Source: Escallonia rubra
Taxonomy: Eukaryota > Streptophyta > Magnoliopsida > Escalloniales > Escalloniaceae
Direction of reading: 5' to 3'
NCBI GenBank assembly: GCA_033065855.1
Contig: JAVXUO010001311.1
Coordinates: 372,001 to 436,000, forward strand
Length of the DNA stretch: 64,000 nucleotides
The number at the start of each line of letters is the position of its first letter. Position 1 is the first letter of the stretch. The translations under genes and the position numbers were made by a program. Positions 1-64,000 of this stretch are shown piece after piece. The notes beneath the pieces were generated by a model. That model had not been told where the DNA came from, searched no databases, and saw only the letters and a program-made list of their open reading frames with translations.

Positions 1-748
1 AAAGAAATTGACAGTAAAAATAAACATTAACTAGAAGAACTCAAGCATTAAACAGCTTAAAGAATTAACCCAAATATACATTCAGGTACATGCAAAATTT
101 AATTATCAACCTGGATAGCTAAACATGCTGATAGGTACTGATATTTGTGATATAATCCCAACCTGAACAGCATCATTGTCAGCTGCTCAGGCCATGAAAT
201 ACTTCATTTCACTCCATTTGGATTGAGGGGAAGTAAAAGACATGATAAGGTGGGAAATTACAGCAAAGAATTGTAGTAATGCTACCTCTCGTTCAAACAA
301 CTAGGTAGATAAAAGAAAGATAAGACTCTCGGTCGCATAATCATGCTAATCTGAGGGTTCAGATACACTTCTACCTTCGAAAACCATGTCTGAATGCAAA
401 ATATGATCCTAAATTCTACTCCCCATGAGATACTTCAATCCTTTTATGTACGCAAATCCCACTTTCTTGTTTCACATACACGGAGTAGAAAAAAGGCCAT
501 GATATGACAGACTGGTCTACAAGTAAAGAACAAACATTTCAAGACCTTTAAGAAGAAGATATGACAAATGCAACACAGTGGTAAAAGGATAATTTTTCTA
601 AACAGGAAATATATACATTTTCAAAAGTTCGATACTATTATGGTGAATCAATATTTCTTCCCTACAAAGAAACAAAAGAAATTAAACTGCATTAACTTTA
701 TGTTAAACAATGGGGAAAAAAATTGCATCAACTAGATAATAATACCAC

Positions 749-3700
749 ATTGTTGACTCCATTTGCAACGCAGGAAGGAGGATCTGAAGGCCCAGGACCT
801 ATAATTGATCTTTCCAGAGGTGCAATATTTTTCACGAAACGGTGGTCCAAAAGCGTAGCAGCTGTAGGGCGATGCAGTGGATTCCGCTGCAAGCACTGCC
901 TCACAAAATCCTTTCCATCATCTGAGAGGTGATCAGGAATCGCAGGGAGTTCTTTACTATTCCCAATTTTAAACATGGCAGCAACCTTTAGGCCAAAACA
1001 TGCAAAAAATTGCAAGGATAAGATGAATAAGTGCAAATCTCCATCAAAATTCTACAAGATTAAAACGGAAGTCCTGCTTAAGTGAAGCAGAGAACAAAAT
1101 TCAACTCAGAAGGATCTTCAGCTGGACATAATTCATAAATACAATCTTGGTTATTCAAATCACAGACCCCTTCATACTGGCTCCAAGGTGGTTTTGTAGT
1201 AGCCATTTCCAAAACAGTGCACCCGAGACTCCACACATCGACAGCAAGGTGGCAACCATTTGAATTCTTTATCACCTGGGTCATATGTAGAGGTGAAAAT
1301 ATTAGAAAATTTTCACCTGAAAGCATGTCATGAACAAAAGCTTAAAGCTCAAACAAAGAATATTTTCTGACCTCAGGTGCCATCCAGTAAGGACTTCCTT
1401 TGAAGGATAGTGGACACGACTGGCCTGTGATCTGCAAATTGTAGAAAGCTATGAACCTTAAGAGTGAAAGCTAAATTAGGACAAGCAATCTCACGGTTAA
1501 GGTTAAGCATCTGTCAACATTTGGTACTAGGAGGATACATTTTAAGTTACCATCTACCCTAAAAGCTTAAGCTGTTAGAGAATGGGCCCACCAATGACAT
1601 CAATCTCCCTCATGCTCAAGCCCCCAATTCACGTGGAGAGACAAATCAATGAGAAATAAACCAAGGTGCACTACCACCAAGTGCACAAATTAAGGAGTGC
1701 AATATGCACCATTAGAAATAAGTACGTAGGAAAAATTAAACCCAAGACCTTGCGCAACGAGAGCTCTGATAACATCTTAAGTTACCATCTAATCTAAAAA
1801 CTCAAGCAGTTAGAGAATGGGCCCAACAATATTACCATGCTGTAATGGTTATCAAGGACAGTTTTAACCTATGCAAAAGGTTGATAGATTGTGCGACAGT
1901 TTTTCAATGCTACTTGGGTGCATTTTGCCTGACAAATATAAATGGCAAATTCATATGCACTTGAGAAACAGTGTCTTCGTTGTCACTGGCTCACTGCATA
2001 TGTAGATAGAATCACATCATTGATGGCACCATACTTCCTTTTGCAGCAATTGCCAAGTTGGACCAACAAATTATGCCGGATTTGTTGGTCCAACTACTTG
2101 AGGTAGAAAAATACAAATCTTTGGCAGAGTAGCATTCAGAAAACAAAATTGGAAGAGTAATGCAGGTTCTTTCTCCAGCATATTTGGTTACCTCCACAAC
2201 ACAGGGTAGGGCTTGTGTTAGTGTACGTCAACCAAGAAGATAATGCATAAATCACTGAGGAAGTACTCTTTCTACGAAAATGTTTTGAGAGTCTGAAGCA
2301 ACCAAATGCTTGTAGATTACCCTGAAGGAAGTTACTTGTATTACATCAACTACGAAAGAAGTTTTTCTTGCTTCTGCTAATGGGACTTCCACCTCATTAC
2401 TATATACCAGTTCTTTCCTTAATGATAAGTTTGGGTCCAACACAACAATTTTGAAATTTTTACTGATGCCCAATCTGCTTAGTTTCCCGACAACTGGAAA
2501 GTGGAGTCTCTGGCTTAGTGTATCTATTGACTGGAACTTCCAAATCAGGGATGCTATTCAGCAATATAAAATTTTAGGCCAGGATCCAAGGGCAACATCA
2601 CTTGGATTTTCGCTGCTAATATATCTACCCCTCTGCCAAGTGCCTTGGAAGCTTAATACACACGCGTGCAACTATACATCTATCACAAGCTTAATACACA
2701 CGCTTACCTTCCCTCTTTTAGATGCCATTCATGCTCTTAGCAAATTTTAAGGGTTTTGGCGTTCTCAAAAGCTAGTAATGAGCATGTAAACTTGTTGAAT
2801 CCCATCATCTGCTAGATCCTCTCTTAAGTTCTCCAAAAAGTTCCTATTCTATTTAACTTAACTCTTAAGGTAACTTCAAATTCAAAGCTCACTTGCAGCA
2901 AAACGCCCTTCAAAGGTTCAGATAAGTTCTTTGTACATATGTGTATTTTGATTGTCTTTTGGATAAGATCACAAGAGAGGTGGAGCATCATATTCTCTTG
3001 CTTGTTTCCAAACTGGTGCTAATAAACTGTTAGATGACTAGATAAATGACTGTGGAAAGACAGATAGAAAGGTGCACTGGATGACTAGGCCATCAAAAAG
3101 CAAGGACCCTGTTCCTGAAGTTGGAAAGCCTGATTTATGGCAACAGTATATCACCAACAATAAACAAAATCATTTCCACAATCTCTTTCTCGTTCCAGGT
3201 GCAATTATTAAAGAGTACGATGCCGTGCACCTTAAACTTACAAATTAGGTGGAGGTAGTCACCTCCTTCCTTATTATTCGTAAATGTTGATTACATACAG
3301 GCGGTACACCCAAGCACCTTAAGAGTGTGTTTGAATGAAGATTTTCAAATTACCCTGTATTTCAAAATCCATTCATTTTGAAATTCGTTGATTAACAAAT
3401 TTATGGAATTGCAAATATTGTGTTTGGGCGATTTTGTAGATTGAGTATTTTATATGTGAATTTACATTTGAGAATTTGAACCTAGATAATTTAATGGTGT
3501 ATAGGTACAAACTAATGAGAGAGAGCATCTCCCTTTTTTATGGAAGAAGCTACCTAAAATAATGGTGACTCTTGTTGTGGAAAGGATTTGACAAATAACT
3601 AGTCTGGACTAGTTATTTCTAGAGGGGATTTTAGCACACCAAATTCTCTTTCCAAATCCCTCCTAGAATTTGGTAAATCCATCTTATGAAAGTGAAATCC

Positions 3701-6700
3701 CCAGTTCAATTACCTCATCCAAACACACTCCAAGGGACATATTAGAGGCCTTTAAATCTGCGGCACAAGCTGGAAGTTAAAAGCAAAAGAAATTCGGCTT
3801 ACATAAAACCTAAACAGGTTTTTTTGGCATCTGCTATTATGGTTATTTTGCATCGGACTACACATAGCTTATATCAGGGAGGCCGGGAGGCTCAAAACTA
3901 GAGTTCTGGATGTGCTATTAAGATGCATAGGGAGATAGAAGTCATTGCTGATTTCTTCGCTAGTTAGTGCCATGTGGGAGAAGATCTTTTTGATTAACTC
4001 CTCAGCCGATGAGAGTCTTGCCATGGGAAGGATTCACAGGGTTGTACATTCTATGTTTGACTGTTAAAGAGTGCCAGTTTTACCTTCAGCCAAAAAGACA
4101 GAAAAAGGTTGTGTTGAGTCTATTTGAGACTCAGCCGCCACCTTTTTTTATGGGGGTAGATATCTTTTATTTACCCCTAGGCAGATTGTGCTAGTCTTGC
4201 CATGGGAGGTATTTACTTTCTATGTCGACTGTTGAAGAGTGCCAGTTTTGCCTTCAGCCGGAAAAGAAAGAAAAACATTGTCTTTCGACTATTTGACACT
4301 CAGCTGCCTCTTGTTAACAATATATGGAATGAGTCTGTGACTGCACTTACATGCTTGGCCATTCCAAAATCTGCCAACTTGACACGGCCATTCGGGTCTA
4401 CAAGTATATTTGCTCCTTTAATATCCCTGCACACAACATGCACACACTTCATCATCCAAGACTTCATCCCAAACTGGTTGTGGTCAGCTACCCAACATGC
4501 CCACATATGAAGAGGATTTTCCGTTATGGACAGCAAATGGGCAGCAAAGAAAGCATTTTTTAGAATAAAATGTCAGATAACTGATCATATGTGCATAAAG
4601 GGATTCACCTATGCACGGTATTTTTAGCATGTAAATATGCAAGCCCTGACAAGATTTGTTGAGTATAATTACGAATTGCTAATTCACCAAACTGTCCATA
4701 ATCTTGAAGAAGCTTATAAATGGAACCACCAGAGACGTATTCCAGATATATATAGAGTTTGTCATCTACCTGCACATAATATTAAGTTCAGATGTTGGGT
4801 TAGGCAAAATGATGACCAGAAGTCTCTTATAACACGTGCAATATTATTGCTTTAAAAGTGTGTACCAATAGAGAAGATAACTAACAAAAATACTTTTGAC
4901 AAAAGTTTGTGACCATGATTTATAGTATCGCTAAAACCTGATCCTAAGGGATAGCATCCTTTTAATGACTAAAGCTTCCAACTACAAGTTAACAAGTCAA
5001 AAGTTCCAGAATGCTATATAAGGAAGAAAATGGAGACATATAGCCATATTTAAACATCAAGAGCAATTGGGAGGCATCAAACTTACTGTCTCAGAACCAT
5101 AATACTGCACGATATTCGGATGCCGTAAGCGACTCAGTAAAACAATTTCCTGTAAGAAAAATAACATAAGAACGTCCTCTTAGTGCCATTAAACTTGCAT
5201 GGATTGGCAATTCTTTTAAAGTATTCAACAGACATGTAATTGGTCTACTATACATGTCTAGTATTATTGACGAACTTACTTGTCCCAATTGCTTTGCGCT
5301 TTCCTTTGACTTCGCATCGTCTGCGAATAAAGTAACCTCTTTCATAGCACACATTTCGCCGCTTTCACTAAACAGTAATGTAAGCCCAAACATGCCAAAA
5401 GTCAACCATCAACCAACATTGGAGAAACAATACATACATGCAAGCACCACTAACGATATTGGTGATCTTGCAAGAAAACCTGTGATGGTACTAACAAACA
5501 TTGATGGCATAGCCTGGAAACTTGCCTCGACTCTAACCGTAAGGCAACAAGAAATAATGCAAAATGAGATCGAGCAGGAATCGTTATAGTACCTGTTAAA
5601 GCCAACATAAACATGTCCAAATGAACCTCTACCTAACAACTTTCCCTTTTTCCAGCGTGAGCCAGGGCTTGTCAGACTCTCAGCTCTTCCTGGACTTCTT
5701 GGTACAGAGGGTGATGTTGCTGCTGAATTGGAGTTAGTGAAAGGAGAAGTATTTGTAATTGTTAAAGGAGGAAGGGGTAACCGGTGACTTTGTTGTTTTC
5801 CATCTTCAGGCCAGCTATTCTGTGATTCAGTGGCTGCCCCTGTAGCTCTTGGATGAAGTGGTGTGACAGCACCACTTTGAATTCTAGAGCTCGGGCCAGG
5901 GCTAGTCATTCTGGGACTAGGAAGTGGAGAATATTCTGGGCTACCCCTGCTTGGCTGCCAAAACAATTGCCCCAGCATATCACCTCCCATAGAATTATGC
6001 CCAGAATTCTGACCCGAACCCGGGCTGGAGCAGTGGCCAGATCCAAGTAAAGGTAGATCTGAATATGGTTTTCCAGCCCAGAAGGCCGAATTAGTAACTT
6101 GCTCAGTGCCAAATGCTCTCATTGGGCTTCTAGAAGGACTTGACATTGAGCTGTCTGGAGCACTGCAGAAAGCACTGTGGTTAGGGCTCTGTAGACTCTG
6201 CACATGACTGCTCAAAGGTCTCTTGTTAGGAGATGTCGGAGAGACGTGATTACTGAGCAAAAGGTTGGCCGGTTTTAGTGCCTCCCTTGAACGGATATGC
6301 GCGACAGGTGATAGATCCCTCATGATCATGCTTCATCAAAGAAGGGGTAAATGAATCAGGGACTAAAAATACTAAAATGAAGACCATAATGACGCACAAG
6401 GGGAGGGGGGGGGGGGGGGGGGAAGGAGAGAGAGACCGGAGATGAAGGTAAATGCTATCATTTTATTAAACTGGTGATTACTAATATTCACACGCAAGCT
6501 CACCTGGAAGGGCTGCCTGCAGTAGTTCTACTTCCAGTTTCATAATCTGATGCCAACGGACTACGCTGGCGTGAGTCAGCTTGATCATCGCTATCCAAGG
6601 AGCATTCACTAGAAATAGAAGCATTGATCAAATCTCCATCCAAATCAGTAGGATCTGGCCCGTTTCGGATGCATCCAGGTCTCGGGAGAGGGAGAAATAA

Positions 6701-7060
6701 TGATGGTCTGGACACCTTCTCAAACCCTGACTTCGGTGATACACTGGGCCCAGAATTTGCTCGAGCTATGCTCGCATGGCGGATGCCAGGAAGCGGAAGT
6801 GGTTGGGCTAGAGGCCTTTCAACAAAACTTTGGCATCTTGATACATGTTTGGAAGGCGATGGCGACCTTGACTCCGCTGGGGACAAACACTCCTTCTCTG
6901 AAACTGTATCAATACAATGTCTCCGAGATCCTCCTGATCTATTGCTAGATTTACCTTCAGATGGGATCTTGAATTTTCGGTGTAATGTGTCGATGAAACT
7001 CTCCTTGCTTGCTTTCTTCTTTGCGTCCTTTGATGAGGACTTCCCCCACCATGAAGGCAT
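749..7060 (-). CDS. YDA: YODA-type MAP kinase kinase kinase, 3' exons outside window
   Basis: Serine/threonine MAPKKK at the head of a MAPK cascade; the family acts in stomatal, embryo and immune signalling (family knowledge). Nine coding exons fit by frame and GT-AG sites: 7060-6504, 6330-5593, 5367-5280, 5149-5087, 4769-4609, 4426-4351, 1431-1372, 1275-1168, 985 to about 749. The product starts MPSWWGKSSSK, has a long Ser/Pro-rich N-terminal region, then a kinase domain: glycine loop GRGSFGHVY, lysine in CAMKEV, catalytic HRDIKGAN, DFGMAKH, GSPYWMAPE and DVWSLGCT. The start at 7060 is the first ATG after a good acceptor (7080). The last exon reads into a stop at 728-730, but YODA proteins continue with a Ser/Pro-rich tail, so I infer a donor near 749-745 and further exons left of position 1. 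Visible coding part is about 696 codons. Intron 6 is 2.9 kb. Confidence 0.93.
1545..1829. repeat. Pair of 52-bp direct repeats in YODA intron 6
   Basis: The segments 1545-1597 and 1777-1829 match along nearly their whole length (AAGTTACCATCTA, then TTAGAGAATGGGCCCA). They are 232 bp apart, and the text between contains AGAGCTCTGATAACATC just before the second copy. It resembles a dispersed plant repeat fragment, but I cannot assign a class. Confidence 0.5.
3323..3730. mobile_element. MITE-like element in YODA intron 6
   Basis: The ends are inverted repeats: GAGTGTGTTTGAATGA at 3323-3338 and the complement of GAGTGTGTTTGGATGA at 3715-3730, one mismatch in 16. The interior (408 bp in all) is AT-rich with no coding capacity and is partly self-complementary (AAATCC/GGATTT-type stretches). 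A target-site duplication is not clear, so the superfamily is left open. Confidence 0.6.
4014..4313. repeat. Degenerate tandem duplication, unit about 180 bp
   Basis: Two copies, about 4014-4142 and 4193-4313, share GTCTTGCCATGGGA, AGAGTGCCAGTTTT and CCTTCAGCC in the same order, with several substitutions. It lies immediately beside exon 6 of the YODA-type gene (4351-4426). Confidence 0.6.
6405..6422. repeat. Poly-G tract
   Basis: A run of 18 G on the plus strand within intron 1 of the YODA-type gene; in the transcript it reads as a C run between the exon 1 donor (6503) and the exon 2 acceptor (6331). Length is likely variable or an assembly approximation. Confidence 0.8.
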
Positions 7061-9020
7061 ATTGCCCAATACTCAAAATCTGTAGAAATAACGGGCAGCA
7101 AACTTCCTTAAGAAGTAAGAAGTAAACATACTCATAAGATCCAAACTTGTAGTACACACGTGTACACAATGTTACTGATTACTTTTCTTGCTGCTATTTA
7201 GTCAAACAGAGAGCGCGAAGGGGTCCCTGGGTGGTTTCATTTACGATCTGAAACGTCTCGCAGAAGAAAAGCGACGAAAGACTACATCACTTAGCATCAT
7301 ATCCCCAGAAACAGGTTTTGGCCGTATAAGTAACTGCCTAAAGAAACAAGAAACTGTGGCGGCAATAAAAAATCGGACGGATAGTGTACGTTCTGACACT
7401 ACATTATGTATGCAAGCAAAGCATACAGTAGACAATATCATATCTACAGTTATCTACACTAAGACGTACGTCTACTCAAGACTCATCTTATCCACGTGCA
7501 GTGTATGCAACCATTCATGTTATCACATACCTAAAACCTACAATTAAACACTTTAACATGGCTATTGTGCAATAACTCAACAAACGTTAACGCCAAGCTC
7601 ATGCTTAAATCAAGCTTGTTGCCTAGTACACAGCTCAATTTTGTCAATGAGAGTTATAACTCAATAAAAAAGTTTTCTTCTCTTCCAATCATCCAATATA
7701 CATAGGTTGCACTCTGTTTGGGGCCTTCTAACGTGCTTTTGCTTAAGCATAAAGATGAGAACACAACAGATGCCCTATGAAAACTACGGGAATCTATTTC
7801 CGAACAAAGATCTTGCATTCATGAAAAGTAAACTCAATCACAGGAGCAGAGCATCTTAGTGCTAGAATACAATCTTATTCATTTTGCCACTCCCCATCAC
7901 TAAATGTAAGCTTATTTTTTGCAAAAAGTCAATTACCTGACGTCATAAATATACTGTTATCATTGTGAATATTCCATTTTACCTTACTGCCGAAGGACAA
8001 ATGAGGACCTCTTAATTTGAACAAATGAAACAACCGAAAATAAAATTAAAGAATGTAATTACCATTCACAAGAGAATATTGCAAAGTATTAGTTTCAAAA
8101 CAAATATGTCGGCAAATGCTTAGGGGATCAAGGTAGCACTATATGCAAAGCAAAGATAACTGCCAACTTAATCTCCCATTTTTTTAATGATAAGCTAAAA
8201 GTCGAATAATATCCTGTTTGCAGGCATAGCATCTGGTAACTCTGCACGATTCCTAGCACATATTCCCCAATAGGTAAGTGGAATGCTACTCACTACTCCT
8301 CAATACTTCCTCGCTTTCGCTTGCTACCCAGGTTCTCCAAACAACCTAGGATAAGACTGATGAAAAGGCTCAGCAGAAAGATCCACTAGGCATCTTCTAC
8401 CCTCCTCTAACACTTGAGAATCACTCATGTTTCATCCGGTCGCAGACAAAACATTAGGCGGTCGCAAATCGAACCAGCTCGTTCAGGTAACCGAAAAACG
8501 TGTATCCCAAACACGTACCATGTTCATCTCCATATTTGGAAATTGACCAAACCCTTGTCAACCATAAAAGCCAAATGATTCCATTAAGTTCAAAATTTTG
8601 GCATTTAAAAAAAAAACAAGATGGTCAAAAGTGTCTTGCCAAATATGTTTCTCTTTAACGCTTTTAAGACAATTAATCGTGCAAAGAATAACCAGTGACC
8701 TCAACAATAAACTTAAAGGACATCACTTTCCCAATTTTTTCCAGAGCCTCACCAACAAAGAAAAAGGATTCGAGAATGGTTCCACAATTCACGTCAATTT
8801 CTTCACTTTTAACTATCAATTTTCCACAATTCTCTCACCTAACAAAACAAACAAGCAAGCAAATTACCCGAAACAAGGAAGTGATCTGCCTGATCTCAAC
8901 TACACGAAAAACACGAGATTTTGGCACAGATCTACACATACACTGAAAACAAAATAGACAACAGAATCAAAATCAGCTTAAACCGAATGTTGCAATAGTA
9001 GCAATGCTAAAGCAACTAAC

Positions 9021-9190
9021 CTTATATTTTCAGCATCATGAGTTGAAGAGCTCGTCCATTGCAAATGGCTGAAAGCGAAACCCTAGAGATTTTTAGGCTT
9101 TATCGAGGGGATTGAAAGTGCAAGGATTTGAAGAGATCGCGTAAAGGAGAGAAAGGGGCAAATGGAAAGGGCGAGAGTGAGTGTGTGAGA
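9021..9190 (-). other. Probable 5' untranslated exon of the YODA-type gene
   Basis: On the minus strand a consensus-like donor (AAG|GTTAGT, exon end 9021) lies about 2 kb upstream of the acceptor before the start codon. The stretch is GA-rich with a GAGA microsatellite (about 9180-9200), common for plant 5' leaders. A second possible leader exon is 7337-7245 (acceptor after TTTCTTTAG, donor GTAAAT). Both are inferences from splice signals only; the transcription start is not defined. Confidence 0.35.
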
Positions 9191-9199
9191 GAGAGAGAG

Positions 9200-12100
9200 G
9201 GAGTGGACTTGTCCGAGTTATGATTCCAGTACATACTTGTAGTAATTAAGTTTAAATTACTGCAAGAAGACGTTGCAATATTCTCCTTTTTTTTTCAACT
9301 CTTTAGAGAAAAACAATTTAATAGACTATTCGGCGAGTCAAATTAGGACAGGAATATCAAAAAAGTCAATATATTATGACATAAATATAAAAAAGGTCAA
9401 TGTAAAACGATAAATCTATCTCAAGATTTTGTAAACAATCAAATGGAGAGAATCTAATCAAAATGAAGGGAGGAAATTTTCTACTATATGTTAGTTATTT
9501 TCTGTTTTCAAACGTCTGATATAAAATATGAATAGGATCGTTCAAACATTGTCATGTCCACCTTCAAATTGAAGTGAGGGTGCGAGCAAAAGTATTAACC
9601 AATTTAGTAGAGTTTGGTGTTTCGATCAAAGTTCATACGCTGGGAAACAAAATTTTAATGTAACCGTAATAAAGATGACGTGATATAACAATATATTAAA
9701 TGATAGGATAATAACACCTTAATATTTCATTATGTGAGAATATATTTATCTCGCAACCCTATTACACCACGTCACTCTCTTCCCTCCTCTTTTATTGATA
9801 GAAGAGCACGATTTTATTGTACTAAAAAAAATTTCTTTTTTTGGCACTCAAAATTATAAAATATAATTATTACACTAGTTCGAATTGCAACTCAAAGAAA
9901 AAAAGTAAAGAAATATATTTTGAAAACAAACATCCTTTACTAATCCTATCAATTATGTCAGGACTAATTTACACCTGATCAACCGAAAATACTTTAGGCG
10001 TGTAGATATATATTGTTCTTATGAGTAACAATTTTCTTTTTTCGTTCATGATTAAGCGTGGAAATATACTCGTATTTTATTATCAAAAAGTAAGTTTTAT
10101 AGATGAAGTTATGTACTAATATCTACTTATTCGTTATCTTTATTCCGAAATCTAACGAAGTTACTTTTTCATGTCTTATTGAACCTGGATCTTACTTTAA
10201 AAAAAAAAACGAGTCTTACACATCTATACAATATGTATTTGGTTTCAATGATATGGGTCTTGCCTTCTAAACATCTGATCCATTTTTTTTATATATAAAA
10301 TACAACAAAATAGGTGTTAAACTATAATTGGTTAGAAAGTAGTTTACAATCCCATGAATTTTAACCAAAACCATCTCACCCGTGACCTCTCTTTCTCTTC
10401 ATTATAATTAACTACTTATCTTCTCGTGCATAATACAGAGTTTTAACTAGTAATGTGGAATATGATACTCTTTTTTGTCCACGACTCCTATGGAACGTGT
10501 TTGAGAATTGACATCAATAAAAGATTCCATCACTAGTTTGTTTCTTAATTTGTTCTTCTTTTTTATTTATTTTTTCTATTTTTTGGTTCATATTTTAAAA
10601 TCAAAAATTAATTCTGCCGAAAGTCATTTATGTTGCAATAAAGCGTACTGGACCCAGCTATATCTGCCATCATGTATGTTTCACGTCAATATGCAACAAG
10701 AGAAAAATGACAACAAAAGTTCTATTGTCGTCTAAAGTCACTAACAGATGGCATAAGGAATTATCTATTAGTGACATTAATTAATCTTTAGCCACATTGG
10801 GGTCACATAAAATGTTGTTTACGGTCGGTTATGCCGAGTTTTTTTTCTTTTCTGTTTTTTTTTCGTGATGTTTTATTGTAAACTCGATCAAAAATGAGTT
10901 TTAATCCAGTGTTACACTTCTAACTCTGTTTCCCTTGATCTTTATTTTCCCTTCTCGTATGAAAAAAAATATGAATTGTAACGTTGACAACGTGACGTGT
11001 CGTAAGATCCGTAGATTAAATGGTAAAATTTCTCGAGGAAAAAAAAAGATGAGAGATTTTACAAGTAATTATCGTTTCCAGTTATCTCAACTGGGAGTAT
11101 AGCCGTATAGGCTAAATCTGAGACCAAATTCAGTTGTTAAGGACAAACGCATGTAATCATGTCCAGATGCTTAGAGCCATTAGAGAGTATATATTCGCGC
11201 TTGGAGTTGCCAAAACTCAATTCTCTGCTAGAATTTATGCATGTGATGCTAGCGTTAAAATACTACAAAAGCCTCTTCCTTTGATGTTTTAATTTTTTTT
11301 TCAAAATTTTATGTTGTTACATGACATTGGACTCTCGTATTACAGTTATTAAGTTCAGTTGTCTCGCTTCTCTCTTATATCAGTTATATACCGATGACAT
11401 TTATGCATTAAATGATGGTGCACCTTAATAAAATTTTCGTAATCTCCTAAACAAACAATGTTGTCACACACTCATTATTCCTAAATTTAATATCTGAGAC
11501 TGAGAGCAGCTAATTACCTGATATTTTTGATAGCCTGGCCCACCAAAAGATGATCAAAGTTGCAGGGGGGATGCATCCAGCAAACATGTTAGCAAGGAAG
11601 AACATGTTACACGTGGGCCCTCAGCCCCTGGCGGGACCAGGACTATATTTTTGCTCTTTGGTGTTACGTATAATTTTTTGCACATTTTTTTTTCTTTCTC
11701 TTTTCCCTTGCCAAAACACGTTTTTAAGAATGGCAGAAAAATGGCAGCAAACTACTTATTGTGACACTTCTTAATGAAACATGTACATCACAAACCCTCA
11801 AACTTTTCAATTTTTGATTGAACATCTCAATCCGATCAATACGGCCACTAAGCCCCCATCACATTCTGGTTATCGTCTTTTCCTGAAACGAGTACTCCTG
11901 TCCACTAGAGACTACATGTCCTCAATCTGGGGTCCCCTACTGAAGAAGAGAGATGGGGCTGAAGGTGTAGATGACAACATACAACAGTGTGGCGGTGTAG
12001 AATGGACGAGCTAGAGATAGTGACTGCCGATGGCGATGGCGTAAAGCTAGGTTGGTCATGACGGCCATGACACATCAGAGTCGTGACGTGCGTGCTCGTG

Positions 12101-13400
12101 CGATCCTGTTCGTGGAGACGGGAGCTTGTGCGCGTGTGCTGTTGCGACGAGAAAGATGTTAGGGTGTGGGATACGGATTGTGGTGGGTTGTGTTGTGAAT
12201 TCAGTTGATTTTTTTTATGAAGGTTGCGATGATGGTGAGCGGTTATAAGTCCAGGTTTTTGAAATGTAAAACAGAAATACATGAAAATTTTAGTGAGCAT
12301 TTTGCTGATTTTTTAAATGTAAAACAGAAACACATGACAATTTTAGTGAGCATTTTGCTGCCTTTCATAACAACGTGATTTACTGCCAAGTATTTTTCGT
12401 TTAAAATCTTAGAAACTAAATTTTCACCGTGACAAAATCTTGAAAACTTTCAAAAAAAGTATCAACCTCATGTAAGTTCATTAATCTGGGCCAGAATACT
12501 GTAAATCTGACATGAACTACATGAGTCCCAAAATTTACATGACATATGAGAGTAATATATATTTTCTTTTCTTATATCCTTGTTCATATGTCATTAAAAA
12601 GTGAAGTATTAATGATATAGTTGTTACTGACAAATGAAGATATTGACAAATATTATGTAAAAACCTGGTAATAAAAAATGAAATCTGACTCAAGAAACCG
12701 GAGAAAAAAGAAAAAGAGTGCCAATATGCCACTTGCGTACACGATGAAAAAAGAGATGACTCAAGGTCAAACTCAAAGTCAACCTCGCCATTTCTATAAA
12801 GGAATCAGGACAGACTTTGTGGCAGTGGAGCGAGAGGATGACGGAAAGACTAACAAAGTCAACTCTTACTGGAGTAAAAAGAAATCAACAGTGTTCGAGA
12901 CACAGAACTTGAGTTCTACAGGGTTCATAAGTACAAGTATTTAACAACTTTCACATGCATTTTGCAAATAAGAGGCAGTCTTATCTTTCGCCGGCAAATG
13001 AATTCCCGAGACGCACGTTTGTGGTGTCGGTTCTTCTGGCCGCCCTGTTCCAAGTGACCGATATTATTCCATCCATAGGCGTTAGCTTTTTTGCCCTTTT
13101 TGTAGCTTTATTGTTTCAGTTAATCCCAGGATCGTACCTGTCCCACCAGAAAAGAACAAAAAAACTCGCAAGTAATTTTTGTTTTTGTTTTTAATAAGAA
13201 GCGTTTTTATCGGTAGTAATAGAGGGTGTACAACCAATAAGATGCATCATAATAAGCACACAAGCAATGCCATGTTAGACGTACTCTCGGGCATATGAGG
13301 GCCAAAAGAATTCAGCATAAGCTGTACAACCGAGCAAACAACCATCATTGACAAAGATCAACACGGTGAGCAAATAATGAACCAAAAGAGATGAACACCC
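9200..13400. other. AT-rich spacer between YODA-type and transporter genes
   Basis: I see no convincing gene here. Short reading frames show no recognisable domain. The only structured part is a GC-richer transposon-like block (11731-12366) listed separately. The left end should hold the promoter of the YODA-type gene, and the right end (about 13400-13790) the transporter's 3' UTR; neither can be delimited. Confidence 0.6.
11731..12366. mobile_element. Inverted-repeat DNA element, family copy 1
   Basis: The left end contains ATGGCAGCAAA and the right end CATTTTGCTGCC, so the termini are inverted. The left-hand part (ACATCACAAACCCTCAAAC, then CATCTCAATCC and ATCAA) matches the reverse complement of the element at 47199-47956, and both carry the same GC-rich interior (CCATCGCC-type, AGCTCGTC). 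Near the right end a segment of about 50 bp is tandemly repeated (AATGTAAAACAGAAA at about 12265 and 12316). No transposase is visible; it is non-autonomous. Confidence 0.6.
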
Positions 13401-13793
13401 GGAAGTACTCTGGTTTTGTGGCGGCTGGGTCGTAACGATTCAAGTAAGGAATTTCAATTAAATCTCGCTAATTGAGGTGTGTGGTGTACCCCCTCATAAT
13501 TTGGGCTTTTTGTGTTGCAAAGGCACCTGAGTTCCCCAGAAAGGCGAATTATCTGAGATGCAGAAATCTAATGTGTCCCACAGGACGTCCACTGTTTAAC
13601 ATTTTAAGACCCCTAAAGCTTGAATTTTTGGAATTGCTGGTAGGCAAAGAATAAGAATAGCAAGTAATTAAGGTCATCATACTCCTGCTGCCTTGGGTTT
13701 CTATTTGACAACCTTTTTCAACAATATGCTGGAAGCAAAAACGTCGAGACTCGTTCATCTTACCTTTAGGATGTATGTTTAAGAACATGGGCA

Positions 13794-16700
13794 TTATCCC
13801 CTTATGAGTGTCAAGCCAATAGCTGTGACTACGAGAGTGGAGGGAACTCCAAATTTGAGATGGCTCGAGAAAGAGAGATTGTAGCCTAAGTGCTTAGCAC
13901 TGCGAGCCTGTTCGCACACGATCAAGTTGGCAGCTGATCCTAGTAGTGAGAGATTTCCTGCTACAGTGCTGACCCAAGCCAATATGAGCCATGCTTTCTT
14001 CTCATCAGCTGAAGATATTGCAGCTCCTGATGCGGCCACCTTTGCTCCGAGTAATAGAACTGAAAGCATAGAAAGGTTTACTCCATAGGCACCATAAATC
14101 CTAGCAGATACATGGTTCAAGAATGGCTACTGTGCGTTCGATAGTAAAACAACTAAATGAAGTTGGTACTTCACAAGAATCATTTTAAGCGAAAAATGCT
14201 AAATCCAGGAAACAAACGTGAAAGACGTGGAAAGCTCAATGTAGCCCTTGGCCATAAATCGGATATACATGTGTTTATGATAGAACCAAAAAGGATGGAA
14301 ATTTGTCCTAGTGATGAACTGTGTCATAAGTGTCAATATAATTACGTATAGTTCCCTGATTTCAGTGCAAGTACTTGATTTTTGTCAAGTGCTTGATTAA
14401 AAATTTCAATTCGGATGTTAAATTTATTTGAGGAGTCAAAAGAAACCACAAGAAGAAGCTCAAATAAAAGGAAATAAGTACCATAGCAAACTAGAGGTTT
14501 CCTTGCAAAAACACTATAAAAAAGTCCTAAATCACTACCAGAAAACAGTGCTAAACCAGGTACTTGGTTTCTAACAAATTTAAAAAAATGCTTAAGTTTG
14601 ATGATACGTTAAACCCATGTATTAGCTTAGGCCAATTGCGCACGGGCATTGAGGCTCACATGTTACTCCTTCAAAAGTTTAAAAGGACACACAAGCCATC
14701 ATTAGTCTGGAACCTGAAAACATCAACTTTTTTTTTGAATGATCTTTAAGAGTAATCACGAATCGCCTAAGAAGGTGTTCCCGACCTATCTTGGCCACAC
14801 CCATGGACCCACTGCGGGTCCCGTTTTGGCGACGCGTTGATATTGTCAACGGTCAATTTTCATTGCTTCCAACCGGTTGAAACGTGCACGCCGAAGTCAC
14901 GTGCACTTTTCTCATTTTTTACGATTCTTCTTCGCTAAGTTATTTTCGTGCAACTCCTTAGCAAGATGACCTCGGCGTGCCACAATCTTCGCAGCCCCTT
15001 TTTGTTCATCCGATCGCACATCTTCCCCCTTGGGGGTCGGCGTGCCTTAACCTTCATAGCCCCTTTTTGCTTAGCCGGTTGCACATCTTCCCCCTTGGGG
15101 GTCGGCGCGCCTCAACCTTTGCAGCACCTTTTTGCTCAGCCGGTCACACATCTTCCCCCCTTGGCGGTTCGCGCGCCTTAACCTTCGCAGCCCCTTTCTT
15201 GCTCAGCCGGTCGCACATCTTCCCCCTGCCTTCCCCCTTAAGGGTTGCGCCTTCCCCTTGGGGGGTTGGCCGCCTTCCCCCTTTGGGGGTTGGCTGCCCT
15301 TTCACCATTGCATGCTTACTTCTCTTTGCCTCCGCCATGCGCCGTCCACAGCGTTCATCGCCCGAGCGCCGACTCCGCGACTCTCGTCGTCCGCGCCCGG
15401 GCGTGGCGAGGGGTGGACGACGCCCGAGCTCCGTCTCCGTGACACCCATCGCCGCGCCCTTGCGCGGACTCTCGCGTCTCGTGCCCCGGCACTACGCTCG
15501 CCACAGAAGTCGCCGCACCTGTGCGCCGTTTCAATGTCACGTGCCCCAGGTACTACACACTCTGCCGCGCCTATGCCCCGTGCCGCTGATACAGTCGCGC
15601 CCCCTAACTCTCTAACACACTAACATGCCGTGGGCACCGCACATAGTCTGCCGCGCCCATGCGCCACGCTGCTTATGCAGTCGCGCCCCCTGACATCCTC
15701 TCACACTACGACGTCCCTTGCGTTAGTCTATCCTTTCACCACACCATGCGCACCTTACCTTGGTAGTGGAACATGCTTTGACCCATTACCCAAAGTGTGC
15801 AGCATCCCGCGGGGATAGGCGACTCCTCCTGGACACTATCTTCGCCAGGGAGCTCTAAGTGCTCCAGCATGAAGGCTCCCCTTCTGCCAGGTAAATGGCT
15901 CCTCCGGGATGCTACCTCGGCTCGTCGGGTAGGCGACTCCTCTGGGACACTACCTTGGCGCGCTCCGAGTGCTCATGCACAAGGACTCACCCGCGGGGAT
16001 GGGCGACTCCTCCAGGACATTATCTCCGCTAGGGAGCTCCCCGTGCGCCGGCACGAAGACTCCCCTTCCGCCAGGTAGACGGCTCCTTCGGGATGCTACT
16101 TCGGCTCGTCGGGTAGGGGACTCCTCCGGGACACTACCTTGGCGCGCTTCGAGTGCTCCGGCACAAGGAATCATTCTGCGGGGATAAGTGACTCCTCCGG
16201 GACACTATTGCCGCTAGGGAGCTCCAACTCCCCTTCGGCCGGACGCTACCTCGGCCCATCGGGTAGGCAACTCTTCTGGAACACTATCTCGACGTGTCTG
16301 GCAGACGACTTCTTCCGGACACTACCTCGGCCCGTCGGGTAGGCAACTCCTCCGGGACACTATCTCGACGTGTCTGGCATACGACTTCTTCCGGACACTG
16401 CCTCGGCCCGTCGGGTAGGCAACTCCTCCGGGACACTATCTCGACGTGTCTGGCAGACGACTTATTCCGGACACTGCCTCGGCCCGTCGGGTAGGCAACT
16501 CTTCCGGGACACTATCTCGATGTGTCTGGCAGACGACTTCTTCCGGACACTGCCTCGGCCCGTCGGGTAGGCAACTCTTCCGGGACACTATCTCGATGTG
16601 TCTGGCAGACGACTTCTTCCGGACACTGCCTCGGCCCGTCGGGTAGGCAACTCTTCCGGGACACTATCTCGATGTGTCTGGCAGACGACTTCTTCCGGAC

Positions 16701-19386
16701 ACTGCCTCGGCCCATCGGGTAGGCAACTCTTCTGGGACACTATCTCGACGTGTCTGGCAGACGACTTCTTCCGGACACTACCTCGGCCCACCGGGTAGGT
16801 GACTCCTCCAGAAAACTACCTTGGCGCGCTCTGAGTGCTAAGGCACAAGGACTAACCTACGAGATAGGTGACTCCCCCAGGACACTATCTCGGCCAGGGT
16901 GTCTGCGTGACTAGCCTACGTGCTCCGGCACTGGGGGCTTTCATCGACACCCCTAGGGACTATGACCCCCGGGTCACTGCATTCATTATGGCACATCAGC
17001 ATACTTGGCATCTGACTCGGACTGCATTCATTGTGGCACCTCTACGCCCACTTTCTTTGTCATCAGGAGGTAAGCATTTAAAAAGTCCTAGCTAGGTTTT
17101 TCAAAACCAATAGCTCGTTCAATAGTTAAGTTGTTGAATTATTGCCTACAGCTAAATGCAAACCTCTTGTGAGCTGTAAAATGAATTAATTTTAAGCTGA
17201 GCATTTTACAAGTGACATTACAGTAATAAAGTAGAGTAGGCTTAGAGTTTTGAGGTCTTGAATATCCTACACTTCTGGAAGAGTTGCTTATGTCTCATTG
17301 TGTCTAATAGCCTTTTCTGATTTCTGTAAGGCATTACCTCTTTAACAGGTTGCACCTTGTAAACTTTTAGAAAATTCAGCTATCTGTTGTCATCAGAGGT
17401 TAATCATTTACATCTTTTGGCAAATACTCTGCCTAAACACTCAAGATTACACCTACTAATAGACAATTGGTATATCCTTTCTTTCGTCTATTGCTTCATC
17501 AATAATTATCTTTGGTGATTATGCAATTGGTAACATTCACTCATCCCAAAGGTATCCGCTGCACGTCTAAAACCAAATGACCGCATTACTCAAGATCTAG
17601 AACAACAATTTTCTAAAAACAACCAAGCTGTACTAGAGAAGGTAACAGTTTTGAAGAGTTTAGGTTTGATTTAGCTAGCTCTTGCATTGCTTTGAAAATG
17701 CAACCAACATGAGTATAACAGCGTGCAGCATTATCCACAAGATAAATAAAAATTAATCAAACAACTTAATATCTATAAAGTTTATCTGATCGAGAAATTG
17801 TTGGAGTCAAACGAAAGAACAAAAATAAGGAGAAAACTAGATGTGTAGCATCCTCGTACCTGTTGGTACGTTTGAAGCCACGTTTGAAAGAAGAAGTACG
17901 ACAACAGCAAGAACTACTATCCCACTAATGCGATCAATCTGTGCACGAGGTTCCATAAAATCCCATAGAGTGCTTGGAATCCCGGTTTTGTTAAAGCCAT
18001 CGACAGTAATGAACATCCCACAAAAGAATATTAGGAGTGAATAAGATACCTAGGTAACGAAGAGAAAAAAAGTGAAAATCTTTACTTTTGGCAAAGAAGA
18101 AAATAGGATCTTCCATATGCTGTATGATAAATGAAAATCAAAGCATTGCAGGAGCTAGAAGTGGAAGAACTGCTTTGCACATAGTTGTGCTATACCTTTT
18201 CCAAGCAGGGCCGAGCATCCTTAAAATCAAGAACCACAAGAGCAAGCGCAGCCGTAACTGCAGTCCATGACATATTCAAACCCATCAGCAGCGAAATTAG
18301 CATTCCAACGGTAACAAGATAAACACCCGCTTTCCACAACAATCTTTTCCATCTTGGGACTTTCTCTTCATTTTCATCCAAAGACTTGATAGAATCTGAA
18401 TCTATCAATCCGTTCACAGATGACACCATGCTCGAAAGGACACTTCCATCCTTTCTTTGCGAAAGACCATCCTTAGTCACTTCCTTTGATGCATTTGAAC
18501 TCCTCGCAGATTCGATTTCCTCACTAGAAGCCTTGTGGAATTCATTCTCACTTGAAACTACACGGTTTCTAAGAGTATCAGCATGACTTATGTTCCCATT
18601 GAGATTGGGAGAGCTGTGCACAGTCACAGATTCCAATGTTGAATTAAGTTCACGAGAGTTCACGGATGTAAGATGTGACATTGTTGCAGGTGAAAAACGA
18701 TGGGAATTCACGTCATCCTCGGCAACCACTTCCTTGGTAGCATCTTCTTCATCTTTCTGAACAGATAACAACTTCCAATACATGCATAAAAGAATAAAGG
18801 CATTCCCCAAAACACCCACGAGCATCGCAGGAAAAATCCCAATTAAGAAATTCCCAAAAGAAATCTTACTCTGAACGGCTATAACCAGGTTTTGGGGGTT
18901 ACCAATTGGAGTTGTTGAGGACCCAATATTAGCACTTGAGGCAAGGGCTAATAAGAATGGTTGGGGTGGGAGGTTATGTTGCCTTGCGATTTTCAACACA
19001 AACTCAGTCAAGACAACGCAAGTGGTATCATTGGTAAAAAGAGCACTGGAAATGGCAGAAATCAAGCATATTCGACAAAGTAAGTCCTTGGCTCCCTTGC
19101 TTTTCCATTGCAGCAGTTTACCTAAGTACTTGAACATGTCAGCTCTTTCAAGATAGACACTAACAACCATTGTCCCAAAGAGCAGACCCAGAATAGGAAG
19201 ATCAATAGCAGCATACGCTTCATCTGGAGTTATAACTTGGAAAACGACCATTAGCATTGCCCCAAGAAGGGAACCAGCCGTCCTCCCAATCGGCATGAAA
19301 GGCACTGCCGGAAAAACTGCCAACATCCAGAAGACGGCAAATGCAATTGAGCCTAGAACCACTTTCACAGTAGTAGCCATTGCCAT
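13794..19386 (-). CDS. ArsB/LSI2-type anion or metalloid efflux transporter
   Basis: Integral membrane transporter of the ArsB/NhaD (ion transporter) superfamily; plant relatives include the silicon and arsenite effluxer LSI2 and Arabidopsis At1g02260 (family knowledge). Three exons fit exactly: 19386-18196, 18049-17860, 14059-13794, totalling 1647 nt, 548 residues plus stop. Exon 1 carries hydrophobic segments, the signature [18 protein letters not shown] and a hydrophilic Ser/Glu-rich central loop (about residues 210-345). Exon 2 encodes a membrane segment with ILLGG-like replacement LLIFFCGMF and ends NVPT; exon 3 completes [16 protein letters not shown] and ends in a short tail. Junctions are GT-AG (GTATAG, GTACGA donors). 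Intron 2 is 3.8 kb and contains a GC-rich repeat insert. The substrate (silicate, arsenite or another ion) cannot be read from sequence. Confidence 0.9.
14990..15235. repeat. 65-bp tandem repeat, about four copies
   Basis: The phrase CACATCTTCCCC recurs at 15017, 15082, 15147 and 15214, each preceded by TTTTGCTCAGCCGGT-like sequence and followed by TTGGGGGTCGGCG in the better copies. Period is 65-67 bp. A shorter derivative (CCTTCCCC..GGGGGTT) continues to about 15300. Confidence 0.85.
16251..16800. repeat. 76-bp minisatellite, seven full copies plus a partial
   Basis: Units starting TCGGCCC begin at 16251, 16327, 16403, 16479, 16555, 16631 and 16707, with a partial at 16783. Each contains GTCGGGTAGGCAACTC, GGGACACTATCTCGA and TGTCTGGCAGACGACTT. 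The middle units are almost identical, and degenerate relatives (GGCGACTCCTCCGGGACACT-like) extend back to about 15810. As 76 is not a multiple of 3, the reading frame shifts each unit, which argues against protein coding. Confidence 0.92.
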
Positions 19387-19399
19387 CTTTGCAACTTTG

Positions 19400-22300
19400 A
19401 ACTTTATGTAGCCTAAAGCCTTTTATTAACAGAAGACTTCACTTTTTTACTATATTAGCAATAACAATTCCATTCTCCATCTTTTGCACTTCTCCACATA
19501 AATTAACAAATGTCCTGAAATTTGAAAGCAAAATGATAATAAAATCTGATTAGAGATATTATTTATGAGATACTATACATTCAAGAGCAACCAAACATGT
19601 GGAGTGCAAAAAAGCAAGTACCCAGCAATTACTACAAGACGGGTGACATGCATTGCTTTTGTGGTTCAACTTGGGGCAGCGTACAAGGATTTCAATATAC
19701 AAACAGTTGATAAACAATTCACACCCATGATGCCAAAATTCGTGAAGCGAACTATATAGAACAGTAATCAATACTCAGAGAACGGTTTCTTTGCTTTTCA
19801 AGAGAAGCAAGAAAATTCAGAGTGAAATACAAGAACATTGAGGTAGCAAATGGAACAAGCACAACTGAACAACCTTCAAGAGAATGCTCCTTCATAGGAG
19901 TCTTGAGCTCAGTCCAGAGAAACCCAGAAGAAGACGATGATGATTTCTCACCTGAACCAGAAAGGCACTCTGCAGCCAAATTCAACTGGCAAGGGACTAA
20001 ACAACAATAAAATGGGTCTCATCTGCATCAGCATGTCCACTTAATAATTCTTCCAAGCTAACACTGGAAACAGTTTCTGGTAATTATAGTAGGAGTATTT
20101 CTCTAGTTAAACCAAGTTAATGTTACAGACCGGCCGACTGTGGGCTTCAAACATGCGATGGCTTTTCATGACACGTCAATGCCGTGTGGAATTCTAAAAC
20201 TGTTGTCATATGCACCGCCAGCAATAATTTAAGTCTAACATGGCTTTCCGGCTTCCGGACCAGATTTTGATATAGTTAACATTGTTGACCCTCGCACACC
20301 CGGCATCTCTTTTAATCAATCTGCATAGGTACCCGTGAAGAACCAACAGCAAAATCCTACACGCTAACGCACGGGTCAGAGCAATCAATATTAGATGAAA
20401 CTCTGAATATTAATACTGGAACTAGAATACTAATACTGGAACTATTTTTCAATAGTTGTAAAATATAGCTTATATCTTTTGGACATTATTGCTCTTGCAA
20501 TCAGAAAATTTACTGTTTGATATATATAGATATCGATGTATATTTGAATATAGGGTCCGATTTATATCTAACGCCAAAAATATTCAGTGGTCCATCCAGC
20601 CCTCTGTCTGTGATTGTGGACGGGCCAGATCACGACTAACCGCGGGTAATCTGGGCTGTCCAGATCACCGTGGACGGCTGTATGAGAAGCTAAATAAATA
20701 CAGACTTATCGAGTGTTAGATGTGAATCGATCATATATATATATATATATATATATTGATGGAGATGAGGAGAGGTGATGGGTAGGGATGTCAATGAGGC
20801 GGGTTGGATGTGGATCTTATAAGATCCGCGCCCGCCCCGCTACCCCTGAAATCCCACCCCGCCTCGCCCCGCACCGGGTTATATAATCTTAATACCATAT
20901 CCGACCTAAAATACTTTAGAAAACCCATCCCCGCCCCGCTCTTATGCCTCGAAACCCGTCCAAACCCGCCCCGCTTGCTTTGGCACTTGGCAGAATTGTT
21001 TTGTGACCTTACATTTCAATAATTTTATACTAAAAAATTGTATCATCAAAAGAAATAAAATAAAGAGAGATCAAATTAATGTCCAAAATCCTACAAGATT
21101 AATAGATTAGATTACATCACAGTTCGAATAAATGATACCACAATTCAAATAGATTACACATTTTCAAAATAGCTTAACTTCAATACAAATTCTGCAAAAC
21201 AATCACTTAAGAGTAGCAAATACGAATACAAATACAACAAATAGCACAACGATTTCCAAAGCAACTTAGTCCAGTTGGTCCTCACTCCAAATACAAATGG
21301 AGTCACTATTCACTGTTAAAAGTTAAAAGGAAAAAATAACGTTAAAATAAATAGATAAAAGAAGGTAAAGAGTCAAATTGAAATGAAGAACAAATTGTAG
21401 AAGGAGTCTTACATCCGTAACACATGAGTTGTCCCCACTGATGGGTCAATTTTGTAATAATAGTGTGATGAAGATGAGTGTTAGATTTGAATATGTAATC
21501 AAGCCATTAGAATTTTGATGGAGACCGTCAATTTTGTAATAATAGTGTGAGAAGGACATGTATATTTTTTTTATTTTATGATGGAGATGAGGAGAGGTTG
21601 ACTTTGATTGGTTCATTGTAAAAGATTGAAAAGAAAAAAGCTTGAGCTTACCCGATAAAGAGCTTGGGTTTGCGAAATTGAAAAGAAAAAAAGAAAAAAG
21701 AGGAAACAAAACCATTGCCTTGGATCTTTCATTACAATATTAAATCAACCTCATTAAGATGTTAGTTTTATGCCTTTCATGGTTTTTTTTTTCTTTTTTT
21801 TTTGTCATTAAACATATATTTCAATTATAGTTAACAATTTGTCATGATAAGTGATAGCACAAAATATTAATTATTGCCGCAAGACTTTGAGAACTCAACT
21901 ATCATGCATGAACTACCTTTGCACTCCTTAGGATTAAAGTAAAGAAATATTTTGATTGCAACTCTGTAGTTAAAATAGCTTATGGTCCTCTATACAATGA
22001 TTATTGATTAGCGCAAAATATTATTGATTGCGTTTGTGCATATATCTTTAGCCACCGCATTAGTAAAAAAAATTACTAAGCGTATTTACCGACTATAATG
22101 TATCATATAGTGGAGATTGTAAACTCTTCGTACAATCAAATTATAATCAAAACTTTATCTTAAAGTAAACAGAGCTCGCTAGCATGTTTCTAGATAATTG
22201 GTTTCACAGGTTTCTCTACACATTCTAATCCTTTTTGGGTTTTTGCTCGGGATGCGTCCGTGTTAAGCCAATGAAAATGTCCATTTTTGTTGGTATATAC

Positions 22301-23000
22301 CTTCTAGTGACATTTTGTCATGCCTTTTATTTGCGTTTTTAAATCTATAGTGACGAAAATTGCAAACTGAACTAATTTATTAGAAATATACCTCAAACTT
22401 AGATGTGATTATTCCAAAATGTTTAATAATCTAAGAAAAACCTTAAGGTAGGATAAATCAGCACTTTTTATTTTAAATTTGTATTTGTCACTTTACAAGA
22501 ATTAGGAATAAAACCCTGAAAGAAAAAGACCGAAGTGGAACGGACGTGGAGTTAGATAAAGAAATAGTGTAACATTGACCTAACAAAATTTCAAAGGCTT
22601 GATTACTGGAATAAATACAGCTCCACATCCATGCATTTTACCTTTCGAAGCTCAGAGTATCCTGTGATTTTACCTTGACGTCTCAAATGCTAGTACACAT
22701 CATAACATGTCGAAAAAAATGAAATTTAACATCGCTAATGCGCTTTTAAGCTGTATCAGGGTGCTAACAAGCATATGAGGTGTAACTTTACACTATTGTG
22801 AGACAAAAGAAGGCGAATTCAGTTAAAACCAATTTTTTACGTTAAAGTTGATTTAGTTTCATTTTCTATAGCCAATGCCCAGATTCTTTTTTTAAATATA
22901 TTTTTAATCGTGCCATTCACAATTTAGGCTTCAAGAGGGACATCAGCAGCTTTCTTTATGCTATTTGTGATATCTCTTGGTTTGCTTCTCTCTTTGGTAA
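19400..23000. other. Spacer upstream of transporter gene
   Basis: The first 600 bp should contain the transporter's promoter and 5' leader; short upstream frames on the minus strand are not conserved domains. Further right the DNA is AT-rich with a TA microsatellite (20732-20756), a fragment of the TAGGGATG repeat family (20783 onward), and at about 20625-20680 a fragment (CCAGATCAC, TAACCGC) resembling the small element at 60164-60319. No gene seen. Confidence 0.5.
20757..21598. repeat. 20-bp direct repeats flanking a TAGGGATG-type fragment
   Basis: TGATGGAGATGAGGAGAGGT occurs exactly at 20757-20776 and 21579-21598. Seven bases after the left copy begins TAGGGATGTCAATG (20783), the terminus of a repeat family also present at 37779-38690, followed by GGGCGGG-type sequence to about 20990. 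Inside, GTCAATTTTGTAATAATAGTGTGA also occurs twice, about 82 bp apart (21447 and 21529). The family's other terminus (CCATCCCTA) is not seen. Confidence 0.6.
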
Positions 23001-23007
23001 GACTTAT

Positions 23008-23265
23008 GGGCTATGTTTGGCGCGCGGGATAAGACCCCGGATAGGATAAAAATAATCCTATCCGGCGTTTGGACACGCACTTAGTCCCCGGATAAGGTAT
23101 CATTTGGACTTGTTTTATCCCCCTTGAGTGGGATAAAATAATACCTGGGGGGGGGGGGGGGTATTAAATTAGTCCAGATGAGGTCGGACTAAAATGAATG
23201 GGACCCACCTCACTTTTCTTCCTCTTTCCCTTCAACGCCATATATACATATACATTGCGCGTGTG

Positions 23266-23296
<31 letters not shown>

Positions 23297-23297
23297 C

Positions 23298-23351
<54 letters not shown>

Positions 23352-23753
23352 ATATGCTGTATATATATGTGTGTATATATATATATATATATAGGTATAT
23401 ATATGTGGATATAAGTATATATATATATATATATACTTATATCCACATATATATACCTATATATATATATGTATATATAGGTATATATATGTGGATATAA
23501 GTATATATATAAGTATATATATATATATGTGTATATAGGTATATATATACTGTATATACATATGTTATACGTGTGTGTGTGGATATATATATATATATAT
23601 ATATATATTACTTTGTAAATTGCATATCTGACTTATAATCCGGACTTGGTCCAAACGCTGGATAGGATTTCTTACTTATCCAATGGTATAGCTTGTCCGG
23701 CCTTATCCGGCCTTATCCGGTCCTTATCCTTATCCTTATCGCCAAACGCAGCC
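23008..23753. mobile_element. Inverted-repeat element with TA-microsatellite core
   Basis: The ends are GGGCTATGTTTGGC (23008-23021) and GCCAAACGCAGCC (23741-23753), an imperfect inverted pair. Subterminal sequences are also inverted (ATCCTATCCGGCGTTTGGAC near the left, GTCCAAACGCTGGATAGGAT near the right). The core is a (TA)n/(CA)n microsatellite (about 23258-23608) and a poly-G run (23149-23160). No coding capacity. Confidence 0.65.
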
Positions 23754-24372
23754 AAGAGGTACAAGGACTTTATTACTGAAGGGAATATTACAAGGGAAAA
23801 AAAAAAAATTTGTTTGGCTCAACAAGACCGCTAAAAGCAACGCATACCTTCTGCGAGACACTACCAGAAATGACGAGGATTACGATTAGTTCGAAGAAGG
23901 CGTGCAGGATGTACGAAAAACAATAGAGATAATGTGCACGGAGGATGACAAATCAATGACACCTCCCAAGTGTAGTAGTGTTATGTTGATATACATCGAT
24001 AAATGTGTTTATACTAGTATCCGTTCGTGTAAAGCAACCTCAGATAAATGTGTTTATATTAGTACATTTTTCCGTGTATGTGTTTATACTAGTACCTTTC
24101 CGTGTATAGCAACTTTAGAGTCGCCCGTGAATTAAGTGTATAATTCGATAACCGTTAAAATTGTACAAAAGTAGGTATACTCTGTAGGTCTCTAACTAAA
24201 TTTAGAAGGCGGAAACAGTGCATGATGTTTATAAAGAATAAAGAATAATGTAAAAAGTACGAAATATAGAGAGATGTTTCAAATTGGTTGAACTGCGGTC
24301 AAATCAGTTTTCGATTATTTTCTAAATTCTGAATGAAACATTTGGAATGTTTTGCCTTAAAAACTTATGGGT

Positions 24373-25021
24373 TTAGGCTTCGTTTGACAAATTTTTTTTT
24401 TTTGGTTTTCAGTTTTTAAAGAGCAGTTTTTTAAAGAGTAGCTTAAATTTTTTTTTTATAAAAACAAGTGGGTGTTTGATAACCCCTTTTTTTTTAGGTT
24501 TTTTTTTTTTTGGTGTTTGGTAAGCCTTTTTTTTTTGTTTTTTTTTTTTTGGTGGTTTGCGGTGGTGGTGGTGGGGTGCAGCGGTGGTGGCCGGTGGTGG
24601 TGGTGGTGGCCGGAGGTGGCTGCCAGCAGTCGCCGGCGGTGGTGGCCGGCGGCCGGAGGTGGTGGCCGGCGGCCGGAGGTGGCTGCCGGCAGTCGCCGGC
24701 GGTGGTCGCCGGCGGCCGGAGGTGGCAGCCGGCTGTCTCCGGCGGTGGCCGCCGGCGGCCGGAGGTGGCTGCCGGCAGTCTCCGACGGTGGTCGCCTGAG
24801 GTGGCTGCTGGCGGTGGGAGGGTGGTGGTGGTGGTCTAAGAAAAAAAAACCAAAAGTGAAAAAAAAACCAGTTTCTGGAGTTTTTTTTTTCTCTCTTTTT
24901 TACTCTTCAGTTTAAAAACTGGTTTTTAAACTTAAAAACAAAATGGTTACTAAACGCTCCTTTTTTTTCAGTTTTTAAAAACTGAAAAAAGAGGAAATTT
25001 TTTTTGTCAAACCTAGCCTAA
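24373..25021. mobile_element. Inverted-repeat element with GGT/CCGG-rich core
   Basis: The ends are TTAGGCTTCGTTTGACAAA (24373-24391) and the complement of TTAGGCTAGGTTTGACAAA (25003-25021), two mismatches in 19. Inside each end lie long T or A runs (CAGTTTTTAAA-type, also inverted). The middle (24550-24835) is a GC-rich array of GGTGGTGG and CCGGCGGCCGGAGGTGG modules. Long open frames across this array in several frames are a composition effect, not genes. Confidence 0.7.
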
Positions 25022-25029
25022 GAGTACAT

Positions 25030-27000
25030 AAACATCTCACTTGAGTATGCACGTTTTCAATTTTTACAAGTCAGAATCTAGAGTTTCAATTTTGCCATTA
25101 ATAAGTACTCCTGTCTAAATTTCAAACTCTGGAGACAAAACCGTTAGGGAGAAGAGGGTCAACCCAAATTTAGTTGTTTAAAACCTCGTTTACTTATGAT
25201 GTTCTAACCCAAAAAATTATTTATTTATCTTTAAAATCAAAGCAAGGCTTTTCCTGATTAGTTCAGTTTTTATTTTCTGTTGGTCTTTAAGTAAACTAGC
25301 TTACATGATTTACTTTTAAGAAAAATAAAAGAGCATCTAGTCCAGTGAGGGAGATATCTGAAACATTTTTTTTTAATGCAGAAATTAGTCAACATAACAG
25401 TCAATGGATTGGATTCATCTAAATTAAGAATGTGAACCGAATCACCAACATGCTCGAGATATGGTGCTATCATTTTCAGTTTTCACTGAATGGTGGTTGC
25501 TTTGCTCGTTGCACTAAAAGATACTACCATACAATTTACAATGTCTTACTCCACGGGAGACGACGAGACGACTAAAATCTTTATGCATGTATAATGTAGG
25601 TATGCGCTATGTACGCCTTATATATGCATATTTTCCCAATGAAATTACTCACTCGTCGTGGCGTTATTTGATAAATGCAGGCTTTTATACAGCGTGCCAA
25701 CTGAATACACGATGGGAGCTTCTCTACGCCATTTACTGGAGTTGAGCCAGTGGAAACTCCCAGCTCTGGTGAAGGCACCTGCAGAAAACTAAGATGCAAT
25801 TTGACACAACGACATCAGCTAAGTATCAATTAGCTGCATTACACCTACTTGAAGTGTTTTTGGTTCCGTATTAGGAGCATTGTTTACCGCATAGGCTTCT
25901 ATGCCGATCATACGTGCATCTAGTCATTGCAAAAACTAAAGCATTTGCTTGAAGTCTTCGCTATGCTTTCTGACCAGTTGGTCCTCGCGCATACTTATCG
26001 AACGGCCAATGGACACATGCAAAACAAACGCCGTATGCGAGGAGGTTGTGGTTCTGTGGGCTGGTTACGCGGGACAGAAACATACTAATATTCAGTACAT
26101 CACTACTTGTATACTAAGGAGTATAAGGAAATCATTGACAAGTGAGCTTTGATGAAACCTGACAAGTGCTAAAGGTTCAGATGATTCACAAGCCACTTGT
26201 GCACCCTAATCCATATTATTGGTTGGGCAATTGGGTCCATGTGGACCTGAGTTTCTGGAACCAAAATGACAGATTGTTCCAACTGTATTGATGGCAACTA
26301 TAAATGAGACCAGAAATCTTAGTGGACCCATTCGTAATGACAATGTCCTAAACTTTCTTCCATCTTATGTTCTTTAATTTTGTACCCTACTGTTCTGTTG
26401 ATTCCTATACAGGTATAAAACATCTTGACAGTGTTCTTTCTGCCATGTTATATTTTCTCCAGTGCTTTATCCAAAATCTACCAATCTTTGCTTTGAACCA
26501 AGCAGAACGAGTGCCGTGGCACTTAAATAAGAGAGGATTCCATGTTTATGTTTTCTGGATCCATATTCCAGTAATAAAGACATCCTTACAAGTCCAGTCT
26601 GAGCTAAGCTACGTAGCTCGATTAGAGATTGTACCTTTTGGAGACGCCAAGAGCTTCCTCATTACTTTCCGGCCCCAATGGGCTTGCTTCGACTGGATCA
26701 ATACAATGTGGAAGCACTCAAATGAGCCTTGCAATGCAGGTAGATACACTCTTTCCGGTTACAGGTGACTAGATACCTTCTTTAATCTAACAGCATTCAG
26801 AGCCGATTCAATCAGTAAATTTGTAATCCCTAAGAAGAAAATGTCATCCTCTGGAAACTATGATACTTCTTATAATACACATAAAAAGGACGAATTCTTA
26901 GAGAAATCTATACCTGAATATATTCCACCGTATACATCAAAGAAAAAGAAAATAGTAAGAACCAAAAAAAAAAAAAAAAAACAGAGAGAGAGAGAGAGAG
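25030..27000. other. Spacer downstream of the hydroxyproline-rich gene
   Basis: No recognisable gene or complete mobile element. An open frame at 26367-26768 has no domain I recognise. A (GA)n run sits at about 26984-27001. The right end presumably includes the 3' UTR of the gene that stops at 27246. Confidence 0.5.
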
Positions 27001-27245
27001 AGAATAGTGGTAACTGGAAATGATCACCCCAAAACATTTCTCCAAATGCACGCCAGTGATTCAGGAATAAACCTTCATTGCAGTGCTAAGTGGTGTGTGC
27101 AACCCCTCCATATGGTCTCTAGTCCAAGTCTATGAATCTCTACCTCCAAAATTGCTTTCACTACTTCCAGTCTCAAGGGATTACACGAGCAGCGCTATAC
27201 TTTATCAAGCAATTCCAAAGTCCAACACGTTTGGTGTGCTTGAAC

Positions 27246-30200
27246 TTAGCGAACTTCTGGTTGCAGCACCGGGAAGAAAGTCCAGTCACTTTGGGGACTC
27301 AATTCTTTTCCGACAATCTTCTCGCTGGTCCACCACTCACAGCCAATGGTGGACTTGTCTGAGACCTCTTCCTTAGTGCTGTCGAAATTGAACTCCTTGC
27401 TAGACCCCAGTGTGATGGAACGACGCTTACAATGGCATTGCTTCCCCTCTCCTTCTCCTACAGCTTTCCCAGGAATTTCAGTCGAAGTCTCCATAAGACA
27501 ATATATACAACAAGTCTCGCCTTTCTTTGAATTCACTTCGTTTACCGTACTGCCTGAAGCTGCTATACCATGTAAAGGCTCTGACACAGTTTCAAGCGAC
27601 GAGTCCAACTTCTTTTCCAAACAACTTGGAACATCTTCACTGGTCAGCTCAAATGACACTCGCTGCCCAATCACAACTTCCTCATTCTGTGATCCATTGT
27701 CTGAGTTGGCAAGCGACGCCACTTCAGAAATTTGGATCTCCGCAAGGAAATTGTCTTGAGAAATAGGTTCCCCACCATTCGGGGTCAATGAACCAGAACC
27801 CAGCCTTGAACCCCAACCATTTGGCGTCAAAGATCCAGAACCTAGCCTTGAACCCCAGCCATTTGGCGTCAAAGATCCAGAACCTAACCTAGAACCCCAC
27901 ATATAAGTGGAGAAATGCTCATAGCCAAGGAACTTGGGAGCTTCCCCCAATGGAAATTCAAGAATAGGCCGTTTATCAGGGAAAGGTGAAGATGTTCCAG
28001 AATTTGAAATTGTTGAGCCAGGTGATATAAGGTGGCCACCTGGGCTTCCTGGATACTGCTGATAAGGTTGGTACTCATACTGGGATAATGGGAGTTTCTG
28101 AGTTGCCCCACCATCTCTTCGACTGCGAGCTAGAGATGAGGCCAGAAGCTGAGCAAATGGAACTTCAGGGGATGAAGGTGTTGTCAGCTGCAAGGGTTCA
28201 GGAGGAGGAGTGAAAGAAGCAGTTGACGGTTCGGTAGTGAAGGTAGAAAATACAGGTGGTGAAACTAATTGAGTTTCATAAGCATAAGGACCGATGTCAA
28301 AAATGGAGGCAGTCCCACCTGAGGAGAAGGCGTTGACAGAAAGGGATTTGAGTGAGAGTAGTTTACCTGGTGACTGAGTAACGGAGGGAGGATCTGATTG
28401 GAGAAAAGATGCAGGGGAAGAGGGTGGGGCAATGAAAGGTAACACTACTGTCGTTGAGTGGTTCGTATTCTCTGAGACAGGGGCTGTGGCTCCAGAGGCC
28501 GTTGATTCAGGAAGAAGAACAGCATGGTCGATTCTTTTGCTTTGTTTGTTAGATCCGAAACACCAGTATATACTCCAGCGGCTTGCCCATCTTCTCTTCT
28601 GATATTGAAATAGACAGAAGCATTGTAGATCAGTAATTAAGTTTAGTTTTTTATCTGAGCGAATCTCAAATTCATTTTTTTGTAAAACAGCTGGAATAAG
28701 AAAGGAATCACTTAAGGCCAACGTTTGAAGAACAATAAATCAAATCTTGCACTCACATCGAAACTACTAAAAGAAGCTATCCATAGCTTAAAAGACCCCA
28801 AATCGATATGGTAAAGAAAAAAAGATGAAGGCAATAGTCCTTGCTTCTAATTTGTAAACCACACAACTTGAGACCATGACTGAAGCTGTATATCACCCAT
28901 ATGCCGATTCAATTTCCTTAAAAAAAACTTCAATAGGCGTCCAGGCTAAACAATGCATATACATGAGCAGCTAAGGCCAATTACCGGCCAGACCTCAAGT
29001 GCGGTAGGGCAGAAGTAACCTTTTGGAGAAGAGGCGCATATCAGTATGAAACAGATACGGTTATGACAAAAAAGATCAACACCAAGGTTGAGGTGTAAGT
29101 GAACCAAGTAGGCACATTTGACCAGCCTAAAAATCAGTTCAGCAAGCCACCAAAGAGTAGGCAGATACTGCTAAATGTGCATGTTCAAACCTGTGGGACA
29201 CCCAGATGCAACAAAACTAGACACATCATATAAGTAACCATGGAGTAGAAAGGGACATATTCCTACTTCTCTTGAGTTCCACTAAGTCGTTATTCTTTAC
29301 AAGGCCACATATATATGTAACTCCTCACAGATACATTTTTACAAATTTACTTTCACAAGCTGTGCTAATTGTACATTTTAAATGCTTCCCAAGCTGTTTG
29401 TTTCTATGTATCATACATCTGTTGGTGTCATTTGGATACATCATACATGTAAAGTTGTTCCTGACCCTAAACATTACTTACATTAATCCGTTTGCACCAA
29501 AACTTTTGAATCCTCCTTTCTAGAAATGTATCGATATTTGGATATCCATTCCAAACTAAGACTAAAATTGATGTGCCATTTCCTGTTTACCACAAATGGG
29601 ATTCAAGAACCAAAATTCCATTTTTTTTTTTTTGGTTTTCATAGATTAATCATGTATAAAGGGATAATATCTAATACCAATCATGTGTTTCATCATCCAG
29701 CAGTTTTACCTCACTCTATCTCTTGTCATGGGCCCCATAACTCACTTGCCTAATGCTAGTAGTCATTATCGTTAACTGCTTTTAAAGGGATTTATGCCAG
29801 GCACTGCTTGTGTTTCAAAGAAGGCTACACAACTGTCCAGAAGTCTATGCTAAGAGTTGGCTCCTCCTTGGAGTTGAGCAATCCAGAATGCAATCTCAGG
29901 CTTTTCTACTTTTAGCTTCACTGATAAGCTAAACGGAAACCGAAGTCAAGCTGTTAAGTGTTGACTAGTGAGGTGCTTATCACATTTCTGGTACACAATG
30001 AACCAAGAGCGAAGCTCAAGCATGGGTTATTGATTGGTGGATAAATTTAATCAAGCCTCTCAAATTGCTTGTGGGCATTTTGGTTGGTCCAACAAGAATT
30101 TTGAAATAAACAAACTTGAGCTTAGAAAACTCAGTCTTCTGTTCTATATAAAATGAAAGTTGTGCATAGCAAGTGCTATGACAGAGCAGAGATACAACAC

Positions 30201-31241
30201 AGACTATCGATGAAGTTCAAATGCTCCCTTGCTTAAGTTTAAAAAGGACATGTTCAGCAATTGAGGTAATACAAAGAAAGAATACGAGTATCTTCATAAA
30301 CACAGTGAGATCTGATTCATTTTGGGATTCCTTGAGATAATACAGTACTATTTTGGTTTTTTTATGTCATTCCTGATTGACACTGGTATCCTTCGATGGA
30401 TTCATGCACAATTTCGGTTGCTAAATAAACTCTAGCGGAGGCCAAGACCATCCAAATATTGGTGAGCTGCCACAACCAATTAGTTCTAGTATTAGAGCTA
30501 ACCTATTCAGCCACATGTAGAGCACAAATCTAAGCCACACGCGCTGATTTTGCAAGCCTTTGCATATCCGGAAACAGTAACCGATTCTTCCGATCCTCTC
30601 AATTCACTACCAATTTGCTTGATTTGTTCAAGGCTTTAATAAACAGGTATAATTACCCTAAACTTCCATGCTAACAAAACTTGCTTCAAAAGAGGATCTT
30701 TATGTGGTCCATGCCCGATTCTAACTCTCCTTAAACCTATAATTTCATTCCCCAATATATAATTACTCAAGCACACAAGTCTCAACAACAACAACAAACT
30801 CTAACCTCTAAACCACACATCTGTAATCCACTTACTTACTCGTCAACGCACACAACCCACAGAATTCATCAAACTCATAAAAAAAACAAACTTCATTAAA
30901 TAAGCACATAAAACCCATACTACTTTCAAAATTACCACCTAAACGAAACGAAAGCTCCAAAAGACTCGATCAAGGGGATTGATATATGAGCTCAAACAGA
31001 AAATTCATCTAGGCTCCACGAGCACTTTTAGCGACAGTTTTAATGTCTTTAGCCACTACCGTGAGCCTCAGACGGACAAGAGCAAAAAACGCTTCCCAAA
31101 ACACACAACACCGCTGTATGAACTGTTCACGTAAGCGTACATACATACCTGAACTGTTGTTGGCTGTACACGACTCTCGGCGGTAATTATCGCGGTCGCC
31201 GCCGCATTAACCGTCTCCACGCTGTTATTCAACGCGCTCAT
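27246..31241 (-). CDS. Hydroxyproline-rich glycoprotein-like protein, At5g52430 type
   Basis: Plant-specific protein of unknown molecular function; homologues are annotated as hydroxyproline-rich glycoprotein family (At5g52430/At4g25620 type, from memory). Two exons: 31241-31149 (31 codons, MSALNNSVETVNAAAT..., donor CAG|GTATGT) and 28598-27246 (451 codons, acceptor ATATCAG), 481 residues in total. Exon 2 opens KRRWASRWSIYWCFGS, continues Ser/Pro-rich, has three copies of WGSRLGSGSLTPNG and ends DWTFFPVLQPEVR. There is no N-terminal signal peptide, so secretion and a true cell-wall role are doubtful despite the name. Exon 2 is also open upstream to an ATG at 28721, but the family-matching small first exon 2.5 kb upstream makes that stretch intronic. 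Confidence 0.88.
27774..27899 (-). repeat. Three in-frame 42-bp repeats coding WGSRLGSGSLTPNG
   Basis: Units 27899-27858, 27857-27816 and 27815-27774 encode the same 14 residues; DNA differences are few and mostly silent. Family members commonly carry variants of this motif repeated (family knowledge), so it is a genuine protein repeat that can also expand or contract by slippage. Confidence 0.9.
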
Positions 31242-31446
31242 ATCAAATCTGTATCAAACAACACCGCAGAACCCGGACCGGAGTCAAACCTCTCGCCGGC
31301 GGCAAAAGCTTCAGCTCCGGCGAAAAACGGCCGCAGTTCTCCACTTATCAACGGAAACTCGCCGAAATCCAATCAGAAAATAGAGATCACAGGACATCCA
31401 AATCAAACGACGCTCCGCAGGGAGAAAAAACAAAGCCAACCAGGCG

Positions 31447-31460
31447 GTGGACTTTATAAA
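31447..31460 (-). promoter_or_regulatory. Candidate TATA box of the hydroxyproline-rich gene
   Basis: The minus strand reads CATTTATAAAGTCC here, about 210 bp upstream of the start codon, and a (GA)n/(CT)n tract follows further upstream at 31500-31530. Position and sequence fit a plant TATA box; no other support. Confidence 0.4.
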
Positions 31461-33644
31461 TGAGCCACCGAAGAAACAAATACTGTACTAATAATGGAAC
31501 TCTCTCTCTCTCTACCGCTCTCTCTCTCTAGCTGTTATTTTGTAATTATGTTGTGCGGTGGGGCCGGGGCACGTAATTACGAGGGGATTAGTTAACACTT
31601 AGCGGATAATGTTGGGGTGGTGGATTTGTCGGGATTGCCCCTGGTGTGGCCTGAATATGACGTTTGTGCCACTGGTATAACGGCGCGCGTAACGGGTTCG
31701 CCTATTAATGGCAAAAGAGAAGAGAGAACTGACGCCAGAGAACTGACGCCAGGTGGGTGGTGTATTTATGGATTCCTTATCTGTTTGGCTCTGTGTGTGT
31801 TTGTGTGTGTACACCGCACACTGCACTGCAGTGTTGTACGTTCCCTCTCCCTCCTCCTCGTGCCTTTCGTGATCATACTTTGTTTTTGTCCTTGTTACCT
31901 TCCTCGGTCATGAATAGCGTGCCGCCCTGTTTTACATGTTCTCGCTTACAAATCGAGCCAGTTAAGTCAGCTCTGAATAATTGATCGGTGTTGAGTTAAG
32001 AAAAAAATTTCACTATATGGTGTCATTTTTTCGTGATCCTTGTCACCATTCAGATCAACACAATTCTTCACGTTACCTTATCTAAAAGCAAGATATGACC
32101 AACTCTTCTTCCTCGTGGGTGTTGAACTGCCGATGGCAGTGAATCGACCCGGTGGCCAGGAGCCTCGTGGGGGTGACGGCAAATTTACGAGGGGGCTGGG
32201 TAAGTTTATTTGGCAGCGACAGACTAAGCATGATCTCTGTGGATTAGAGACGATTGAATTCTTGTCGGTCATTGTTGTCGTAGGCCGGTTTTTGCGGGTC
32301 TCTTTCTGATCCAAGTATATATGACGTCGGCAGAGGTCGACGACAGTGCGTCGACAGGAACGTGATCGTTACTTCTAGATTTGGTTAGAATCCATGTTCG
32401 AAAACATCGATGACCGGTAGAGAGGACCACCTATGTGGCATTACTGTGTCACTGGTTGTGATGAGGTATCATTGTTACATGAAATATTTTTTTGCCAAGT
32501 TGGATTGGTTACCTTATATTTAAAATCCGATCATCGTTTTTTGTATTTAATAGTGTTTATCTAATAAAGAGCGCTTAGCGTTCATTTTTTTGTGGGATAT
32601 ATAAGAATGTATTAAGCGATTTTCAGATGAATAGTTTGTGAAACAAATACAAGGAACAATAATGTCTAAGTCATTGAGTAATGTAAATACCAATTGTCGC
32701 CTTATAAATGAAAATTAGATTTTCGTCAAAATTTTGTTGATTTTCAAGTGTTAACATCCAGGGTACCAGCATATATAAATATAATAAGAAAATCTCAGAC
32801 TCCCCTTATTTTCATGAATTTTTGCAGTTCCTATTGTATCGAAATGAATTAAAAAAAATATATACATCTCAAAGGAGGTTAGAGTGAGTTGGTCCTTTCA
32901 CAGAGCAAAAGAATTTTCTTAAATCAAAACGACACGGACTACAATTTTTTTTTTAGTTTTCTCTATTTTCTAGAATCATTTATGAATTCCTATACAAGTA
33001 GTAAATTCTATAACACACAATAAAAATCATTCAGTCACAAGGCAAAAGTCAAGAATTTGAAACACGAAAACTGTTACGCCGATCCTCCCCACCTCGTGTG
33101 TGTCTCTCTCTCTCACAGAAGAAAGACATGTCTCACCCATCATTTCCTCTAGGTCCACGACCCCTCAAAAGTCCTCAGCTTCACATGCAGGCAGCAGCCA
33201 GCACTCGGCATCGACATCCGTCCCTGCCAGTCGCCGCGGGCGACTTATATTTCCGGACAAACACCCACCGCACGTAATTCCGACAGAATATCAAGGGCAT
33301 TCTTAACTAGGAGGGACCATATATCTTTCTAACTTTTTTGTTACTATACATGGGAACTTTTCCTCGTCAAATGGGGGCATGCACGTGTGCAGATCGAACC
33401 CACTTGCTCACCCCCTCGTGTGTGAGCCACGGCGACAGAGACACTCGCCTCTCTTTCCCCTTCCTTTCTCTCTAATATCTTAACCTTTGCACGGGTGGTT
33501 CGTTCTACAACATCATCATCCCTTTAAAATCACTTTCCAACTTGATAATGATGTTACACCACCTCCATTTTTGGCCTCACATTGCTCTCTCTCACACACA
33601 CACACACACACAAAGTAGAATGTTGATATGGTTTTGTGTATGTA

Positions 33645-34247
33645 TAGAGTTGAGCATCAAACCGTTCAAACCGATCCGAACCGCTCAAACCGATCAAACC
33701 GAACCAATCCAATCCGAACCGTCAAAGATCTTAACGGTTTGGTTTCAAAACCGACCTTGGTTCGGTTTGGTTCACGGTTCACATCTTTGAAACCGATTCC
33801 AAACCGAACCGAACCGACCTATGATATGTTAATGTATTTTTAGTAACATTCTATTGACAATTATACATATAAGGTACTAAGCAACTCAAAATAAACAAAT
33901 CTTGAAAGTTAAAAGAACCAAAAAAATTGACAACACTTCGAACACAAAAAATTTGTGACCAATATCTAGTTTATATTGCCTCATTCTTGCTTGTTGATCA
34001 ACAAGAACTTATATATCGAATGAAATAAGATTACATGCAATTTAGAAAAAATATAACTTCAATTAGTAGGGTGCAAAGTAACGACCACTTTAAGTGGGCA
34101 AACCGATCCAAACCGACTAAACCGAACCGTTTAAACCGACCAAACCGAACCGTCCAAACCGATGATGTTTGGTTTGACAAATTTTCAAACCGAGGGGTAA
34201 CGGTTCGGTTTACGGTTTAGAACCAAACCGAACCGTGCTCACCCCTA
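33645..34247. mobile_element. Inverted-repeat element rich in AAACCGAACCG motifs
   Basis: It begins TAGAGTTGAGCATCAAACCG and ends CGGTTCGG...GTGCTCACCCCTA, so TAGAGTTGAGCA pairs imperfectly with TAGGGGTGAGCA. Both subterminal regions are dense with AAACCGA and TCGGTTT modules (33655-33810, 34100-34235), while the centre is AT-rich. This is a familiar non-autonomous plant repeat type (recollection); the class is not assigned. Confidence 0.6.
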
Positions 34248-34598
34248 GTATAGAGGGGTGAAGTGTGAGACAGTGAAGGGCAAAAGGCACTTTAGCAGTA
34301 AGCTTTGCACCTTTTTTAAGCCTTTCTGCATAGTTTTCATCAGCCTTCTGCTGCTGTTAGCTTTCCTGGAGCTACAGTAAAAAGTGTTACTTTTACGGGT
34401 AACTTATTCGGAAGTCGGTAAGTGTTGGGAATGGAATGAAAGCGAAGTTACAGGTAAAAGATTTTGACGTACGTAATTGCTTCTTTTGAAATTTTGTTTG
34501 TGTTACTGTAAAATCGAGTTTGTGATAAGTTAAAGACAAATAATTGTATATAATAGTATACAATAATTTTTGATGGGCATATTTAAATTTTTTTCTTG

Positions 34599-34965
34599 AA
34601 ATTCTATTTGAAGAGGTGCAAGTATTGGCTACAAAAATTCATTAGACCATAATTTGAAAATAAAATAATTAGTCACACCTTTTTAGTGAAACATATTTTT
34701 TTCGAAATATGCATATTGTCCAAAAAAGAAAAAAAATCAAGTTTTCTCAATTGTAACAAGCGTGCTAAGTGCGCTTAATAACTTACTATCATCCTCGCAC
34801 ACCGTCATTCTCCACTGTCCTCTCTTTAAGAGGGGTGTCATTCGGTGAATGAGAATCTTCAAAAAAAAATTCTTGAAATTCTCTTTGGAGCAATGGCTAT
34901 AAAAACTTTTTACACCATAATTTATAATAAAATAATTAATCGCACCTTTTCGGTAAAACATATCT
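34599..34965. repeat. Direct repeats of about 90 bp
   Basis: Segments 34599-34694 and 34873-34965 share GAAATTCT(A/C)TTTG, GGCTA, ACCATAATTT and AAATAATTA.TC.CACCTTTT in order, about 275 bp apart. They may be termini of a small inserted unit or an old duplication. Confidence 0.5.
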
Positions 34966-36109
34966 TTTAAAAAATAAAAGTATTTCTTAGAAAAATAATC
35001 ACATCGTTACGCAGAAAAAAGGTACAGGACCTCGTTCTTTCCTTTTTTTTTCTTTTTTTCTTCTCTCTTTTGGGTGTTCAGAAATGTATTAAAGTCAAAT
35101 AAGGCAAGGTTTTACCGAAAATTAGATGCTATTTTCGGAATAATAGGCAATTTATGCCTGTCCACCTAAATTTCCTTGATTGGGCCCACAGGGACGTGCA
35201 AATACTGGATATTTCACAAACTGACCATCTCTCATGGGGTGGCCCAGTCTGGGTGATGGGCCTACAAGGCAAAAGCTAAACCAGCACCCCACATGTTCAA
35301 GTAGGTGGTGGTTGTTCTCTAATTAATTAAAGTGCAGATAACACTAGAAAATGTGACAACGGCCCGGTTTTTGGTTGTAATATCTCTAGCTTTGTCCTTC
35401 ATGGGTCACACTTCCTTAGCTTGCTTGACCCAGTCATCCACTATATATCTTATCACATTTGCTCCAATTTCCCTACCCTCCATTCTCTTCCACCCCCCAC
35501 CCCACCCACCCCACCTTCCAAAATTTTAATAAGGATTTAGGAATATTAATAGGGCATCTACAAATGGATTCACGAAGCGTAACTATAGCCCAGGTTTTTA
35601 GAGTTTTGGGTCGAGGGCTCGAGGGTTACGACCCCAAACATTTTGTTTTCTAAGTCAACTCTAATTTCGACGTTCTTATTCACGGACTCTGTGCTACCGA
35701 AGGAAGTATATGACGTAATTTACTGTAGAGCTCTGACCCAAGTGATTTCCAATTAAGCGATTTGCTAAAATGTGCGGCAGTCGGACGGGCTAAACAGACT
35801 CCTTTTGATAAGTTATCACGTGGTCACAACTCACAACTATGTCAGCCCAGCTAAATCACTAGACTGGGTCACACTTCATTTCATTTCAGCCCAAGAACAT
35901 AGTGGAAGGGCCAATTGACAATCAGGGCTGTTAAGCCCACTGTATAGCTTTATCTTCAACCCACCAATACATTGTGGATTGAGAAGAACACACCATTTTT
36001 TAGACCCTTTTCCAGTTTCATAATCTAAGGCATGTTCGGACCACGTTCATAAATCCATGACACCAAGAACACCTAAAATCAAGCTCAGATTGAAGCAGAA
36101 CATCTGCAA

Positions 36110-39100
36110 ATGACCACCACACCAATGGCCTCTGCAATTTCTAGTTCTACTCCTACATATTTGTGTCAGTCATCTTCACCTTTCACAGTTAAAAAACCCA
36201 CCCTCTACGTATTATCTACTTCGTCAACTATAAACCCCAGCACCCCAAGTTTTCATTTCCATTCACGGATTCCTCAACTGTGTTTCACTCCTCTTTCCTC
36301 ATGGAACGGTCTGAGGCACGCTGGCATGCCAATTTCACAAAATTTCATGAAATTAGGTACTTTTGTCATCTGGGTCTGTGCTATTATTGTCACACACACA
36401 AGTCATTTTGGCACCTTTTGGGTTAAAGTTTGAAGTGGTGGCGTTGTAGAAAGGAAGAGAAAATGTAAAGGCAAGGTTGTGTTTGCATCACTGTTTGGGG
36501 TTGGGGCTCCCGAAGCTCTGGTGATTGGAGTGGTGGCCTTGCTGGTTTTCGGTCCGAAAGGTCTTGCTGAGGTGAGAAGTTTTGCTTGTAATTCAAAGCT
36601 GCAGAGAGCATTTGCCTGAATTATTAATTTACTTCATAGCTTTTTTAAATATGAATGCTCAGCTTTTCGTATGCTTTTGTAACATTTGTAGCACATTTAG
36701 AAGTACTATAGGTAGCATATTGTAATTTCACATTACTAAATGCGCGCACACAAGCACACACCTGCACAGTCTTGACCGGGCAACTGCCTATGTACAGAAC
36801 GGTACCCGGGTTATTCGCTGATCTTTCTACAATTTTGTTGTTAATGGTGAGCATGAATGAAAATGTCTAAAACATTCATGAAATAAAATAAAATATGGAT
36901 AAATCAAATATGTCTAAAACATACATGAATATATGGATGAGTAAAGTAGTCATTCCAAATAATCATCTAGGGGTAATATAATGAACTACCAATAAGCCAT
37001 ATGGCTGGTATTAATTAGGAAGTGTTTTGATTGTATTTTCTAAGAGTGCTCAAGGACGATTTGAATTCTGCATCACTCTATTTAAAGGGTTGTCGAGGCT
37101 CATGAAGCATGGAGATTTCCTAGCAGCTATCCAGGACGCGCAGTTGGAGAAAAAATATGATGGATGTCCTTGGGATTATAGTGAGTAGAGCAAGATACCC
37201 CCTGCCAATGGTATCACCCTCAAGGAGATCAACGACACGGGCATGTAATGTCAAGTTGATACTATAGGAGATGCATGTTTGGAACCTCAGCACCGTGCAA
37301 GACCTGTCCTATGTGATTGGTGTTGGAAATTTTTTCATAATTGAATCCTACCTTATTGAACTTTGTACTACAAGGTTTAATGTCCAAAAGAATCAATCAG
37401 ATTGGTTGATTGGTCAGAGAAATATAAAGTCTCTAAGGTGGGCATTCAATAAGGTTGAAAAAGGGTTATAATGTGGGTTCCCACGTTATTTGGGAAATGG
37501 AAAGGTTAAAGGTATTTAAGTGGCCATGTGACATACCATATTGTTCTAGAAACACATGGTATGCATGGCCATGCACTTGCACATGTGCTGTGCACCGCAC
37601 ACGCAGGCCAGGCGCGGGCGACGGCGTAAAGGTGCTATTGGCGCTTTTGGGCGCACTTCGCATGTGCGCATCCTCGCTAGGAGCCCTTGCCCCTCGCCCA
37701 GCCTAAACTTTTTGCGACAAATTCAGCCTGTGAACCAAAATAGGTGTGAATTTTAGACTGAAACAGTGTGACTGTTGGACAATGGCAATGGGGAGGGGGA
37801 TGCGGGTTTCATAAGATCCGCACCCGCACCCGCCCCGCCACACCAAACATGTTACTCTGCCCCGCCATCGGGTTTTGAGATGACGATACCAGCCCCGATC
37901 CGTTAGGTTTTTTGGTAATCCGCCCCTGACCCGACCCGACCCGTACTACCATAGTAGTATTTCCCTCTTCTGTTTCATTTGTCCCAAGAGAACCTTCCAA
38001 ACTGAGAGACATTTCTTGTGCCAAGATTCATATCCTGCTTTGAAACCACAGACGAGGATATCTTTCCGTGATGGTGGTGATGATGTCATTGCTAAGACCC
38101 GTCTTTTGCGAGTGGCTGACTTGTTGTGCCGCAGATTCATTCGTTGATGATGAAACCCCTACTCAACATTGCATCGCTGTAGTCCCTTTGCTCTGCCTTG
38201 TATTATAGTTGTTCCGATCTAGTTCTGATCTGCCCGCTGCTATTAATGAACAGGCTTGCTCACCCATCAATCCTAGAAAGGTAATTGGGTCAGGTGACGA
38301 TTGGTTGCTGGGGAAGAAGAGGCAATGGGGAGAAAGATGAAAAGGAACCGGCAATTAGTAGCTTGGGATTGGCGAACGGCGACATGGCTGTGGACATGGT
38401 TGGGGGTGCGGCGGCTTAAGGAGAAAAGTTGGAGAAAGATGAAAAAGGTTAGGCTTTTCCAACAGTTTATACATAAGGATTGACGGCTCAGATTAAATCT
38501 TGATGAGGATATTTAGGGGAGCGAGTCGGGTCGGATAGCAGGGCGAATGCACCTAAAACCATACCCGCTGCGGGTTATAAAGATAAATACCAAACCCGAT
38601 CTATGACCCGGTCATAGTTAAAAAAATCCGCTCCTATAGGAGCGGGCGGGGCGGATCTCCGTCGCGTACGGGTCCAATTGCCATCCCTAGTGTTGGTAAA
38701 TTAAATAGATTTTCAATTCTGTTTAAATTCAAAAGGCACTTGTTCATGGTGTCTTTTAGTTCAAAGCTTGCATCTGTTTGCTGTGTCTGCAGATTGTGAC
38801 TGTTAAATGACACCTGCAGAGTGCAGAGTCATTTAACTGTTACAACCGATTGCGCCTGTTCAAGGCACCTGTTGGTGTCTAACTGTCTATAAATAGGGCT
38901 GATGGCAGACTAATTTCTCACTTCGAATTTCTCTCTTGCTCTCTCTCTCTCTCAAATATCTGTCTATTGATTGCAATGTGCTGTAATCAATAGTGTTTCG
39001 CCTGTTTTATCTTGGGAGGCATATTTGCTATTACCCTACGCAGATTATAAGGGAACAAATAGTGTCTTAAGGAAAGAGTGCATAGCATTTGACTCATGCT

Positions 39101-42100
39101 ACTTTTCTGTCTCCATTACTGTCTTATTTTTACACCAACTTAAGACAATATTTGGCTACAAAGGAGACTACTGCAAAGATGCCTGTGATCAACGACATCT
39201 CCAAATTGGCGAAGTTCGATAGCTCGTTTTTTATGCGTTGGAAGAGCAAGATGTACTTCTTCCTTGCTACATTGAAGATAGCCTATTTGCTCACCTTTCC
39301 AAAGCCCGTTGTGCAAGAAAAAGCAAAAGTGGGAGGAGGATGATGTCTACTGCAAAGGATAGATTTTGGGAGGGCTGTCCGACACTCTTTATGATGTGTA
39401 CGCAATCAAGTATGGCAACAACACTGCGAAGGAATTATGGGATGATCTATACGCAAGTACAAGACGGAGGACGCCGGGAACAAAGTAAGTTATTTGACTT
39501 CCGCATGGTAGATAACAAGTCAGTTATTGTGCAAATACATGAATTGCCAATGATAATGAATTTGATCATATCCGAGGGCCACTCTCTTGACGAGTCTTTT
39601 TTAAGTGTCTCAAATTATTTCTAAATTGCCTTTCACTTGGAAAGGATGTCGCAAAGAGTTGAACAAAAGAAGGATGCCATGACCATGCAAGAATTGGTCA
39701 AGTACATCCAAGTTGAAGAGAATTCTCGCAACTTTTGGATAGGCTTGAGTTGGAAGACCACAAGTCCGCCAAGGCTCTTGTAGTAGACCATGGCTCTTCT
39801 AGTGGCTCTAAGCGTAAGCTTGATGGTCAAGGTTCTGCTTCAACCAAAGGGCATGACAAGCCTTAAAAGGCTTGTTGGAAGTGTGGAAAAAGTGACTACT
39901 TCAAGAAGGATTGCAGAGTGGCTAAGAGGCAGAAAAAGGACCATCTAATGTGGTTGACAACGAGGACTTCGTTGCGGTGGTTTCTGAAGCCAATGTGTTG
40001 GCGGAAGATGAGGAGTGATGGGTGGTTTCTCGTGCAACCAAGCACATTGCAAAGAACATAAATCTGTTCAAGGACCTCGAGCCGGTTGCGGAAAGACATC
40101 GACTCTACATGGGAAACTCATCAACGGCTAAGGTCATGGGCAAGGAAACTGTGGTGCTGTATCTCTCCTCCGGCAATAAGCTAACCTTAAAGGATGTGCT
40201 ATTCATTCCCGATGTTAAGAAGAATCTTGTGTCTGTTAGCTTACTTAACCAGTTTGGGTTTAAGATTCTTTTTGAGTCAGATAGTGTTATTCTGACTAAG
40301 GGAGGGAATTATGTTGGCAAGGGCTATGTAACCAATGGCTTGTATAAGCTTACTACAAGTAATAAAGATTCTAAATTTGCATATCTTGCTGTTTCTTTTG
40401 ATTTATGGCATTCTAGACTAGGTGATGTTAACTATAAACGCATGAGAAGTATGGTTAACTTAGGTTTAATACCTCAGCATGCTTCACCTAGTTTAGAGAA
40501 ATATTCAGTTTGCATAAAATCTAAAATTGCCAAGAAACCCTTCAAAGGGGTTGATAGGAAATACAATTGTTAGAATTAGTACATTCGGACTTATGTGAGA
40601 TGGAAGGTCACCTAACAAGGGGTGCTAAAAGATATTTCATAATGTATATAGATGATTGTTCACATTATACTTACCCATACCTTCTAAGGACTAAAAATGA
40701 AGCTTTGGATAAATTTAAAGTTTACAAAGCGCAAGATTAAAATTTTGCAGTTGGATAGGGGAGGTGAATACCTTTCCTTTAATGATCTATTTGAAACTTG
40801 GGGTATCATTCCTTATAGCCCACAACAAAATTATGTAGTCGAGAGGAAAAATAGGACTTTGCGAGAAATGGTTAATACATTGTTACTTACTTCTGATTTG
40901 CTTAAGAATTTGTGGGGGGAAGCACTCATGACTTCTACGTATGTACTTAATCGTATACCCCACAAAGTTACTAATGTCACACCCTATGAGATATAGAAGA
41001 AGAGAAAACCTTCTCTTGGACACCTTAAGGTGTGGGGGTGTAGGTCATTAGTTATGCTAACTGATCTGAGACCCGAATTGGGGGAAAAGGCGATTGAATG
41101 TGTCTCCATAGGCTATGCTCAACATAGCAAAGCTTATAGATTCCTAACCATGGAATCAACATAATCTATTAGCCAAAATATTATTTTGGAATCTAGAGAT
41201 GCAGAATTCTTTGAGAATTCTTTCTCTAGAAAACGGAAACAAGAAGACGAGTAAGGATAGAAAAATCCTATGGTCTAAATTTCTACCGATTTATAGTTGA
41301 GGGAGGTAGAAATGAAGGTGATTACTCTCATATATGTAACGTAGAACATGACCCTTTAACATATCAAGAAGCCATAACTTCTCGAGATTTTGCTCTATGG
41401 CAAGAAGCTATGATTGATGAAATGGAGTCAATAATGTCAAACCAAATTTGGGTATTGACTGATCTGCCACCAAGATTTAAACCAATAGGCTGCAAATGGA
41501 TTTTCAAAGCGAAAGCTTAAGCCAGACGAATCCGTAGATAAATATAAAGCTAGACTTGTAGCCAAGGGTTTTAAACAAAAGGAAGAGATTGACTATTTTG
41601 ACACCTATGCTCCGGTAGCTAGAATTAGCACTGTAAGATTATTATTTGCTTTATCATGTATTAACCAACTTATTATACACCAAATGGATGTCAAGACTGC
41701 TTTTCTAAATGGTGTTTTAGATGAGGTGGTGTACATGGAACAACCGGAAGGTTTTGTACTAAAGGGTCAAGAAACAAAGGTTTGTAAGCTTATCAAATTT
41801 TTGTACGGCCTAAAACAAGCTCCTAAGCAGTGGCATGAACGATTTGATCAAGTTGTTCTTTCTCATGGATTTAGAATAAACGAATGTGATAAATGCGTTT
41901 ATTCTAAGTTTGATAATGGACGAGGTGTGATAATATGTTTGTATGTTGATGATATGTTAATCTTTGGTACTGATTTGGAGATTTTGTTGGAAACCAAATC
42001 ATTTCTTCATTGTTTGATATGAAGGGTATGGTGGAAGCTAATGTTATTTTGCGATTAGATCCTCTGGTTCAATTTCTTTGTCACAGTCTCATTATATTGA

Positions 42101-45100
42101 GAAAATATTAAAGAAATTTAAGCACGAGAATTGTGCCCCGGTTACTACCCCATATGACCTTCTATCAAGTTAAGGGCAAATGAAGGGAAATGTGTTTCCC
42201 AACTAGAGTATTCTAGTGTCATTGACAACTTGATGTTTGTCATGCAATGTACCCCACTAGATATAGCCTTTGCGGTTGGTGTTTTGAGTAGGTTTACTCA
42301 TAACCCCGGGTAAGTCCATTGGAAAGCGGTGTTTAGGGCACTTAAGTACCTTAAGGGAACAATGAACTATGCATTAACTTACAAGGAATTTCCTGCTATA
42401 TTAGAAAGGCGCACAGATGCAAACTGGATCACGGACTCAGATGAAACAAAGTCCACAAGTGGTTGGATATTTACCATAGGTAGAGGTGATATTTCTTGGG
42501 GTTCCAAGAAGCAAACTTTGATTTCACATTTGACCATGGAGTCCGAGTTTATTGCTTTGGCAATGGCAGTCAAGGAGGCGGAATGGCTAAGAGACCTCTT
42601 AATAGAGATTCTTCTATGGCCTAAGCCAATGCTATTTCTATATTCTGGGATGACGAGACAGCGTTATCGCGGGCATATAGTAAGGTTTATAATGGGAAGT
42701 CTAGACATATAAGTCTTAGACATAGTTATGAGAGAGAACAACTAAGCAAAGGAGTTGTCACTATTGTCTATGCAAAGTCCAAAGGAAATTTGGCGGATCC
42801 CTTTACAAAAGGCCTAGGCAAGGATGTAATATGGCAGACTTCCAGGGAGATGGGTTTGAAGCTCATGAAATAAGAGAGGTAACATGAATGTGGAAACCAA
42901 CTAGACACTAGAATAACCTCTAGTCTTCTAGTTCAATGGAAAAACACGTATTTATAACCAAATATGCACTAAAAGATGAAGATTTTGATCTTCATGTCAT
43001 CTCAAGGTAGTGCATACTTGTATGGAGAACAAGAGGAGGGTGGGGATTATTCCCTTAATAAATCTATGTCCTTAAAGGAGGGTGCATGTCATTCAAGTGT
43101 ACCTTATTAGATTTACCTATATAAGTGCAGAAGTGGGGCCGCTTCTACGAGATTTGAGCTTGTCTCTATGGCACTTATGAAAATCCTAAGATGTAGCACA
43201 AGGCCGTAAGTGTGCAGGTACTTGGAAAAATGGTTGGGAAGTTCTACACATAGTAGTGATGATCAATCACTAAGGATTCTTAGTTCAAGGCTAAGGCTAC
43301 TTTGAATTCTGATTGACTTCGTTGCTATATGATAAAGGTTCAAGTTGAAAGACATCTTTATCTTAGTAGGGCCTACCAAATGATAGAGAGAGGTACATCT
43401 TCTAAATAAGGAAATATGATAAAAATCCAATTTTGGAAAATTTGGGGGAAATTGTTGGAAAATTTTCATAATTGGACCCTACCTTATTGAACTTTGTCCT
43501 ACAAGGTTAATGTCCAAAAAGAATCAATCAATTTGATTGATTGGTTAGAGAGATATAAAGTCTCTGAGGTGGACATTTAATAAGGTTGAAAAAGGGTCAT
43601 AATGTGGGCTCCCACATTACTTGGAAATATATAGGTTAAGGGTATTTAAGTGGCCATGTGACATACCATATTATTCTAGAAACACATGGTATGCATGGCC
43701 ATGCACTCGCACGTGCGGTGCACCGCACATGCGCGGCCGCGCTCGCCAGCGGTCGCGGTGCGGGCGACGGCGTAAAGGTGCTATTGGCACTTTTAGGCGC
43801 ACTTTGCACTTCGCATGTGCCCAGCCTTAACTTTTTACCACAAATTCAGCCTGTGAACTAGAATAGATGTGAATTTTGGACTGAAAGAGTGTGACTGTTG
43901 GTAAATTAAACAAAATTTCAGTTCTGTTTAAATTCAAAAGGCACCTGTTCATGGTGTCTTTAGTTCAAAGCTTGCACCTGTTTGTTGTATCTGCAGATTG
44001 TGACTGTTAAATGACACTTGCAGAGTCATTTAATTGTTACAACCGATTGCACCTGTTCAAGGCACCTGTTGGTGTCTAACTGTCTATAAATAGGGCTGAT
44101 GGCAGACTCATTTCTCACTTCGAATTTCTCTTTTACTCTCTCAAATTTCTGTCTATTGATTGCAATCTGCTGTAATCAATAGTGTTTCGCCTGTTTTATC
44201 TTGGGAGGCATAATTGCTGCTACCTATGAAGCACCGGTGCGACACTTCGGGTGAAGCACTAGCACCGGGTAGCATCAGGTGCGGGTGCGCGTCGGGGTCC
44301 AACATTTTTTTTTTAATATCTTAAATACCACGTGCAGCTCGGGTGCGTATCTGACCTGTGAGCACCGGCAAATCTGTAAGCACCGACAAATTTGTGACCA
44401 CCGGCGACTACCGGCAACTCTAGCTACCACTGGGGACCACCGGCAAAGAATCTGAGAAGAGAGAGGAGACAGGAGAGAAGAAGTAGAAGCAGGAGCAGGA
44501 GAAGGACTTACCGGCGACGGCGTGCGGCGTGCTGGTGCTTCCAGAGAAGAAGAAGAAAAATTCGTCGATGTTATCTATGTTGGCTGGATGCAGATGACTT
44601 TTGACTTTTTTTGATAGCTAGCATCCATAAGTTTGTTATTTTATTTAAGCACCCAATTGTTAAGTTGTTACATAAATCAACCCCAGTACTTTAAAGAAAT
44701 AAAAGTGATATCACATAAAAACTTTATTCGTTTCAACTATACAATTTTATTGTTTATAAACAACCCATTAAACTTAACAAATTCTCACTAATTTGGTTGA
44801 TACCTTTAAATTTTACGAAAGAACCCCATTTAACTTAAAAACTCACTACTTTGTTTGGAATATTAATAGCTTTTTACATTTAACAAACACGTATGTTATG
44901 ATTATTAGGATTCAAATTGTTTAGAAATTTAATACTAAGTGTACATAATTTAAAAAAATGTTTATAATATTTGCCGTATCCCCGCCGCACCTGTATCCTA
45001 ATTTTGAAAAAAATGCCATATCCGCCCTCGTGTCCGTGCTTCATAGGCTGCTACCCTGCGCAGATTATAAGGGAACAAATATTGTCTTAAGGAAAGAGTG

Positions 45101-48100
45101 CCTAGCATTCGACTCAGGCTACTTTTCAGTCTCCATCACTTTCTTATTTTTCTAACAATTGGCTTACACATGTGGCCTGTCGACATGGGGACTTGCTTTG
45201 GTTGGACTTAGATGTGGCAATGTGAAATTATGACCATATGACAGTTGTATTAACACTTCATAGAAGTTTGATTATTGAGTGGATTTGTAGAGCAGCTTGG
45301 CCTGGTCCCAATCCCGCTGCAAAAATCCACACTCCACCTTAGGACCCTTAGGACCACAATTAGGACTCTACTCTTCAAAGATTTATTCTACCATTGCCTA
45401 AGTGTGTATGAACTTGCTTGGTTTTATGTTGCATGTTATTGTTTCTGGTACTCCATGTCTTTCAATGAACTAATATGCAAGATTCTACCATGGTTTTATG
45501 TGTAATTGTAGGTTAGAGTTGTATTTTGTAAGTTTAAGCTGTGATGTGCATGGAGCATCATGATTTTGCGTCGTCCTACCCCGCCCCCCAAACAACAAAA
45601 AACCCCAAAAAAATCAATAAATGAACAGACAAGTTAAGGATCATCTCCTCGACCATCTCAGTAAAGTCATCTGATCGCAGGTTGCTCGCAATTTAGGCAA
45701 AACTTTGCGCGAATTTCAACCTACAATAAGAGAACTTCAGGTAAGTACTATGTAGCTTTGCTTTGAACTGCTTTTTCTTATTATCTTTGAAGGAAAAGCT
45801 ATTTTATTGTGAATGCTGCTTTTTCCCTTCTCTGCAGGATGTTTCAAGGGAGTTCAAGAGCACGCTTGAAAGAGAGATTGGTCTTGACGACATCCAAAAT
45901 CCAACGCAAGGCAATTACAGCTCCAAAACAACCAGTACTACCCCAAGCCCTTCCCCAACTTCAGGCTCTGCTGATTCCGAAGTGACGGTTGATACCAGTG
46001 AGTATGACATATGTACAACGTGTTTTCTCTTTTGTTACTATTTGGAAAGGGGAATGTAGAAGGCATTGGATTTGTACAACACCGTCTTTCCCTTCATCTT
46101 GCATTCACAAATGAGGCTCTGGGTCATAAGGCATCACGTGCAAAAAATTATGCTACACAGTGTGCCCTGGTCCACATACATTGTGGTACTTGTTGGCAAA
46201 CTTCAGTATCTAAAACATGAAAGCTTTAACACAATCACAACTGACGGTTTCTAACCAGGGTGGCATAACCAGTTCTTGGGGTGTTGAGATTGGTTGGGAG
46301 GCAAAGTATGGTGCTAGTTTTTGCAAGTATAGCTCTCTTTTTTCCTTCAGAAGACAATAGAATGTAAGTCCTGTTACAGTTCTTGCGTATGTCTTATCCA
46401 TGATCAACACCAACTTAATGACCAATATTTACGGAAGTTGTTCTATTAAAATCTTTTTCTCGTAATGCTATTCACTTGAACATCAATCAAATCATACGTG
46501 TTTATCAGAAGTTTGAGTGCAAATACGCTAAACTACCTTCAAGAATCCTGTGATGAATATTTTATGCTAAATATCATTTTTGGTTTTCAACCATACTCGC
46601 ATAGGAATAATGGAATACTATTTTTTTCCATCTTGAGAATGAAAAGAAAGAAAGAAGAGAGATCTAATGATCTATGCCAATACAAAAGCAATCCCAATAG
46701 TCATAACCTATTTATACACACACACACACAAATATACACATTTGTAGGTTCCTGTCATGTTAACATCTTAACGATATGGGGCTGGTGTGTGTGTGTGTGT
46801 GTGGGGGGGGGGGGGGGGAGGTGAGTGCAGAATGTGAACATGTCATGAACTTCTGTTTATTTGGTTGTGGCCAGGAATGGTCCTCCTTAGTTTAACATAG
46901 CTCCATGGTTGTAGCTAAAGGCTGCGACCCCCCAACCACATTTAGCCACCAATAGTCGTTGCTAAGGCAATACAGGAAACACCTTCACCGAGAAAACCTA
47001 GTAGCACCTTTTTAGCGCACTAAGTTGTTGCCACTAAGCTACAACCGTTCCTGTGCCTAACCCTGCAGAGAAAAGCAAAATACTGCAGGCTCCAACCATG
47101 CAAGTCCTGACCTCCTAGGCATTTTGTTGCATCATGTTTAAATAGTTGGTGGCTATCTTTCTGAATTGAATCTGGAGAAAACTACGCAACAAAAAATCTT
47201 GCTGCCAAAGGCAGCAAAATGACTTCAAAGTTGCCATGTGTCTCCGTTCCACAATTCAAAATCCCAAACCTTATACTAGTTTAATTTTGGCCCCTACAGC
47301 TTCACTACCACACCACACCGCAGCCCACCACCACCAGCACCGTCACCTTCACCACACACCATAACCGCAGCCCACCACCAGACACCACCACTATCGAGAC
47401 CTTTACCAGAAAACCCACCCCCGTCTCCTTCACCACACAACCCACCATCACCACCGCCCACCACCTTCACATCTTCCTCCACTCAATAGTGCACGCGCGC
47501 GGTCTTACACGCACATGCGCTGCGCACACATGCACAGCACGTTTGTGTCCCAGATCTATCTTGGTATCTTGGCCGTCGGAACCAACCTCCATGCCATCGC
47601 TGCCTGTTGCCATCTCCAGCTCGTCAGATTTGCACCGTCACGCTGCCGCCCTTCGCCATCTCCATCTCCAGCCCATCCCCCCTTTTCCGGTAGCGACACA
47701 TGATGCTGCAATGTGGCGGGCATGTGTATTCATAAAGAAAACTGTGCTCCTCTCCCCTTCTGCTGGAGAGGAGCACAGTTCCGGCTAAAGATGATGCCGC
47801 AATGTGGCGGGGTTTGGTGGGGGTGTTGATGGGATTGAGGTGTGCATTCATAAATTCTAAAGCTTGGAGTTTGTGATGTAAATGTCTCCTTTAAAAGTGA
47901 CATAAGAAATGCACACATGGAACTTGTTGAGGCCATTTTGCTGCCTTTGGCAGCAACATGGTTTGTTTCCAATTTTTCCCCTTGAATCTGTACATGGAAG
48001 TCCTTCCTTTGGTATTAGGCCGCGTGTAAATGTAAGATTATATGTATCTTATTCCATAGAGAAGTCAAAATGTTGTGAACAGTCTAGTGAACATATTCTT

Positions 48101-48634
48101 AGCTGGACCAGCTAAGAGCAAAAGCAAGGAAATACGAATGTGATTCTCGTAGTTGTTGTTTCCTTTTTATTGTTAGATATGTCATTTTTGTTTATAAGAG
48201 GCCTAAAACAACAAGTAACGTGCTCAGCTTATCTTTCATTTCATCAGTTCAGTTTGGTTTCATTTGGTGCAAATCTTATCAGCAATCTTAGCCTCTTGTA
48301 AAGTGTTGTGAGTTTTCTGAACTAGCAGATGGTTTGTCATCACCAAAAAAAGCATATTCCAGTGAAAACTACCTGAAGATTACGGAAGAGCAGCTGAAAG
48401 CATCTGCCGCCGTGCAGCAAAAATCAGTTGACTCTCCTGGAGAAGGCCAGTTGGAATCCCAAGCTCAGTCTCAAGGTCTGTCAATTTTAATGTCTCTTGG
48501 CAATTCACTCCCCTTCCCCTAACCCCTTCCCCTGGGGCCCAATGTTTACTCATATGCAACTGCTATTAGAAACCCTTCAAGAAGCTGCAGCAGGGATGCC
48601 TCCACCCCAGAAGCCGCCCAAAAGCGAGACGTGA
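36110..48634 (+). CDS. TATB: Chloroplast twin-arginine translocase subunit TatB (HCF106)
   Basis: Thylakoid membrane component of the cpTat (delta-pH) pathway that, with TatC, forms the receptor for twin-arginine precursors (family knowledge). Six exons: 36110-36356, 36450-36571, 45681-45740, 45838-45997, 48329-48475, 48570-48634; total 801 nt, 266 residues. Exon 1 is a Ser/Thr-rich transit peptide. Exon 2 encodes ASLFGVGAPEALVIGVV, the single membrane helix with its conserved Glu, and FGPKGLAE at the hinge. Exon 3 is the amphipathic helix (ARNLGKTLREFQPTIRELQ), exon 4 DVSREFKSTLEREIGLDD, exon 5 the KAYSSENYLKITEEQLK segment, exon 6 a short Pro-rich tail. Every junction is GT-AG and keeps phase. 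The start could also be the ATG at 36125. Intron 2 is 9.1 kb because of an inserted Copia element. The last exon is the least certain, as the tail is poorly conserved. Confidence 0.92.
37779..38690. mobile_element. TAGGGATGGCAAT-type element inside the 5' LTR
   Basis: The 3' LTR has continuous sequence (GACTGTTGGTAAATT) where the 5' LTR is split, so the insert is exact: TGTTGG at 37773-37778 is repeated at 38691-38696. It starts ACAATGGCAATGGGG and ends ATTGCCATCCCTAG, so GGCAAT is inverted at the ends, and it has subterminal GGGCGGG/CCCGCACCC modules. The middle (about 37960-38280) is less repetitive, with splice-like AGAAAG|GTAATT near its end, and could be captured host sequence. Non-autonomous. 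Confidence 0.75.
38888..38895 (+). promoter_or_regulatory. TATA box of the 5' LTR
   Basis: TATAAATA within GTCTATAAATAGGGC, conserved at the same place in the 3' LTR (44085-44092). This is the expected position of an LTR promoter. Confidence 0.6.
39179..39990 (+). pseudogene. Copia gag remnant
   Basis: The frame opens ATGCCTGTGATCAACGAC (39179) and encodes nucleocapsid-type sequence, but it shifts frame near 39340 and again near 39450-39620. The zinc knuckle is readable at about 39872-39913 as CWKCGKSDYFKKDC; the usual zinc-binding His of CX2CX4HX4C is replaced by Tyr. The product would not be functional as it stands. Confidence 0.82.
40019..42890 (+). pseudogene. Copia pol remnant: protease, integrase, RT, RNase H
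   Basis: Protease region starts WVVSRATKHIAKN at about 40020; the catalytic Asp expected in DSGAT is missing. An open stretch follows to 40573 (integrase zinc-binding part, FDLWHSRLGDVNYKRM). The integrase core is readable (VHSDLCEMEG from about 40580) but broken by stops; a segment at 40697-40996 is open. Reverse transcriptase at 41684-42022 has MDVKTAFLNG, LYGLKQAPKQWHERF and the active-site YVDDM. RNase H-like sequence (TDANWITD, TSGWIF, TMESEFIAL) is at 42329-42712. Multiple stops and frameshifts make this a dead copy. Confidence 0.88.
43453..45157 (+). repeat. 3' LTR of the Copia element, interrupted
   Basis: Starts TGTTGGAAAATTTTC after the polypurine tract and ends TCTAACA before the ATTGG duplication. 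It is split by an 823-bp element (44224-45046); without it the LTR is about 880 bp. TATAAATA lies at 44085-44092. Many scattered substitutions and small indels against the 5' LTR suggest an old insertion. Confidence 0.9.
44224..45046. mobile_element. hAT-like element inside the 3' LTR
   Basis: Ends are CTATGAAGCAC (44224) and GTGCTTCATAG (45046), perfect 11-bp inverted repeats, flanked by the 8-bp duplication GCTGCTAC (44216-44223 and 45047-45054). The 5' LTR shows the unoccupied state (GCTATTACCCTACGC), confirming the boundaries. An 8-bp duplication is typical of hAT elements (family knowledge). At 823 bp with no transposase it is non-autonomous. Confidence 0.8.
46720..46820. repeat. CA, GT and poly-G microsatellites in TatB intron 4
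   Basis: (CA)n at about 46717-46729, then (GT)n at 46785-46802 passing directly into a run of about 15 G. Simple-sequence DNA, no coding role. Confidence 0.8.
47199..47956. mobile_element. Inverted-repeat DNA element, family copy 2, in TatB intron 4
   Basis: Each end carries TTGCTGCCAAAGGCAGCAA or its complement (47199-47217, 47938-47956), and similarity continues inward (AAAATG..CTTCAA..AGTT.CCATGTGT), giving inverted termini of about 45 bp. Each terminal 19-mer is itself nearly palindromic. The interior has CCACCA-type tracts and GC-rich sequence shared with the element at 11731-12366, in opposite orientation. No transposase is present. Confidence 0.72.
47740..47780. repeat. Perfect 16-bp hairpin inside the element
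   Basis: AACTGTGCTCCTCTCC (47740-47755) and GGAGAGGAGCACAGTT (47765-47780) are exact complements separated by 9 bases. The corresponding part of the element at 11731-12366 lacks a perfect hairpin, so it arose or was kept only in this copy. Confidence 0.85.
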
Positions 48635-49133
48635 ACCCTCAGAAGAGATCTATTGCTAAGAAGATAAAAAAAGGTTCAAGATTTCATTAATTTTCGATTA
48701 AAATATTGGTTACTATTCCCATAGAAATTTAGAAGAATAGTATTTAAAATGCCTGTCTAGCATTCAGCCATGAGATAGTAAACGGTATTTCCTGCACTCA
48801 GGATATAATATGTTTTTGTATGATAAAGAGTAGAAGTATATTGGAATTTTGCCTGTTCAATGATCCTTTTGTCAGTGATATGCACGTTAAGGGAAGACTT
48901 CATTGTGCACTTTTTACTAAATTTTTGAACTTTTCCGTTTTCTTATTTGGAGATGTTGATTTTCTACTACGAAGGATAAAAATTCAGAACGATTATGAGA
49001 GGGGCATACTTCTCGACACAAACAACACACCCCACCCAGCATACCCCAAACAACCCAAAGTTACAAAATACCCCACCAAGCTAACCTATTCCAAATACCA
49101 TAACTGACTTACAGTGCACGTGTGCAAGTGAAA

Positions 49134-49940
49134 TCAAACATCGGCAAAGGTTAATGAAAAGTATCCCAGCTGGTCATGAGAACATAACATGCAGCTCAGT
49201 AGTAAATTCCTACGGAATATGCCAGTTTCCTGGGTGTTGGATGATGGTGGGAGAATGAGTTTCACGAGTGTGTTTCGGGCTTTGGTGTGGTTGAGAAAAG
49301 GTAGGGACGAGATGGCTTTAGACCCACTGCAGATCTGTGCCATGATCTCGTTAATAGCATCTGGGATTGCGTGATTGAATGCTCATCCTATTCCAAGTCC
49401 ATCCTTGAGCTTGGTAAGTTGTGGGCATCACACATTAGGGTAACCAAGAATGTGAAGCTCAAAGTGTAATACCGAAGAATAATTATCTAGATGTAAAGAG
49501 GAAAATGTCTAAAAAGTTTGGGTAAGCAAAGTGTTACCCGGACGGCAAACAATGGCCGGCCACCTTTAAGATGCCGTTGTATGGCACCAACTCCTTCACC
49601 TTGACCATGCCATCCTCGTCCAGTAGATCCGCAGTTTTGGTCCCCTCCACAGCTGCCATCACCACCCGTCGCCGCCTCCATAACATGAAACCCCACCCTC
49701 ATCTTTGCTTCCTCAGCCAGTTGATAAAATTCTTCCAAAGCTACCCCAAGTCCATTGTTTGGTTTCTCAACCATATCCTCAAAGTTGACCCCTTTATATT
49801 TTAACACCTTTGGTTCTAGTAAAAGGCTACACAGGGAAGGCCAAATGTTACCGTCACTCCCTTTTTCCTAATGGCTTCTTGGGCATGACAAGGGTTGTGC
49901 TGAGGATTTTGGCCGTCCAACATTTCTTCCTGCTGCTTTT
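49134..49940 (-). pseudogene. Pseudogene copy of the DCR-type BAHD acyltransferase
   Basis: Duplicate of the intact gene at 51796-54425. Exon 1 homology runs about 49940 to 49538 and keeps a donor-like GTAACA, but the start codon is lost and the frame is shifted. The intron is only about 117 bp, against 1283 bp in the intact copy. The acceptor AG has become AA (49421-49420, context CCCACAA instead of CCCACAG). Exon 2 then reads LTKLKDGLGIG followed by a stop, where the intact copy has DGLVMGLAF. The HAILD active-site motif is HAIPD. Homology fades around 49200, so the acceptor-substrate and DFGWG half is deleted. It cannot make an enzyme. Confidence 0.9.
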
Positions 49941-51289
49941 ACTACTTCATCTATCGCGCTTGTTCATCCTGAATCATTCATGTTTAAGATGGTAAATGCA
50001 TTTAGGTGATACACTTGAAAGAGTAACTCATCTCGTGAAAGGTAACAACTGCCTGTCATGATTCTGAATCCATACAAAAATGATCAATTGAATGGCTGGG
50101 ACTCACTAAGCATGTGATGGACAATGAATATTCTTTCTAAAACTGAACATGTCGAACAATGAAAAATTCAATGATAACCGATTTGAGATTTGAAAAAGCA
50201 TTTGAAACTTTATGATGCTTGTTCGGAACTTAGTAAATGTGGAATTTTACATGAAATATTGTATTGTAATACACATTTGAACAATTTGGGAGGTGATTGT
50301 AATTTCAGCTACTAGTTATGCCAGTAGGTGTTTTTGGTACTCTGGTAGATAAGGGATCTTTATATCCAAGTTATATTTCTATATAAGTCGAAGTAATCTC
50401 AATATTTTTTTTATCATTAAAAAGTAATCAGTGTTAAGGCTCGTTGCGGCTCCATTATTCACTTGATGCACACAAAAGTAAAAGGTAGGAGTGTATAGGC
50501 AATAGATGTAGATTGTATACTAAGGACTGATGTTAGTAGCGAACTTCAATATACATTCACTAAATCTTTTCCTCCTTTAAGAATCATGGAGTAAAGTATC
50601 CAAAAGAACGTATATATTAAGAAACCTCTAGCTGACCAACTTCCCTTGGATTCCCTCATAGACCATCCTCTTTGGTAAATATGAACCAATGGAATTATTA
50701 GTATGACTTCTGCATGTCTAGCATGCAGGTCCTGTGACTCTAATGCTTGTGCAGAACATCCTATACCTCTTGGCGATCCTTCCCTTTGCCAATTCTGAAA
50801 GGAACCATGCTTCTGCCAAAGTTGAGACTCTATGCCATATAAGCAAGCTTCAGAAATATTATTCACCAAAACCAAAATTCAGCAATTACAAGGGAAAATG
50901 TTTAGAACTCTCTGCATAGAGGAAATTCTAGTGCAAACTCTAAATAATCAACCAACTAGTGGACTCGCACCTTAAACAATTAGTAGCAGTTTGTGCGCTA
51001 TCTGATTTGCTTAGCACTTTGTTAGTTGAAATCCTGAAGAAGCTCGTCGCTTGAGGCTTCCTTTAATTCCTGATAAGTAGAAAGCCAGGGTTTGAGCCAT
51101 TTGGACGAGAAGAAGTTGCTCAGCAGAAAGAGAATTATCAAGAAAAGAATGGCATTTACAAAATTCTGAACTGATAAAACAATGATAAATTGTCAGTATG
51201 GTTCTGGTTGTTACTTGTTTCCTTTCTCAATGTTTGCAAATTGTTTAAATATTTCTAATATCACTCTGCTTATCATTTCTTAACCTGTT

Positions 51290-51458
51290 TAACATTGTGG
51301 TTTCATTCAATACAAAATTGTATCAGCAACTTTTGTCCCTTACGGAGCAGTTTAGATATCCTAAACTTGCCATCACCAAATAGTGTGTGCTTCAGAAGCT
51401 GCTACCCAACAGCAGAAACCAGCCGATTCTTGTGGAGAAACCAAACTTGGGTCTCAAG
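51290..51458 (+). pseudogene. TatB exon 5 remnant from segmental duplication
   Basis: 51369-51458 aligns with TatB exon 5: it keeps CCATCACCAAA, CAGCAGAAACCAG and GTCTCAAGGT, ending at the equivalent donor. The acceptor region CTAGCAG is lost, and about 45 bp covering the SSENYLKITEEQL codons are deleted. Upstream intron sequence (GGTTTCATT..ATCAGCAA) also matches that before exon 5 (48255-48290). Exon 6-like sequence is not seen after it. Confidence 0.82.
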
Positions 51459-51795
51459 GTTTGTAAGGAAATATCTTCTCAAATGCTCATGAAATTTCGC
51501 TCTAGTTGAGCATTTAGTGGAAGAAAATCTTCATGGACTGTTCAGTTTTAAACTGGCAATTGTAAATTACGTCCTGCAATTATTAGAACTCTAACACAGC
51601 ATTATATTAGAAATCAGGCAGTGAAGATTCATACATGTAAAACCCTGCATACCAGCTTTATGTCCCAAATTCTAGAGATCAAACCTTACAATGGATTGCA
51701 TAATGGATAATCATGTTTCAACTACTATAAAAACCAAACATAGCAAATACAAAAGATACACCAAACAGAGTCTCCACATAACACCCTCTCCTTAC

Positions 51796-54425
51796 TTAAG
51801 GCTCCATAAGAAACTCCTTGTCCTTCTCCAACTTCTCCATAGCATTAGCCTCCAAACTTATCTCCACATCAATGCCTCTGCCTCCGCCCTTGGCTTGATA
51901 CAAATACACCATCCCATCAAACCTATTGTTTGACCCACTCCTTACTGTCTCCGGCTTCCCCCACCCAAAATCCACATCGTAAACCTTAAACCGCGGAGAG
52001 CTCCCAACTGCCACGCAGTTAACCCCAGCATCCTTGTACTGAAAGATCTTCGGGTTGCTCTCCCATTCAGTGTTTCTTGCGTTAATGACTTTGGAGTCAT
52101 GTGCGTCAATGGCCCCTTGTATCGATGCCGCACCGAACTCTGGTGGGTGGGCCAGCAGCAACCCTGCTGCAGTCACGGTGAATATGGCCTGAATCAGGTT
52201 GCCGAAGTAGCTTTCAGGCATTGGAGGGTCAACCCTTTTCCTGCAGTCAGCAAAGACAGTGAAGACAGTGTAGTCTTCAGGCTTGAGCTGGCGAGCACGT
52301 GTGACTGCATGCCACACGTGCGTGGATAGCGATTGGAATGTGGAGAATGGTTTCGAGCCGTCCGATGGATTTGCGTTGACTTTTGACTTGACCTGATCAA
52401 TTGCTGACTCTGAGAAGCGGAAGATCTTCTCCCGCAGCTGTGGCTCCGCCTTGGTGACGTTACCGTTGGCTGACGCGCCGTTTTCTTGAGCGTCGGATGG
52501 CGGTGAGAGAATGAGCTTCACTCGAGTGTTTCGCGCTTTGGTGCGCTCAAGGAAGGGTGGGACCGAGACAGAGTTGGCCCCGCTGCAGATCTGGGCCCAT
52601 TCGCTCATGAAGTGCCACGTGGAAGTGCCGTCTAAGATGGCATGATTGAATGCCAGTCCCATCACCAATCCATCCTTGAGCTTGGTAAGCTGTGGGCATC
52701 AACAAGATCATGGTTAGCGGGCCAAGTAATCAATCAACCGTGATGAATATAATGGCTCCGGCAACAACATCATGTTATTATACCTTTCACTTTCCTTTCT
52801 GAGACAACTTGAGGTTGATATATTTTTTTGTTTTTGTGTCTTGTTGAATAGGATCCGCAGCTGTTGGCTAAAAGATATTTAACGACAAAAGACTGAAAAA
52901 ATTGGTCGCTATAAGGTTATTTGCCGCTTTTCAAGCGACAAATCTGAAAAAGTCAATAGCAACCAATAACACACATGCACTCATGTTGCCATATTCTAAC
53001 GGGAAGAATGTGAGGGGATCCGGATCAGGGTTTTTTTTGTCTGCTCCAACCACCTTTTTTTTTTCTTTTATTTATCATGACTTGTCTTTTGTGCACAACT
53101 CCTTGTACATTCTAAGGTCTTAGTACTAGGTATTCATGTGGCCTGTTTGCATAAATAGAACGAGCTTAGTTGTTCGTAGAAGATAATGGTTCTATTTAGT
53201 ACAGTTGCTAGGTACCAAACAGGGCCTTATAAGGTACAAAAATAAAGTCTCATAAATAAGATACCGAGTTCATGAGGTGTATAGCTCACAAATTAGGTGG
53301 TGAAAGAAGCCTCTTAAAAGAGTGAGGGCCCAGACGCAGTTTTTGGTTGTCCAAAAAATGATTCGACCATAATATAATGAAAATTACCAGCAATAGCATG
53401 TCCTATCTATATAGCTGCTAATATCGACTCTTCCAAAACTTCCCATATTCTTAGCCAAAATGACAAGATATGATGGTTTCGGAAACTGATTCTTGTCCAC
53501 TCCCCCATCTTCTTAGGCAGTGCTCTTGAAAAGGAAGGAAAACCAAACATGGAGCCTATAAATTTTGCAGGGTAAAGCGTTGTTATCCTCCGTATAATGT
53601 CGTTAATCTTAAGAGCAGAATTGTCGCTAAAACGTTATGAAAATGTAGCACTTGACAATGTGGTTGAAGTGTTAAAACACCCATCCTCAAGAAATGACCA
53701 ACAATTCTGACCTTACTTTGCATAATTTTAAGTTTCGAGAGAATTATATATCCGTTGCTTCTCATGCTACCTAGATAAGTATTTTTCTTACACGCTAAAT
53801 TTTTTCTGGTTCTTGCTTGTTCCATTTGAGCTCCACGATTTTTCATTTGAGCATCAAGTGTGCCGCTAGAAGTTCTTGAATTGTCACTTAAAGAATTTCT
53901 AGCAACATTCAAATACGGGGCTCAATTCGGAGAAAAGTTGGTAAGAATATCTGATTTAAAGCAAAGAGCTACCTGTATGGCGAGCAGTGGGCGGTGAAGC
54001 CCTTCCAAGTTCAAGATGCCATTGTAAGGCAGCAACTCCTTCAACTTGGTTGTGCCCTCCTCGTCCAACAAATCGGCAATTTCGGTCCCCTCCGCCGCCG
54101 CCGTCACCACCTCCACTCCCTCCATATCATCATCGTACACCACCTTGAATACCCCATCATCGTCTTTGTCCAACTTCCCAGCCAATTGATGAAACTCTTC
54201 CAGAACTATCCCAAGCCCATCCTTAAGCTTTTCAACCATGACCTCAAACTCAACGCCTTTGTAGATTAACACCTTCTGGTTGTAGTAAAAGGCTACATAG
54301 GGAAGGTCAAATGTGACAAGCTGACACTCTTTCCTTCCTAGTGGCTTATTGGGCATGACATGTGTTGTGCTGAGGATTTTGGCCTTCAGCATTTGCTCTT
54401 GCTGCTTAACAACTTCATCAGCCAT
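51796..54425 (-). CDS. DCR: BAHD acyltransferase, DCR type (cutin formation)
   Basis: BAHD-family acyl-CoA-dependent acyltransferase. Arabidopsis DCR (At5g23940) is needed for incorporating dihydroxy fatty acid into cutin and acts in the cytosol (family knowledge). Two exons: 54425-53973 (151 codons, donor CAG|GTAGCT) and 52689-51796 (298 codons, acceptor CCCACAG), 448 residues. Exon 1 has the N-terminal GRKECQLVTFDLPYVAFYYN stretch and ends HRPLLAIQ. Exon 2 has the catalytic HAILDG (HXXXD) and, near the C-terminus, the structural DFGWG. It is convergent with TatB and has a dead duplicate at 49134-49940. The 1.3-kb intron is longer than in that copy. Length is slightly below what I remember for Arabidopsis DCR. 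Confidence 0.93.
52690..53972 (-). other. Intron of the DCR gene
   Basis: AT-rich, 1283 bp. A minus-strand open frame at 53583-53912 has no domain I recognise. The duplicate's intron is only about 117 bp, so more than 1 kb was either gained here or lost there; terminal inverted repeats that would mark an insertion are not evident. Confidence 0.6.
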
Positions 54426-54429
54426 GGTT

Positions 54430-55330
54430 GTTGATGCTGGGTTGCTCAGGCAATGGGAGAAGGAGCAAACATATATGCTTCACTGGCTTGGGTAAATGCT
54501 TTTAGGTGATGTGCATATAAGAGCAATTCATTTCATGCAGTTGGGGTGGCATTTATGAGCTTCATGAGTGCAGTTGTGATCCATTAATTACTTGCTGGTC
54601 TGGGTAGAGGTTGAGTAAAGTTGATCCTCTCTCTTTCCCATTATTGTTCTTGTTAGTTTTATCTTCTAGTTACCTATTCCTAAACAAAATTATACTATGT
54701 GGAGAGAATGGGATTACACGTTGCTTGTCATAAGGGGGACTATAATCCTCTCCAAGTCTTTTGCCCAAAACACCAAAAAAGTGCAGAGGTGGCTTTCAAT
54801 CGCCATCTACACATTTCTGGTCTCATTATCGATCTTAGTTAGCCCTTAATGCAAGAGTGGCCTCCTTTTAGTTAGCCCTTAATGCAAAAATGGCCTCTTT
54901 TGACAGGACATCGAAGAAAAACGAGGTCGCGGCAATTCATTAATTTTATGATTGTGGCGTTCAAGTCTTGCGAAAATGACTTCTTGAGGTGGACTTTATC
55001 ACATTACTACCTATGTCTTCATCCTTACTGCTCCGTTTTTTATTTTTGGTCGCTTTACTTACAAGAGAAACCTGCATGATATTTTTTCTGCATAATTCTC
55101 ATACTTGATAGTTTAATGTGAATGCATTACACTTTCGTTCAAACTACAAAATAGGGAATTACCGATTCTCTTTTCCGTTTTCTGTTTCCTTAGAAAATGT
55201 ACAATTTCCCCTTGTTTGGATGGTCTTAGCACTTCAAGATCTTATTTCAATTTCATTTCATCTTTAAGGTTTCTGGGCATAGCATAGAGTTGCAAGGGTA
55301 AGAATGGTTCTTATATTCTTCAAGAAGATC
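54430..55330. other. Spacer between DCR and UPF0496 genes
   Basis: It contains the DCR upstream region; about 130 bp of it (54430-54560) match the region beyond the pseudogene exon 1 (49940-50075), so the duplication extends into the promoter. CAAAATGGCCTC-like and TTAGCCCTTAATGCAA phrases are locally repeated (54838-54895). No gene seen. Confidence 0.55.
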
Positions 55331-56374
55331 TTATGTGGGTTGACCCGGATCCACAAGCTCTTTCACTACTAGGTTTCTAGCTCTATTTATGGTCATGAAA
55401 CACAAGTACAGATGCTCCTCTAACTCGTCAAGTTGTTGGCTGAAGCTGGAATCATTCTGCTTCAGCTGGCGCGCTACTTCAAAACTTGCTTGGAGCCGAT
55501 CGTCTCTTCTCCCCAGCCAGAACTTGACCATTGCTCGCATATGCTTCAGCTCATCGTCTAGCCGAGCCACTTGACGACTGATCGTGTCCAAGTCCCTGCT
55601 CAATGTATAAGTCCCTTTGGCAGCTGCATCGAGTTGAGCCGTTAGCCTAGCCAACCTCTTTTTGGAAAACAAATCGAGCGAAGCCACTACAACACCTGGC
55701 GCGGCCACTAGCAGCGCTAGGGCATGCGTTACGGCGATTACTGTTAGCGAAGCCGTTAGAGCCACTAGCGAGATGGCCGAGACACATCTCAGCTTATTGA
55801 CCAATCGGAGCCTTGCTCGGGCCTTGTCCCGGCTTGACTCGAGCCGTTTGAGCAAACCGAAGCAGCCAACTTGTATGGCTCGGAACTTATGTGGAGACGA
55901 AGTTGATGTGGCAAAGTGGGTGGAGTTGGAGAATTCGGTTAGTCGGGTTAGGATCACGGGTAAATGGTTTACGGGTGGGAACTTCGCAATTTCGAGAAAC
56001 TGTAAGGTGGTTTTTAGAGAGCGATAATTGACACGCATATGGTCAATATCTTTTATCAAAAATCCACATAGGAAAGATGCATTAGATGTTTCAGAAAAGT
56101 AGTCACGCAAGAGGGCGTGGTTGTCGGTTGGGTTTCGGGCCAAAGCTAGGATCCGAATAACAGTAGGTTGATCTGGGTCAAGTAGATGCTCGGTGAAGAG
56201 CCGGTAGGAAGGGAGCCGAGTCGCTGTGGTGGAGCTAACGCCCTTGGATATCTCGGCGTTTTTATTGCTTAATGCAAGAACACGCTTCCAAAAGTCATGG
56301 TAGGATTCAGTTCGAAATGCATTAGCATATTCTTCTCGGAGGTCCAAATCTGTTGAAGTCGTCGGGTCGTCCAT
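55331..56374 (-). CDS. UPF0496 (DUF677) family protein
   Basis: Plant-specific protein of the UPF0496 group (At3g19330/At3g49070 type). Single exon, 347 residues. The N-terminal half contains a conserved helical block (EEYANAFRTESYHDFWKRV, then LFTEHLLDPDQPTV). At about residues 203-233 there is a long hydrophobic stretch (AISLVALTASLTVIAVTHAL, LLVAAPGVVVASL), probably one or two membrane helices. The C-terminal third is predicted coiled-coil (LTAQLDAAAKGTYTLSRDLD, DELKHMRAMV, QLDELEEHLYL). The start at 56374 is the first in-frame ATG of the homologous region. Molecular function is unknown for the family; I infer a membrane-anchored coiled-coil protein. No intron is needed. Confidence 0.85.
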   Translation of the reverse strand: MDDPTTSTDLDLREEYANAFRTESYHDFWKRVLALSNKNAEISKGVSSTTATRLPSYRLFTEHLLDPDQPTVIRILALARNPTDNHALLRDYFSETSNASFLCGFLIKDIDHMRVNYRSLKTTLQFLEIAKFPPVNHLPVILTRLTEFSNSTHFATSTSSPHKFRAIQVGCFGLLKRLESSRDKARARLRLVNKLRCVSAISLVALTASLTVIAVTHALALLVAAPGVVVASLDLFSKKRLARLTAQLDAAAKGTYTLSRDLDTISRQVARLDDELKHMRAMVKFWLGRRDDRLQASFEVARQLKQNDSSFSQQLDELEEHLYLCFMTINRARNLVVKELVDPGQPT

Positions 56375-56883
56375 TTGGGTTGCTACAAAGGCAAAAAGAA
56401 CATCAAAACGAGACTCAGATCGAGAACTCTAATAACAGAGTAAAAAATCAAGTAATGCCACTCGCCGCACTCGATACAACGTAAAATTATTATCCTAAAA
56501 AACAGAGGAACAACTAAGACAAGCACTCGTGTTTTTATTTTTTATATTATAAAATCTATAATCTATATGTCACCCGAAGGCAACAGTACTTTTATGCCAA
56601 GAACAATCTATCTATTTTATTAAGAAGGAAAGACCCAAACAAGGACTTCAATGTACTTCTTGCTGGGGGGTGGGGGTTGGGGGCTGGGCTGTGGGGAAGA
56701 AAGCTACATTTTGGTACGGTGAAAAAGAGAGAATTTATTTCATTGCAGAGTGTTGTGGCCTGTGGGGGATCCCTCACATGCGTGTCCCTCCTCATGATCT
56801 CAAATTATGCAGTTAACTCACTTCAAGCTGTGCCAGCTACTTGGTTGTAACGTATATATCCAACAACTCAATCTAAGACGAGG

Positions 56884-56993
56884 TACCGTAGATCAGCTGG
56901 TAGGCGTGTTCGAACCCTGAATGCAGCTGCGTTAAAACTAGTAGCACCGGATTAGTCGGCTCTGTCCGGAAACCGGTCTAACCAAAAAAAAAA
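56884..56993 (+). mobile_element. tRNA-derived SINE with 13-bp target duplication
   Basis: A 110-bp unit with A-box-like GTAGATCAGCTGGTAGGCG followed closely by B-box-like GTGTTCGAACCCTG, ending in an A-run (ACC then A10). Perfect 13-bp direct repeats ATCTAAGACGAGG flank it (56871-56883, 56994-57006), as expected for LINE-driven insertion. The boxes are far closer than in a tRNA (about 30-40 bp normally), so the head is internally deleted or the family is short. It is not a functional tRNA gene. Confidence 0.82.
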
Positions 56994-57299
56994 ATCTAAG
57001 ACGAGGCTAGGGTAGCTTAAAACTTTTATAGCAAAGTGCAGCGTCTGGGTATTGATTGTGAGAGCGGTGCGAGAGCGGAGCGGTGCACATCTTTCTTTTC
57101 GGCCTTTATAAGACCATACCAGCAAATTATTTGTGGACCCTTTGATGCTCGCCCTTCTTCCAAGGATGAAGTGCCAAGTCTAAAGTTAAGGTAAAAAGTT
57201 GCTATCTTCTTAAATCATAGTGTCACAGTCTGCATATATTTATGACACGCAATGACTATATTGTGTCACAAACATGTCGTTTTTTCTTTATTAATTAAA

Positions 57300-58342
57300 G
57301 GGATAATTACGTCATGTGGTTTGGGGTCGTTGCAAAAAAACTCCTCCCGTTACAAAAATTGCAAGAAGACACCTAAGATATTAATTCTGTTGCAAGTTGC
57401 AACCGTTAGAGAAATCGTCCAAATTGACGACGCGTGATATTCACTTTCTTAAAAAATGCGTTTGATAAATTTTAATATATTAAAAAGACTAAATTACCCT
57501 GCTTTTTTTTTTTTCTCTCCCATCCAAGTCCCAAATTCTTCTCCATTCCAATCAAACCCTAACCCTAGCCACCACCTCAACAACCAAAACCCTAGTCGTC
57601 GCCGCCGCCCCCCACCCAGCCTCATCTACCACCGCCGCCGCCTATTTCGGCCACCACCCAGCCCTGCTGTAGCTGCCACTGCCGCTAGTGCCTTCATCAA
57701 CTGGAGCCAAGTTCGTCGCCACCACTGCGAACTCCACGTCGCCATCCCCGTCATCTCCCCCACCTCTTACATCGCCGCTCACCCCGCGATCAACCCCAGC
57801 GACCTGCGTCGCCGCCAAGCCCACCATCAACCCTATCCAATTGCTCGACCGATTGTGCCGCCATAAACCCTATCCAATTGCGTCGCTGCCACAAGCCTGA
57901 TTCAACAGCCAAAACCCGAGCCTATCCAAAGACCATTCGGGAAAAAAAAAACCCTAAATCTGCAATTAGGATTTCGATCAAGCCCCGTTAGGCGCTCGCC
58001 ACTGGCCCTGTCCACCCACCATGACCAGAGTCGTCGCCCGCCAACCCCGCCATCAACCCCATACTTGCGCCGGCACCACCTTCTTGATCCACCACCACAA
58101 GCTGCCCCTATGCCTCATGCCTAATACCAACACCATACATACAAAAGAAAAACCCTAGATCTACAATTACGTACAATTACAGTTTATATGGAGGAATAAT
58201 TTAGTCATTTTCTTCGTTCCGTTACGGGAGCTGACATGTGTAACACTTTTTTAAGCTTAGGTGTCTTCTTGCAATTTTTGTAACGGGAGGGATTTTTTTT
58301 GCAACGACCCCAAACCACATGGGTATTTTACGCAATTATCCC
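57300..58342. mobile_element. Mutator-like element with about 85-bp terminal inverted repeats
   Basis: Left end GGGATAATTACG (57300) and right end CGCAATTATCCC (58342) begin inverted repeats that run inward about 85 bp, including GTGGTTTGGGGTCGTTGCAA and TGCAAGAAGACACCTAAG. The 9-bp direct duplication TTAATTAAA is exact (57291-57299, 58343-58351). Long inverted ends with a 9-bp duplication define Mutator-like elements (family knowledge). The interior (about 57520-58110) is C-rich with CCGCCGCC tracts and a frame at 57456-57866; this could be captured host sequence, though composition alone could explain it. No transposase. Confidence 0.88.
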
Positions 58343-59780
58343 TTAATTAAAGGGTGTTTGAGATTGATTGTATAGTAGTCAAATTTTGATCCAAAAAAAA
58401 AAAAAAGTAAACTGATTAAAAATCTCTTTCAATGTGTTCAAAGCTCATATCCGGAATTTTCATTTTCTTGAACTCTGATTTAATAGTTGTAAAGAATTAG
58501 GTTTGAGAAAGAAAATTACCAAAATATTCAAACATTAAATGTCCCCTTTAAATTTAAATACATTATATGATAATTTTGTCATACTGAGTCTACTTTCACT
58601 CCTTTTTATCCAAATATCTGCAACAAATTTTGATTTATTACATTTAAAATTGATTAAAGCATATTTTAGAAACTGATTTTGATTTAATTAAAATATACTT
58701 TTAAGAATTAATCTAAAACGACCTTTTAACTGTCAAGAATAATATACTCATATTCCGGTATGCATCGAACATATGAGTTGAAAGTGGTGGTTCAAAGAAA
58801 TGTTTACTCATTCCCTAAACAAGTGCAATTCAGTGTAGATGCCATCCCGACTTGAGTTTCTCTCTTCTTTTCTCTCTTTTTTTTTTAAATTTGGTATGGA
58901 CAATAAATAGTATTTTCGTACTATTTTATCGTTAACTGAGATCATGTCTCCTAATACCAACACCATACATACAAAAGAAAAACCCTAGATCTACAATTAC
59001 GTACAATTACAGTTTATATGGAGGAATAATTTAGTCATTTTCTTCGTTCCGTTACGGGAGCTGACATGTGTAACACTTTTTTAAGCTTAGGTGTCTTCTT
59101 GCAATTTTTGTAACGGGAGGGATTTTTTTTGCAACGACCCCAAACCACATGGGTATTTTACGCAATTATCCCTTAATTAAAGGGTGTTTGAGATTGATTG
59201 TAAAGTAGTCAAATTTTGAAAAAAAAAAAAAAAAAGTAAACTGATTAAAAATCTCTTTCAATGTGTTCAAAGCTGATTATATCCGGAATTTTCATTTTCT
59301 TGAACTCTGATTTTATAGTTTTAAAGAATTAGGTTTGAGAAAGAAAATTACCAAAATATTCAAACATTAAATGTCCCCTTTAAATTTAAATACATTATAT
59401 GATAATTTTGTCATACTGAGTCTACTTTCACTCCTTTTTATCCAAATATCTGCAACAAATTTTGATTTATTACATTTAAAATTGATTAAAGCATATTTTA
59501 GAAACTGATTTTGATTTAATTAAAATATACTTTTAAGAATTAATCTAAAACGACCTTTTAACTGTCAAGAATAATATACTCATATTCCGGTATGCATCGA
59601 ACATATGAGTTGAAAGTGGTGGTTCAAAGAAATGTTTACTCATTCCCTAAACAAGTGCAATTCAGTGTAGATGCCATCCCGACTTGAGTTTCTCTCTTCT
59701 TTTCTCTCTTTTTTTTTTAAATTTGGTATGGACAATAAATAGTATTTTCGTACTATTTTATCGTTAACTGAGATCATGTC
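58120..59780. repeat. Tandem duplication of about 830 bp
   Basis: Copy 1 starts at 58120 and copy 2 at 58950 (CCTAATACCAACACC); both end ATCATGTCTC (58941 and 59772). They differ by only a few small changes: the poly-A length near 58390/59225, GCTCATATCC versus GCTGATTATATCC, and isolated substitutions. The unit begins inside the Mutator-like element and runs past its right end, so the right terminal repeat occurs twice (to 58342 and about 59173). Confidence 0.95.
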
Positions 59781-59789
59781 TCCTTTTTA

Positions 59790-61640
59790 GGCGATCTTAG
59801 GGGCGCAATCAAAGGTTCGAACCTAAAAAGTCAAGAAAATGGGCGAGACCTAAGCCCGTGCATTTAACATGGCTTAATACTAATACTAGTATATACATCT
59901 CAATGAGCAGATATGGGCTGGACTCCTAGCAGTTTACTTTTATTGAGATTAGGCCTGGACGTTTATAGCCCAATTAGGCTACATTCTTTGGAGCTAGTCA
60001 GTGGTGCGTTTGACTCTTCAAATTTTAAAAAGTAGTTGCTTGACATGTTTGAGTAAAGTCAATCGCAATTTCCATTTAAGGGTGTTAAATGTCAAACGTT
60101 GATGACCTTGTGTATCATATTTTTTGCTTAAAATAATTCAATCCCATAATTTATATAAAGAGAGCTGATCCACTTCTAGGCGCTGGACCTTTCCAGCTTT
60201 CGGATGGGGTGATCGTGGAGGTTCCAGATCACGCCTAACCGCTACAAAGAGTAGCAGTTACGACTGTCTGGATGACCTGGCCGTCCAGATCACCCCTGGA
60301 TGTTTGGATGTGGATCAGCCTTTATATATTCAAAATAATTTTTGAACTTAATTAATTAATACAATCCATGGTTTTTTTTTTTTTTTTTACACTTTCATAA
60401 ACCGGATGATATACAAATTTTTGCAACATTATGCTTATCTAAAATATTTGCACAAACAAAGTGGAGGTGTATGAATGAATCAGAAATTTGTTTTCATTTC
60501 CTTCACAATAAAATAAAATAAACTTGCATGTAACAAAAAGATTATGAATGATGATTGTGCCTACCTTTGCATAATAGCAGCTTTCTGATTTGAATACTAA
60601 TTCCCATATCTCCGCTCGGGTTGCCCAACGGAAGTTTCAACGCCGGTAAGATCGAGGGCACAAAAAGGATTCAGAAGATATTACAGTAAGGTTATAAGCC
60701 AGAGCAAAGAGGTCAGTTCTTTGGGTTTGGTAGGCAAGGAACTAGAGAAAATTAATGGACGGCCTTATATAAAAGATGAGCTCATGCCTTTGCTTTTTCC
60801 CTTGGTTAGATTTTGCTTGGAAGCAAAAGGAAATGTTATATATCAGATATGGAGATCCAGCAGTGCAAGGAAAGTTCTGCTGCTTCTTTCATACTTAGAA
60901 GGGAAAGATAGAGAATCTTCGCTGAACGAAATGCAATATTCCTGAACTATTATTTTCTTTTTCTACAATTTGCAAGAGAAATTTCAAGAGAACGAATCGT
61001 TGGTCAAAAAAGAAATATTTCCAGGATTATCATATGGCGTTTGACAACTGAGGCATAAGCATAAGCAAGTATTATATCTGAACCGTTTAAATTCACTGGA
61101 TTACAAAGCGGTCATGTGATACAAGGAGAAACAACTAAAGGTGACCAAAAATTATATATTATAATATTAAGCGGTTTCATATGGTCGAAACATTACCATA
61201 CAATATTTTTTAACATGAACACCAGAGGATATATGGTTACCAATTTGAGGGTGCATTGATTTGGGGTTATCAATACATATTTGCAAAATTTCAACTTCAA
61301 GAGGTCATCATTTCTTTGTCACGCCATGCCCGTTCAAGGTTGAAACTTTCGCTCTTGTTTTTCCTGATATTAACTCTGTTTTCTTCCACCATTAGGAGAT
61401 CGAGCCGATCGATCACATCACTTGTTTTATTTATTTGGTGGATGCATAACAATGATCACATCAACCACAAGTTGAACATTGTTAGTAACGAGTGCTTGTA
61501 GACGGGATTGTCTTTTTGAGTGATGCCAGAGGACTGCAAAGTCTACATGTATGGCTGATTACCCCATCCATCAAAGAGACTAGGCTCTCACATTTTTGAG
61601 TGAAGTCTCAGGTTCAAGATCAGTTGAGAAAGAAGGAAAC
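59790..61640. other. Spacer upstream of the P450 gene
   Basis: Mostly AT-rich; apart from the small element at 60164-60319 nothing is recognised. An open frame at 60721-60945 has no domain I recognise. The last few hundred bases should contain the P450 promoter. Confidence 0.5.
60164..60319. mobile_element. Small MITE-like element
   Basis: GCTGATCCAC (60164-60173) and GTGGATCAGC (60310-60319) are perfect 10-bp inverted ends around a 156-bp unit containing CCAGATCAC twice. Sequence at about 20625-20680 has the same CCAGATCAC and CTAACCGC pattern, so it is a repeat family in this genome. The target duplication is uncertain. Confidence 0.6.
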
Positions 61641-62910
61641 ATGGCTGTCTCGTATCCGTATCTACTTCTCCTTTTACTGCTTTCTATCTCTCTTTCGATC
61701 GTCGTTTTTGTTCGTAAGAAAAACCTCCGCCGCTCAAAGCTTCCGCCAGGAGAAGTCGGGTGGCCCGTGGTCGGAGAAACCTTCGAGTTCAAAAGGGTCA
61801 GCCAGAGCGCCAACCCCGAGAGTTTCATACACGATAGAATGAAGAAACACTCGCCCAAAGTCTTCCGAACCTCACTTTTCGGAGAGAACATGGCCGTCTT
61901 CTGTGGCGCCTCTGGCAACAAGTTCTTGTTCACGAACGAGTACAAACTCGTCACCTCTTGGTGGCCGCGCTCCATGAAGAAGGCCTTAAACTACCCGTCC
62001 TCCTCTCTCGTACGCAACCCTACCAAGGAAGAACTAACCAAGAAGCGAAGAATCCTACAAGAAATTCTCAAGCCCGAAGCCCTAAGAAGTTATGTGCCCC
62101 TCATGGACTCGATGGCACGGGCGCATTTGGAGACCGAGTGGGCTACACACGAAGAGGTCAACGTTTTCCTGCTGTTGAAGAACTACACTTTTGCATTGGC
62201 ATGTCGAATATTCATGGGAATTGACGATCCTGATCACATAACGAGGTTTTCCAACCCTTTCGCAGTTCTTAAAGCCGGACTAATGTCATTTCCTATAAAT
62301 ATTCCTGGTACCACTATGAATCGTTCTATAAAGGCCGGAAAGATTATATGCGAGGAGCTTATCGCTATAATTAAGCAACGGAAACATGAACTGTCTACCA
62401 AGACAATTGGAAGTAGTGTTAATCGAGACTTATTATCTTCCATGTTACTGGCAACGGATGAAGATGGCAAGTTCATGACTGAAATGGAAATCTGTAATCA
62501 GATTTTGGGTTCTTTGATTGCTAGCCATCATACAACTAGTACAGTAATTAGTTTCATCGTGAAGTATTTGGCGGAGCTTCCATATATTTATCGAGAGGTC
62601 TACCGAGGTAGTTCTTCATTTCTCTCTGCCTTTTCGTTTCTTTTGAATTTGCTAAACGAAAGTCGTCGTTGTTGATGGAATAATCATCGGCTCGATAACT
62701 CTTCGTATTTGTTGATCCACAGAACAAATAGGAATTGCTAGGTCTAAAGAACCGGAAGAGTTGTTGAATTGGGATGATCTCCAGAAGATGAAGTATTCTT
62801 GGAATGTAGCATGTGAAGCAATGAGACTATCACCACCTGGTCAAGGAGCCTATAGAGAGGCCATAACTGATTTCACGTACGAAGGTTTTACGATTCCAAA
62901 AGGATGGAAG
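61641..62910 (+). CDS. CYP716: CYP716-family cytochrome P450, 3' part outside window
   Basis: ER-anchored P450 monooxygenase; characterised CYP716 enzymes mostly oxidise triterpenes such as beta-amyrin, with a few diterpene oxidases (family knowledge). Exon 1 61641-62607 (donor GAG|GTAGTT) and exon 2 62723-62910 (acceptor CCACAG, donor AAG|GTATGA), 385 codons visible. It has an N-terminal membrane anchor ([18 protein letters not shown]), [39 protein letters not shown] and [20 protein letters not shown] with the ExxR-region sequence EAMR. The I-helix reads [10 protein letters not shown], where CYP716 usually has GGHDTA-like sequence. The reading frame is also open upstream to 61596, but the first ATG is 61641. 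The heme-binding Cys exon lies beyond the right edge or past the insert, so integrity is unproven. Confidence 0.85.
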
Positions 62911-62959
62911 GTATGACGCAGTCGATGCAGAAGTTACTACTCATTCATGCACTGCTAAA

Positions 62960-64000
62960 ACACAGTCTATATTGGGTTAATTTTACGCTACTCCCTATAC
63001 TTAGGGATCAGTTGCACCCAGCACCTCATGGTTCCAATTTTGGCACCCAACACCAAAATTTTGAAAATCTTGGTTTTCAACACCAGATGACGGTCAAAAT
63101 GCCTGTTGACCTGACGTCCGTTAGTTTTTCAGGGACAAATGCGTCTTTTTGCCTGTTAATTCCTTTTCCATATGAACACGTCAAAATCCCTAATTCCCAT
63201 CTTCCCCAAACCCATCCCATGACCTGTAACATAACACTCTTGATCCCATCGATCCCCAAATGGTCTTTCCTTCCAACAGCCCCATCTTCTCTCTCGCAAG
63301 CCGTCGCCATGGATTCTGACTTCGTGGTTATTGCTCTCTTCTGCTTGCTCATCTGCGTCATTGTGGTGGCTACCTCGGCAACATTGAAACCCAGAGTTGA
63401 AGGCTAGAGCTCTGGTGGTGGTGGCAGCACATATTCGGACAGGAAAACAGAGGCTGTGTGGCATTCACCCGGACAAAATGATAGTGATGATGTTTAATAA
63501 GTTCTACCACCGGCGGTGTGTGAAATGGTTGTGGTGCGACCGTTGTAGTCTCGTTGCAAACGTCGAGCAGTAGTGGTTGTGATGCGCCGACTGGCACTAT
63601 TGCCAGTCGCGGTGGTGATGGCACCGATTGGCGCTACGTTAATCGTCGTGGTTGTTCCAATCAAAAGTACTTCTTAATTTGGTTGTTGGAATTACAGAAA
63701 AATTGGTATTGGGTTGTTCACCGGCGGTGGTGGGTCAACTGGTGATTGTGGATCTGGCGACACCACTCCTGTCTATACTCTTTTTTTTGTGGCACCACGG
63801 TGGTGAAACTCTACGGCGAACTTTCCATGAGAATCCCATGGTAGTGGGCCCGTGGGCATTTTCTACGGTGATGACATTGAACGCCGGTGGGGCTCTGTGG
63901 TGGCTAACCTTGATTGTTACTGCAGCATCAATGGCTGCCTGGTTGCTATGTGCACAGGGTCATCTTTACTGGCAGTTAAGCTTTTACAGAGAAAAGACCA
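62960..64000. mobile_element. Transposon-like sequence in P450 intron 2, right end outside window
   Basis: Starting near TTGGGTTAATTTTACGC (about 62972) the DNA changes to text typical of Mutator-type ends (CTCCCTATACTTAGGG, CACCCAGCACC, CACCCAACACC), then GT-rich, GGTGGTGG-containing sequence to the window end. No P450 third exon is visible before position 64000. Inferred as an inserted non-autonomous element; its right end and target duplication cannot be seen. Confidence 0.45.

Follow-up and report, generated by a model that had tools for sequence, protein, structure and literature searches.

An old, small duplication of a TatB–acyltransferase segment in Escallonia rubra with one intact-looking copy of each gene

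Partial gene duplication leaves an incomplete copy when the duplicated segment ends inside a gene (PMC3449122). A second related system is the mitochondrial gene-order model of tandem duplication with random or nonrandom loss. The locus analysed here lies in a 64,000-nucleotide stretch of Escallonia rubra DNA (the window; assembly GCA_033065855.1, contig JAVXUO010001311.1, positions 372,001 to 436,000). It resembles the first system in that a segment end likewise appears to lie inside a gene, with an incomplete TatB copy as the result. With the second it shares tandem copies, each gene having afterwards lost one of its two. A literature search pairing HCF106 with "defective in cuticular ridges" returned no paper.

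The duplicated block and its genes

TatB (plus strand) and a BAHD acyltransferase gene of two exons (minus strand) stand tail to tail, and collinear remnants of one segment occur twice, at about 48156-50037 (left) and 51215-54537 (right). The features are as follows.

36110..48634, plus strand: TatB/HCF106 gene, apparently intact (translations and splice-site check); exon 1 from 36110, exon 2 ending at about 36571, exon 3 about 45681-45740, exon 4 from 45838, exon 5 about 48329-48475, exon 6 about 48569-48634 including the stop (limits by eye)
48156..48510, plus strand: left TatB part of the block, with the end of intron 4, exon 5 and the start of intron 5 (local alignment)
48758..48801, minus strand: possible further exon 2 remnant of the left acyltransferase, matching 52208-52250 (weak, 2 of 200 shuffles as good)
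49221..49957, minus strand: left acyltransferase pseudogene (BLAST blocks, alignments, junctions); exon 1 remnant 49957-49538, intron 49537-49419 (119 bp), exon 2 from 49418, first ~200 bp
49972..50037, minus strand: left copy of the DNA directly 5' of the acyltransferase start (score equalled by none of 200 shuffles)
50040..51214, no strand: spacer between the units, 1175 bp (genome search and shuffles)
51215..51502, plus strand: right TatB remnant, comprising a damaged exon 5 and the last part of intron 4 before it (alignment)
51796..54425, minus strand: intact BAHD acyltransferase of DCR type, 448 aa (frame, splice sites, Pfam); exon 1 54425-53973, intron 53972-52690, exon 2 52689-51796
54467..54537, minus strand: right acyltransferase upstream sequence, with the last detectable base of the block

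The exon-joined TatB peptide carries the TatA_B_E domain (PF02416, E 2e-21) followed by a long TatB C-terminal part, and Pfam and PDB together thus assign it to TatB/HCF106. The exon 1 frame and the exon 4 frame, each alone, gave no Pfam family. The best PDB match by E-value is chloroplast TatA, which covers residues 4-51, that is, the domain only; the next is Twin-arginine translocase B over residues 4-164. Intron 2 measures about 9 kb, and a retrotransposon that we take to be Copia-like (37321-45151) appears to sit inside it. The element contains integrase-like and reverse-transcriptase-like frames, and its repeats pair 37321-39035 with 43453-44224 and 39032-39131 with 45052-45151. Intron 4 holds an inverted-repeat element at 47174-47981 (arms of 55 nt, 82% complementary), possibly a transposon, which in part resembles 11756-11904.

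The right acyltransferase shows PF02458 on both exons and carries HAILDG and DFGWG. HxxxD and DFGWG are the motifs of BAHD acyltransferases, and together with PF02458 they place the protein in that family (Pfam Transferase). The earlier note had named it DCR, presumably correctly (reference AT5G23940). Its PDB matches are headed by Beta ODAP Synthetase and also include EPS1; DCR and EPS1 share one orthogroup according to PMC11449225. Intron 1 of this copy is 1283 bp long vs. 119 bp in the left pseudogene. It is essentially single copy, its genome matches being itself and one 73-bp partial match at 80%, so that growth through a common repeat is not demonstrated and a transposon origin is unsupported. 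A single-exon DUF677 frame (55331-56428, E 3e-15) adjoins the acyltransferase on its upstream side; a cytochrome P450 frame lies at 61584-62675 (PF00067, E 1.5e-21). A tandem pair of about 835 bp with 98.8% identity, at 58120-59784, is either a recent duplication or an assembly duplicate.

That a block with the TatB 3' end and the acyltransferase is present twice, as had been proposed before, is borne out by BLAST and local alignment. Three BLAST blocks share order and strand: 49524-49951 vs. 53959-54419 (73% identity, E 3e-75), 49226-49430 vs. 52482-52701 (71%, E 2e-26), and a short one, 49991-50037 vs. 54491-54537 (77%, E 4e-4). The TatB side was missed by BLAST and recovered by local alignment of 48156-48510 with 51215-51502, so the predicted collinear match between the flanks of exon 5 and the right remnant does exist. 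In this alignment 204 of 271 aligned bases are identical, and its score of 77 was reached by none of 500 dinucleotide shuffles (maximum 52) and by none of 173 size-matched random pairs (maximum 56; 200 pairs were drawn from window positions 1-35000 and 27 dropped as too close together). The signal comes mostly from intron 4, whose portion 48200-48326 scores 57 vs. a maximum of 48 in 500 shuffles; exon 5 alone is weak, with a score of 38 that 5 of 500 shuffles reached. Upstream of the acyltransferase, 49972-50037 matches 54467-54537 with a score of 51 vs. a maximum of 40 in 200 shuffles. The block lies where the earlier note had placed it, with starts slightly further upstream, at about 48156 and 51215.

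The collinear, same-strand homology includes noncoding DNA, which identifies a proximal segmental duplication at the DNA level. A processed retrocopy is rejected because TatB intron 4 and the acyltransferase upstream DNA match between the copies; retroposition is also rejected by the 119 bp at the intron position of the left acyltransferase, where a GT donor is present. The earlier claim of a DNA duplication therefore holds, and, judged from these comparisons, the duplication itself is demonstrated.

Lesions, age and copies elsewhere

Translations, alignments and splice junctions agree with the earlier observation that each gene has one intact-looking copy and that the two lie in opposite units. 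The left acyltransferase is indeed a pseudogene: GCG stands in place of the ATG start, the splice acceptor reads AA instead of AG, roughly three quarters of exon 2 can no longer be recognised, and HAILDG of the right copy reads HAIPDA. There are 12 alignment gaps against the right copy, namely six missing stretches and four one-base extras in exon 1 and two missing stretches in exon 2, all with a direction not polarised by an outgroup. The right TatB was likewise correctly described as a damaged exon 5 remnant, in which the acceptor region and an internal stretch are gone and the donor GT is kept. For exon 6 no right copy is detectable, its score being reached by 93 of 500 and 26 of 200 shuffles.

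The divergence between the copies of TatB intron 4 (K2P 0.345, bootstrap 0.245-0.471) overlaps that of acyltransferase third positions (0.437, 0.330-0.571), consistent with a single old event. With a neutral rate of a few substitutions per billion years per site, the duplication would date back roughly tens of millions of years. First and second positions diverge by 0.188 (0.141-0.240). The unconstrained share of the left acyltransferase's history varies with the assumed ratio and the yardstick: on the two yardsticks it is 0.71 (0.45-1.08) or 1.03 (0.64-1.68) at a ratio of 0.05, 0.64 (0.36-1.03) or 0.97 (0.57-1.66) at 0.1, and 0.46 (0.15-0.91) or 0.84 (0.39-1.62) at 0.2. Early decay of this copy is favoured, and a functional period is still compatible with these values.

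Both proteins were searched against the genome assembly (566 Mb in 3222 contigs) for a second region from a whole-genome duplication that could serve as outgroup, and neither protein revealed one. The acyltransferase gave at least 90 matches (94 of 132 candidates scored), and none of those listed outside the window exceeds 40% identity. TatB gave at least eight, six of them the window's own exons and two at 58% over 43 residues. Among the matches listed there is no other close copy of either protein; since those for TatB do not include the right exon 5 remnant, copies decayed to a similar degree elsewhere may have escaped this search.

Ends of the duplicated unit and rival explanations

We consider a single old tandem duplication, running from TatB intron 4 to just upstream of the acyltransferase start, the best explanation, with a probability of roughly 0.7. 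The duplicated segment would have begun inside TatB intron 4 and ended slightly upstream of the acyltransferase start, and its copies would today measure about 1.9 kb (left) and 3.3 kb (right). The resulting array would have run from a full TatB through acyltransferase A and a partial TatB to acyltransferase B. Lacking the first four exons, the partial TatB would not have worked. Acyltransferase A, with little upstream DNA and redundant, would have decayed, and acyltransferase B, keeping the original upstream region, would have stayed intact. The right TatB was thus probably truncated at birth. The left acyltransferase was possibly promoter-poor, and a handicap from its short promoter is something that we only infer.

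Several comparisons bear on where the unit ends. In the spacer (50040-51214) no homology above chance was found to TatB exons 1-2 (170 of 200 shuffles as good), to exon 3 through deep intron 4 (117 of 200), to deep intron 4 alone (96 of 200) or to 54538-56500 including the DUF677 gene (134 of 200). Acyltransferase upstream DNA beyond about 110 bp has no detectable trace in the left unit. The power of such searches was gauged by decay simulations with planted pieces of acyltransferase upstream DNA and of intron 4. Because the alignment shows 14 gap runs in 180 columns, more than a mild indel rate would give, harsher rates were used; with these settings the simulated medians (73, 61 and 48) bracket the intron-4 score of 65 that the real sequences yield. 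Planted stretches were detected in 56-60 of 60 runs at 500 bp, in 49-59 of 60 at 300 bp and, in the harsher simulations, in 21-44 of 60 at 160 bp. Long duplicated flanks beyond the detected block are, on this modelling, unlikely and short ones possible, which points to one cut within TatB intron 4 and another near the promoter of the acyltransferase; we infer the cut points themselves from where homology stops.

The strongest rival is that both genes were duplicated whole and each lost a different copy, with right TatB exons 1-4 and 6 deleted; we regard it as unlikely. It would lead to the identical end state. Exon 6, expected in the block and undetectable on the right, indicates that loss after the duplication did happen there, and TatB exon 4 aligns marginally with the spacer (a score reached by 5 of 200 shuffles), its best protein-level match falling outside the spacer at 51757-51792. 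However, the spacer contains no detectable exons 1-3 or deeper intron 4, and long stretches of this kind usually stayed visible in the simulations. The earlier proposal of complementary loss of two genes is accordingly upheld for the decay of the acyltransferase and not for a full duplication of TatB: with exons 1-3, exon 6 and deeper intron 4 undetected on the right, TatB was most likely never fully duplicated.

It is improbable that the pattern arose in two unrelated events, the acyltransferase being duplicated proximally in one and the 3' end of TatB copied in the other. Stretches without detectable homology separate the homologous parts, and the units are not in contact, but order and orientation are common to both parts and their divergences overlap. 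The lack of contact also speaks against a simple tandem duplication, the ends of which should abut, yet 1175 bp of single-copy sequence without detectable homology to the flanks intervene; the units are thus proximal and not strictly abutting today. A genome search with the spacer matched only the spacer itself, and a transposon origin for it is unsupported. An error of assembly, or the tandem joining of an allele, is scarcely credible in spite of the 3222 contigs, since the divergence of about 22-28% and the many lesions are far above ordinary allelic variation and the spacer and intron are essentially unique.

Meaning and comparison with known systems

Within the single-duplication reading, we tentatively propose, at a little short of even odds, that the fates of both genes were fixed by the two cut points, the apparent reciprocal loss being a geometric outcome and not two independent decays. 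If so, a unit with one end inside a gene and the other near a promoter leaves only the outer copies complete, and these would have survived because of where the cuts fell. Only the acyltransferase has clearly decayed from a copy holding its coding region; two symmetric decays are not demonstrated.

The locus is an ordinary, old and small tandem duplication, a product of ordinary genome evolution, and offers a divergence-datable example of such a duplication fading in a plant genome. It also calls for caution: one intact copy per unit mimics complementary loss, and unit boundaries alone can yield it. If our reading is true, relatives whose lineages separated later than the duplication should carry identical remnants.

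Set against partial gene duplication (PMC3449122), the locus differs in that one segment here would have given rise to a partial TatB together with a coding-complete neighbour, the acyltransferase. From the mitochondrial gene-order model it differs in being a nuclear plant locus with an unchanged gene order: the intact TatB and the intact acyltransferase still stand tail to tail, about 3 kb apart. Unlike in that model, the cut point itself probably accounts for one of the two losses.
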